From an uncultured Erysipelotrichaceae bacterium (GTDB taxonomy: Bacteria; Bacillota_I; Bacilli_A; Erysipelotrichales; Erysipelotrichaceae): a DNA stretch of 46,510 nucleotides. The notes below the pieces were generated by a model. It ran no database searches and had not been told where the DNA came from. It was given only the letters and a program-made list of their open reading frames with translations. Each line of letters opens with the position of its first letter. Position 1 is the stretch's first letter. The position numbers were made by a program, and so were the translations under genes. The stretch is taken from contig CANSQL010000018.1 in NCBI GenBank assembly GCA_947649125.1, positions 1 to 46,510 on the forward strand, in the 5' to 3' direction. Shown piece after piece: positions 1 through 46,510 of the stretch.

Positions 1-1474
1 TAGTAAGATCGTCCGAGTATTGTTCATTGACTACCTTGATCGTATACTTCCCTTTCGCAAGTCCCAGATTCTTTAAATTCAATTCATAATCATGTAATCC
101 GTCTATTGTTTGAGACAAAGGACTGTATTTGATAAACTTCCCGCCTTCATTAAATATCAAGGCAGAGATCGTATTGGTTCCGTAGCTGTCGCTGCCGCTG
201 TTTCCGTCAACGCTCAGTTTGATTGTTTCATCCTTTTCAACTTTAGCAGGAACTGATTTAGGCAGATTTTGTTTGGTGTAGATGCTTTCATCATTAAATT
301 TGATATCATCAAATAATACACGCATCGAATCATTATTGATACGAAGCTTTAAGTTTTCCTTTGATTCATAAGTACCGTATGTCGTTATCGGAGTATTGAT
401 ATCTACCGAACCGTTTCCTTGTACGGTAGGTTGTGATAAGGCGAATACCACCTTGTCCAATTTATCTTGGTCGAATTCGATGGAGGCTCGTGTTCCGGCT
501 TTTGTGCTATCAACTTGTTCTACCAAAAATGCCCCGGACGCAGGGTTCCAATAAAACACAGTTACATAATTAGGAGTTTTCCCAAACCAAGCACTATGTC
601 GTGTTGTTGCATATTTGGGCTGAGTTCCGTCGGTTACAAATCCGGAAGTTATTTCACCTAGATATGCACTGTTCGGCTCTACACTCACTCTGCTCAATAT
701 CGAAGCATCTCCATAATAAGCTGCATCACTTAGTCCAGCCACCTCTTCATTTTGAGCAAAAATAATAGGGTACGCAACCTTTGATCCCTCTGCCTCTACC
801 ACTACATGATCACCGGCATTTGTTTCTGTTACGCTGACCCCATATTCATAAGTCGCTTTTGCCATCTGTACAATATAGGTTCCATACGCTTTATTCCTGT
901 TAGCTAAGGTTCCGAAAGTGTATTTAGTCCAAGCCGAAGGAAATGAGTTTTTTGATCTTACCCTATCAATATTAAACCTTGTATCGATATAATAGTAACT
1001 ATTTACTGTCGGATCGTTCATTAAGCTTTCATAAAATTCGGTACTTCGCTTAGCCACGATTTCCATATCATGGCCGTTGCTTGCCAAGCGAGCGTTAAAT
1101 TCATCTAAAACTCTTGCCTGATTCGTTTGATCGATTGTATGATCCTGCGGTTTGATTGTAATATTGCCTGAAGCATCAATACCATCGATGAAAAAAAGCT
1201 CAGGCTCATTTGAAATTAACTTTGTGGAATTCGCTTTCCATGAATTATTATTCGGAAATTTATCAAGTAATACCCATCCGACATTTTCTCCTTCTAAGTT
1301 TTTTGTACCTAAATAAATACGGTCTCCTTCTGAAAGTGAACCTATTTTTCCGTAAACCGATCCGCCGATACCGGAGCCTGAAGCATCCATTTTATAATTC
1401 ATCGTATATCCGATATATCCTACCGATAACATCATAGTTAATGCGATAAAGCCTGTCATAAGTTTTTTCCACAT
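1..1474 (-). CDS. Secreted protein of unknown function, 3' end beyond window
   Basis: A long reading frame on the minus strand starts at ATG 1474-1472 and stays open for 491 codons to the left edge, so the C-terminus is missing. A GGAAGG ribosome binding site lies about 9 nt before the start. The N-terminus (MWKKLMTGFIALTMMLSVGY) has two lysines and a hydrophobic stretch, consistent with a signal peptide or membrane anchor. After it comes a polar region rich in Asn, Ser, Thr and Tyr without cysteines. The last 150 residues or so look like beta-strand-rich Ig- or adhesin-like repeats, for example the stretch with KLSVDGNSGSDSYGTNTISA near the left edge. I do not recognise a family. Location outside the membrane is inferred from the signal. 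A surface adhesin or a glycan-binding protein would fit the rest of the window, but this is a guess. Confidence 0.7.
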   Translation of the reverse strand, partial: MWKKLMTGFIALTMMLSVGYIGYTMNYKMDASGSGIGGSVYGKIGSLSEGDRIYLGTKNLEGENVGWVLLDKFPNNNSWKANSTKLISNEPELFFIDGIDASGNITIKPQDHTIDQTNQARVLDEFNARLASNGHDMEIVAKRSTEFYESLMNDPTVNSYYYIDTRFNIDRVRSKNSFPSAWTKYTFGTLANRNKAYGTYIVQMAKATYEYGVSVTETNAGDHVVVEAEGSKVAYPIIFAQNEEVAGLSDAAYYGDASILSRVSVEPNSAYLGEITSGFVTDGTQPKYATTRHSAWFGKTPNYVTVFYWNPASGAFLVEQVDSTKAGTRASIEFDQDKLDKVVFALSQPTVQGNGSVDINTPITTYGTYESKENLKLRINNDSMRVLFDDIKFNDESIYTKQNLPKSVPAKVEKDETIKLSVDGNSGSDSYGTNTISALIFNEGGKFIKYSPLSQTIDGLHDYELNLKNLGLAKGKYTIKVVNEQYSDDLT

Positions 1475-1498
1475 AGCTGTTTCCCTTCCTTCTCTTAT

Positions 1499-1514
1499 GT
1501 CTACAAAGGTAGAC
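1499..1514. promoter_or_regulatory. Inverted repeat in the leader of the secreted-protein gene
   Basis: GTCTAC at 1499-1504 and GTAGAC at 1509-1514 form a perfect 6-bp inverted repeat with a 4-nt centre, just upstream of the ribosome binding site of the gene starting at 1474. It could be an operator or an mRNA hairpin. A 12-bp direct repeat, CTTTAAGAAATA, starts at its edge (1514-1525) and recurs at 1608-1619. Confidence 0.4.
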
Positions 1515-1553
1515 TTTAAGAAATAGGGTAAAAAGCGGCAAAACTGTATGCTT

Positions 1554-1594
1554 TAAAAAGAAAAAACATATATTTCTGCATCAGAAATATATGT
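1554..1594 (-). terminator. Rho-independent terminator
   Basis: A perfect 13-bp stem (1566-1578 with 1582-1594, loop CAT) is followed on the minus strand by a T-rich run (TTTTTTCTTTTT). It would end leftward transcripts from the gene at 1878-2282 and leaves fewer than 90 nt for the promoter of the gene at 1474. Confidence 0.7.
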
Positions 1595-1610
1595 CTATAA
1601 TTGTCTGCTT

Positions 1611-1655
1611 TAAGAAATACAAATATTATAATTTGTATGTTTCTTTTATTTTTAA
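1611..1655 (+). other. Second hairpin, plus-strand terminator-like
   Basis: ATACAAAT (1617-1624) and ATTTGTAT (1631-1638) form an 8-bp stem, which an AAGAAA/TTTCTT pairing extends across a small bulge. On the plus strand it is followed by TTTTATTTTTAA. No rightward gene needing a terminator was found here. The rest of the gap 1656-1877 holds no gene I can support. Confidence 0.45.
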
Positions 1656-1877
1656 TCCAAATCCGCAAAACTCATATTATAGAGTGTACTTGATTCGCAT
1701 TTGTTCGCACCGCTGCATAAAAATTCCTCACAAATTATTAAAGCCTCGCTTTTAATTATCAATGAATACCCGCAGCTGCACAGACAATAAAAAAGACAGA
1801 TAATGAATACATATCACGTCAACACTATCGATTCACTAAGCTGTCCGTTATCAAATACATCGCTTTTCATTCAAATA

Positions 1878-2282
1878 CTAAAACCCGCACTGGCTTACCG
1901 GCTCTAATTCCTCCAGTAATTCCATATGCTTGCCCAATTCCTCAATCAGATCAACATAACGCATAAAACAGATTTCATCATTCTCTGTATAAGCCGCAAA
2001 ATAAATATCACGTGAATCATAAACAATATCATGCGGATGCTTCTTTACCAATACACAAGGTACCGATACCTTATATCTTGTTTTATTGCCGTTGATACTG
2101 CGATCCTCATACGCATATTCCGTACTGATATAAACATCATGATCCAACCAATCCACGCGGTATCGTCCTGTCTTTTTCCCCTTTAAATAAATATCGGACG
2201 GCTCTGATAAAATTGCTTTATCGGGAAACTGCTTCTGTGCTGCCGCCAAAACCTGTTCATCGCTTAACGCTGTTATTCGCAT
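1878..2282 (-). CDS. Small protein of unknown function (134 aa)
   Basis: I do not recognise this protein. The reading frame is open further upstream, to 2312, but the start is best placed at the Met encoded at 2282. It is preceded by AGGAG at a 7-nt distance, and a TATAAT box lies just before that. From there the product is 134 residues, beginning MRITALSDEQVLAAAQKQFP. It has no signal peptide and no membrane segment. It is rich in Asp, Glu and Tyr with alternating charged and beta-prone stretches, and ends in a Leu/Glu-rich helix (LIEELGKHMELLEELE). It is probably a cytosolic soluble protein. It is transcribed alone, leftward, with the terminator at 1554-1594 downstream. Confidence 0.7.
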   Translation of the reverse strand: MRITALSDEQVLAAAQKQFPDKAILSEPSDIYLKGKKTGRYRVDWLDHDVYISTEYAYEDRSINGNKTRYKVSVPCVLVKKHPHDIVYDSRDIYFAAYTENDEICFMRYVDLIEELGKHMELLEELEPVSQCGF

Positions 2283-2393
2283 ACTATCACTCCTGTTATA
2301 ATTATAGCACAATTCATATCCGATACTGCGCCTACTTTACTACAATCACATAATTATCCATATTAAATTGAAATTTTTTCCATAAGTAAGAGT

Positions 2394-2530
2394 TATACTA
2401 TTATTAGGTAAGGTAAAAACCTTACCACCTTTCTCCCTCTAAGTTTTCAAACTTTCTATCCTTTTCTCATTTTAGGCACGACCTAATAATGAAAAAAAAG
2501 AGCTCACTGTAAAAGGTGAGTTCTTTTTTA
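2394..2530. other. Structured intergenic element, possible small RNA or MITE-like remnant
   Basis: This part of the 355-nt gap holds nested inverted repeats. Outer arms are ATTATTAGGT (2400-2409) and ACCTAATAAT (2481-2490). An inner hairpin is GGTAAGG (2407-2413) with CCTTACC (2420-2426). A strong terminator-like hairpin follows at 2492-2530. TATACT at 2394-2399 could be a -10 box, with TTGAAA at 2368-2373, but the 20-nt spacing is long. No open reading frame of note was found. It is either a small RNA of about 125 nt or a short mobile-element remnant; no known RNA family was recognised. Confidence 0.35.
2492..2530. terminator. Bidirectional Rho-independent terminator
   Basis: An A-run, CTCAC, an 8-nt loop, GTGAG and a T-run form a stem of about 14 bp with one G-U pair. 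It can act in either direction. Confidence 0.65.
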
Positions 2531-2587
2531 TCCTCAGCATACATACAAATACACTCATCAATCCCCTGTTCAAAAGAACCGATGAAA

Positions 2588-2627
2588 TAATAAAAATAAA
2601 AACAACCGCAATGATTTACGATTGTTT
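2588..2627 (-). terminator. Terminator of the thioredoxin-like lipoprotein gene
   Basis: The arms at 2600-2608 and 2619-2627 form a 9-bp stem with one G-U pair. On the minus strand it is followed by TTTATTTTTATT, just downstream of the stop codon at 2638. Confidence 0.65.
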
Positions 2628-2637
2628 CCTATCAGCA

Positions 2638-3081
2638 TTATTCCGCTTTAGGCAAAAAGCCGTATTTATCGATTTTATCCTTAAATGTATCATAAGAAAC
2701 GGCACCGGTAAACATTCCCTTAATCACGCCTTCCTTGATGAAATACACTGTCGGAGTACCGGCAACGACACCGATATACTGTTCCAGCTTTTCATACTCA
2801 GGATAAGTTTTTCGCTTTGTGCTGTCATCGATTACCGGGTCCTCATCATCCATATATACCTCGGTGATACGAATATCATAATTCTTTACAATTTCCTCCA
2901 TAACGCCGTTAAATTCCTCACAGGCACTGCAGTCACCCTTGCCTACGACCAATATGATATCATCCTTGCTTTCCAATGCCGAAATCGCATCCTCGGCAGA
3001 GGAATGTACAACACCGGTTTTTGACGGGAAGCATCCGGCTAATACACTCATACATAACAGTATCGCTAAGATTTTTTTCAT
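2638..3081 (-). CDS. Thioredoxin-like lipoprotein
   Basis: A 147-residue protein with a lipoprotein signal: the basic start MKK, a hydrophobic core and the lipobox VLAGC with Cys17 as the lipidated residue. The mature part has a thioredoxin-like CSAC motif (Cys51, Cys54) after a short beta strand (ILVVGKGD) and a cis-proline-type GTPT motif further on. It is probably a membrane-tethered thiol-disulfide protein on the outer face of the cytoplasmic membrane; the substrate is unknown. Met at 3081 is chosen because the lipoprotein signal begins there, with AGGAG 11 nt upstream. A GTG directly before it (3084) has an 8-nt spacing and is an alternative. It has its own promoter (3116-3144) and terminator (2588-2627). 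Confidence 0.85.
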   Translation of the reverse strand: MKKILAILLCMSVLAGCFPSKTGVVHSSAEDAISALESKDDIILVVGKGDCSACEEFNGVMEEIVKNYDIRITEVYMDDEDPVIDDSTKRKTYPEYEKLEQYIGVVAGTPTVYFIKEGVIKGMFTGAVSYDTFKDKIDKYGFLPKAE

Positions 3082-3115
3082 CACTGAATTCACTCCTATC
3101 TGAAACTCTCTATTT

Positions 3116-3144
3116 ATAATACAACATTTTTCATAAGATTTCAA
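3116..3144 (-). promoter_or_regulatory. Sigma-A-type promoter of the thioredoxin-like gene
   Basis: On the minus strand TTGAAA (3144-3139), a 17-nt spacer and TATTAT (3121-3116), about 35 nt before the start codon at 3081. Confidence 0.65.
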
Positions 3145-3164
3145 AGGTTACAGGTAATAAATTC

Positions 3165-3191
3165 AAAAAAAGCTTTTTGCACAAGGCAAAA
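3165..3191 (-). terminator. Terminator after yunB
   Basis: TTTTGC/GCAAAA stem (3175-3180 with 3186-3191) followed on the minus strand by AGC and seven T residues, downstream of the stop at 3225. Confidence 0.6.
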
Positions 3192-3224
3192 TGTTGCGCT
3201 GAGTCAGTGAAAAATTATTCTTTA

Positions 3225-3914
3225 CTACTCTTTTTTATTATCAGACAGATAAGGTGTAAGCTGCGGTACCTTACCGTTTACTACCTGTACAACAATCGGA
3301 ATCTCGGTGCTTGTCTCCATTTCCGAGGTAGAGAGAATCGTGATGATCTGAGTTTTGACACTGATTTTGATATAGACCTTCACCAATGTATTATTGATAC
3401 CGTAGGGTGCGGAATCCACCTTGATTTCCCCTGTGACATCATTCAAAAGCTTTAAGCGAATCGGAATACGCGGACCTGAATTCGCGAGAAACGGGATTTT
3501 CGTCAACAGACCGATCGGACATTCATAAACGACACCGTTCTTGAAATAGATTTCCTCTCCCTCTTGACGGCCTTCTCCTGTTTCCTCTTGTTCTAAGCTT
3601 GTATCGATCGTATTCAAAGCCATATAAAGAATCTGATTCAAGCGATAGGAATCATACGAAATCGATGCGATTGAGCCATCGGGTAAGGTGGTCGTTTGAA
3701 TGAGAGTATCGGGATCATATTCCAAATCTGCCAAAACCGATTGTGTGATATTATTGATCGCAAAGATGACATTCTGTTTGGCGATTGCCTGCAGTCTCGG
3801 CTCTACGTATTCATTTAATGAGCGAATCCACATGATAAAAAGAACGCAGAAGCAGCCAAGCGCTAATATAATACGGTTGCGAAGCCAATGCCTGCCCTTA
3901 CCTTTCACTTTCAC
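3225..3914 (-). CDS. yunB: Sporulation protein YunB family
   Basis: A 229-residue protein with one N-terminal membrane segment (about residues 12-30, IILALGCFCVLFIMWI) and a large extracytoplasmic part. It shows the family pattern: the segment with NEYVEPRLQAIAKQNVIFAI after the membrane helix, then a GVVYECPIGLLTKIPFLA region and a PIRLKLLNDVTGEIK region. In Bacillus, yunB is controlled by sigma E and needed for efficient sporulation; that role is family knowledge. The start is GTG (3914-3912) and overlaps the end of yunC by 17 nt, so the two are translationally coupled. Another GTG two codons later is possible. The yunC-yunB neighbourhood as in Bacillus supports the assignment and argues that this organism sporulates or recently did. 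Confidence 0.85.
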   Translation of the reverse strand: MKVKGKGRHWLRNRIILALGCFCVLFIMWIRSLNEYVEPRLQAIAKQNVIFAINNITQSVLADLEYDPDTLIQTTTLPDGSIASISYDSYRLNQILYMALNTIDTSLEQEETGEGRQEGEEIYFKNGVVYECPIGLLTKIPFLANSGPRIPIRLKLLNDVTGEIKVDSAPYGINNTLVKVYIKISVKTQIITILSTSEMETSTEIPIVVQVVNGKVPQLTPYLSDNKKE

Positions 3915-4200
3915 AAAGCAGCAGCGCCTCTTTTCCGTTCATCATCAATGTTACTCCATGAGCCTTGGCGGCCTCATTCATGGCGATAACCCGTGCATTC
4001 AGCATCGAATCAAAGCCATGGCGATATTCTGTGATTATGACCGCAATATCGACATCCTTTTCAAAATACTGAATCTGAAACATATTCTGTGCCAATATCG
4101 TTTTTGTAGTAACGATCATATAAGACGGATAACCGGGTAAATGCAGATGTATTCCGATAAATGATTTTTTAGCTACACAAATACGCTTTACTTCAACCAT
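3898..4200 (-). CDS. yunC: DUF1805 protein YunC
   Basis: A 100-residue cytosolic protein of the DUF1805 (YunC) family. It has the family layout: an opening MVEVKRI, a stretch of short beta strands, LNARVIAMNEAAKAHGV and the closing G-x-EALLL segment. The function is unknown. In Bacillus it lies next to yunB, as here. An AGGAG-type site lies about 10 nt before the ATG at 4200. The upstream stretch contains a candidate sigma-E promoter (4223-4251). The usual family cysteine/glycine segment near residue 35 (CGALD-like) is not conserved here; it reads LAQNMFQ, so this copy is divergent. Confidence 0.75.
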   Translation of the reverse strand: MVEVKRICVAKKSFIGIHLHLPGYPSYMIVTTKTILAQNMFQIQYFEKDVDIAVIITEYRHGFDSMLNARVIAMNEAAKAHGVTLMMNGKEALLLCESER

Positions 4201-4222
4201 ACGACAAACTCCTCCATACTAC

Positions 4223-4251
4223 AGTGTATTAAGAAGGCGTCTGTTTGTGAC
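4223..4251 (-). promoter_or_regulatory. Candidate sigma-E promoter for yunC-yunB
   Basis: Minus strand GTCACAAA (4251-4244), 13 nt, then AATACACT (4230-4223). The -10 matches the sigma-E CATACANT consensus at 7 of 8 positions. The -35 shares GTCA with the GTCATATT-like form. It lies 23 nt before the yunC start. Confidence 0.4.
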
Positions 4252-4279
4252 AAAAAAACTGTGCATTCACACAGCTTTT
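4252..4279 (-). terminator. Terminator of the ktrB-ktrA operon
   Basis: AAAAGCTGTG, TGAATG loop and CACAG followed by TTTTTTT on the minus strand, beginning at the ktrA stop codon. Confidence 0.7.
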
Positions 4280-4961
4280 ATATCTTATTCAATTCATCTA
4301 AGCCGGCAAAGGTATTACCGTCGGCAATAATCACAAGATGATCGCAGGCATCAATGATATAATCTGCATCGGGAGCGAGCGAAAGCTTTTGATCCTGAGG
4401 ACGGCGTATTCCGAGCACATTGATACCGAAGCGACGTCGTGCATCCAGCTCACGAAGGCTTTTTCCTACCCATGAGAACGGTGCTTCAATTTCCACCATA
4501 CTGTACTCACTGTCAATATCGATCATTTCAACGATATTATTGCTTAACAGGCTTTTCGCAACCTGCTTGCCCATTTCCTTTTCGGGACGAACGATGCGAT
4601 CGGCACCTACGGTCGTAAATATCTGCATATAGCGCTTATTCTTGGCCTTAGCTACGATATAAGGCACACCGAGCTCCTTTAGATTGATGATAGCCAAAAC
4701 GGTTTCCTCTAAGTGATTTCCCATTCCGACGATCGCTACATCACAATCGCCGACACCCGAGGAGCGAAGCTGATCTAAATCGGTGATATCACACTGCATC
4801 GCCTGTGTCACCATATCAGCGATGCGATTTACACACTTGATATCCACATCAAGAGCCAATACCTCACAATCATACAAGCTTAAGGTTTTGGCGACAGATG
4901 AGCCGAATACACCTAAGCCCAATACCGCATATTGTTTTCTTGTCGTTTTTGAAATTTTCAT
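4278..4961 (-). CDS. ktrA: Ktr potassium uptake regulatory subunit KtrA
   Basis: A 227-residue cytosolic RCK protein that gates the KtrB potassium channel. The N-terminal Rossmann domain has GLGVFG (residues 15-20) for nucleotide binding and an acidic residue (LALDVD) at the end of strand 2. RCK_C follows from about residue 140 (SMVEIEAPFSWVGKSL). In Bacillus, ATP/ADP binds the N-domain and c-di-AMP can bind the C-domain; both are family knowledge. The length is normal. An AGAGGA site precedes the ATG. It follows ktrB by 23 nt in the same operon, with the terminator directly downstream. Confidence 0.93.
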   Translation of the reverse strand: MKISKTTRKQYAVLGLGVFGSSVAKTLSLYDCEVLALDVDIKCVNRIADMVTQAMQCDITDLDQLRSSGVGDCDVAIVGMGNHLEETVLAIINLKELGVPYIVAKAKNKRYMQIFTTVGADRIVRPEKEMGKQVAKSLLSNNIVEMIDIDSEYSMVEIEAPFSWVGKSLRELDARRRFGINVLGIRRPQDQKLSLAPDADYIIDACDHLVIIADGNTFAGLDELNKI

Positions 4962-4984
4962 AATGATTCCTCTCTATCAGACTG

Positions 4985-6379
4985 TCAGCCGACGATGATG
5001 CTGCCGTTTGGATACACTACACTGTTGCTTGAGGCCTTGCCGTGATGTGAAACAAGCGAAAGCACCAGTGTCATAATTCCGATTCGACCGATAAACATCA
5101 ACAGAATAATGATAATCTTGCCGCCGAGCGTCAAAGAACCGGTAATCCCTAAGGTCAAGCCCACCGTCGCCATTGCGCTTACGGCTTCAAATGCCAATTC
5201 GATAAAATCATGACGCTCTATGATACACAACAGAAAGATTCCTATAATCAGTGTGATTAAATTGATAAAGAATATTCCCATCGCACGAATAATTATATCC
5301 TTGGAAATCGTGCGCTTGAATATGACCGTATGTACTCTGCCGCGCAGATTGGATATGATATAGATAAACAATACCGCAAGTGTTGTCGTTTTGATACCGC
5401 CTGCCGTTCCTCCCGGACTGCCGCCGATAAACATGATGATAATCATCAGAAATTTGCTGGCTAACGTCAAGGAGCCGTAATCAACACTCGCAAAGCCTGC
5501 GGTTCTCAGCGTAACCGATTCAAACAGTGAGCTCATGCCCTTTTCCCACCACGCAAACGGACCCAGTGTACCGGGATTGTCCCATTCAAGGAAAAAGATG
5601 ATACCGGCGGTCATAAAAATCAGAAGCAGTGTCATTGCCAATACGATGCGCGTATGTATGCTTAACGATTTACGAAAGCGATCGAGCTTCAGCTCCTTTT
5701 TCAGCAGCAGCTTCACCTTGTCACGCAGATCAAACCAAACCGCAAAGCCCAAGCCGCCTAATACAATCAGCGCCATGATCGTAAACATCACCAACGGATC
5801 ATGCGCATAATCCATAAGACTTACACTGCCCAATATATCAAAGCCGGCATTACAGAACGCCGAAACAGCGATAAACATTGCCTTGAAGCCGCCTGATAAA
5901 AATCCGTATTCAGGCACAAAACGAAGCGCCAGAAGCAACATCCCGCTTCCTTCAAACAACAGCGTATATTTCAATATATCCATTAAAAAGCGATGCATAT
6001 TAAATACCTGTTCCTGATTCAGCATTTCCTTCATAGCGATTTTTTCGTGCATCGATAAGCGACTTTTTAACAGCAGAATAAACACTGCCATCAATGTCAT
6101 CAATCCAAGACCGCCGATCTGAATCAGCAGCATAATCACCGCTTGTCCGAAAATCGAGAATTCATTTGCCGTAACATCGACCACAAGTCCCGTCACACAG
6201 GTTGCACTCGTTGCGGTAAACAAGGAATCAATAAACGGATAGAATTGATGATCCTGATGTGATATCGGCAGCATTAATAAGACAGTGCCCATTAATATTA
6301 CCAATAAAAAGCTGACAGCTATTTTCTGTGCAGTTGAAAATCGCTTAAAATTCAACACAGAATGGATATAATTAACCAT
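4985..6379 (-). CDS. ktrB: Ktr/Trk potassium channel subunit KtrB
   Basis: A 464-residue integral membrane protein of the TrkH/KtrB superfamily, with four pore-loop repeats. The selectivity-filter segments are visible: TSATCVTGL (about 78-86), SAFCNAGFDI (about 175), LRTAGFAS and ATVGLTLG. A glycine-rich intramembrane loop, GGSPGGTAGGIKTT, is also present. It takes up potassium together with KtrA, encoded downstream. The start codon at 6379 is preceded by GAAGG. The promoter at 6440-6467 and a leader hairpin at 6407-6428 lie upstream. Confidence 0.93.
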   Translation of the reverse strand: MVNYIHSVLNFKRFSTAQKIAVSFLLVILMGTVLLMLPISHQDHQFYPFIDSLFTATSATCVTGLVVDVTANEFSIFGQAVIMLLIQIGGLGLMTLMAVFILLLKSRLSMHEKIAMKEMLNQEQVFNMHRFLMDILKYTLLFEGSGMLLLALRFVPEYGFLSGGFKAMFIAVSAFCNAGFDILGSVSLMDYAHDPLVMFTIMALIVLGGLGFAVWFDLRDKVKLLLKKELKLDRFRKSLSIHTRIVLAMTLLLIFMTAGIIFFLEWDNPGTLGPFAWWEKGMSSLFESVTLRTAGFASVDYGSLTLASKFLMIIIMFIGGSPGGTAGGIKTTTLAVLFIYIISNLRGRVHTVIFKRTISKDIIIRAMGIFFINLITLIIGIFLLCIIERHDFIELAFEAVSAMATVGLTLGITGSLTLGGKIIIILLMFIGRIGIMTLVLSLVSHHGKASSNSVVYPNGSIIVG

Positions 6380-6406
6380 CTTTTACCTTCTTTTCTGTTT
6401 CTGATC

Positions 6407-6428
6407 AAGCTTCTTTTTCAAGAAGCTT
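6407..6428 (-). promoter_or_regulatory. Leader hairpin of ktrB
   Basis: A perfect 9-bp stem AAGCTTCTT/AAGAAGCTT with a 4-nt loop lies in the presumed 5' UTR of ktrB, without a following T-run. It is therefore not a terminator and might affect mRNA stability or translation. Confidence 0.5.
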
Positions 6429-6439
6429 AAGATACCTCT

Positions 6440-6467
6440 ATTTTACACGTTTTATATAATTAATCAA
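6440..6467 (-). promoter_or_regulatory. Promoter of ktrB-ktrA
   Basis: Minus strand TTGATT (6467-6462), 16-nt spacer, TAAAAT (6445-6440), about 60 nt before the ktrB start. Confidence 0.55.
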
Positions 6468-6503
6468 TGCCAAATCAATAAAAATTTATAAAAATGGCTT
6501 AAG

Positions 6504-6539
6504 CAATAAAAAACATCCGATTCTTATCAAATCAGATGT
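6504..6539 (-). terminator. Terminator of the tRNA operon
   Basis: ACATCTGATT/AATCGGATGT stem (one G-T pair) followed by TTTTTTATT on the minus strand, 11 nt after the tRNA-Phe 3' end. Confidence 0.75.
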
Positions 6540-6549
6540 CATTTATAAA

Positions 6550-6625
6550 TGGTGGTTCCTCCCGGAATTGAACCGGGGACACAAGGATTTTCAGTCCTTT
6601 GCTCTACCGACTGAGCTAAGGAACC
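6550..6625 (-). tRNA. tRNA-Phe (GAA)
   Basis: A 76-nt cloverleaf on the minus strand, with acceptor arms GGTTCCT/AGGAACC, anticodon loop CTGAAAA, T-arm GGTTCAATTCC and an encoded CCA. It is the last tRNA of the cluster, followed by the terminator. Confidence 0.97.
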
Positions 6626-6628
6626 ATT

Positions 6629-6705
<77 letters not shown>

Positions 6706-6735
6706 ATGTATAAATATAACGGTAATTCTTGAAAA

Positions 6736-6826
6736 TGGCGGAGGAACTGGGATTCGAACCCAGGCGCCGGTTTCCCGACCTACCGGTTTTCAAGACCGGA
6801 CCCTTCAACCACTTGGGTATTCCTCC
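6736..6826 (-). tRNA. tRNA-Ser (UGA)
   Basis: A 91-nt tRNA with a long variable arm, acceptor GGAGGAA/TTCCTCC, anticodon loop CTTGAAA and an encoded CCA. Confidence 0.96.
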
Positions 6827-6845
6827 ATATATCGGAAGTTAATAA

Positions 6846-6922
6846 TGGTGGACCCTGTAGGACTCGAACCTACGACCCACCGGTTATGAGCCGGATGCTC
6901 TGACCAACTGAGCTAAGGGTCC
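6846..6922 (-). tRNA. tRNA-Ile2 (CAU, expected lysidine)
   Basis: The anticodon reads CAT, but the body is Ile2-like: acceptor GGACCCT/AGGGTCC, GGCTCATAACC anticodon arm and TAGGTTCGAGTCCTA T-arm, close to the Bacillus Ile2 form as I recall it. After TilS converts C34 to lysidine it would read AUA. A simple anticodon reading would mislabel it Met. Confidence 0.85.
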
Positions 6923-6935
6923 TCATTAGCAAAGA

Positions 6936-7012
6936 TGGTGGCTGGGGTGGGACTCGAACCCACGACCTTCCGGGTATGAACCGGATGCTCTAGCCAGCTA
7001 AGCTACCCAGCC
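6936..7012 (-). tRNA. Elongator tRNA-Met (CAU)
   Basis: Acceptor GGCTGGG/CCCAGCC, anticodon arm CCGGTTCATACCCGG, encoded CCA. The paired 1:72 position rules out the initiator. Confidence 0.93.
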
Positions 7013-7023
7013 ATTTTTCTAAA

Positions 7024-7100
7024 TGGTCGGGATGACAGGATTTGAACCTGCGACCCCTTGATCCCAAATCAAGTGCACTACCAAGCTGTGCTACATCCCG
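7024..7100 (-). tRNA. tRNA-Pro (UGG)
   Basis: Acceptor CGGGATG/CATCCCG, anticodon loop TTTGGGA (TGG), CCA encoded. Confidence 0.96.
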
Positions 7101-7106
7101 ATAGAA

Positions 7107-7183
7107 TGGCGCGCCCAGTAGGAATCGAACCCGCAACCTTTTGATCCGTAGTCAAACGCTCTATCCAGTTGAGCTATGGGCGC
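7107..7183 (-). tRNA. tRNA-Arg (ACG)
   Basis: Acceptor GCGCCCA/TGGGCGC, anticodon loop CTACGGA (ACG), CCA encoded. It is the first tRNA of the cluster, about 30 nt from the promoter at 7213-7241. Confidence 0.96.
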
Positions 7184-7212
7184 ACATCATCACGCTTTAT
7201 CAGCGCCTATTA

Positions 7213-7241
7213 ATAATAACAAATACTCCTCAATTATGCAA
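7213..7241 (-). promoter_or_regulatory. Promoter of the tRNA operon
   Basis: Minus strand TTGCAT (7241-7236), 17-nt spacer, TATTAT (7218-7213), about 30 nt before tRNA-Arg. Confidence 0.5.
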
Positions 7242-7360
7242 GCCTTTTTTCATTTTTTTATTAAATTTTAAATCCTCTTTCCCAAGATGCGTGCTCAACG
7301 ACTTATAAAACAGGGAAAACAGACCGTTTTTTCACGCATAAAAATGCTTATCGGGAAACG

Positions 7361-7393
7361 ATAAAAGAAAAAAGCGCTAATCAGATAAGCGCT
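7361..7393 (-). terminator. Terminator of the V/A-ATPase operon
   Basis: AGCGCT at 7388-7393 pairs with AGCGCT at 7373-7378, and TTTTTTCTTTT follows on the minus strand. The stem overlaps the last codons of subunit D. Confidence 0.65.
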
Positions 7394-8003
7394 CTTTATC
7401 CTTTTTCAGCTTAATTACCTTTTGTCTTGAGAATTCTTCACGTTCCTTTTCCTCAAGTGCATCGGCAATAAATTTAATATTATACTCAAAATCAGGTATT
7501 ACGATATTCTTTAACGCATTTGCGCGCTTTTGTGCCTTACGAATCGCATTAGCTAAGCGATAAACCGCATTATCGATTTCCGCAAGCGTTACCGTCAAAA
7601 GCTTTACCTCATGAAAACATCGATACGCATAATCAAGCTTTGAATTTCCTCTTGCCAAGCCGTAGGTCAATTCCAGTGAGCCTTGTTCATATTTCAGCTT
7701 CGGAATTTCAACACCCATAACGCTGCGATATGTCACAAACAGATTGTTGTCTACGGGAACCGCCTCAACGATATCATTGATTACACCGAGACTCATATTA
7801 GCCTGCTGAAGCGCAAAATAAGCACGTTGATAGGCGGCTGTGATTTCATCACGCAAAAGGCGTACATCATCTAACAGGCTCATCATCTCTCTTGTCAGGA
7901 TATTCCGCTTTCGATCCATCAGCTCATAGCCTGTTTTAGCTAAATTATGCGACTTTTTCATCGCAATCAAATTGCCCTTTGTCGGAAAGACCTGTTTAGC
8001 CAT
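7377..8003 (-). CDS. ntpD: V/A-type ATPase subunit D
   Basis: A 208-residue central-stalk subunit that turns inside the A3B3 head and links it to the membrane ring through subunits F and C. It is almost wholly helical. The N-terminal helix carries the family pattern (FPTKGNLIAMKKSHNLAKTG..LMDRKRNIL), and the long C-terminal helix has NALKNIVIPDFEYNIKFIAD. The length is normal. It starts 2 nt after the subunit B stop codon, with GAGG upstream, and is the last gene of the operon. Confidence 0.94.
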   Translation of the reverse strand: MAKQVFPTKGNLIAMKKSHNLAKTGYELMDRKRNILTREMMSLLDDVRLLRDEITAAYQRAYFALQQANMSLGVINDIVEAVPVDNNLFVTYRSVMGVEIPKLKYEQGSLELTYGLARGNSKLDYAYRCFHEVKLLTVTLAEIDNAVYRLANAIRKAQKRANALKNIVIPDFEYNIKFIADALEEKEREEFSRQKVIKLKKDKERLSD

Positions 8004-8005
8004 GA

Positions 8006-9448
8006 TTAAGCCTCATTTCCGGCAAGCTCTTTGATAACGGCAGCCTGTTTGATATGAAAACGCTTGACTGCTTGTTCATGATGATAAAATTCATCCAGCA
8101 CCTCATCATCAACACGATCCAATTCCTCACGCGGCAGTACCGATAATAAGTCCCAGCCTAAGTCTAAGGTCTCCTCAATGCTGCGGTTTTCCTGAAAGCC
8201 TTGATTTAAGAAATGCTCCTCAAATAAAGAACCGAATTCCATATAGCGCTTATCCGTATCACTGAGCTCATCCTCACCGATAACCGAGGCAAGGGAGCGA
8301 GCGTCCTGAACCTTCGCATATGCCGCAAACAGCTGATTGCTGAGTGCGGAATGATCCTTGCGGGTATAACCCTCACCGATGCCGTCCTTCATCAAACGAG
8401 ACAGCGACGGCAATACGCCGACCGGCGGATAAACACCGGTTTGGTTCAGATTGCGGTCCAGAACGATCTGTCCTTCTGTAATATAACCGGTCAAATCGGG
8501 AATCGGATGCGTGATATCATCGTTCGGCATCGTTAAGATCGGTATCTGTGTGACACTTCCCTTTGCGCCCTGAATAATTCCGGCACGCTCATAAAGTGAA
8601 GCCAAATCCGAGTATAAGTAGCCCGGATATCCTTTACGTCCCGGAATTTCTCCCTTACTGCTGGAGAATTCACGCAAAGCCTCACAATAAGAGGTAATAT
8701 CGGTTAATATAACCAAGATGTGCATATCATGCTCATACGCTAAATACTCAGCTGCCGTTAATGCACAGCGCGGCGTTAAAGTACGCTCAATGATCGGATC
8801 GTTGCTTAAATTGATAAACATCACGACCTTATCCATGACACCTGCTTCTTCAAAGCTGCGGCGGAAATAATCGGCAACATCGTTTTTTACACCCATTGCG
8901 GCAAATACGATACCGAAGTTTTTTCCGTCACCCTCTGAGATTCGCGCCTGCTTGACAAGCTGTACGGCAAGCTCGTTGTGCGGCATACCGGAGCCTGAAA
9001 AAATCGGCAGCTTCTGTCCGCGAATCAAGGTCGTCAAGGCATCGATGCTTGAAATTCCGGTATTGATATAATTTCGCGGATATACACGTGCGACTGGATT
9101 CAACGGACTGCCGTTGATATCCATGCTTTTTTCCGCATAAATATCGCCTAAGCCGTCAATCGGACGTCCCGAGCCGTTAAACACACGACCTAAAAGCTCT
9201 TTAGATAAAGGAAGCTCCATTGCCTTGCCCGTAAACAAAGTCTTTGTATTCGTCAAGGAAATACCGTTGGTTCCTTCAAATACCTGAATGACAGCGCGTT
9301 TTCCTTCCAGCTGTACGACACGACCTAAGCGTTTTTCACCATTATCTAAATGAAGCTCGACCATTTCCTCATAATGTACATCATCGACATCATCTAAGAA
9401 AATAAGCGGTCCGCTGATTTCACTTAAGCCTAAATACTGTATCCCCAT
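8006..9448 (-). CDS. ntpB: V/A-type ATPase subunit B
   Basis: A 480-residue non-catalytic head subunit (A3B3 hexamer). Family segments visible: [14 protein letters not shown] at the start, [43 protein letters not shown] (the degenerate P-loop typical of B), then [13 protein letters not shown] and [14 protein letters not shown]. An AAAGGAGG site precedes the ATG at 9448, which lies 15 nt after the subunit A stop. The length is slightly above the usual 455-465. Confidence 0.96.
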
Positions 9449-9463
9449 ACAATTCCCTCCTTT

Positions 9464-11215
9464 CTATTCAATCTGTGACAATGCCTCATCAATCATCGGC
9501 ATATACGTATCTAATAATTCGATATTGTTGTTTGGTACATCGTATTTCATTTTGATTACCTTATCAAACACACCGGTTTGTAAAATCAAGCTCATCGGCT
9601 TGCCTTGTGCCAATACCTGTTTACTTTGCTTATATAAATATAAGATGACGTCCATCATTTTCATCTGCTTCGCCAAAGGAACATACGTATCCTCCGCATG
9701 GAACGCATTTTGTTGGAGATAGCCGACACGAATCACTTTGCTGATTTCAATGACCAGCTTTTGATCATCAGGCAATACGTCGCTTCCGATCAGCTTTACG
9801 ATTTCCATCAGCTTTGTTTCCTCAGCCAAAAGTGCGGTAAGCTGCTGACGATTGCTCATAAAGCGAGAATCGACATTGCGCATATACCAACGGCTTAAGT
9901 CATTCACATATTCCGAATAAGATTCATTCCAGTTAATCGCAAAATAATGACGGGCATAGGCCAACTGCTTATCCAGGGCCCAGAAGCAGCGCACAAAGCG
10001 CTTGGTATTTTGCGTAACCGGTTCACTGAAGTCTGCACCCTGCGGTGATACGGCACCGATAATCGATACTGAGCCTTCCGCACCGTTTAATGTTTTCATA
10101 TAGCCTGCACGCTCATAAAACTGTGAGATACGAGACGGCAGATAGGCAGGAAAGCCCTCCTCTGCCGGCATTTCCTCCAAACGACCGCTGATTTCACGCA
10201 GTGCTTCCGCCCAACGTGAGGTAGAGTCAGCCATGATCGCCACATGATAGCCCATATCACGATAATACTCTGCCAGGGTCAAGCCGGTATAAATGCTTGC
10301 TTCACGTGCCGCAACCGGCATATTTGAGGTATTCGCAATCAATACCGTTCGATCGGTCAGCGGCTTTTGTGATTTCGGGTCCACAAGCTCTGAGAATTCC
10401 TCTAATACCTGCGTCATCTCATTACCGCGTTCACCGCAGCCGACATAAACGATAATATCGGCATCACACCATTTCGCAAGCTGATGCTGAGTCATCGTTT
10501 TGCCGGTCCCGAATCCGCCCGGAATCGCCGCAGTTCCGCCCTTTGCGATCGGAAACAGCGTATCGAAAATTCGCTGGCCGGTCACAAGCGGAATGGAGAT
10601 CGGCAAACGCTCTTTGACCGGACGTGCTGTTTTGATCGGCCATTTTTGGCACAGGCTCAACCCGACGATTTCCCCGTTATCCAAGCGCAGCTTTACGACT
10701 TCATCATGAATGCGATAAGCACCGTTTTCACTTACCCAAACGACTTCACCGCTCATATGCGGCGGCACCATTAAACGATGCTCAATCAAATCCGTTTCGG
10801 GAACGGTCGCATAAATCTGTCCGCCTGTCAAGAGCTCATTGACCTTTACCTGAATATTGACCTGCCAAAGCGCTTCCTCATCTAACGGCGCAACGGCACT
10901 TCCGATTTCAATAAAGGCGCCGCTTTCCTTTGAAATCGCACGCAGCGGGCGCTCGATTCCGTCAAAGATATTACGCAGTATTCCGGGTCCCAAGGTAACC
11001 TGAATCGGTTGATGACTGGCATAGACAGGCTCACCGGGCATCAGACCCGTAGTTGACTCATAGACCTGAATCGTCGTCAGTTCTTTACTGATTGAGATGA
11101 CCTCACCCATCAGTCTTTTATGTCCGACATAGACCATTTCCAGCATTGAAAATTCAACTGCGTTTTTTACTGTAACTACCGGTCCGTTTATTGAATAAAT
11201 AACATTTTCATTCAC
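9464..11215 (-). CDS. ntpA: V/A-type ATPase catalytic subunit A
   Basis: A 583-residue catalytic head subunit that binds and hydrolyses or makes ATP. The Walker A loop GGFGTGKT is at about residues 233-240 (Lys239), with the A-subunit-specific bulge domain before it. MADSTSRWAEALREISGRLEEMPAEEG holds the catalytic region and GAVSPQGADFSEPVTQ lies near the end of the nucleotide fold. The start is GTG (11215-11213) with GAGGTGATAAT before it. It is separated from subunit E by 103 nt, the longest gap in the operon. Confidence 0.97.
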   Translation of the reverse strand: MNENVIYSINGPVVTVKNAVEFSMLEMVYVGHKRLMGEVISISKELTTIQVYESTTGLMPGEPVYASHQPIQVTLGPGILRNIFDGIERPLRAISKESGAFIEIGSAVAPLDEEALWQVNIQVKVNELLTGGQIYATVPETDLIEHRLMVPPHMSGEVVWVSENGAYRIHDEVVKLRLDNGEIVGLSLCQKWPIKTARPVKERLPISIPLVTGQRIFDTLFPIAKGGTAAIPGGFGTGKTMTQHQLAKWCDADIIVYVGCGERGNEMTQVLEEFSELVDPKSQKPLTDRTVLIANTSNMPVAAREASIYTGLTLAEYYRDMGYHVAIMADSTSRWAEALREISGRLEEMPAEEGFPAYLPSRISQFYERAGYMKTLNGAEGSVSIIGAVSPQGADFSEPVTQNTKRFVRCFWALDKQLAYARHYFAINWNESYSEYVNDLSRWYMRNVDSRFMSNRQQLTALLAEETKLMEIVKLIGSDVLPDDQKLVIEISKVIRVGYLQQNAFHAEDTYVPLAKQMKMMDVILYLYKQSKQVLAQGKPMSLILQTGVFDKVIKMKYDVPNNNIELLDTYMPMIDEALSQIE

Positions 11216-11318
11216 ATTATCACCTCACAAGCTTCGTTTGCACAAGATATTTGCGCTCACTGTCAGCTTATCCTTTGTATTCAATCCTTAAGCATATCAT
11301 CGATACTTCGATATCTTA

Positions 11319-11909
11319 TTATGCAATCGTTAAAGCAGAGGTCTGTAAAAAGTCCTTACGTGCTTCAATCAAAGCACTGTCTAAGGTTTCATCGATCGCT
11401 CTTTCCTTATCCTTCAGCACAAGGCGAAAGCCGCCTAAGACAATATCATCAACGATTTCACCTGTCGCATGATTTCCGAGTATGCACAAAAGCTCCTTCA
11501 TCAGCACTTCATCATCTTGACCGAGCTGTAAAACAAGTGTTCCGTCCATATTCGTATAAGCGCTGATTTTTTCGGTAATCAGCTGTTGATACCGCTTATC
11601 CTTATGAAACTGCATCAGCTGCTGCTTCACCGCTTCAAACAGCTCCTCAACCATTAAGGAGCGCTCTGTCATTAAGCGGCGATGATTCTCATCGTTGATA
11701 TGACTCATGGCAACCGCATGGCGGGCACTCAGATCCTGTGCCTCTTGTTCAAACCAAAGCTTTGCCGCCTCTTGTGCGCCTTCATTGATTTCCTGTTCCG
11801 TGCGCAAGCGAATTTCCTTCATCTCACGCTGTGCTTCGGCAATTTCTGCCTCTGAGATTGCCGTTATTTCCGATTGAAAACATTTTAAAAGCTCTTCCTT
11901 TGTAATCAT
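11319..11909 (-). CDS. ntpE: V/A-type ATPase subunit E
   Basis: A 196-residue peripheral-stalk subunit. A long charged N-terminal helix (about residues 5-90, rich in Glu, Ala, Gln and Arg) pairs with the G/H-like subunit; a globular C-terminal part follows (GEIVDDIVLGGFRLVLKD, then RAIDETLDSALIEARKDFLQ), which is the family signature. AGGAG lies before the ATG, and subunit F ends 11 nt upstream. The length is typical. Confidence 0.92.
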   Translation of the reverse strand: MITKEELLKCFQSEITAISEAEIAEAQREMKEIRLRTEQEINEGAQEAAKLWFEQEAQDLSARHAVAMSHINDENHRRLMTERSLMVEELFEAVKQQLMQFHKDKRYQQLITEKISAYTNMDGTLVLQLGQDDEVLMKELLCILGNHATGEIVDDIVLGGFRLVLKDKERAIDETLDSALIEARKDFLQTSALTIA

Positions 11910-11920
11910 GCCTTCACTCC

Positions 11921-12229
11921 TTACAATTTCACGCCGATTGCTTCGCTCACATAGCGATCAATCGTTTCGCCTACCTTCGCCGAGCCGTGACGATCGGGAA
12001 TTTCCACAATCAAAGGCTTCGGCTGCTTTAATTTCAGCTCTGATATAATTTCGGGACAGGTCTGAATCAGCTTCGTTGTCATTAAGATAACAGCGATATC
12101 GGAACGCTTCATCGCCTGATTCAGCTCCCTTAATACCTCGTCTCGCTCATGGATCACAATGCCCTCGATACCCGCAAGACGCATTCCCATCTGCGTATCG
12201 ATATTATCGCTGAGCAGAAAAAATTTCAT
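11921..12229 (-). CDS. ntpG: V/A-type ATPase subunit F
   Basis: A 102-residue central-stalk subunit, called F in the general scheme and NtpG in the Enterococcus naming. It has a Rossmann-like fold: FFLLSDNIDTQMGMRLAGIEG at the start, a middle SDIAVILMTTKL strand and PLIVEIPDRHG. It contacts subunit D inside the rotor. Its ribosome binding site, AGGAG, overlaps the stop codon of subunit K, and the start lies 7 nt beyond that stop. Confidence 0.92.
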   Translation of the reverse strand: MKFFLLSDNIDTQMGMRLAGIEGIVIHERDEVLRELNQAMKRSDIAVILMTTKLIQTCPEIISELKLKQPKPLIVEIPDRHGSAKVGETIDRYVSEAIGVKL

Positions 12230-12236
12230 AACGCTC

Positions 12237-12689
12237 CTATAGCTTGATCATGATGATCAAAATAGAAATAATCAAACCGTAAATCGCAACACCCTCGCCC
12301 AATGCAACGAAAATCAAGGACTTACCGAAGTTCTTATCGTTTTCGGAGAAGGCACCGATCGCAGCCGGAGCCGCAGCCGCAACCGCAATACCGGCTCCTA
12401 ACGCTGACATACCTGTCGCAAGCGCAGCGGCAATAAAGCCAAGACCCTGCGCGATAGAGCCGTTCATCTGATTCACAGCCTCTCCTTCACCGCCGGCCGC
12501 TAATGCCGTAGCACCGTTGATGTTGAAAATCAAAGCACCGGCCAAAATCACAAAGAACAGTGCGATATGGGTAATTACACGAAGCTTTGCGCTTTTTGCG
12601 CTTGTTTTACCGCGAAACACATTCACAAGCGGTAAGCTGATTAAAACGATCAATACTAACGGTAATAATAATTCAAATGTATTCAACAT
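12237..12689 (-). CDS. ntpK: V/A-type ATPase membrane ring subunit K
   Basis: A 150-residue ring proteolipid with four predicted membrane segments. Only the second hairpin looks like a classic c-type unit: about 82-113 (GLGFIAAALATGMSALGAGI) and 123-149 with the ion-binding Glu132 in LGEGVAIYG. The first half (about 7-25 and 38-55) is hydrophobic but has no matching glutamate or glycine pattern. It therefore differs from Enterococcus NtpK as I recall it, which is a duplicated proteolipid. Similar short forms occur in other anaerobic Firmicutes as far as I remember. Gln81 and the residues around Glu132 do not settle whether protons or sodium ions move. Confidence 0.93.
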   Translation of the reverse strand: MLNTFELLLPLVLIVLISLPLVNVFRGKTSAKSAKLRVITHIALFFVILAGALIFNINGATALAAGGEGEAVNQMNGSIAQGLGFIAAALATGMSALGAGIAVAAAAPAAIGAFSENDKNFGKSLIFVALGEGVAIYGLIISILIIMIKL

Positions 12690-12701
12690 GATTCTTTCCT
12701 C

Positions 12702-14630
12702 CTACTCCATGTTTTTTAATGATTGAAATGCAATGCCGTCACCGCTGAAGTAACGGGAGAACATTTCATAAAATTCTAAACGCAATACTTGGATCCCTAC
12801 GATCATGCCCTCTAAGCACATAACGAACAGATTTCCGAAAATCGCCACTGCGATGCTTCCGGCGCCGCTTACCATTTCCATCAACAGCGTAACGACAAGC
12901 ATCATACCGGCATGTGACAATACGAAGCCGCCGACACGCAGATAAGAAATCGTATTTGTGATAAAGGACAGACAAACCTCAAACAGCTCAAAGAAGCTTT
13001 GCGTAAAGAAGCCGCCGAAGCCGTCCGGGAACATCGGTTTTCCTTTGACCTTATGCTCAATCGGCTCCTTTAGGAAAATCAGCAACAGCGGTAAGACGAT
13101 AAGCGCCAGTACATAAAGCTTAGAGAATACCGCAATACCGAAGCCGAATTGTGCCGCAGCACCGCCTAAAAAGGCGATATAGAACACAATACCGGCAATG
13201 CCGTTTTGTGAGAGAAGCAGCTCGCACCAATCCTTATGCTTGATTTGAATATACATATTGATCGACATGCTTAATACGATCAATACTGCACCGATCGCTA
13301 TGGCACAGATCAACAGCGGCATAATGAAGTCGCTTCCCATTACCTCAATCGGTTTTTCCTCTAAATGAAACAGGGATTGATACAGCGGATCAAGCAGATG
13401 CTCATCTCCGAATACCGAGCCGTATACAAAGCCGAACAGGGTCGATGAGATACCGATTCTGATGCCGATTTCACCCAGCTTCATATGCTTTAGTTTCGCC
13501 GCCAGCCAACCGACCAAAATCAATACTAAGCCCTGACCGACATCACCGAACATGATACCGAACAGCAGTGTATAGGTAAGTGCCACAAACGGTGTCGGAT
13601 CAATATCCTCATAATTGGGCAGACCGTACATTTCCACAAACATGGAAAACGGACGGGTAAACCAGCTGTTTTTCAGCTTTGTCGGCGGTGTAAAGCGTCG
13701 ATCGCTGTACGCAGGTCTTGCCGCAATTTCAACATCCTTGATGTCCGCAAAGACTGCTTCGATTTTTTTTACATCATCACTGGCCGCAAAGCCGGTAATC
13801 GTGAAACGCTCACCGAGTCCGACTACATATTTACGCGCTTCAAATGTATTTTCCAAAAACAACAGCCTTCCCTTGATTACCTGTAATCGCCCTTGACATG
13901 CTTGAATCATATCATCTCGCTCTTTTTCTATCGAAGCCAACTGCTGATAGTCGCTTTCGATTTCTGCCTTTAGGTTTTCCTCTGCCTTTTCCGGTGTATC
14001 ATGAACAAAATCCGGAATACGAATTCGTTCAAAATACAGTGATGACAGAATATTATCAACCTCACGCTCATATTTCGGCGTGGACAGTACCATACACCAG
14101 CTGTAGGAGCTATCCTCTTTAAACGAACGAAATACAAACGGCTGATTTCCGTAATACTGCAGCTTATCCACACTGTCAAGCGGCAAACGTCCGAAGCGCA
14201 CATTGACATATTTACAGGAGAAGATATCATCTAAGGAAATATCCATGCCTTCAATATTCTCCACTTGAGTCAGCGCATCCTTATTCGCCTGTATCACACC
14301 TTCAAGCTCTCTTTTTACTTCCTCTATTTCCTCACGCTTGCGCTCTAATTGTTCCATATAAGCGCTCATTTCATTTAAATCACACTTCCGGTCCTTGATG
14401 AATTCATTGTTGAGCGAAAGCCCTAAATTCACTTCAAGGTCCTTTAAGCGTGACAGAAGCTCACAATACGGATCCTCCTCCTGCAGCGTGGTAACACCAT
14501 GCACACTTTCCGCAATCTTTGTCGCCGGCTCAGGATGAAAGCAGTCCAGCTCTACAAAGCGTAACAGCACTTCATCCAGCTTGGCTCGGTCGGAAGTGAT
14601 ATTTACTAAATTCATTTTTGCGATTGCCAC
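12702..14630 (-). CDS. ntpI: V/A-type ATPase subunit I
   Basis: A 642-residue stator membrane subunit that provides the half-channels at the ring. The N-terminal 330 residues are soluble and rich in coiled coil (EQLERKREEIEEVKRELEGV). From residue 340 on there are about seven to eight membrane segments, with TPFVALTYTLLFGIMFGDVGQG and TNTISYLRVGGFVLSHAGM carrying the family motif with the Arg involved in ion transfer. The start is GTG (14630-14628), 7 nt after AGGAGG. An in-frame ATG five codons later lacks this spacing. Confidence 0.95.
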   Translation of the reverse strand: MAIAKMNLVNITSDRAKLDEVLLRFVELDCFHPEPATKIAESVHGVTTLQEEDPYCELLSRLKDLEVNLGLSLNNEFIKDRKCDLNEMSAYMEQLERKREEIEEVKRELEGVIQANKDALTQVENIEGMDISLDDIFSCKYVNVRFGRLPLDSVDKLQYYGNQPFVFRSFKEDSSYSWCMVLSTPKYEREVDNILSSLYFERIRIPDFVHDTPEKAEENLKAEIESDYQQLASIEKERDDMIQACQGRLQVIKGRLLFLENTFEARKYVVGLGERFTITGFAASDDVKKIEAVFADIKDVEIAARPAYSDRRFTPPTKLKNSWFTRPFSMFVEMYGLPNYEDIDPTPFVALTYTLLFGIMFGDVGQGLVLILVGWLAAKLKHMKLGEIGIRIGISSTLFGFVYGSVFGDEHLLDPLYQSLFHLEEKPIEVMGSDFIMPLLICAIAIGAVLIVLSMSINMYIQIKHKDWCELLLSQNGIAGIVFYIAFLGGAAAQFGFGIAVFSKLYVLALIVLPLLLIFLKEPIEHKVKGKPMFPDGFGGFFTQSFFELFEVCLSFITNTISYLRVGGFVLSHAGMMLVVTLLMEMVSGAGSIAVAIFGNLFVMCLEGMIVGIQVLRLEFYEMFSRYFSGDGIAFQSLKNME

Positions 14631-14643
14631 TTATGCCCCTCCT

Positions 14644-15684
14644 TTACTCTCGATCATATATCAGCATCGTCATTATTTCCTCAGGCGCAACCTGATAACG
14701 AACACCCTCGATAATATTTATTAAATTCTCGATTTCCCGCTCAGCCGTAAGCTGATATGCGGTATATACGATAGCCGGTGAACTGTCATAATGAAGATGG
14801 CGCTTTGCCAAATGATACTTGATTTGATCGGCATAATATTCAATATACACGTAATCCTTGTCATCGGTATGAAGATGATAAGGACTGTGCTCCAACAGCT
14901 TTAAAAATGCTTCCGCATCGCTGCAGCTCAGCATTTCATTCAGCTTGGCCTTCGGTATAGAGCCTTCACATTCCGTAAGTGATGCCCGTATTTCCTGTTC
15001 GCTCGCATGAAAGAATTTCTTAAAGCGGTATATTTTAGTGATATTATCAAGCTCTGTTCTTGTCGACCACATTTGCTTCAGCGTTTTTTTACTTTTTCCG
15101 CGAAACACCTGATCGATCGTTTCCGCAACATAGCTCATATAATATGCCTGTAATGCAGCTTCACAGCCCGTATAGTCAAAATCATCTTTTGCATTTATAT
15201 AAGGCGCCAGTAATTCTGCATACTGACTGTTGCTTAAGCCTTGAATCAATTCCTCTAAGCTTTGGACTGCAGCCAGCTTTTTCGTATCAAGCTTGGTATA
15301 TCTTGTTAAAACGGTAGGAAAATCACTTAATTTATGAGTGAAATCCTTAGAGAGAATCATGCGTATTCTTGCCAAAATCTGTTCGATTTCAAACTCCTTC
15401 AGTGCCGCAAGATAATATTGCCGCTGCTTACCGTCGACATAGCGGACAAGCTTATCTAAGCGCCGATATAAATCCATGCGCAGTAAATGCTCCAGCTGAC
15501 CGCGGTGAATCGTAGCCTCATGAACATCCTTCAGCGTTTCCGCAAAGCCTGTTTCATTTTTTAATACCTGCGTAAGCTCCGCAACACTTCGTTTACGAAT
15601 CAATTCCTCATATTGAGCAGGCTTGATTCTTCTTCCGTACATCGCCTTTGCCTTCGCACTGATTGCTCCTGACGATGATAGCAT
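14644..15684 (-). CDS. ntpC: V/A-type ATPase subunit C
   Basis: A 346-residue helical funnel-shaped subunit that connects the central stalk to the K ring (subunit d in eukaryotes). Family features are AISAKAKAMYGR at the N-terminus, YYLAALKEFEIEQILARIRMI and RTELDNITKIYRFKKFFHASEQEI in the middle, and the ERE.ENLINIIEG segment near the end. AAGGGAGG lies before the ATG. The subunit I gene starts 13 nt downstream. Confidence 0.92.
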   Translation of the reverse strand: MLSSSGAISAKAKAMYGRRIKPAQYEELIRKRSVAELTQVLKNETGFAETLKDVHEATIHRGQLEHLLRMDLYRRLDKLVRYVDGKQRQYYLAALKEFEIEQILARIRMILSKDFTHKLSDFPTVLTRYTKLDTKKLAAVQSLEELIQGLSNSQYAELLAPYINAKDDFDYTGCEAALQAYYMSYVAETIDQVFRGKSKKTLKQMWSTRTELDNITKIYRFKKFFHASEQEIRASLTECEGSIPKAKLNEMLSCSDAEAFLKLLEHSPYHLHTDDKDYVYIEYYADQIKYHLAKRHLHYDSSPAIVYTAYQLTAEREIENLINIIEGVRYQVAPEEIMTMLIYDRE

Positions 15685-15716
15685 CTCATCCGCCTCCCTT
15701 CTGACGATAAAAAACG

Positions 15717-16028
15717 CTATTCATGAATACAGCGTTCTACGATATCCTTCAGCCAAGCCTCCTTAGAAGCGTTGTATTTATCCTGCAGCTTTTTGAATGA
15801 TGCGGCATATTCCGCTTCACTTTTTGCCTTTGCGCTCGCAAGCTCAACCTCATATTGTTCAGACAATGCGACAAGGCGCTGCTTGGCCTCCTCCATCGTA
15901 TTTGCCTCGATTTGTTTTTTGGACAGCTCGGCTTGTTTTTTCACATCGCTGCGGGCCTGCTTCGCCTGTTCAACCTTTTTGCGGGCAGCCATATCCATAG
16001 CGATGATTTCCTTTACCAACGGTTCCAT
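15717..16028 (-). CDS. V/A-type ATPase G/H-like peripheral-stalk subunit
   Basis: The start is placed at Met 16028 (MEPLVKEIIAMDMAARKKVE), 7 nt after AGGAG. The open frame reaches 16049, but those codons lie near the probable transcription start. The 103-residue protein is one long charged helix rich in Ala, Lys, Glu and Gln, as expected for the partner of subunit E in the peripheral stalk. It is the first gene of the operon, like ntpF/atpG/atpH in other V/A-ATPase clusters. The family is low in complexity, so the name rests on position and composition. Confidence 0.85.
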   Translation of the reverse strand: MEPLVKEIIAMDMAARKKVEQAKQARSDVKKQAELSKKQIEANTMEEAKQRLVALSEQYEVELASAKAKSEAEYAASFKKLQDKYNASKEAWLKDIVERCIHE

Positions 16029-16045
16029 CCTATCGCTCCTTTGTA

Positions 16046-16211
16046 TCAATTTATCACTCGGTTAGTATAAATCTTTTTACGGTCGTTTTCAATCGCAATC
16101 TCAGAATATTTCTTCGTGATTTCCATGATTTTCATAAATTCATCAAAATCGTTCCTATTTAGCTCGCTTTCCTATATATTATAGGCTTAGCCGGCTTTTG
16201 ACCTCAACCAT
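16046..16211 (-). other. Degenerate coding-like stretch upstream of the ATPase operon
   Basis: ATG at 16211 with GGAAAGG before it opens only 10 codons (MVEVKSRLSL). Another frame then reads 29 codons from ATG 16135 (MKIMEITKKYSEIAIENDRK, ending YTNRVIN) and is open upstream as NDFDEF. A CCTATA/TATAGG palindrome (16171-16176/16180-16185) separates them, with stops in all frames. It could be a broken small gene or a coincidence in a promoter region. Confidence 0.25.
16064..16092 (-). promoter_or_regulatory. Proximal promoter of the V/A-ATPase operon
   Basis: Minus strand TTGAAA (16092-16087), 17 nt, TATACT (16069-16064). The expected transcription start is near 16057, 29 nt before the first gene. 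Confidence 0.6.
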
Positions 16212-16237
16212 TATACACCTTTCCTGTATTAACGCAA
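16210..16237 (-). promoter_or_regulatory. Possible distal promoter of the V/A-ATPase operon
   Basis: Minus strand TTGCGT (16237-16232), 16 nt, TATAAT (16215-16210). No strong terminator was seen between the RluA-type gene and this point. Confidence 0.4.
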
Positions 16238-16267
16238 TCTTTTTTAAGAAATTTCTCACAATAATTT

Positions 16268-17227
16268 TTACTTCCGATGCGCCCGATACTTTCGGATATA
16301 ATCAATCAGCTCCCCGCTTTTCAGTACGATTTCTCGATCCTTCAAATAAGATAAGCAGCAGTCGTCCTTGAACGCAAAACGAAGCTTATAGGCGCAAAGT
16401 GCTTGATTCCCGAAATCATAATCCTGCTTCGCACCGTATTTCTTATCACCGATCAAGGGATGGTGAACCATCGCAAAGGATGCGCGAATCTGATGACTCT
16501 TACCGGTAAACAGCTGCACCTCTATCAAAGAATTCTTATCGATCGTTTGAATCAAACGATAATGCGTATGAATCTGCTTCGTATTTTCATTTGGTTCTCG
16601 ATACAGCACTGCCTTATTATTTCGCATATCCTTATCATGATAAAATATCAAGTCTGCTTCCTTAGGCTTCAGTTCCCCTTCCGCAAGTGCCAAATAATAC
16701 TTTTCAATTTCATGCGTTTTGATTTTTTCATTCAGACAGCGAAGTGCCGCAGCCGTTTTTCCCGCAATCAATATTCCCTCGGTATTGCGATCCAAACGAT
16801 GCGCAAACGCCGGAGTAAAGCTTTGTTCCTGCTTCGGATCATAGGCATGATGCACATATAAGTAATGGCGCAGCCGATCGTTCATATTGTCCTGAATACC
16901 GCTTTGATCCTTTTGAACAAGCATATTCTTCGGTTTATAGGCAACTAAAATATGTTCATCCTCATATACGACAGTAAGCTTAGGGCTTACGCTTGTAAAA
17001 TCATAGCTTTCTTCTTTGGATGAAAAGAATTCTTCCTTGATATAGCACTGAATACTGTCTCCGACCGCAAGCCGCTGTGATATCGTACAGCGCTTCTTAT
17101 TTACCTTTATCTTTTTGTTTCTGATGTATTTATACATTAAAGAGCTCGGTAATAACGGACATGCCTTATTTAAAAAGCGATCGACGCGCTGATTCGCATC
17201 ATTTTCACTGATCAAAAATTCCCGCAT
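16268..17227 (-). CDS. RluA-family pseudouridine synthase
   Basis: A 319-residue RNA pseudouridine synthase. The N-terminal S4 RNA-binding domain (about 1-80, NQRVDRFLNK..., KYIRNKKIKVNKKR) is followed by the catalytic domain with HRLDRNTEG, where Asp146 is the catalytic aspartate, and the later motifs LFTGKSHQIRASFA and HPLIGDKKYG. The target is probably a site in rRNA; the exact subtype (RluC/RluD) cannot be told from sequence alone. The start is placed at Met 17227 because GAGGAGG lies 7 nt before it. The frame extends 16 codons further upstream but without such a site. Confidence 0.9.
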   Translation of the reverse strand: MREFLISENDANQRVDRFLNKACPLLPSSLMYKYIRNKKIKVNKKRCTISQRLAVGDSIQCYIKEEFFSSKEESYDFTSVSPKLTVVYEDEHILVAYKPKNMLVQKDQSGIQDNMNDRLRHYLYVHHAYDPKQEQSFTPAFAHRLDRNTEGILIAGKTAAALRCLNEKIKTHEIEKYYLALAEGELKPKEADLIFYHDKDMRNNKAVLYREPNENTKQIHTHYRLIQTIDKNSLIEVQLFTGKSHQIRASFAMVHHPLIGDKKYGAKQDYDFGNQALCAYKLRFAFKDDCCLSYLKDREIVLKSGELIDYIRKYRAHRK

Positions 17228-17516
17228 AGTCGTCCCTCCTCTATGATATGTGACAGTGTACATTGGTTGATACATTATATCATACTATAAGCAGGAAGCA
17301 GCTTCAAGTTGATACAGTTCAGATGATACAGCGTTTTGAGCGGTACATCATTTAAAACAGCTTATAAAATAGCGTTTATCACCTATTCTCCTAAAAATAT
17401 CCTACTTATCTGCTGAATGAAACCAAAACAGCGCAATGATTTTATCGTTATTTCTTGAGAAAGGCTGTTGAAACACAAATGCTTATGTTAAACTATAGGG
17501 GAATTGAGGTGAAGTC

Positions 17517-19850
17517 GTGTATCAGATTAAAATGTCGGTAAAGGCCTTAGCGGAATTCGTATATCAACAGGGTGATTTGATATCTGTTTTTATGAGTGCG
17601 GAAAGAGCGAATATCGGATCACGAATTCATCGTATGTTGCAGAAAAAGGGCGGAGCCGATTATCAGAGCGAAGTTTTTTTAAAGGAAGAAACAATCATTG
17701 ACGATATTCAGTTTATCATTGACGGCAGAGCCGACGGTATTATTGAAAATGATAAGGGTGTAATTGTCGATGAAATCAAAAGTGTAACCTGTGACTATGA
17801 GGAGATACAGGCCGATCGCAATCCGGCACATTGGGCACAGGCATACGGCTACGCATATATTTATGCGAAACAAAATTCCTTAAGCGCTGTTACGGTACAG
17901 TTGACCTATTATCAAATCGATATTGAACAGATCAAGCAATTTCATGAGCTGAAAACCTTTGAGCAGCTTGAGGAATTCTATTTTGATATGTTGAAATCCT
18001 ATGTGGTTTGGGCAAAGCGCACCGGTGATTTTCATAAGCTTCGTGATGAAAGCATTCGTAAGCTTTCCTTTCCGTATCATGAATATCGAAACGGACAGCG
18101 GGAACTTGCGGTTGCGGTATATAAGACGATTTTAGACGAGGATATTTTATTTGCGCAGGCACCGACGGGCATCGGTAAAACCGTATCTACACTGTTTCCT
18201 GCGATAAAAGCCATCGGTGAACATAAAACAGAGCGCATCTTTTATCTTTGCGCCAAAAATATAACCGCTTCGGTGGCACGCGACTGCATCATTCATATGC
18301 TGAAGCAGGGACTGCATGTAAAAAGCTGTTCTATCGTTGCCAAGGATAAAATGTGCTTATTGGAGGAGCGCAACTGCGATCCTAAGGTATGCCCCTATGC
18401 GAAGGGCTATTATAATAAGATCAAGGACGCATTGGCTGATCTGTTAGATCATCATGAGGAAATGGATAAGGAGCTGTTTCAGCAGTACGGCGAAAAATAT
18501 GAGGTTTGTCCCTTTGAGCTTTCCTTAGATGCTTCCTTATATTGTGATATCATTATTTGTGATTATAATTATGTGTTTGATCCGCGTGTGTACTTAAAGC
18601 GCTTTTTTACGGAAAAAAATAACTGTGTCTTTTTAATTGATGAAGCACACAATATGGTAGAGCGTGCACGCTCCATGTATTCGGCTCATTTAACAAGCTC
18701 ATTGTTTAAGGATATGTTGAAGCTGATAGACAAGGACGCAAAAAAGCTGAGGAAAACCGTGCGCAGCATCATTAAATATGTAAAGGAAAAAGAAGAGCTT
18801 TGTGAAGCACATCCGTTTTATGCCTCAAAGGAAGCATTTGATGATCTGTTGGGCTTATTACTGCGATATCAGAAAGAAGCCGATCGTTATCTGCAACAGG
18901 AGCATGAACAGGATGAAGAACTAAAACCGATGTATTTTGAGGTCTTGGCTTATTTGCGGATTGCTGAATTATATGATGATCACTATATTACTTGGTTCAG
19001 AAAAGAAAACCATGACATGACGATCAAGCAGTTTTGTATGAATCCGAATCGTGTGATTACACAAATGCTTCATTTAGGTAAGGCGGCTGTATTCTTTTCC
19101 GCAACATTGACACCGATTCGCTATTATACTGATTTGTTGCTTGATCAAGAGTGCCGAAAGAAGCTGGCACTGCCCTCACCGTTTGATTCACGAAAGGCAA
19201 AGCTGATCATTCATCAAGGCATTAATACGCGTTATCATATGCGAAATGCCAATATATTACCGATATGTTATGCGATCTATGCGACAGCTGTTGCCAAACA
19301 AGGAAATTATTTGGTTTATTTTCCGAGCTATGCGTATTTAAAACAAGTGGCACAGCGTTTTCAAGAGCTGTATCCGAGCATGAACACGATCGTACAGGAA
19401 AGCGATATGGATCAAGCGGCACATCAGGAGTTTCTAAATCGCTTCAAACAACAGAATGACACACTTGTCGGCTTTTGTGTATTGGGCGGTATGTTTGCGG
19501 AGGGAATCGATTTTAAAGGCGAACAGCTGATCGGTGTCATTGTCGTATCTGTCGGACTGCCGCAAATCAATGAGGAAAGCGATCAATTACGCGAATATTT
19601 CGATTCTGTTTATGATAAAGGCTTTGCCTATGCCTATCAATATCCGGGCATGAACAAGGTTCTGCAGGCAACCGGTCGTTTGATTCGTGATTTTGAGGAC
19701 AGCGGTGTCATATTGCTTTTAGATGAGCGCTACGCAAGTCAATCATATCGCCCGTTATTTCCCGCTCATATGCGACATTACGATATTATAAACAATGAAC
19801 AACAGCTTTCAAAACAGCTCGATGATTTCTGGAAGGAGCAGTCATCATGA
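17517..19850 (+). CDS. DinG/XPD-type iron-sulfur DNA helicase with N-terminal nuclease-like domain
   Basis: A 777-residue superfamily 2 helicase. The first 150 residues form a PD-(D/E)xK-like nuclease domain (Asp73, Glu86-Ile-Lys88, as in DGRADG...VDEIKS). Then come motif I APTGIGKT (Lys221), the iron-sulfur cluster cysteines Cys280, Cys287, Cys292 and Cys331, the DEAH box 375-378, and the C-terminal motifs GGMFAEGIDFKGE and QATGRLIRD. It should unwind DNA 5'-3' in repair; the substrate of the nuclease-like part is unknown. The start is GTG, 7 nt after GAGGTG. The ydcF-like gene overlaps its end by 4 nt, so the two form one operon. Confidence 0.9.
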   Translation: MYQIKMSVKALAEFVYQQGDLISVFMSAERANIGSRIHRMLQKKGGADYQSEVFLKEETIIDDIQFIIDGRADGIIENDKGVIVDEIKSVTCDYEEIQADRNPAHWAQAYGYAYIYAKQNSLSAVTVQLTYYQIDIEQIKQFHELKTFEQLEEFYFDMLKSYVVWAKRTGDFHKLRDESIRKLSFPYHEYRNGQRELAVAVYKTILDEDILFAQAPTGIGKTVSTLFPAIKAIGEHKTERIFYLCAKNITASVARDCIIHMLKQGLHVKSCSIVAKDKMCLLEERNCDPKVCPYAKGYYNKIKDALADLLDHHEEMDKELFQQYGEKYEVCPFELSLDASLYCDIIICDYNYVFDPRVYLKRFFTEKNNCVFLIDEAHNMVERARSMYSAHLTSSLFKDMLKLIDKDAKKLRKTVRSIIKYVKEKEELCEAHPFYASKEAFDDLLGLLLRYQKEADRYLQQEHEQDEELKPMYFEVLAYLRIAELYDDHYITWFRKENHDMTIKQFCMNPNRVITQMLHLGKAAVFFSATLTPIRYYTDLLLDQECRKKLALPSPFDSRKAKLIIHQGINTRYHMRNANILPICYAIYATAVAKQGNYLVYFPSYAYLKQVAQRFQELYPSMNTIVQESDMDQAAHQEFLNRFKQQNDTLVGFCVLGGMFAEGIDFKGEQLIGVIVVSVGLPQINEESDQLREYFDSVYDKGFAYAYQYPGMNKVLQATGRLIRDFEDSGVILLLDERYASQSYRPLFPAHMRHYDIINNEQQLSKQLDDFWKEQSS

Positions 19851-20617
19851 AAAAATGGAAAACAAGTCATATTATATTATTTCTGATTTCAATATCGGCA
19901 ATCCTGTATTATCAGTTTTTAACGATGCGCTACGGAAGCTTGACCTTTATTAATTTGTTTCTGTACGGCGGCTGTTTATTACTTTTAACGATCTGCCTTC
20001 TGCATTATTTTCAAATTACGATAACAGAGGTAATCGGCAAGCGATGGATGCGTATTTGTCAAGGTGTCCTGCTTGTATCGGCAATACTGTTTACTGCAGT
20101 TGAGGGCAGTATTATCCACAGCGGTTATCATGAAACAGATAGTAAGGGTGATACGATTCTTGTGCTCGGCGCAGGCTTGATCGGCGGTGATCGTCTCTCA
20201 CTATGCTTATTATATCGTCTGCAGCGCGCATATGAGGAGTATAAACAAAATCCCGATACAATGATCGTTGTATCGGGTGGGCAGGGTGTGGATGAAACGA
20301 TATCCGAAGCAGCCGCTATGAAGCAGTGGCTGATTGCACAGGGAGTAGATGAAGCACACATTTTAGTAGAGGATCGATCTCGCAATACCTCGGAAAACTT
20401 TCGCTTTTCAAAGAAAGTCATGAAAGAACACGGAATTAATTCCGATGAAATTTCCTTGATCACCAATCGCTTTCATATGAAAAGAGCCGCTTATCTCGCA
20501 GAACGAAACGGCTTTTATGTGCATCCCAAACCGGCTGAAGATTTAGAATATGCACAGGTGTGTTACTATACAAGAGAATTTTTCGGTTTAATGAGAGCCT
20601 ATTTGCTTCATTATTAA
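19847..20617 (+). CDS. DUF218 (YdcF/SanA/ElyC-type) membrane protein
   Basis: A 256-residue protein with three N-terminal membrane segments (about 8-25, 33-55 and 68-88). A DUF218 domain follows: DTILVLGAGL, MIVVSGGQG, SEAAAMKQWL, ILVEDRSRNTSENF and LITNRFHMKRAAYLAERNGF, all in family order. Related proteins act in cell-envelope or peptidoglycan precursor maintenance, but the enzyme reaction is not settled. The start overlaps the helicase stop (ATGA), which suggests coupling. Its stop codon overlaps that of the convergent HAD gene by 3 to 4 nt. Confidence 0.85.
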   Translation: MKKWKTSHIILFLISISAILYYQFLTMRYGSLTFINLFLYGGCLLLLTICLLHYFQITITEVIGKRWMRICQGVLLVSAILFTAVEGSIIHSGYHETDSKGDTILVLGAGLIGGDRLSLCLLYRLQRAYEEYKQNPDTMIVVSGGQGVDETISEAAAMKQWLIAQGVDEAHILVEDRSRNTSENFRFSKKVMKEHGINSDEISLITNRFHMKRAAYLAERNGFYVHPKPAEDLEYAQVCYYTREFFGLMRAYLLHY

Positions 20618-21252
20618 TCAATTAACCGGAAAATATCCTTCATGCGATCGATAACGGGCGCATTTGTTTTTTCCAATCGATTCTTATGCTCATGACCGTC
20701 GGCAATCAAAATACATTCTGCCCCTGCCGCATGTGCCACCTCATAATCGTGTACACTGTCACCGATAAAAATGACCTGCTTCGGTGAAATAGATTTCTGC
20801 TTCAAATATGCACATGCCAATTCCTTTTTAGAATGGGCATGAATATTATCTAATGATAAAATGTCATAAAAAATATCCTCAATATCAAACTGCTTTAACT
20901 GTCTCATTAAATACTCCGTTTTAGAGGCAGATAACAGAATTTGCCGGTATCCTTTTTTGTGATAATATTCCAACGCCTTTTGTGCATTATCATGAAGCTG
21001 ACAGGATAAGCTTCGCTCTTGATAATAGTCCATATAAATAATCGCAAGCTTTTCAAAGGAACAGCGATTAAAATCAAAGCCTACCGCTTGATAATATTCA
21101 ATGATCGGAAAGCGAAATACACTTTGATAAGCCTCTTTATTCGCTAACAGCGGTAAGTTTTGCGTGCTCAATAAATAATTGATGCTTTCCACACAAAGGT
21201 CTACATCATTGAACAATGTACCGTTCCAATCCCATATTATATAATTTTCCAT
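20614..21252 (-). CDS. HAD-family phosphatase
   Basis: A 212-residue haloacid-dehalogenase-like hydrolase with a helical cap of the phosphoglycolate phosphatase type. Motif I is DWNGTL (Asp8 is the nucleophile; Asn10 replaces the usual second Asp), motif II LLSASKTEY, motif III KKELACAYL and motif IV FIGDSVHDYEVAHAAGA. The DWNGT form occurs in a known HAD subgroup, so it need not mean loss of activity. The substrate is unknown. TATAAT lies about 34 nt upstream of the ATG. It converges with the DUF218 gene. Confidence 0.88.
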   Translation of the reverse strand: MENYIIWDWNGTLFNDVDLCVESINYLLSTQNLPLLANKEAYQSVFRFPIIEYYQAVGFDFNRCSFEKLAIIYMDYYQERSLSCQLHDNAQKALEYYHKKGYRQILLSASKTEYLMRQLKQFDIEDIFYDILSLDNIHAHSKKELACAYLKQKSISPKQVIFIGDSVHDYEVAHAAGAECILIADGHEHKNRLEKTNAPVIDRMKDIFRLID

Positions 21253-21316
21253 GATATCATCTCACTTGATTTTGATTATAGCATATTTTCATCTAATAGG
21301 AAATGATTCACCGCAA

Positions 21317-21348
21317 AAAAGAGGCTGAACCTAAGTTCAGTCTCTTTT
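21317..21348. terminator. Terminator after the GH20 gene
   Basis: A 14-bp stem with one mismatch (GAGACTGAAC/GTTCAGCCTC core) and a T-run on the minus strand, 20 nt downstream of the GH20 stop. The A-run on the other side makes it potentially bidirectional. Confidence 0.8.
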
Positions 21349-21367
21349 GGTGTTTATCAATACTTGC

Positions 21368-24300
21368 TTATTTCTCGTTTTGTCGGCGCTTTTTATAAGC
21401 AAACAATACAACTGCGCCGGCACATAAGCAAATCCAAGCATAGCTTGAAAGCATTGTGCTGTCACCGGTATTCGGTGTACCTGCAGTACCCGGCTTCAAT
21501 GTTTCATTGTTATCCGGATTCAACGGTTCATTCGGTTTAATCGGATTAACTACTCCGTTTTCAAATTGAACCAAAGCATAAACACTTAAATGATTCGTTT
21601 TGAATACGATTTTATTGCCTTTCACCGTAAACTTCACTGCAGTCATCTTACCGTCATCACTGATGTGATATAAGCCAAGCTTCTTCACATCATAGCCCTT
21701 AGGCACAGTCATGGAAATCGTGATTGTTCCCTTTGGCTGCACTTCCTTGCCGTTCAGAAGCAATGTTACATCAAATGCGGTATATTTACCCTTAATAGCT
21801 GCTAATGTCTTTTTGACAGCCGCAGTGATATTTTTAGCATCCTCTACCTCTAATACCTGTAATACAGTGTTTGGATCAAGTACACCGGCAGGAGCCGTTA
21901 CACTCACACCGTGCTTAGGTGCTTCCAATATAATATTATCAGTAGATGCTTCCTTAAGATTCTCGATTGCATTCTTAAGGTTATCAAATGCTTCTTTGAT
22001 TAAGTCATGAGTCGCATTCGGATTATTTAAGACAGATTCTGCATAGGCAATATTGGTGTGTAAAATACTTACGCTTAAATCTGTATATTTGCTTGTATCG
22101 ATTGCTTTTGCCGTATTTACCAGTGTAGTTAATTCACTCTTATCTACAGTTTCTTTTACAAGCTCATCGATCGCAAGCTGCAGCTTTTCAACAATGATAT
22201 CTACTGTCTCTTGAATTGCGCTTTCATCACCATCGATCACTTTTGCTTCAGCTAACATATCACGTAGCTTAGCCCAAGTTTCTGCAGTATAATCCTTTTC
22301 ATTTAATTTCTCTGCTTTCGCAATTAAATCCTTCAAAATAGATTTTTCGGCAGGGTATTCTAGTGCTGTCATCACTTTAGAAAGCTCGCGCTTCATAATC
22401 TCAACATCATTTGCCGCAGGCTTTGTCTGTCCAGTTAATGCTTTTGCTTCAGCGATTTTTGATTGAAGTGCCTGCCATGAGGAAGCTGTAAAGCCATCAT
22501 TCTTGATTGCTTCTGCCTTTTGAATCAATGCATTCAGTCCGTTTACATCAGCCTCTGCATCTGCATTGTGAATCATAATTTCAGCAGCCGAGCCGTTACC
22601 TCCGACACCTTTTTTGATGACAAAGCGAACATGCTTCGTATTAACCTGTTCAAACTCAATCACTTTCGCCTCATTGTTTTGTGCCAAAGTTCCTGATTTT
22701 ACCGTACGATAGGTTTGTCCATCATCACTCACTTGAATCTCATACTGAGTTGCAGTACCGTTGCCGCCGTTAGAACGCGGAACATAAGTTAAGCCGTTTA
22801 CATTTGATTTTGCAGCCATTTCCAGATTAATCCAGTGATCGCCGGTCGTAATGCTCCAATCGGTATGCCACATTGTATTCAAATCACCGTCGAGTACATT
22901 TCCGGGCGCAGAGCCTCCGTCATTTTGAAATGAAGATGCTGTAGCCGTTAATGTAGAGGAATCGATATAGTCAACATTCTTTTCTACCTTTGTTTCCAAT
23001 GCCTGTAATGCTGCTGCCAATGATTTTGCGTAACCGTCTACCGTAGACTGCATGGAAGCAGGTAAATCCTGACGAATGGAATTGATTACTGTATCCAAAC
23101 GAGCTACAGATTCATCGCTAAATACTGATTTATCCTGTGGAACCAATGCAAGGTATTTATCAACCGCACTGTAATCAGCTTTTTCAAACTCCATGCTGTT
23201 CAGCTTATTGTTGATTGCATCCGTCATATCTTCAATATCTTTTGCAGCGGGAGCATATTCCTTCAACAAATTCTTCGCCTGCTCAACAAGTGCCGACAAT
23301 TCGCTGTCTGCATTGTCAATTGCATTCGCATTGATCAGTGCATAATCAAGCGTCATAGTTGAATTGAAAGTATCATCAGCTCCGATTCTTACATCATCGA
23401 CATAACCGATAAATGAATTTGTCTTGCTTCCGATTCTCGCAACCGGGAACATCGCAGTCGCCAACAGCGGTCTGCCCTCAGTCTTTTCTCCGTCACCGAT
23501 AGCATCAATCTTAGTACCGTTTACATAAAGCTCAATTACATTATGCTGATTCTTGAATTCCAATTCAACCCATTCATTAACAGGCAATTTATAATCGAAG
23601 GAATAGTCTCTGTTTTCTCTTGAGAAACCGACCTTACCGGTTCCCTTCTGAACAGCCTTGAATGTACCGTAATCACTCTCAAATAAAATTTGCTCATCAT
23701 TACGGGAAGCAGTACGTTTTACTTTAACACGTAAATCATTGTTCAATCCAACGGTAGTAAGCGGAGTATTCACGTAGCTTTCATTACCGTTCAGCTTTAA
23801 CGCATTCTTTCCGTCAACCTGAGCGATGGAAGCATTGACACCCTTTGTCAAATCATAGCCGTTGCCTGAAGTATCGCTCATATCATCCATCGGATAATTT
23901 ACGATTGCATCCTGCTTGCTGTCAACCTCATAACCGAAGTTTGTATCAGGACCGTCTCCAAGCTGCGCTGCCGTTGATTTTGCCTCAGACAATGTTTTAC
24001 CACCCTTGCCCCAAAGCTTAGCGCCGAATAATGCAGTTGCAGTCTTGATACGATCATAAACATCATATTCAGAAATACCGTTTTCTAAGTAATCTGTCAT
24101 ATCATTCCATACCGCAAATGCTCCGCCGATCATCTTTTCATCACCGGCAGGAATATAATTACCGCCGATTTGATTGATTTTTTTGTCATAAAGAACACTT
24201 TCATTCAAGTAATCATAGTAATAACCGGCATTTGGAACAATATAGTAATCACCGTCATTACAGTTAATCAAATCGAAGCCAAGGTCATACATTTCCCTCA

Positions 24301-27052
24301 TGTCGGCCCAACCGCCGTTCCATAAGTTCATTTCAATGCCTTCGCCGCGAACCTCAACATCACCTTTGATCGATGTTAAGCTTCCCCAAATACGAGCCTG
24401 ACGACCGCTGTCCGAAACAAATTTCAGCATGTCATTCGCAAAGCGACGATATGCGTTACTGTTTGCCGTATATTCATCAGCACCGACCTGAATTGTCGTT
24501 TCACTGTCAAATACAGGATTGCTTCCGCTCATATACTCATTAAAAATACTTTGTACAAACTCTAAGCTTTCCGCATATTTTGTCGTTAAATTCAAATGGT
24601 CGTTTTCTCTTCCCTTTGTACCGTGACGTAAATCAGGTCTTACCTTGGTCAATGCCAAGGAATGTGCCGGTGTATCAATTTCAGGAACGATATTTACACC
24701 GTAAATACGTGATTCCTTAATTAAATTACGGAATTCATCCTTTGTATAGAATACATCGGTGCTTGTTAAATCAGCTTTATTCAAGCCATTGTTTCCGCCT
24801 GCCTTGATATCAGATTCCAAACGGAAAGCAGAATAGGCTTTCATGATTTTATCCTCTGTTCCTAAATTCTCCAAAGGAATCAGATTATCGTTCAAATGGA
24901 TTTGGAAGTCATTCATCTTATACCAAGACATCATTTTTACGACTTGTTCTAAGTAATCCATTGTGAATGTCTTTCTTCCGACATCAAGAATAAAGCCACG
25001 CACTTTATATAACGGATAATCTCTTGTAATACCGCAAGGGATATCACCTGTCTGCTTGATACTTTGAAGGATCGTTCTTGTTGCCCAGAATGCACCGGTT
25101 GCTGTTTCAGCTTCTACTGTTACCTTATCACTGATATCCATCAGATAGCCTTCATCCTGCAGGCCTTTAGACTTATCTGAAGTCAAGGAAAGCAGAATTT
25201 CTCCGGCATTAGCGGTGCTGCCTTTCGCAACACTCATTGTCTTTCCGGTAATTTCTTTATAATCAGCTGCTAAAGCCTCCGCTGTTTCCTTTAACGCATC
25301 GTTCGCATAAACGACCTTTGCATTAGCTGCGACGCTGAATGTACCGCTCTTGCCTTTCCACTCCTGAAGCTCAGGAAGGATATTCGGAGCTGCATTATCG
25401 GAAGCATTGACTGTATTGGTACCCGGAATTGTTACCGAAATTTCTTTAAAGATATATTCGCCGGTCTCATCATTCGTTACTTTAAATGATGCTGTAACTT
25501 CCTTATCAACAATCGGCTTATAAATATTCAGTTCGCTGTCTACGATCTGCTCTAAATCAGTACCGTTGTAGGTAACGGTAAAGCCGTTTTCATTCGGCAA
25601 ATTAACCGATAGCTTTGTGTCACCTGCTGCCGGTGTATCGACTGTAATCGCATTAGCAACATCATCGATGCCGGCTTTGATTTCACCGCCGTAGATTTCG
25701 ATCTCATAAAGTGAAACCGTACCGTAATTAATCTCAGAGTCAGGGTCCTGACTGTCGAATGCTTCAATATACAAACGTACATAGCGAGCTCTCTCAACGT
25801 TGTCTAAAATGATTTTTTCAGTTTTATTGACCGGCCGCTTGTTAAAGCTTTTTACTGTTGTCCAATCACTGTCGGCAACCGGATTGCTTAACATATCGGC
25901 AATCTGAAGCTGATATTTTGTAGCTTTACGATTTTCCCAAAACAGCTTAATTGTCTTTACATCCTGCTCTTTGCCTAAATCAACATAAATCCACGGTGTG
26001 GAATCACCCAAATTGCTTCCCCAGCGTGAACCGTGACTTGAAGTATCACCGTCAACAGCCAACTCCGGTCTTACACTTGCCGCTTCTTGAGAGCTTGCGG
26101 CGACATTTTGATTTAACGCAATATTCTCCATCGGATCCTGCGGTAAATCGATTTCTTTAAAAATTTTGAATTCATTACAGGATACGTTCGGATAAGCTGA
26201 AACTGCCGTAACCTCCAGCTTCACGTAACGCCCTGTTACATCCTCAACCTTAACAGTGGAACGCTGCTTGGTATTCCCCGTGATCTCTGCCACCGGATCG
26301 CCCCAATTCGTTGTACTGTCGGATACATAAATTTTATAATCCTTGCCATATTCCGCACTATTTTGCCACAACGTTTCAAATTTATTCATTGTCTTGCTTG
26401 CGCCAAGATCTACATAAATCCATTGCGGCACATTTCCCTCTGCCGACCATCTGGTAGTTTCATCACCATCTGTTAGGTAAGATGCCGGCATTGTAGGATG
26501 ATCTTGGCTTGCCACAGCGTTTTTACCTAACGCAAGATTTTCCTTCGATGAAATCTTAGGATCGTTGAAAATCTTGAATTCATAACAAGAAACACTGTTA
26601 TAGCCGAACATCTGAGTAACTTCTAATTTTACATATCGTCCGCTGACGCTTGTCTGCGTTGTTGCCGTTGCATTTTGACCGCTGCTGTCCGTAACCGCAA
26701 CAACCGGTGTTCCCCAGTTATCTGTGTCATCACTGACATAAATATTGTATGAGGAAGCATAAACCGAACTGCTCTCCCATTTCATCTCGAACTTATTCAT
26801 TGTCTTGCTTTCGCCGAGATCAACGTAAGCCCATTGAGTAACTCCGGATTCCGAAGACCAACGAGTTTCATCATTGCCATCCGTTAAATTGGATGCCGGC
26901 ATTGTTGAATACTCGTTACTTGCGGTAACGGCTTTACCCTGTGCAAGATTGTCTGTTGCTGCTTTTACATTTGCTTTAAATCCGCTGAATACACCGGTAA
27001 AGCATAACGCAAAGGCCAACAGACCCTTACTCAATCTTTGCCAACCTTTCAT
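21368..27052 (-). CDS. Wall-anchored GH20 beta-N-acetylhexosaminidase
   Basis: A 1894-residue secreted enzyme. From the N-terminus: signal peptide (about 1-33, KGLLAFALCFTG); three F5/8 type C (CBM32-like) domains; a short Ig-like piece; the GH20b domain; the GH20 barrel, beginning RGFILDVGRKTFTMDYLEQV, with catalytic Asp859-Glu860 in VGADEY; a LamG-like domain; another F5/8 C domain; three helical FIVAR repeats; a beta domain; TPNTG (1859-1863), a membrane segment and a KKRR tail. It should remove terminal GlcNAc, GalNAc or lacto-N-biose from glycans outside the cell. Met 27052 is chosen because AGGAGG lies 11 nt before it. The frame extends 28 codons upstream without a signal. Confidence 0.93.
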   Translation of the reverse strand: MKGWQRLSKGLLAFALCFTGVFSGFKANVKAATDNLAQGKAVTASNEYSTMPASNLTDGNDETRWSSESGVTQWAYVDLGESKTMNKFEMKWESSSVYASSYNIYVSDDTDNWGTPVVAVTDSSGQNATATTQTSVSGRYVKLEVTQMFGYNSVSCYEFKIFNDPKISSKENLALGKNAVASQDHPTMPASYLTDGDETTRWSAEGNVPQWIYVDLGASKTMNKFETLWQNSAEYGKDYKIYVSDSTTNWGDPVAEITGNTKQRSTVKVEDVTGRYVKLEVTAVSAYPNVSCNEFKIFKEIDLPQDPMENIALNQNVAASSQEAASVRPELAVDGDTSSHGSRWGSNLGDSTPWIYVDLGKEQDVKTIKLFWENRKATKYQLQIADMLSNPVADSDWTTVKSFNKRPVNKTEKIILDNVERARYVRLYIEAFDSQDPDSEINYGTVSLYEIEIYGGEIKAGIDDVANAITVDTPAAGDTKLSVNLPNENGFTVTYNGTDLEQIVDSELNIYKPIVDKEVTASFKVTNDETGEYIFKEISVTIPGTNTVNASDNAAPNILPELQEWKGKSGTFSVAANAKVVYANDALKETAEALAADYKEITGKTMSVAKGSTANAGEILLSLTSDKSKGLQDEGYLMDISDKVTVEAETATGAFWATRTILQSIKQTGDIPCGITRDYPLYKVRGFILDVGRKTFTMDYLEQVVKMMSWYKMNDFQIHLNDNLIPLENLGTEDKIMKAYSAFRLESDIKAGGNNGLNKADLTSTDVFYTKDEFRNLIKESRIYGVNIVPEIDTPAHSLALTKVRPDLRHGTKGRENDHLNLTTKYAESLEFVQSIFNEYMSGSNPVFDSETTIQVGADEYTANSNAYRRFANDMLKFVSDSGRQARIWGSLTSIKGDVEVRGEGIEMNLWNGGWADMREMYDLGFDLINCNDGDYYIVPNAGYYYDYLNESVLYDKKINQIGGNYIPAGDEKMIGGAFAVWNDMTDYLENGISEYDVYDRIKTATALFGAKLWGKGGKTLSEAKSTAAQLGDGPDTNFGYEVDSKQDAIVNYPMDDMSDTSGNGYDLTKGVNASIAQVDGKNALKLNGNESYVNTPLTTVGLNNDLRVKVKRTASRNDEQILFESDYGTFKAVQKGTGKVGFSRENRDYSFDYKLPVNEWVELEFKNQHNVIELYVNGTKIDAIGDGEKTEGRPLLATAMFPVARIGSKTNSFIGYVDDVRIGADDTFNSTMTLDYALINANAIDNADSELSALVEQAKNLLKEYAPAAKDIEDMTDAINNKLNSMEFEKADYSAVDKYLALVPQDKSVFSDESVARLDTVINSIRQDLPASMQSTVDGYAKSLAAALQALETKVEKNVDYIDSSTLTATASSFQNDGGSAPGNVLDGDLNTMWHTDWSITTGDHWINLEMAAKSNVNGLTYVPRSNGGNGTATQYEIQVSDDGQTYRTVKSGTLAQNNEAKVIEFEQVNTKHVRFVIKKGVGGNGSAAEIMIHNADAEADVNGLNALIQKAEAIKNDGFTASSWQALQSKIAEAKALTGQTKPAANDVEIMKRELSKVMTALEYPAEKSILKDLIAKAEKLNEKDYTAETWAKLRDMLAEAKVIDGDESAIQETVDIIVEKLQLAIDELVKETVDKSELTTLVNTAKAIDTSKYTDLSVSILHTNIAYAESVLNNPNATHDLIKEAFDNLKNAIENLKEASTDNIILEAPKHGVSVTAPAGVLDPNTVLQVLEVEDAKNITAAVKKTLAAIKGKYTAFDVTLLLNGKEVQPKGTITISMTVPKGYDVKKLGLYHISDDGKMTAVKFTVKGNKIVFKTNHLSVYALVQFENGVVNPIKPNEPLNPDNNETLKPGTAGTPNTGDSTMLSSYAWICLCAGAVVLFAYKKRRQNEK

Positions 27053-27082
27053 AAATACATTTTCCTCCTTATGTACACAGTA

Positions 27083-27137
27083 ATTATAAAACAAATAAGT
27101 TATAACGATTTTGTACAGTTTGTAAAAATCTTGCACT
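27083..27137 (-). promoter_or_regulatory. GH20 promoter with upstream element shared with GH84
   Basis: AGTGCAAGATT on the minus strand (27137-27127), 38 nt, then TATAAT near 27088-27083. No -35 match is seen at normal spacing. The same element, with equal spacing to -10 and start codon, precedes the GH84 gene, so an activator-type site is likely. Confidence 0.55.
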
Positions 27138-27174
27138 CACCGTATATGTAATCGTCATCAAAAAAAATCCAACA

Positions 27175-27205
27175 AACAGAAAAAAACCGGTAATTGATAC
27201 CGGTT
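27175..27205 (-). terminator. Terminator of the rubrerythrin operon
   Basis: ACCGGTA/TACCGGT stem (27186-27192 and 27198-27204), followed by TTTTTT on the minus strand. Confidence 0.8.
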
Positions 27206-27225
27206 CCAATTAAGCAGATTTAATT

Positions 27226-27762
27226 CTAGTAATTTTCTTCCTGAATTGCGAAATAAGCCTGCGCATGATCACATACCGGGCAAACCTCAGGGGCTTCCTT
27301 ACCGACATGCAGATGTCCGCAGTTTAAGCATTCCCAAACAGTTTCCTCAGCCTTTTCAAACACTGAGCCGTCCTCGATATTAGCTAATAATGCCGCATAG
27401 CGTTTTTCATGAGCTGCCTCAATTTTCGCTACACCTTCCATCGTTTCCGCAATATCGTCGAAGCCTTCTTCTCTTGCTTCCTTTGCCATACGTGCATACA
27501 TATCGGTCCACTCGAAGTTTTCACCGGCAGCCGCATCCTTTAAATTTTCTATGGTTGTAGGAACACCGTCATGAAGCAGCTTGAACCAAAGCTTCGCATG
27601 CTCCTTCTCGTTGTCTGCCGTCTTTTGGAAAATATCCGCAATCTGTACATAGCCTTCTTTTTTTGCTTTAGAAGCATAGAAGGTATACTTATTTCTTGCC
27701 TGAGATTCTCCGGCAAATGCCTCCATCAAATTCTTTTCTGTCTTTGTTCCTTTTAAATTCAT
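27226..27762 (-). CDS. rbr: Rubrerythrin
   Basis: A 178-residue cytosolic peroxide-reducing protein of anaerobes. The N-terminal four-helix diiron domain carries the ligands in EAFAGESQARNKYTFYA, EKEHAKLW and the second-half EIEAAHEKRY type motif (here VAKIEAAHEKRY). The C-terminal rubredoxin domain has CLNCGH and CPVCDH, four cysteines for one iron. The length is typical. It follows the rubredoxin-like gene by 12 nt with GAGGAG upstream, and the terminator lies 20 nt past its stop. Confidence 0.95.
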   Translation of the reverse strand: MNLKGTKTEKNLMEAFAGESQARNKYTFYASKAKKEGYVQIADIFQKTADNEKEHAKLWFKLLHDGVPTTIENLKDAAAGENFEWTDMYARMAKEAREEGFDDIAETMEGVAKIEAAHEKRYAALLANIEDGSVFEKAEETVWECLNCGHLHVGKEAPEVCPVCDHAQAYFAIQEENY

Positions 27763-27774
27763 GTTTGTCTCCTC

Positions 27775-28107
27775 CTAGTATTTTCCTTTTGCGATATGTC
27801 CCGCCAATTCAGCCTTAGCCATCTGTTTGATTTCCCACGCATATTTTTTCGCTAATTCAAACACACGGACACAGCCGGGATCCAAATTATCTTCAATTCC
27901 TGCACAAGCAGCCTTATCCAGCTTCATCGCTAAATGAATCAGCTGCATATGCAAATCATTGGTTTTATCACTGCGATAAATCTTTTCAGCCTCAGCTTCA
28001 TCAACTAAACTGAAACGCTCGGCAGAAACACCGCATTTCGGACATTTACTCGGTGCCTGTGCACCCTCCGCGACATAGCCGCACACTTCACATTTCCATA
28101 AACTCAT
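27775..28107 (-). CDS. Rubredoxin-like domain protein
   Basis: A 110-residue protein with an N-terminal rubredoxin-type knuckle (Cys6, Cys9, Cys22 and Cys25: WKCEVCG and CPKCG). A mostly helical tail of unknown function contains DKAACAGIEDNLDPGC. It may pass electrons to rubrerythrin, which is encoded 12 nt downstream in the same operon. The tail resembles no domain I can name. An AGGT site lies before the ATG. Confidence 0.85.
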   Translation of the reverse strand: MSLWKCEVCGYVAEGAQAPSKCPKCGVSAERFSLVDEAEAEKIYRSDKTNDLHMQLIHLAMKLDKAACAGIEDNLDPGCVRVFELAKKYAWEIKQMAKAELAGHIAKGKY

Positions 28108-28134
28108 GGTTGATTACCTCACTTTCGTTTACAT

Positions 28135-28147
28135 TTATATTGTATAA
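28135..28147. promoter_or_regulatory. Inverted repeat at the rubredoxin-rubrerythrin promoter
   Basis: TTATA-3 nt-TATAA, overlapping a probable -10 (TACAAT on the minus strand). It is only distantly PerR-like and might bind a redox repressor. Confidence 0.3.
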
Positions 28148-28355
28148 CACCTGCGCATAAATTGCACGTCTTTTAACCGAAAATTTTCTTAAATTCTTTT
28201 TTATCCCTTTTCTATTATACTGCTTTCATTCAAAAAAATTATACACAATTTAACGATTTAAAATCATTTTTATCGATGTAAGTTCATTTTAAACAAGGAA
28301 TCTATGTACTTTTTTTAAAGAATGAAGTAAAATATTAATAATCGGAGGTAACTAT

Positions 28356-30449
28356 ATGAATACAAAACACCCGTTTGATGATTTCGGAATCAATTTATTT
28401 GATGAACACGTGATGAAGGAACGGCTTCCTCATCCCGTTTATACAAAATGGGAAACCGCGACAAGAAAAGAGGACGCATTGGATCGGCCGACGGCAGATG
28501 CGATTGCGCATGCGATGAAAACATGGGCGATGGAAAAGGGCGCAACGCATTTTACGCACTGGTTTCAGCCGATGACCGGCTCCACTGCCGAAAAGCATGA
28601 CAGCTTTGTGGAACCGGGAGAATACGGACAGCCGATTTCGCGCTTCAGCGGTAAAAGCTTGATCAAGGGCGAAGGAGATGCATCGAGCTTTCCCAGCGGC
28701 GGACTTCGCGCTACCTTTGAGGCAAGAGGCTATACCTACTGGGATTGTACCTCACCGGCATTTATCAGAGACAATGTATTGTGCATTCCGACGATTTTCG
28801 TATCGTATAACGGTGAAACATTAGATAAGAAAGCACCGCTGTTGAAATCCATTGAAGCGGTATCCAAACAAGCAACCCGTATTGTGAACTCCTTTAAGGA
28901 CAAGGATGTAAAACGAGTCATGCCGATGGTTGGCTTGGAACAGGAATATTTCCTGATCGATAAGGAATTATATCGCAATCGTATGGATCTGCTTCATGCG
29001 GGCAGAACGCTGTTCGGGTCGATGTCACCGAAGGGCAACGGGATTTCCAAGCATTATTTCGGTTCTATACCGACAAGAGTCGATGCCTTTATGCAGGAGG
29101 TGGATAAGGAGCTTTGGAAGCTCGGCATCTATGCGAAGACTGAGCACAATGAGGCAGCCCCCTGTCAGTTTGAAATCGCACCGCTGTATGCCGATGCAAA
29201 TATCGCGGTGGATCAAAATCAGATCATTATGGATATGCTGAAAAAGACCGCTGATAAGCACGGCTTTGCCTGCCTACTGAATGAAAAGCCGTTTGAGCAT
29301 GTAAACGGCAGCGGCAAGCATAATAACTGGTCGTTGGTATGTGATGACGGACAGAATCTGTTAGAGCCAGGCGATCGTCCGCATGAAAATATTCGCTTTC
29401 TGTTATTTGTTTGTGCCGTTATTGAGGCTGTTGATACATATCCCGAGCTGCTTCGCATGGCAAGCTCCTGTTACGGCAATGATTATCGCTTAGGGGCCGA
29501 TGAAGCACCTCCCGCCATTATCAGCATCTGTATGGGAAGCTATTTAGAGGAGATTTTGACCCGTTTGGAAAAGGGCGATGATGAACTGGAAATCGAAGTC
29601 AATACCACTCCGTTTGAAATCGGTAATCTTGCCTATATCCCGAAGGATACAAGCGATCGCAATCGTACCTCACCGTTTGCCTTTACCGGCAACAAGTTTG
29701 AATTCCGCATGGTTGGCTCCTCACGCTCAGCCGCTACCACCAACATCGTATTGAATACGATCGTAGCCGATGTCTTATGCAAAATCGCCGACGAGCTGGC
29801 ACCGTTAAAATATATCGAGGACATTCGCAATCACTCCTTAGCTATCTGTAAGCGTATTTTGCGTAAGCATAATCGCATTCTGTTTTCTAAGGACGGCTAC
29901 AGTGAGGAATGGATCAAGGAAGCAGAAAAGCGCGGCTTGGCGAATATCAACAGCTATGTACATTCCATCGATTCTCTGATCGATGATAAAGCAGTCGCTA
30001 TGTTTGAGCGCAACAATGTTTATAATTATAATGAATTGACTGCCCGTACCAATATTTTATATGATGAGGTCATCAAGGATATTAAAATTGAAGCGATGGT
30101 ATTATTGGATATCTCAAAAAAGGTGTTGTTGCCGGCATTGGTTAAGGAAATCAAATTCTACAGTGACGCATTGAATTCCTTAGACAGAAGAAATGCCTTC
30201 TTTGAGCGTAAAATCGATCGCTTGACCTCGCTGTTAGATCAGTTTGATGTTCGCTATCATGAGTTTAAAGAAGCCTTTATGAAGCGTAAAAATTATAGTG
30301 ATATCAAAGAAAAAGCATTTTATATGAATGATCGTTTAGTGAAACAAATGCAGGAATTAAGAAATGTGATTGATGCGATCGAGGAAAGCATCAGCGCCGA
30401 GAATTACCCGGTACCTACCTATGAACAGTTGTTTACCTCTGTGAATTAA
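28356..30449 (+). CDS. glnN: Glutamine synthetase type III
   Basis: A 697-residue ATP-dependent glutamine synthetase that joins ammonia to glutamate. Type III is shown by the length (usual about 700-730) and by segments such as SGKSLIKGEGDASSFPSGGLR, GLEQEYFLID (metal ligands), NEAAPCQFEIAP, HVNGSGKHNNWS (ATP and glutamate site) and FRMVGSSRSAA. The C-terminal 150 residues are helical, as usual for this type. CGGAGG lies 8 nt before the ATG. It is transcribed alone and ends at the hairpin 30465-30498. Type III enzymes usually form large double-ring dodecamers; this is family knowledge. Confidence 0.96.
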   Translation: MNTKHPFDDFGINLFDEHVMKERLPHPVYTKWETATRKEDALDRPTADAIAHAMKTWAMEKGATHFTHWFQPMTGSTAEKHDSFVEPGEYGQPISRFSGKSLIKGEGDASSFPSGGLRATFEARGYTYWDCTSPAFIRDNVLCIPTIFVSYNGETLDKKAPLLKSIEAVSKQATRIVNSFKDKDVKRVMPMVGLEQEYFLIDKELYRNRMDLLHAGRTLFGSMSPKGNGISKHYFGSIPTRVDAFMQEVDKELWKLGIYAKTEHNEAAPCQFEIAPLYADANIAVDQNQIIMDMLKKTADKHGFACLLNEKPFEHVNGSGKHNNWSLVCDDGQNLLEPGDRPHENIRFLLFVCAVIEAVDTYPELLRMASSCYGNDYRLGADEAPPAIISICMGSYLEEILTRLEKGDDELEIEVNTTPFEIGNLAYIPKDTSDRNRTSPFAFTGNKFEFRMVGSSRSAATTNIVLNTIVADVLCKIADELAPLKYIEDIRNHSLAICKRILRKHNRILFSKDGYSEEWIKEAEKRGLANINSYVHSIDSLIDDKAVAMFERNNVYNYNELTARTNILYDEVIKDIKIEAMVLLDISKKVLLPALVKEIKFYSDALNSLDRRNAFFERKIDRLTSLLDQFDVRYHEFKEAFMKRKNYSDIKEKAFYMNDRLVKQMQELRNVIDAIEESISAENYPVPTYEQLFTSVN

Positions 30450-30464
30450 TCAAATAATCATCAT

Positions 30465-30498
30465 AAAAGACTGTATCGAAGTAAAGATACAGTCTTTT
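30465..30498. terminator. Terminator after glnN, bidirectional
   Basis: A perfect 13-bp stem (30465-30477 with 30486-30498, GACTGTATC/GATACAGTC core) between the convergent glnN and MATE genes. Confidence 0.8.
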
Positions 30499-30542
30499 AC
30501 TATACGCATTAGAAACAATATTTCTTATATTGCCGCATGATT

Positions 30543-31922
30543 TCAAGCAGCCATCGCTTGTGAATATGACTTGGACAATATCTTATCTCTTTTTCGAATT
30601 CGTAAGTAAAGCAGAACTGCAGCACCGGCCGCGATTCCTTCCGCTATCACAAAGGAAAACCATATCCCGCCTAAGCCGAATAAGGACGCAAACAGCCAAG
30701 ACAGCGGCAGTGTAATACAGAGCTGGCGTAACAGAAATACAATTAATGAATGGAATCCGAGTCCCATTGCCTGAAACAGTGTCGGTAAAATAAAGCCGAG
30801 CGATGCCGGTAAAAAGCTGATACTGATAATTCGTAATGCGGGTACACCGATCTGCAGCATATCCTCACCGGCTTGAAACAGCAGTAACAACTGCGTAGGA
30901 AATAACAGAAAAACAGCACAACCGCATGACATGATTGCGACTGTTACGATAACCGCATATTTTAAGGTCTGAAGCAGTCGTTCATGATTTCCGGCTCCGT
31001 AATTGTATCCCATGATCGGCATAGCCCCTTGTGTTAATCCGCTCGCGGGCATAAACACAAAAGTCTGCAGCTTATAGTAAATACCGTATACTGATACAGC
31101 TGTATTGGAAAATTGAATCAGAATGGAATTCAATCCCATTACTAAGACACTGCCCAATGCATTCATACAAGCATTTGGGATACCGATAGAAAGAATACGA
31201 CGTATCGCAGTCCAAGAAAATTGAAACTGCTTCCAATCAAGCTTTACGTCAAATTCTCTTGTCAAAAAAATAAACAAGGATAATGACATGGCAAATATCT
31301 GACCGATGACAGTAGCGATTGCCGCCCCCTTTACCCCCATTGCCGGAATTCCGAACAACCCGAAAATCATGATCGGGTCCAAGATGATATTCGTAATTGC
31401 GCCGATTGCCTGTATCGCCATCGGAAAAATCATCTTTCCCATGGACTGAAATACCTTTTCAATCAAAATATGAAAAAAGCAGCCGAAGCATAAGAATACG
31501 CAAACGTAGGTATACATACAAGCATCCTCTAAAATAGTCGCTGAATCGGTAAACAGCTGAAAAAAAGGACGGATTGCGAAGCAGCCGATTATCGCAAATA
31601 ACAAATAGCCGCTCAATGACAGCAGCATACCATGCATCACCGCACCGTTTGCCTCTTGATGATTATGTTCACCAAGCTTTCTTGATATATAAGAGTTTAC
31701 ACCGACACCGATTCCCACAGAACACGCGATAATCAATGTCTGAATCGGAAAAGCAAGAGAAACAGCTGTCATTGCATCTTCTCCGATTTGAGCTACAAAC
31801 ATACTGTCTACAATATTATACAGTGACTGAATCAGCATCGACAGCATCGGCGGAAAAGCCATTGACATCAGCAATGGTAAAACAGGCTTATATCCCATTT
31901 TGTTTTGTTCTGTTGTCTGCAT
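30543..31922 (-). CDS. MATE family multidrug exporter
   Basis: A 459-residue membrane protein with twelve predicted membrane segments in two six-helix halves. MATE features include SMAFPPMLSMLIQSLYNIVDSMF at the start, SLAFPIQTLIIACSVGIGVG, and PIMGYNYGAGNHERL in the second half. It would export cationic compounds, driven by sodium ions or protons; the substrate is unknown. AGGAG lies 9 nt before the ATG. The upstream leader (31939-32002) contains a terminator and a competing hairpin, so expression may be controlled by attenuation. Confidence 0.9.
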   Translation of the reverse strand: MQTTEQNKMGYKPVLPLLMSMAFPPMLSMLIQSLYNIVDSMFVAQIGEDAMTAVSLAFPIQTLIIACSVGIGVGVNSYISRKLGEHNHQEANGAVMHGMLLSLSGYLLFAIIGCFAIRPFFQLFTDSATILEDACMYTYVCVFLCFGCFFHILIEKVFQSMGKMIFPMAIQAIGAITNIILDPIMIFGLFGIPAMGVKGAAIATVIGQIFAMSLSLFIFLTREFDVKLDWKQFQFSWTAIRRILSIGIPNACMNALGSVLVMGLNSILIQFSNTAVSVYGIYYKLQTFVFMPASGLTQGAMPIMGYNYGAGNHERLLQTLKYAVIVTVAIMSCGCAVFLLFPTQLLLLFQAGEDMLQIGVPALRIISISFLPASLGFILPTLFQAMGLGFHSLIVFLLRQLCITLPLSWLFASLFGLGGIWFSFVIAEGIAAGAAVLLYLRIRKRDKILSKSYSQAMAA

Positions 31923-31938
31923 ACGCTATTCTCCTTCT

Positions 31939-32002
31939 CAAAAAAGACCTCCAATTCTCTATTTTGGAACATAAAAATAGAAAAACGGAGGTTACATAAC
32001 CT
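31939..32002 (-). promoter_or_regulatory. Attenuator-like leader of the MATE gene
   Basis: On the minus strand ACCTCC (31992-31987) pairs with GGAGGT (31952-31947), with an inner TCTATTTT/AAAATAGA stem and CTTTTTT after it: a terminator before the gene. AGGTT/AACCT (palindromic 31989-32002) uses part of the same ACCTCC arm and so competes with it. An ATG-TAA start-stop pair lies in that arm. Confidence 0.5.
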
Positions 32003-32026
32003 ATTTGATTGTTGATTGACTGCCTT

Positions 32027-32055
32027 ATTCTACTATAATAGTAAGTGAAATGCAA
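32027..32055 (-). promoter_or_regulatory. Promoter of the MATE leader
   Basis: Minus strand TTGCAT (32055-32050), 17 nt, TAGAAT (32032-32027); start of the leader near 32020. Confidence 0.55.
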
Positions 32056-32090
32056 GAGGCTTATATAGCTGAAAGCATCTATGTACACAG

Positions 32091-32132
32091 AAAAGCGAAT
32101 AGCTCAACTGATTCAGCTGTCTATCCGCTTTT
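32091..32132. terminator. Terminator after the GH84 gene
   Basis: AAAAGCGGATAG/CTATTCGCTTTT (12 bp, one G-U), with an inner CAGCT/AGTTG pairing. The T-run is short on the minus strand and longer on the plus strand. Confidence 0.6.
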
Positions 32133-32154
32133 TAGATATATCAACTAAAGTCTT

Positions 32155-35100
32155 TTATTTTTGCGTTTTACGCTTTTTATTTGCGGCTAATACAACGATG
32201 CCTGCACATAATGTCATCCAAGCATAGCCTGTAAACATTGTATTATCACCGGTGTTCGGTGTGTTGACACCGTCAGTACCTGGCTTCAAGGTTTGATTTG
32301 AATCTGATGATCCCGAAGGCTTATCATTTGGTTTCACCGGCTTTGTCGGTAAATCGATTGTTTTTTCCTCAAGGCCTTCGATGGCGCTTTCCAAAGCAGC
32401 CAATGCGAAATTGATTTCGCCTAAGGTCGCATGATCATCTGCCAATACTCTTTCTACCTCTTTGATTGCCTTTTCCAGTTCTGCTACACTTTCTTCGGTA
32501 TACTTGCTTGTATCAATCGCTTCCGCTTCTTTCAATGCTTCCGCAAGATTATTCTTATGATCTGCATTAGGCACTAAATTATTGATAGCTTTATTAATTT
32601 CAACAAGCATCGCTGCGATTTCTTCTGCTGTTCCGTTTGTTTTCAATGTCTTAGCCTGTTCCAACAATTCAGACAATACCAGATAAGATTCCTCAGTATA
32701 CTCAGAGGCATCGATATCCATATTCAACTTCTTATTCAATTCAGAAATATCAACCAAGCCTAAGATTGCATCCTCTGCCGCTTCGCTTAGTTCAATAAAT
32801 TCGTCCTTTAGCCAAGTGTCCTTGGAATTAGCTTGAGCCAATACTTCGGTTACCTTCTGATAACTTTCGGTTGTATAATCATCAGCGTTTACGTCCTCTA
32901 ACTGCTTGATCAAGGCCGCAAGCTCTTTCTTGGAAGCAGTTTCCACAAGAGCCGATCTTGCCGCCGCTAAATCGGAGGCAGCTTGATTCACTTCATCCTG
33001 CGTACCGCTTGCTTTTAATTTATCGATATCCAAGCCTTTATATACCGCTTCATAAGCTGCATAGCTATCTGCTGAATAATGCTCAGGATCAATTTTATCA
33101 AATGCTTTTAATTCGGCATTCAGCACCTTAACGCTTACTAAACCGGCATAGCGGTTCATCATTTCCTTCAGCTTCGCTTGCAGTTCAGTCTTATCGGTGC
33201 TTTCATCCGCTAAAGCCTCTTTCACTACATTAACGATTGCTTCGAACGGAGTGATGGAATCTGTTGTATAATCTGTTTTCTCACCCAGCACCTCAGTTTC
33301 AAACTTATTCAACTGTGCTGCTATGGAATTCATATCAAATGCTAAATTCTCATAAGCTTCCTCTAATGCTTCTAATGCTTCTTGTACAGCTTCACTGTCT
33401 GTAGGTGTCTTTAACAATTCCTTCGCAGCCGCTAATTTTTCAGCGAATACCGCATAGGTTGACTCTGTAAAAGAATCTGCCGTAATCACATCATACTTAT
33501 CAATGCTTGCCTTTAAATCTTTTGCATAATCGGCTAATTGATAAGCCTCTGTTAACACTTTATTTTGTTGAGCATATTCTAACGGAGTTGCAGTTGAAGC
33601 ATTGACCATATCTTGCGCATTTTTCAGTTCATCCTTCAGCTGCTGCAATATTTCAGCAGGGTAAAGTGTTTCATCAAACAAACTCAATTCATAGCTTATT
33701 TCTTCAATCGCAGAAATAAGGTTTTCCTTAGGAATTGCGCTGAATACTAATTGTGCACGCGCATTTTCCAAGGATTCAACAAGCATATCAACATCAGCTT
33801 CACTGATATTATCGGCTTCCTCGATTTCATTCTCTGCATATTGAATTGCATTTTGCAGTTTCATAAAGGTTGATTTAACATAAACACTGTCATCATTTTT
33901 AACTGCCTTTAATTCGTTCAATAATGTACGAACAGCACTTAAATCACCCTTTAGTTCCGGCTGATTCAAAGCCTTATCAAGCTTGCTTATCGCTGAATTT
34001 ACAACTGATTCGGAAACAAAGTCGTTTGCGTAGGTTGCTTCTGCATATTCTAATACAGTCCTTAAATTTTCTTTACTGTCAGTTGTCCATGTATCGGTAT
34101 TTACCGCCTTGGCAGAACGAATCAGATCATTCAGGCGTGTTTTATCCACATTCACGTATGCAACCTTATTGATTAAGATTTCTTGGATCGCAACCTCTTG
34201 ATCTGCAGTCCATTCAATTTTTACTGCTAATAAATGCTTCACTGATTCAGGTAAAGTATATTCACACAAGGCTGTATTTAAGTTTCCAAGCTCGATCCAG
34301 CGAGCGGTTGCTCTTGTGCTGTCTACCACTTCCGCATATATTTTTGCCTCAGAAATAGCGGTTGGAGATTGTAAAACAGTGATTTTATTTCTGTTTGTAG
34401 TGTCAGTTACTTTATATAACAATGAACCGGCTTTATTTGCAGTCGGCTTAAACGCGGTTGCCGTATTACCGTCTGCTACGTTTAAAGCATTGTATCCATC
34501 CCGAGCAGTCACTGTAGCCGTCACCGTCGGATCGGTCGTAGTAGCCAATGTTTGATTATTATTCAACTCAAATTCGGTGAATCTTACCCATTTATCGGCT
34601 CCGACCTTCGTCTTTGTAATTTCAAACTTGATATAACGAGCTTTCACATTCAAGTTGGCTGCTTCCTTCGCATTATATGAGATTTCATGTAGCGGCAATA
34701 CATCTTGAATCGTATCTGTGTTTTCCGCTTCACCCGGATTCGCTGTTCCGTCCTGATTACCGATAGTCATGATTTGCTTCCATGCGGTGCCGTCTTCGGA
34801 TACGGAAATTTTCGCATGACGAGGGAAATCCGTATTACTGTCTCTGGAAACTACTTTAAAGGTATTTAAATCGATTACTTGACCGAGATCATACGTTACA
34901 AATCTTCCTGCAGTTTGACTGCCTTGGAATACCGTTTCAGAAGTGCGATTCTTGTCAAACAGATTTTTATCGCCTGAAACAGTAAAGCCGCTTGCTTCAC
35001 TTAACTTTAATTCATAAATTTCATTTGAATTCACGATAAACTTCGTTAAATTAAATGTAACATCACTTGAACCGTTATTGATTAAACGAATATAGCGGGC

Positions 35101-38100
35101 ATTATCCACATGATTTTGATCTGTCACCGCTGTCCATATAACGCCGTTCTCGGAAATCTGTAAGGTTAAGCCTGATGCAACATCGACATCCAGTGTGGTT
35201 AAATCCTTTAAGCGCTCCAGCTTCACTCCGATGTATTCACCTGTCGCTAAAGTAATATCGGAATACGGCAACAGTGTCATCTGTTCCATGGTATGAGTAC
35301 CCTGTAATGAATTTAAAGCAGTTACATTTGTATATGTGTATTTATTGGTAGGAACACTTGTATTTTCCTCTACGTTAATTTCACCGAATTTCACCCAACT
35401 GCTTTTTTCTTGTTTATTTACCAAGCGTACATAACGAGCGCGTATTCCCGTTAAATCTTCATCAATGATATCCTGTCCGCTTGATACGCCGTTATAAGAT
35501 TTAAAGGTTGTCCAATTGACATTATCCTCAGAATATTCCAAGTCATATTTTACCCATTTATCGCCGCTGTCAATACCGACTGCCGCGTGAAATGATTTTA
35601 AATGTGCAACTCTGCCTAAATCCAAACCGATAAAGTCACCGACCAGCGCCTTATTACCGCTTAACTGATACCAAACACCGGTCGAATCATTACCGTCCAA
35701 CAATTCAGTTTCATTACCGCTCCAAATACCGAATGTTGATGTTTTAATAATTGTTTTTGAAATCGGTACGGAATCATCAATTTCACCGTCAAATCTGTCA
35801 ACAGAGATTTCATTAAACTGCCACCATACGTTTACCTTCTCGCTATTTCGTATACGAACCGCATCAGCTCTCGTTCCGTTTAAATTCACATCCAATTCAA
35901 AAGGAATACTATCCAATGTTTGGAATGTTTTCCATTCTCCATTAATTCGATACTCAATTACACCTTTGTTAATCTTATCATTGCTGCCGTTACCGTGAGA
36001 AATATGGACATTGCCGACCTCAATCGTATCATCGAATTCAACTCCGACCCAAGTATCCGCTAATGTGCTATCCTTATCGTCATCTGTGCTGTCGTTAGAA
36101 TGTGAAAAGCTGGCATTCGTAGATGTACTGCCGTCAATAATCTTATCAAGAGAACCGCTTCTGATTAGCATTTTATCGGTACTGTACATAGGTGTCATAC
36201 TAAATGCGCCGACATATTCCTCTACTTTGATTTCATTGATATGCCACCATTTATTTGTATTTTCATCAAGATTTCTGATGCGAACAGCATCTGCCTGAGT
36301 GCCTTTAAGATTTACAACCACTTCTGCACCCATGTTTGACATCTCTTTAAATGTTTTCCATGTCCCGTCAACACGATATTCAATCGCTGCGTTAGTCACC
36401 TTATCGCCGCTTGCCTGATACAGTCTCAATAATCCCAACGGTTGTGCAGAATCAAATTCTAAGCCGACCGCGGCGTCTTTATGAATTTCATCAACATTGC
36501 TCGGAGTCTTTGAATCAAGAAAATCTAAACCGGTCGTAGTATTACCGTCCACCAGTGCATCTAAATTATCACCGGAATACAAAACCATGTTTTCAATGAA
36601 TGGAGTACCCTTGATAATCGGGGTTCCTTCATCTAAACCGTTGATCACGATATCCCTGCAGCCGAGCCACATATTGGTCTTATCGGCCGTAGCGATAATT
36701 CTCACACCTTTTGCCTTTAAGTTCAAGCCTTCTACTTGTACCAAAGCTCTTGTATCCGAATATTCACTGCCGGCAATATCTGTCCATGTCTTGCCATCCG
36801 CAGTGTACTGCAGCTTTGCCGAATCAAACGTATCACGAAGATTGCTTGCGTGTGCCATCTTAAAGACAATATCATGGATATCGATGACTTGATTATACAT
36901 TACACCGATATAAGTCCCCGTTTCAGCACTGTTTGGATTTTTCCAAACCACCTCGGTACCCTCATTATTATCTAAGAGATTATCTAAGCTGCCCGAAGGT
37001 GTATCAGTACGATTTGTAATTACCTTAGCACTTACCTTACTCGGATCAAGGATGCTTCCGACGGAAAGAGACAGCTCACCATTTAAATATTCCGTGAACG
37101 GAATGATGCGTTTCGCACCTGCTTCCGCAACATCGATCTCATCATGTATTTTATAACGAATATGATTTTTAGACGCCTCAAATTTCGCTACGCCTGATGT
37201 ATAGTGGCTGACAGCTTCATCATTTTGATTATTTTCCAAAGCAATTGCACTTTGTATAAATTCAATATTTGCTTCACTGATTTCCTTCAGTGATAAACGC
37301 CATGAATTGATTTCTTCCTTAAATGCTTCATTTTTAGAAAGCTTATCAAAGTCATCACATGCTTTAATAATCTTTTCAAACTCATCGATTAAAACATTGC
37401 CCTTTTCAATAATTGAATCACCGTTATCAAATGCGGCTCTGAAATCATCTAAGAATGGCTTTAATTCCTCAGATTCAGCTAAGTTTAAACCATGTCCGTT
37501 AGGAGCAGGATCACTGAGATGCTTAGCCATTTCATATAATGCTTCGCCGGCATCACCATCAATGTATTTAAAGGAATCCTTCCAGCTTTTATCATCATTA
37601 AATGCCTTTACATTCCATGCATAGTCAGCGATCGCAAATAACGCTACTTTGCTTGCTTCCGCTTCCTGCATCGGATTTGTAACAACGCCCTCTAGATCTT
37701 CAACATTCACGTCAGTATGAAGTAAGGAGCCTTTTCCCATCATCAAACGCTTCATATTAATATCATTTACCGGCCAATTCAACCAAAACAGCGGGCTTCT
37801 GCGCGGACTTGCGCCGGCAGGCAAATCTCTTGTTTTAAAATTATCCAAAGTTCTTTGCTCAATCGGCTGACAAACAGCTTCACCGGTCCAGAAAATCTGA
37901 ATATCCTCATGGAAGCCTTGATCATATTCGTCCAATTCGCCATCTTTCCACCAAGCGTTGTTATAACCGGCCGGACAAAATACTAAATTATGCACATCGC
38001 CCTTTGAATCTACCCACTCTTGTAAGCGTTCCATTACACGAACTACGACCGAACGCGGCAAATCTCCGGAATCATCTCCTAATACACCGAATTGACGGAC

Positions 38101-38964
38101 ACCGATTCCGTAAAGCTGTTCAAACTTTGTGATGATCTTTACAATATCGGCTTCAAAGGTGCTTTCCGTGATACCGTTACTCATAAACGGGTGGATTGTC
38201 CATACAAAACGACATTTGCTGTCAATACCGGCATCGACCATTCTCTTCATTTCCGCAAGTCGCTCTGCCGGATACGGATCACGCCATCTTCCGCTGTGAT
38301 AAGCATCGTCCTTCGGCGCAAAGATATAAGCATTCATCTTAAATTCACCGCCGAATTGCATCAAGGAAATACGATCATCATCACTCCAAGGAATACCGTA
38401 GTACCCTTCGATAAAGCCCCTTGTTTTCGTAGAGGCAAAATCATCAATTCTTAAATTGCGAATCGTCCTTCCCTCAATCTGATTTAAAATATGCTTTAAT
38501 GAGGTCAAACCGTAAAATGATGCATCGGTATTTTTACCGAGAATCGCAATCGTCTTATCCTCTATTGAAACTATATGAGAATCCATTTTATCAAAAAATG
38601 CTTCATCGTGTGTAATGTTTTCATCGAAATAATGATCTACATAACCGTTAGAACCATTCGTTCCCACTAAAACATTGGTTACATTTGCCTTTACCTCATC
38701 TGAAACACTCATTGTGATGCCTTTTGCATCCACAATCTCCGTTAATCGATTTTTGGTAACATCATCGATTGTATCATCATATACCACATTGATCTCTTTG
38801 GAAATCACGAAATCGCCGCCGGAATACGTAATGGCCTGCGGAAGCGGATAGATTTCATACTCAGCTTCACTTGCCAAAGCATTCAATGCGCTCAATTCCC
38901 ATGTCGTAATAAACATGGATAACGATAACACTGATAATAATACCTTTTTTAGTTTTTCGCCCAT
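32155..38964 (-). CDS. Wall-anchored GH84 beta-N-acetylglucosaminidase (NagJ/hyaluronidase-like)
   Basis: A 2269-residue secreted enzyme, one of the largest in the window. Signal peptide (about 1-31, VLLSVLSLSMFITTW...ALA); N-terminal GH84 alpha/beta domain (about 35-180); catalytic barrel with GFIEGYYGIPWSDDDR and the catalytic pair Asp297-Asp298 in FGVLGDDSGD; a helical region to about 620; about seven F5/8 C-type beta domains (to about 1540); about eight helical FIVAR-like repeats; and the anchor TPNTGD (2235-2240), a membrane segment and a KKRKTQK tail. It would remove GlcNAc from mucins or glycosaminoglycans. AGGAG lies 7 nt before the ATG. No frameshift was seen despite the size. Confidence 0.93.
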   Translation of the reverse strand: MGEKLKKVLLSVLSLSMFITTWELSALNALASEAEYEIYPLPQAITYSGGDFVISKEINVVYDDTIDDVTKNRLTEIVDAKGITMSVSDEVKANVTNVLVGTNGSNGYVDHYFDENITHDEAFFDKMDSHIVSIEDKTIAILGKNTDASFYGLTSLKHILNQIEGRTIRNLRIDDFASTKTRGFIEGYYGIPWSDDDRISLMQFGGEFKMNAYIFAPKDDAYHSGRWRDPYPAERLAEMKRMVDAGIDSKCRFVWTIHPFMSNGITESTFEADIVKIITKFEQLYGIGVRQFGVLGDDSGDLPRSVVVRVMERLQEWVDSKGDVHNLVFCPAGYNNAWWKDGELDEYDQGFHEDIQIFWTGEAVCQPIEQRTLDNFKTRDLPAGASPRRSPLFWLNWPVNDINMKRLMMGKGSLLHTDVNVEDLEGVVTNPMQEAEASKVALFAIADYAWNVKAFNDDKSWKDSFKYIDGDAGEALYEMAKHLSDPAPNGHGLNLAESEELKPFLDDFRAAFDNGDSIIEKGNVLIDEFEKIIKACDDFDKLSKNEAFKEEINSWRLSLKEISEANIEFIQSAIALENNQNDEAVSHYTSGVAKFEASKNHIRYKIHDEIDVAEAGAKRIIPFTEYLNGELSLSVGSILDPSKVSAKVITNRTDTPSGSLDNLLDNNEGTEVVWKNPNSAETGTYIGVMYNQVIDIHDIVFKMAHASNLRDTFDSAKLQYTADGKTWTDIAGSEYSDTRALVQVEGLNLKAKGVRIIATADKTNMWLGCRDIVINGLDEGTPIIKGTPFIENMVLYSGDNLDALVDGNTTTGLDFLDSKTPSNVDEIHKDAAVGLEFDSAQPLGLLRLYQASGDKVTNAAIEYRVDGTWKTFKEMSNMGAEVVVNLKGTQADAVRIRNLDENTNKWWHINEIKVEEYVGAFSMTPMYSTDKMLIRSGSLDKIIDGSTSTNASFSHSNDSTDDDKDSTLADTWVGVEFDDTIEVGNVHISHGNGSNDKINKGVIEYRINGEWKTFQTLDSIPFELDVNLNGTRADAVRIRNSEKVNVWWQFNEISVDRFDGEIDDSVPISKTIIKTSTFGIWSGNETELLDGNDSTGVWYQLSGNKALVGDFIGLDLGRVAHLKSFHAAVGIDSGDKWVKYDLEYSEDNVNWTTFKSYNGVSSGQDIIDEDLTGIRARYVRLVNKQEKSSWVKFGEINVEENTSVPTNKYTYTNVTALNSLQGTHTMEQMTLLPYSDITLATGEYIGVKLERLKDLTTLDVDVASGLTLQISENGVIWTAVTDQNHVDNARYIRLINNGSSDVTFNLTKFIVNSNEIYELKLSEASGFTVSGDKNLFDKNRTSETVFQGSQTAGRFVTYDLGQVIDLNTFKVVSRDSNTDFPRHAKISVSEDGTAWKQIMTIGNQDGTANPGEAENTDTIQDVLPLHEISYNAKEAANLNVKARYIKFEITKTKVGADKWVRFTEFELNNNQTLATTTDPTVTATVTARDGYNALNVADGNTATAFKPTANKAGSLLYKVTDTTNRNKITVLQSPTAISEAKIYAEVVDSTRATARWIELGNLNTALCEYTLPESVKHLLAVKIEWTADQEVAIQEILINKVAYVNVDKTRLNDLIRSAKAVNTDTWTTDSKENLRTVLEYAEATYANDFVSESVVNSAISKLDKALNQPELKGDLSAVRTLLNELKAVKNDDSVYVKSTFMKLQNAIQYAENEIEEADNISEADVDMLVESLENARAQLVFSAIPKENLISAIEEISYELSLFDETLYPAEILQQLKDELKNAQDMVNASTATPLEYAQQNKVLTEAYQLADYAKDLKASIDKYDVITADSFTESTYAVFAEKLAAAKELLKTPTDSEAVQEALEALEEAYENLAFDMNSIAAQLNKFETEVLGEKTDYTTDSITPFEAIVNVVKEALADESTDKTELQAKLKEMMNRYAGLVSVKVLNAELKAFDKIDPEHYSADSYAAYEAVYKGLDIDKLKASGTQDEVNQAASDLAAARSALVETASKKELAALIKQLEDVNADDYTTESYQKVTEVLAQANSKDTWLKDEFIELSEAAEDAILGLVDISELNKKLNMDIDASEYTEESYLVLSELLEQAKTLKTNGTAEEIAAMLVEINKAINNLVPNADHKNNLAEALKEAEAIDTSKYTEESVAELEKAIKEVERVLADDHATLGEINFALAALESAIEGLEEKTIDLPTKPVKPNDKPSGSSDSNQTLKPGTDGVNTPNTGDNTMFTGYAWMTLCAGIVVLAANKKRKTQK

Positions 38965-38994
38965 CTGCTTTCTCCTTTTCTTTATTCATATAAT

Positions 38995-39049
38995 ATTATA
39001 ATAAGAAAATGATATAAAATTATTGGCAATTATAACAGAATCTTGCACT
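38995..39049 (-). promoter_or_regulatory. GH84 promoter with element shared with GH20
   Basis: AGTGCAAGATT (39049-39039) on the minus strand, 38 nt, then TATAAT (39000-38995), 75 nt from the element to the start codon, exactly as before the GH20 gene. No -35 box is apparent. Confidence 0.55.
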
Positions 39050-39066
39050 TTGTTACTTTGACAAAC

Positions 39067-39102
39067 AAAAAATCGTTTTAACATCATAAGACATTAAAAC
39101 GA
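39067..39102 (-). terminator. Terminator of polC
   Basis: TCGTTTTAA/TTAAAACGA, a perfect 9-bp stem (39073-39081 with 39094-39102), followed by TTTTTT on the minus strand. Confidence 0.8.
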
Positions 39103-39110
39103 CTTTAAAT

Positions 39111-42100
39111 TTAAAACAAATCACCGAATAAGCTCATTTGATTTTCGTCCTGCATTCCCTTTAAAACATTCATAGAATCAAGTTTTTTCACAAGCGTTTG
39201 ACTGAGTGCCGTGCGCATTTGTAAATCCTCCTTGGATATAAATGCTCCCTTTTTACGTGCTTCACTGACTGTAACCGCAACCGATTCACCCAAACCGTCA
39301 ATACTGGTAAAGGGCGGAATCAATACATTTTTATCATTTTCATCAGGAAGGAAATCTGTCGCATGAGAGCGCATAATATCAATATTCGCAAAGCGATAGC
39401 CGCGCAGCACCATTTCCAATGCGAGCTCAAGTGTATTGTAGATATCCTTATCCTTTTTCGATACATCATTTTTCTGCTGAGGGTCATTCAAGCGATGATT
39501 GATGTCGTTCATCTTTTCTCTGATTGCCGCCTCTCCTTTAATCATTGTTTCAATATCATATGCATCACAGCGAATCGAGAAAAACATCGCATAATAATAA
39601 ATCGGATGATGTACCTTAAACCATGCGATACGAATTGCCATCATCACATAGGCAACCGCATGTGCTTTCGGGAACATATATTTGATTTTCTTACAGGATT
39701 CGATATACCAATCCTCAACACCGTTTTCCTTCATTTCGGGAATCCATTCTTCCTTTAAGCCTTTTCCCTTACGCACGGATTCCATAATCGTAAAGGCAAG
39801 CTTCGGCTTTAATCCCTTATGAAGCAGATAGACCATAATGTCATCACGACAGCCGATTACGCTTTTCAAGGTACAGATGCCCTCATCAATCAAATCTTTC
39901 GCATTGCCGAGCCATACATCGGTACCGTGACTCAATCCGGAAATTTTCAGTAATTCATCAAAGGTAGTCGGATGCGTCAGCTTCAAAATTCCGCGCACAA
40001 ACGGTGTGCCGAATTCCGGTAAGCCGGCCGCTCCGGTTTCTTCGGTATTTTTCGTGGTATCGATCATTAACGCGTCAACACCGGAGAAGATACTCATCGT
40101 AGCCGGATCGTTCATCGGAATTGTTGTCACATCAATACCGCTTAAATGTTCCAGCATTTTCATTGCGGTCGGATCGACATGACCCAAAATATCAAACTTA
40201 AGTACATTATCATGAATCTGATGGAAATCAAAGTGTGTAGTTTTCCATTCCGCAAAAGGATTGTTGGCAGGATATTGGACCGGCGTAAAATCATGCACAT
40301 CCAAATCCAGCGGAACAACGATAATGCCGCCCGGATGCTGACCGGTCGTGCGTTTAACACCCTCGCAGCCCTTCGCCAAACGCAGCTCCTGCGCTCTTCT
40401 TACCGTACCTTCTAAGCCCATTTCTTCTTCAAAGCCTTTAACATATCCGAAGGCGGTTTCCTTCGCTACGGTACCGATCGTACCGGCACGAAACACATGA
40501 TCCTCACCGAATACCTCTTTGGTATAGGCATGCGCATTCGGCTGATAATCACCGGAGAAGTTTAAGTCGATATCGGGAACCTTGTCACCCTCAAATCCGA
40601 GAAAGGTTTCAAACGGAATATCATGTCCGTCACCGCGGATGATCTCCCCGCAGTTCGGGCATTTTTTATCCGGTAAATCAAAGCCGTTGGGGACACTGCC
40701 GTCCGTAAAGAATTCCACATAATGACATTTCGGACAGACGTAATGCGGTGCCAACGGATTTACCTCGGTAATTCCTGACATCGTTGCGACAAAGGAAGAA
40801 CCGACCGATCCTCGCGAACCGACCAAATAGCCATCATCATTACTTTTCTTTACCAACAGATGCGAAATATAATAAACGACATAAAAGCCGTGACCGATAA
40901 TGGAAGCCAATTCCTTTTCCAATCGCTGTTCAACGATTTCCGGAAGCTTTTCACCGTATTTCTCATGTGCCGTTTCATAACAAATATCACGCAGCTTTTG
41001 ATCGGAGCCTTCCATATCCGGCGGATATAAGCGATCCTTTACCGGTAATACCAAGCCGATCTGATCCTTGATTTTATTTGTATTTTCAATAACGAATTCA
41101 TGCGCACGATTCGTCCATTCAAATGCGTCAAGCATTTCTTTTGTCGTATAAAAATGCTGATCGGGTGCCTGAAAACGACGTCGCTTTTCACTGTTATAAA
41201 TATACAGCGGATGACGGACACCGCCGATTGCCTGTGAATTAATATAAATATCACGAATCTGTTTCTGCTTCGGATGTACATAATGACAATCACCGGTTGC
41301 GACAATTACTTTACCCAAACGATCGGCTGCCGCAATGATTGCCGATAGGATTTCCTTTAAGCGCTCTTGACTGCCGATAGAATCACGCTCGACCAAATGA
41401 CGATAATTCTCCAACGGCTGAATCTCAATATAATCATAGAAGCGCATCACCTCAAGCAACTGTTCCTCACCGCGTGTATGAGCCATATCAAAAACTTCAC
41501 CGTTAAGGCTTCCCGAACCGATCAATAAATTGCCGTTCAAGCGGCGCTTTTCAATTTCCTGACGCAAAATACGCGGTTCCGCAACGACATTATTCGTATT
41601 CTTCGCATTATAGGACAAATATTTCGTATGCGACAACGTCACAAGCTCAAACAGCTCCTTTAAACCTGCCATGTTCTTTGCCATAACCACGACACTTTTT
41701 TTACGCACTTTCTTGAAACAGGAAGAATCCTGCATATTCTGCAAATCATACAATGTTTCAATATGCGTCAGATCGTTCATCATATTTAGAAAGGTAAGCG
41801 CCAAAACCTCCGCATCGTAGTCGGCACGATGGGCAACTTCTTCATCATAGCGGATACCGTAGCTTCGGGCAATTTGACCGAGACGATACCCCTTGCGATC
41901 ACTTTGAAGTGAGCGTGCCAAATCCAGCGTATCGATCACCGGATTCATTAACGGCTTTCGACCGGCACGAATCAAGCTGTCATTTAGGAAATTGTAGTCA
42001 AAATCAGCGTTATGTGCAACTAAGACGCTATCACCGATAAAATCAAGCAGCTCGTCCACACATTCCTCGAAAGGACGTGCTTCCTTTACATGCTCATTGG

Positions 42101-43496
42101 TAATTCCGGTCAGCTCCGTTGTAAACGCACTTAATTCGACCGGCGGCTTGATAAACATCTGCAAAGATTTCACACATGAACGGTCCTTGACAATTTGCGC
42201 ACCGAATTCAATGATATGATCAAAGCGTGATGATAAACCGGTCGTTTCCAAGTCAAATACACAATAGGTTCCCTTTTCTAAAATCGTATCATTCGCATTA
42301 CGAACGATATGCAGATAAGGATCCACCATATTAAACTCAACACCGTAAATCATTTTAAACGGATTGTTCGGATCACGCTTTTTATTAATTGCGGAAACTG
42401 CCGCCTGAGCCTTCGGAAAAGCCTGCGCTACCATATGATCGCTGATCGCAATCGCATCCATTCCCCAACGATCTGCGGTTTCAATAAATTCCTCAATATC
42501 ACAAACACCGTCCATCTCCGACAGCTTTGTATGGACATGCAGCTCAACGCGCTTTTCTTTTTCCTCATCATAGCGCTGTACTGCTTCGATTTCCTCAGTC
42601 ATATGCGGTTCAAACACATATTCACCCGCATAGGTATCATAAACCACATCACCGTACGCAATAATCGTCGATCCCTTACGAATGGGCGCCTGCTCCTCGG
42701 CCTGCTTCTTACTTAAAAAGCGCTTCATGATCATTGCGTCATCATCATCGCAAATCCAATAATTCTGAATCACATACAGCTTATCGGGATTTTTCTTAGA
42801 GCGTACCTCACGCTCCTCCGCATCGAATATTTTACCGCTGATGCTGACCTGCGGCATTTCCTGATTGATTTGATTGATCGCAACGCGCCGATATTGATCT
42901 AACGGCTTCAGCTTTTTATTGCCGCCGGCGCGGCGCTTCGCTTTGCCCTCGGGCGCAGAGGTGCTTACCTCTGCAGCGGCTTTTTTCGCTGTAACCGCCT
43001 TTACGGCAGGGACACTTTCTGCTTCCGCGGTCTTTTTATTTTCTTTGATCAAAATATTCAGCTGAAAGCCGCAGTCCCGTAAAAACTGCACTAACAGATG
43101 CTTATTTTGAACAGCGATATCACGCTGTGCTTCCTCATTGATTCGATATACGATATATGTATCCTCTAAGGCCGGCATTGCGCTGATAAATACTTCGCCC
43201 TCTCGATGCAGCGACACATAATGCTTGATATAGTCAAATACCTCAAATATATTTGTATCTGTATGCTCACAAATGATATGACATTCTACCTCACAGCGCA
43301 CAAGCTTTTTAAAGCGCATAATAAATCGATCCCATATTTGATACGGTAAAACACGCTTTAAGCGCAGGGACAGCTCTAATCGATTACCGGCCTTATGATA
43401 GTGCGGCATCATTGTAAAGCTTGCACCCTCAAAATAGCTTAAGGCTGTTTCTTCAAGTCCCAATTTTATGATTACATCTGTCAGCTTACATTCCAT
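39111..43496 (-). CDS. polC: DNA polymerase III PolC-type, replicative alpha subunit
   Basis: The 1461-residue main replicative polymerase of Gram-positive bacteria. Domains in order: N-terminal domain and OB-fold (about 1-320, RVAINQINQEMPQVSISGKIFDAE); PHP domain start (RVELHVHTKLSEMDGVCD); the inserted 3'-5' exonuclease (YCVFDLETTGLSSRFDH, with VAHNADFDYNFL); the rest of PHP; and the polymerase with the catalytic pair Asp975 and Asp977 in PDIDLNFSG. A zinc-binding CPKCHYVEF...CPNCGE stretch lies before it. The start is placed at Met 43496 (GAGG 7 nt upstream). The first Met of the frame (43532) lies on the probable -10 (43531-43536), so it cannot be used. Confidence 0.97.
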   Translation of the reverse strand: MECKLTDVIIKLGLEETALSYFEGASFTMMPHYHKAGNRLELSLRLKRVLPYQIWDRFIMRFKKLVRCEVECHIICEHTDTNIFEVFDYIKHYVSLHREGEVFISAMPALEDTYIVYRINEEAQRDIAVQNKHLLVQFLRDCGFQLNILIKENKKTAEAESVPAVKAVTAKKAAAEVSTSAPEGKAKRRAGGNKKLKPLDQYRRVAINQINQEMPQVSISGKIFDAEEREVRSKKNPDKLYVIQNYWICDDDDAMIMKRFLSKKQAEEQAPIRKGSTIIAYGDVVYDTYAGEYVFEPHMTEEIEAVQRYDEEKEKRVELHVHTKLSEMDGVCDIEEFIETADRWGMDAIAISDHMVAQAFPKAQAAVSAINKKRDPNNPFKMIYGVEFNMVDPYLHIVRNANDTILEKGTYCVFDLETTGLSSRFDHIIEFGAQIVKDRSCVKSLQMFIKPPVELSAFTTELTGITNEHVKEARPFEECVDELLDFIGDSVLVAHNADFDYNFLNDSLIRAGRKPLMNPVIDTLDLARSLQSDRKGYRLGQIARSYGIRYDEEVAHRADYDAEVLALTFLNMMNDLTHIETLYDLQNMQDSSCFKKVRKKSVVVMAKNMAGLKELFELVTLSHTKYLSYNAKNTNNVVAEPRILRQEIEKRRLNGNLLIGSGSLNGEVFDMAHTRGEEQLLEVMRFYDYIEIQPLENYRHLVERDSIGSQERLKEILSAIIAAADRLGKVIVATGDCHYVHPKQKQIRDIYINSQAIGGVRHPLYIYNSEKRRRFQAPDQHFYTTKEMLDAFEWTNRAHEFVIENTNKIKDQIGLVLPVKDRLYPPDMEGSDQKLRDICYETAHEKYGEKLPEIVEQRLEKELASIIGHGFYVVYYISHLLVKKSNDDGYLVGSRGSVGSSFVATMSGITEVNPLAPHYVCPKCHYVEFFTDGSVPNGFDLPDKKCPNCGEIIRGDGHDIPFETFLGFEGDKVPDIDLNFSGDYQPNAHAYTKEVFGEDHVFRAGTIGTVAKETAFGYVKGFEEEMGLEGTVRRAQELRLAKGCEGVKRTTGQHPGGIIVVPLDLDVHDFTPVQYPANNPFAEWKTTHFDFHQIHDNVLKFDILGHVDPTAMKMLEHLSGIDVTTIPMNDPATMSIFSGVDALMIDTTKNTEETGAAGLPEFGTPFVRGILKLTHPTTFDELLKISGLSHGTDVWLGNAKDLIDEGICTLKSVIGCRDDIMVYLLHKGLKPKLAFTIMESVRKGKGLKEEWIPEMKENGVEDWYIESCKKIKYMFPKAHAVAYVMMAIRIAWFKVHHPIYYYAMFFSIRCDAYDIETMIKGEAAIREKMNDINHRLNDPQQKNDVSKKDKDIYNTLELALEMVLRGYRFANIDIMRSHATDFLPDENDKNVLIPPFTSIDGLGESVAVTVSEARKKGAFISKEDLQMRTALSQTLVKKLDSMNVLKGMQDENQMSLFGDLF

Positions 43497-43530
43497 AGCG
43501 CATCCTCGTTTCCCTTTTTCACTAAGCATC

Positions 43531-43536
43531 ATTTTA
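43531..43536 (-). promoter_or_regulatory. -10 box of polC
   Basis: TAAAAT on the minus strand, 35 nt before the chosen start. The -35 would fall in the T-run of the preceding terminator. Confidence 0.4.
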
Positions 43537-43551
43537 CCATAAATCAGTATT

Positions 43552-43603
43552 TAAAAAAAGAAAGAAGCTTGATTTTTACCAAGTTCTTTCCGAGTGCTTC
43601 TTT
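43552..43603 (-). terminator. Terminator of the ceramidase-like/SIS operon
   Basis: AAAGAAGC/GCTTCTTT arms (43596-43603 with 43561-43568), followed by TCTTTTTTT on the minus strand, 13 nt past the SIS stop. Confidence 0.6.
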
Positions 43604-43615
43604 TGATTATTTCAG

Positions 43616-44350
43616 CTATTTCCAATAGCCGTAGTATTTGTCATATAAGGCTTCATTGTATTCATCGGCACCGTCGACATTGGAGCTTTTAAAAATCGGC
43701 GGATTGGTGCCTGATTCCACAAGCAGCTGAATCACCTGTGTAATCAAAGCCTGCGCAAGAGCGATTCCGATACAGTCGCTGGTTGCGCCGATCGGTGTAT
43801 CTAAGCCCTTGATCATATATCCGGCATCGCCCTTCGGGGAACCGTTGTCCAATACGACGTCCGCAAGCTCAAATAAGCGCTTACCGCAGGAATGACGCGA
43901 GCTTGTGGCGGCGGAATGTGCCATTGAGGTCATTGCGATCACATGACAGCCGACCTTTTTGGCTTCCAAAGCCATTTCCACCGGTACCGGATTGCGGCCG
44001 GAGTTGCTGATGATTAAAATCGTATCTTTTGCCTCTACCTTATACAGCTTGATCATCGCTGCCGCATAGCCTTCCAATCGCTCTAACAGCGTACTTTTGT
44101 TTGTCATTTCATGAAGCATCAGCTCCGGCGGTAAAATGGCCTTTACATAGGCTAATCCCCCGGCCCGAACATACAGCTCCTCTGCGATCATATGGGAATG
44201 GCCCGAACCGAAAACATAAAAACGTCCGCCTGCCTTACAGCTATCACTCACTAGCTTTGCCGCTTGAAGTAATGCCTCCTCTTGTGTCTCACTGACCTCC
44301 TTCAGTTTGTTTTGAACATAGCTTAAATAGTCCTTTACAACATGATTCAT
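43616..44350 (-). CDS. SIS-domain sugar-phosphate-binding protein (UPF0309-type)
   Basis: A 244-residue cytosolic protein with one SIS domain of the UPF0309 group. The phosphosugar-binding loops are FGSGHSHMIAEELYVRAGG and LIISNSGRNPVPVEMALEAKK. A conserved DNGSPKGDAG follows. Such proteins bind or isomerise amino-sugar phosphates; this group's reaction is not known to me. The start is placed at Met 44350 because GGAGG lies 8 nt before it. It overlaps the stop codon of the ceramidase-like gene (ATGA), so the two are coupled. It is the last gene of the operon. Confidence 0.87.
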   Translation of the reverse strand: MNHVVKDYLSYVQNKLKEVSETQEEALLQAAKLVSDSCKAGGRFYVFGSGHSHMIAEELYVRAGGLAYVKAILPPELMLHEMTNKSTLLERLEGYAAAMIKLYKVEAKDTILIISNSGRNPVPVEMALEAKKVGCHVIAMTSMAHSAATSSRHSCGKRLFELADVVLDNGSPKGDAGYMIKGLDTPIGATSDCIGIALAQALITQVIQLLVESGTNPPIFKSSNVDGADEYNEALYDKYYGYWK

Positions 44351-45621
44351 TTCTGATTCCTCCATTTCTTGATTTGTTCAACGATTTCCTTCATCAGCCT
44401 TTCACCCTCACCCTTCGCAAACGGACTGCTTGCGGCTTCATAATAGTGTTTATCATAAGCATCTGCATCGGCAATATACATTTGATAGCCGTTCGTATAG
44501 CTGATAAAATGGGTATGCGCATCCGCATAAGGATTACTGAGCTGAGAAAACAGCTCACCGGGAAAGCCGATAAAAATTTCATCGTTCAGCTTCAACATTT
44601 CTACATTCAGCGGATATTCTCGAATGCCTTCATCATGCAGCGCAAACAAATAATCTGCCGCTGCGCCTTCCACCGCATTTTCCAATAAACGAATGTCTTG
44701 CGTGCTGAGTCCTCGTGCTTTTCCCTGTTCCAGTTCAGCCTTGCGCTTTTCTACCGTCGCCTGTGCCGAATCGATCGACAGCGGTACTCTGCCCTTTAGC
44801 GTAAGTGAAAGCGTTGTATGCGCTAAAGTATGCAGGGTAAACGGGACAAGATTTGAACGCAGCTGTTTGACAGCCTGCGCAAGCTGATCGCCCATTCGCT
44901 TTACCTCTTGAAAATCACTGCCGCATCTTGTGAAGCGTGAGGAAATATCACCGCAGCTTCCGTTGAGATACATGCACATCGCATAACCTTCCTGTTCGAT
45001 TGCTTTCGCAAAAGCACCGCAGAAATCACTGCTGATATAACAATTGTCAGCCTTTAATATCGTCGGATGACAAGCAAAATTGACGATCAATGCTTTTTTA
45101 TCCGCATGCCTTGCTTCCATGATCCAAAGCGAAGGATCGCCCGGCAGCTCAGTATCATTGCGATTGGATCCGATACCCTCACATGCACCGAAGGCAATCT
45201 CAACACTTCCCTCACTCAGCTCACTCACTGCCTCACCGAGAGCACAAAGCGTCTGTTCACAGAGATATTCAATATAAGCTTGATCCACCTCACCAAGCAG
45301 ACTTTTAGCTGCCTTTAAAAAGCCGTGATTACTGTCAATGATTCCGCTCGGTCCCGAATGTGTATGAATCGCAGAAAAATAAAGCTGTGAAAAATGCAGT
45401 CCGCTTTGTTTACAGCGTTCCTTGACCCGATTTATCAGTAAATGATCGACAGCCAATAAATCATATGCCGCTATCGCATATCGCTTTTGATCGTGCTGAA
45501 ACACAAACACCTTTACATACAAATCATCATGAACTGCTTCGGCATTTCGTGTCACTGCATAGCCTGCCAGCTTACACGGAATACTCGGTGTAATCACCTT
45601 TTGCGCAAAGCCAAAGCTCAT
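44347..45621 (-). CDS. Cytosolic neutral ceramidase-like amidase
   Basis: A 424-residue protein resembling the N-terminal catalytic domain of neutral/alkaline ceramidases, zinc-dependent amidases. Expected active-site positions are present: His86 and His88 in IHTHSGP, His185 in FACHPTI, the Ser in GDIS (Ser227) as nucleophile candidate, Glu356 in GFPGE and a Tyr-rich loop (YTNGYQMY). There is no signal peptide and no C-terminal Ig-like domain, and it is shorter than secreted ceramidases (about 650). Since the SIS gene overlaps, a cytosolic amide-linked sugar derivative may be the substrate rather than ceramide; this is inference. GAGGTG lies before the ATG. Confidence 0.82.
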   Translation of the reverse strand: MSFGFAQKVITPSIPCKLAGYAVTRNAEAVHDDLYVKVFVFQHDQKRYAIAAYDLLAVDHLLINRVKERCKQSGLHFSQLYFSAIHTHSGPSGIIDSNHGFLKAAKSLLGEVDQAYIEYLCEQTLCALGEAVSELSEGSVEIAFGACEGIGSNRNDTELPGDPSLWIMEARHADKKALIVNFACHPTILKADNCYISSDFCGAFAKAIEQEGYAMCMYLNGSCGDISSRFTRCGSDFQEVKRMGDQLAQAVKQLRSNLVPFTLHTLAHTTLSLTLKGRVPLSIDSAQATVEKRKAELEQGKARGLSTQDIRLLENAVEGAAADYLFALHDEGIREYPLNVEMLKLNDEIFIGFPGELFSQLSNPYADAHTHFISYTNGYQMYIADADAYDKHYYEAASSPFAKGEGERLMKEIVEQIKKWRNQK

Positions 45622-45649
45622 AGTATCACCTCACCTGTTGATTAATTCA

Positions 45650-45679
45650 AGTATATCACATGTATATACATGTTGTAAA
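45650..45679 (-). promoter_or_regulatory. Promoter of the ceramidase-like/SIS operon with operator inside
   Basis: Minus strand TTTACA (45679-45674), 18 nt, TATACT (45655-45650). The spacer holds the whole 16-bp palindrome, so a bound regulator would block RNA polymerase. Confidence 0.65.
45658..45673. promoter_or_regulatory. GntR/HutC-type operator
   Basis: ACATGTATATACATGT is a perfect 16-bp palindrome containing GTATATAC, which fits the HutC-subfamily GTxTAxAC core. It lies between the divergent operon and the GntR gene. Confidence 0.75.
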
Positions 45680-45701
45680 TACAAAATTACTGTCTTAGTG
45701 C

Positions 45702-45730
45702 TATACACAAACAATAAAAATTGCTATAAT
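45702..45730 (+). promoter_or_regulatory. Promoter of the GntR gene
   Basis: TATACA (45702-45707), 17 nt, TATAAT (45725-45730); start codon at 45749. Confidence 0.5.
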
Positions 45731-45748
45731 AGCACCGGAGGAAACACT

Positions 45749-46471
45749 ATGACAAATAAAAAAGACGCTATTACAGCGTATATTGAAAATCATATCCAAA
45801 ATAAGCTCTATTCCCCCGGACAAATCATTCCGTCCGAATCCGAATTCTGTCGCTTATTTCATGTTTCACGTATGACGGTAAGAAAAGCACTGGATGAACT
45901 TGTTGCACAAGGCGTGCTGTATAAAGAAAAAGGCAGAGGTACCTTTGTATCACAAAAGCCTCGTTATGCTTCCTTTCAATGCGGCTACGGCTTTAAGCAG
46001 GAAGCATTGCGCAGAGGATTTGTGCCCTCGACAAAAGCTGTCACAATCAATTTAATCAAGGCAGATCATGAATTGGCTGATAAGCTCAAGGTTGAAATCA
46101 ATGAAGCACTGTGGGAGGTAAAGCGAATTCGCTGTATCAATGATATTCCGGTAGTTTATGTACATGAATATTATATCTATCATCAATGTGAGGATTTAAC
46201 GATAACGATTGCCGCAGAATCAATTTACGACCATTTGGCAAAAAAGAACATCAGCTTTGCGTTTGCCGATCAGCGACTAGAGGCAATTTTATGTCCTGAG
46301 GAGATTGCGAATGACCTGCATATTTCAGATAAGCATCCGGTGCTGTTGATGTCGGTGCTGGCCTATATGAAAAACGGTGTGCCGTTTAACTATGGTTTGG
46401 AATACTATGTAAGCGATCAGCTGCCGCTGATTCAATCGATCTATAATAAAAATAATGGTAATGTAAACTAG
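45749..46471 (+). CDS. GntR/HutC-family transcriptional regulator
   Basis: A 240-residue repressor-type protein. The winged-helix domain (about 1-70) has QIIPSESEFCRLFHVSRMTVRK and GVLYKEKGRGTFV, the GntR signature. A UTRA ligand-binding domain fills about 90-235 (VKRIRCINDIPVVYVHEYYI, PVLLMSVLAYMKNGVPFNY). The ligand is often a sugar phosphate or an amino compound. The start is placed at Met 45749 after CGGAGG. The frame is open to 45638, but these codons would lie across the operator and promoter. It is divergent from the ceramidase-like/SIS operon, which it probably represses along with itself. Confidence 0.93.
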   Translation: MTNKKDAITAYIENHIQNKLYSPGQIIPSESEFCRLFHVSRMTVRKALDELVAQGVLYKEKGRGTFVSQKPRYASFQCGYGFKQEALRRGFVPSTKAVTINLIKADHELADKLKVEINEALWEVKRIRCINDIPVVYVHEYYIYHQCEDLTITIAAESIYDHLAKKNISFAFADQRLEAILCPEEIANDLHISDKHPVLLMSVLAYMKNGVPFNYGLEYYVSDQLPLIQSIYNKNNGNVN

Positions 46472-46510
46472 TGAGTGGTTTTAAGAAACTCCGCTTTAAA
46501 CTAGTAAGTG
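46465..46510. repeat. Direct repeat of about 33-nt period at right edge
   Basis: AAACTAGTGAGTG (46465-46477) recurs as AAACTAGTAAGTG (46498-46510) at a 33-nt step, one base different, ending exactly at the window edge. Only two copies are visible. Confidence 0.45.

Follow-up and report, generated by a model that had tools for sequence, protein, structure and literature searches.

A gene pair encoding a ceramidase-like amidase and an SIS protein, accompanied by a divergent GntR-type regulator gene, is a conserved functional unit in an uncultured gut bacterium of the Erysipelotrichaceae and in related genomes. With moderate confidence, we propose that its two enzymes act, under inducible control, on a cytosolic N-acyl amino-sugar phosphate. 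An amino-sugar phosphate is the likely substrate, judging from sequence comparisons and gene neighbourhoods; the order and the chemistry of the two steps are put forward tentatively.

Gene organization and transcription

Three genes were present at positions 43616–46471 of the window, by which we mean the whole stretch of 46,510 nucleotides that was analysed. The amidase gene (44347..45621, minus strand) encodes a PF04734 zinc amidase-like protein of 424 aa that is predicted to be cytosolic. It is followed on the same strand by a gene for an SIS enzyme of the NagS/UPF0309 type (43616..44350). The second ATG, at 44350, is the more likely start of the SIS gene (244 aa; 249 aa from the ATG at 44365): a GGAGGA Shine-Dalgarno sequence lies 7 nt upstream of it, and the start overlaps the amidase stop by 4 nt (ATGA). 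The overlap of the two genes noted in the preliminary description is thus real, and reaches 19 nt only if the upstream ATG is used. The regulator gene (45749..46471, plus strand) is divergent to this pair and encodes a NagR-like GntR/HutC (UTRA) repressor of 240 aa; it starts at ATG 45749, behind a GGAGGA sequence, and not at TTG 45638.

The promoter of amidase and SIS (45650..45679, minus strand) consists of TTTACA and TATACT separated by 18 nt. Within this spacer lies a putative operator (45658..45673, without strand), the perfect 16-bp palindrome ACATGTATATACATGT. A probable gntR promoter (TATACA, 17 nt, TATAAT) was located at 45702..45730 on the plus strand. Downstream of the SIS gene, a terminator-like hairpin with a T run (about 43550..43600, limits approximate, minus strand) had a z score of −3.14 when positions 43538–43612 were folded. 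The downstream polC gene is therefore probably transcribed separately, and polC and a GH84 gene were rejected as operon members on account of the hairpin in between.

The amidase

PF04734 was the only Pfam domain found in the amidase (56.9 bits, cut-off 32.1, residues 12–211). In an alignment with neutral ceramidase (2zws, 4wgk), the positions H97, H204, E411 and Y448, which we take to be the zinc ligands, correspond to H86, H185, E356 and Y382 of the amidase. The presumed further active-site residues H99, R160 and Y460 correspond to H88, R154 and Y394, and the presumed serine nucleophile to S227 in the motif GDISSRFTR. The zinc and catalytic set is thus complete by alignment, as had been described from the sequence alone. 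The score against the ceramidase equivalog model NF041649 was 19.4 bits, for a cut-off of 1200, and the protein lacks the C-terminal Ig-like domain of the full-length architecture; ceramidase chains have 646–688 residues with extra domains. Neutral ceramidase is a secreted enzyme, whereas residue 4 of the amidase aligns with residue 8 of 2zws, so that the protein begins at the catalytic domain with no room for a leader. The proposed absence of a secretion signal is borne out by this alignment, and the amidase is accordingly predicted to be cytosolic. Membership of the NagA deacetylases was not indicated either, as there was no match to the amidohydrolase family (PF01979/TIGR00221).

The motif after the nucleophile is rich in arginine. 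In 16 of 16 SIS-linked Bacillota amidases, arginine occurs at +2 and arginine or lysine at +5 from the nucleophile (R229 and R232 in the window protein), where 2zws has Ser-Pro-Asn; these residues plausibly form an anion contact. The motif is not a hallmark of every SIS-linked amidase: it is absent from the alphaproteobacterial proteins, in which asparagine also replaces the serine nucleophile. A search of genome contigs with the single protein gave one close relative, and viral contigs scanned for relatives of the amidase gave none. The AlphaFold2 single-sequence model of the amidase had a mean pLDDT of 38.6.

The SIS protein

The SIS protein matched PF13580 (E 6e-49) and NF002805 (313 bits, cut-off 135). 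Its nearest solved structure is 3cvj, a 'putative phosphoheptose isomerase' to which it is approximately 62% identical over 206 aligned residues. We take 3cvj to be BH3325 of Bacillus halodurans, and to our knowledge no function has been determined for it to date.

The SIS protein also shares the UPF0309/NF002805-type fold with the GlcNAc-6-P dehydratase NagS of Streptomyces (SCO4393), an enzyme inhibited by 6-phosphogluconate. The two are 34.9% identical over 229 aligned residues. Five of the six catalytic residues of NagS are identical (H53, R64, E94, D179 and N228), while S91 is replaced by Thr92; the phosphate serines S54, S119 and S121 are kept. According to PMC12680351, loss of the essential residues abolished or nearly abolished NagS activity, and the three serines bind phosphate. 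That source describes NagS with an identity of at least 58.7% and with synteny of nagS and dmdR1; the SIS gene has the lower identity given above and lies instead in an operon with the amidase gene, beside gntR. Three distant homologues from outside the Streptomycetaceae (26–36% identity) were also assayed there with GlcNAc-6-P; two were inactive and the activity of the third was negligible, so that dehydration of GlcNAc-6-P by the SIS protein is doubtful.

The regulator and its operator

The earlier assignment of a divergent HutC-type regulator was confirmed by matches to GntR (E 3e-18) and UTRA (E 5e-30). The nearest solved relative is NagR/YvoA of Bacillus subtilis (E 4e-32). With residue roles taken from PMC4333415, the NagR phosphate contacts R133, R135, S165, I166 and Y167 are kept as R126, R128, S158, I159 and Y160, as is G69, whereas T90 is replaced by Lys83. 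The sugar contacts are altered (E145 to V, R211 to V, E222 to N, S226 to E), with F89 and Y228 kept. R48, which reads G at −4, is retained, and R38, which reads G at −5, is not; in the operator, −4 is occupied by G and −5 by T. Its half-sites are six bases apart, as in dre sites, with a TATATA core and no GG half-site.

The operator is identical in the window and three sister species; a fourth species and another genus each differ from it at a single position. In the 2.4-Mb genome, the 12-bp core was found at exactly one place, in agreement with the single strong operator that had been predicted. With up to one mismatch, 15 genomic sites were found, compared with 8 for a reversed control, and no regulon member beyond the module is claimed.

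Recurrence and genomic context

The module was intact in five of the seven genomes of the genus and also occurred in a second genus; the pair in genome G002 is 95% identical to that of the window. Among 344 genomes of the phylum, 28 encoded the SIS family: 14 of the 16 with the amidase and 14 of the 328 others (Fisher p 1.6e-15, related genomes not being independent). An SIS gene was located within 250 bp of 8 of 24 amidase genes, where 0.12 would be expected. In the SIS tree, all eight members of the clade of the window, from two families, were adjacent to an amidase gene (support 97/85); in the amidase tree, the link recurred in separate deep clades. The two genes also occur apart, as 34 of 52 amidase rows had no linked SIS gene in the DNA examined and 27 of 52 SIS rows had no amidase. 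Recurrence of SIS, GntR and sugar transporters (PTS or ABC) beside this ceramidase subgroup had been suggested as support for a module. It held for SIS; for GntR it held only in the window clade (five species and genome G025), and transporters were found in other clades, with no transporter or kinase adjoining the module in this genus.

Remote copies lie among amino-sugar genes. In Devosia, Nitratireductor, Martelella, Ponticoccus and Microvirga, the genes follow one another as LacI, nagB-like, SIS, nagA-like, amidase and ABC transporter (in Devosia, nagA 179 bits and nagB 112 bits, both below their cut-offs). Planococcus and Priestia have the order nagE-nagA-nagB-GntR-SIS, and a cluster in genome G182 contains nagA, SIS, murQ, three more SIS genes, a mannose-type PTS, the amidase, nagA and nagB. 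Three nagA matches were also found in the present genome, with nagB elsewhere in it. Since NagA-type deacetylases accompany the amidase in G182, in the alphaproteobacterial clusters and here, the amidase does not simply stand in for a missing NagA.

Proposed function

The NagS-type active site, the NagR-type regulator and the nagA, nagB, nagE, murQ and transporter neighbours of remote copies are three independent indications of an amino-sugar phosphate as substrate. Ceramide is an unlikely substrate of the amidase, and the N-acylated amino-sugar phosphate named as an alternative in the preliminary description is better supported; we infer that it is catabolised. In the absence of inducer, the repressor would sit on the palindrome within the amidase promoter and keep amidase and SIS off; binding of a sugar phosphate to the UTRA domain would relieve repression, and both enzymes would then be co-produced via translational coupling. 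The SIS enzyme may hold the phosphosugar at its dimer interface, as in NagS, with Glu95, His56, Arg67, Asp180 and Asn229 mediating ring opening and removal of the C2 proton; its product would be an N-acyl sugar phosphate that is either dehydrated (2,3-ene) or epimerised. Next, the zinc amidase would split off the acyl group, acetate or another, by hydrolysis of the N-acyl bond, and the resulting amine or enamine could enter central metabolism. The module would probably do the same kind of job as the NagA-NagB pathway, stripping acyl group and nitrogen from an amino-sugar phosphate, with enzymes of unrelated families.

A more specific version, which we regard as unlikely, is a third, unrecognised route for N-acetyl amino sugars, in which SIS makes the 2,3-ene, the dedicated ceramidase-superfamily amidase, in place of a promiscuous NagA, hydrolyses the enamide and the nitrogen leaves spontaneously to yield a 3-deoxy sugar phosphate. 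If true, the toxic side-reaction of Streptomyces would be a regulated pathway here, across Bacillota and Alphaproteobacteria.

Alternatively, the amidase might act first. As an analogue of NagA and NagB (or AgaA and AgaS), it would deacetylate GalNAc-6-P, ManNAc-6-P or some further N-acetylhexosamine-6-P that is not GlcNAc-6-P; SIS would then turn the freed hexosamine phosphate into a ketose phosphate by deamination or isomerisation. AgaS is an SIS deaminase, a deacylase and an SIS isomerase are exactly the genes needed, and their order is amidase-SIS. One pair (L064) has a class-II aldolase and a further SIS protein as neighbours, and the other nagA and nagB genes of the genome would serve GlcNAc and so leave room for a different amino sugar. 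We regard this reading as rather unlikely, because SIS also adjoins complete nagA-nagB sets and belongs with NagS, the known substrate of which retains its N-acetyl group (PMC12680351). If the amidase cleaved the lactyl or peptide amide of a muramic-acid derivative and not an N-acetyl bond, the module would be one for peptidoglycan fragments. The G182 cluster, which besides murQ holds a penicillin-binding/beta-lactamase-like hydrolase, is consistent with this, as is murQ next to the amidase in genome G003 and, read by eye, in G001. However, murQ was found neither in window-type clusters nor in the alphaproteobacterial operons examined, and the best and sole TIGR00274 (murQ) match in this genome was the SIS gene of the module itself (19 bits, cut-off 302). 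MurNAc-6-P was therefore rejected as a substrate in this genome, and we consider a peptidoglycan role decidedly unlikely.

A GlmU-like protein overlaps SIS in genome G025 (L047), and on an Enterococcus faecalis plasmid (L116) a window-type SIS with GntR is followed by a gene for a GlmU-like nucleotidyltransferase, with the amidase absent; this set could serve salvage or synthesis and not breakdown. For the module as a whole, salvage or cell-surface sugar synthesis by deacylation, isomerisation and re-activation by such a nucleotidyltransferase has a slim chance. The GlmU-like gene is not beside the module in the sister species examined, the E. faecalis protein by eye seems to lack the nucleotide-binding glycines, and control by a repressor is a better fit to breakdown. 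Finally, the enzyme could be a true ceramidase, or a lipid amidase of another kind, that has SIS and GntR as chance neighbours; its fold family and complete catalytic set would agree with this. Such a reading is highly improbable given the missing signal peptide (by alignment) and C-terminal domain, the low NF041649 score, the ATGA overlap, the common promoter and an SIS linkage well above chance.

Implications

No description of a ceramidase-like gene paired with an SIS gene was found in open-access PubMed Central texts, nor one of a ceramidase-family enzyme used on amino-sugar phosphates instead of lipids, as the module suggests. Databases name the proteins 'neutral/alkaline non-lysosomal ceramidase N-terminal domain-containing protein' and 'sugar isomerase domain-containing protein', which hints at a metabolism of sphingolipids by bacteria of gut and soil. 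The evidence instead places this sub-branch in amino-sugar metabolism, and ceramidase predictions drawn from it would then be wrong. The NagS homologues from outside Streptomyces, inactive or nearly so on GlcNAc-6-P in PMC12680351, would gain a regulator and an associated enzyme as starting points in the search for their substrate.

Gene organization

The window is one entire contig of a 2.41 Mb genome (98.7% complete). The record of its closest named relative, an Erysipelotrichales bacterium, bears a contig name of MGBC, a mouse gut catalogue. Confirming the three genes of the preliminary description, the right end of the window encodes an amidase (PF04734, 424 aa; 44347–45621, minus strand), a SIS protein (43616–44350 or 43616–44365, minus strand) and a divergent GntR/UTRA regulator (45749–46471, plus strand). 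The amidase and SIS genes of this module are the genome's sole members of PF04734 and of the SIS family NF002805, respectively. The amidase stop and the likely SIS start share an ATGA, with GGAGGA seven bases before that start, and RNA folding showed a hairpin and a subsequent run of T 3' of the SIS gene. The divergent genes are separated by a region with the palindrome ACATGTATATACATGT, which falls within the TTTACA-18-TATACT promoter of the amidase, in its spacer.

The second gene downstream of the module, after polC, encodes a 2269-aa GH84 beta-N-acetylglucosaminidase (32155–38964, minus strand) that carries five F5/8 C domains and ends in an LPXTG-like sequence; the order module–polC–GH84 was also seen in genomes G002, G005 (extra gene inserted) and G006. 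Eight ORFs at 7377–15684 (minus strand) resembled a V-type ATPase operon in sizes and order, judged on length alone.

Conservation and linkage

The GntR/amidase–SIS order was kept in five of the seven genomes of the genus (G000, G002, G004, G005, G006; amidase identity 46–95%); the remaining two (66% and 86% complete) carried other amidase types only. A second genus (genome G025, locus L047) likewise had this arrangement. Three sister species share the palindrome of the window unchanged, and G004 and G025 each show a single-base difference. In the gntR gene of G005 (locus L044, 10600–11326), an in-frame TGA stands in place of the Trp codon (TGG) of its relatives, through a nonsense change, an assembly error or recoding. 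The preliminary description had proposed looking for a transporter beyond position 46510; the answer is negative, because none adjoins the module in the genus, and past the contig end the sister genomes have a sodium/calcium exchanger and housekeeping-looking genes instead.

Among 344 genomes of the phylum (at least 90% complete), 28 had the SIS gene, 16 the amidase and 14 both (Fisher p 1.6e-15, a value that ignores kinship among genomes, which are not independent). A SIS gene lay within 250 bp of 8/24 amidase genes (0.12 expected) and within 8 kb of 11/24 (0.77 expected), leaving out one partial below-cut-off SIS row and counting two fragments of a single amidase as one. In the SIS tree, the window clade was amidase-adjacent in all eight rows, spanning two families, and adjacency took 3 changes versus 9.8 after shuffling. 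The amidase tree held 52 rows, 10 adjacent to SIS, 8 near it and 34 without a link in the flanking DNA examined; two of the latter (L086, L087) have an annotated SIS two genes off, under the 100-bit bar, and a further alphaproteobacterial row (L085) dropped out at ORF picking. The link was unclustered in this tree (6 changes versus 6.2 shuffled) and turned up in several deep clades, the pattern that repeated functional coupling would give.

Neighbours of remote copies

Matching plasmid records numbered 42 for SIS and 25 for the amidase. Five alphaproteobacterial regions had one common operon of LacI, nagB/6PGL-like, SIS, nagA-like amidohydrolase, ceramidase-like and ABC sugar transporter genes, with which two further Nitratireductor records agreed by coordinates alone; in the Devosia operon, the nagA (179 bits) and nagB (112 bits) models each scored under their cut-offs. 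In genome G182, a large amino-sugar cluster (L068, G182:C6:17000–36900) combined the amidase and a mannose-type PTS with two nagA genes, nagB, murQ, four SIS genes and a hydrolase of beta-lactamase fold. In G003, amidase and murQ were divergent.

SIS genes without the amidase followed nagE-nagA-nagB-gntR in Planococcus, nagA-nagB-gntR in Priestia (nagE divergent), nagA in Rhizobium, and ascorbate-type PTS genes in Listeria, Lacticaseibacillus, Enterococcus and Carnobacterium. No nag gene adjoined SIS in the Vibrio, Agrobacterium vitis and Persicobacter regions; the fourth of these other regions, from Rhizobium lusitanum, is a record without annotation. The amidase regions of Enterococcus raffinosus, Agrobacterium, Sphingopyxis and Haladaptatus had no SIS nearby.

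Protein features

The amidase matched the ceramidase profile with all zinc ligands and the Arg, Tyr, His and Ser residues present. It begins at the catalytic domain, is without the C-terminal part of ceramidase and scored 19.4 bits with the ceramidase equivalog model (cut-off 1200). Its presumed nucleophile, S227, is followed by Ser-Arg-Phe-Thr-Arg; the ceramidase chain 2zws reads Pro-Asn there. All 16 SIS-linked Bacillota rows keep Arg at +2 together with Arg/Lys at +5, and 42 of the 52 rows overall keep Arg at +2. In four alphaproteobacterial ceramidase-like proteins (L084, L086, L087, L092), Asn replaces the nucleophilic Ser (GD[AV]NTGH), so zinc-bound water alone may do the work. A second ceramidase-like clade without SIS (L057, L058, L032, L041) has YdjC/ChbG-type deacetylases, RpiR-like regulators and PTS genes as neighbours and may act on a phosphorylated oligosaccharide.

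The SIS protein was about 62% identical to 3cvj (putative phosphoheptose isomerase) and 35% identical to NagS, the Streptomyces GlcNAc-6-P dehydratase, sharing H53, R64, E94, D179, N228, S54, S119 and S121, with Thr for S91. On the E. faecalis plasmid LR962301.1 (L116, 6980–9966), a window-type SIS (58% identity) precedes genes for a GntR protein and a GlmU-like nucleotidyltransferase and has no amidase beside it; in L047, the SIS gene overlaps that of a similar nucleotidyltransferase. Diverged NF002805 genes also stand in tandem, two or more together, in L067, L068, L081 and L083, and their products possibly form hetero-oligomers.

The nearest solved relative of the regulator is NagR of Bacillus subtilis. 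Mapped on the phosphate and sugar contacts given in PMC4333415, it kept the phosphate contacts and had most sugar contacts altered. Its DNA contacts fit the palindrome: R48 (reading G-4) is retained and position -4 is G, and R38 (reading G-5) is absent and position -5 is T.

Proposed function

The families are known; their combination, ceramidase-like plus SIS, is undescribed in the open-access papers searched. A phosphosugar is strongly suggested as inducer and as SIS substrate, as is an amide for the ceramidase-like enzyme, and the two requirements together strongly suggest an N-acyl amino-sugar phosphate. This alternative of the preliminary description gains support from the recurrence with SIS, the nag, murQ and sugar-transporter neighbours of remote copies, the NagS residues and the NagR-like regulator; ceramide is an unlikely substrate.

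Tentatively, SIS would act first, removing a proton as NagS does (dehydration or epimerisation), and the amidase would then deacylate the product. The main rival reverses the order, with the amidase acting first and SIS following as deaminase or isomerase. The exact NagS reaction is put in doubt by PMC12680351, in which three distant NagS homologues dehydrated GlcNAc-6-P not at all or scarcely, so the sugar of the SIS enzyme may be another. In Streptomyces, the same paper has NagA perform the deacylation after NagS by promiscuity, whereas the module would have a dedicated enzyme for this step.
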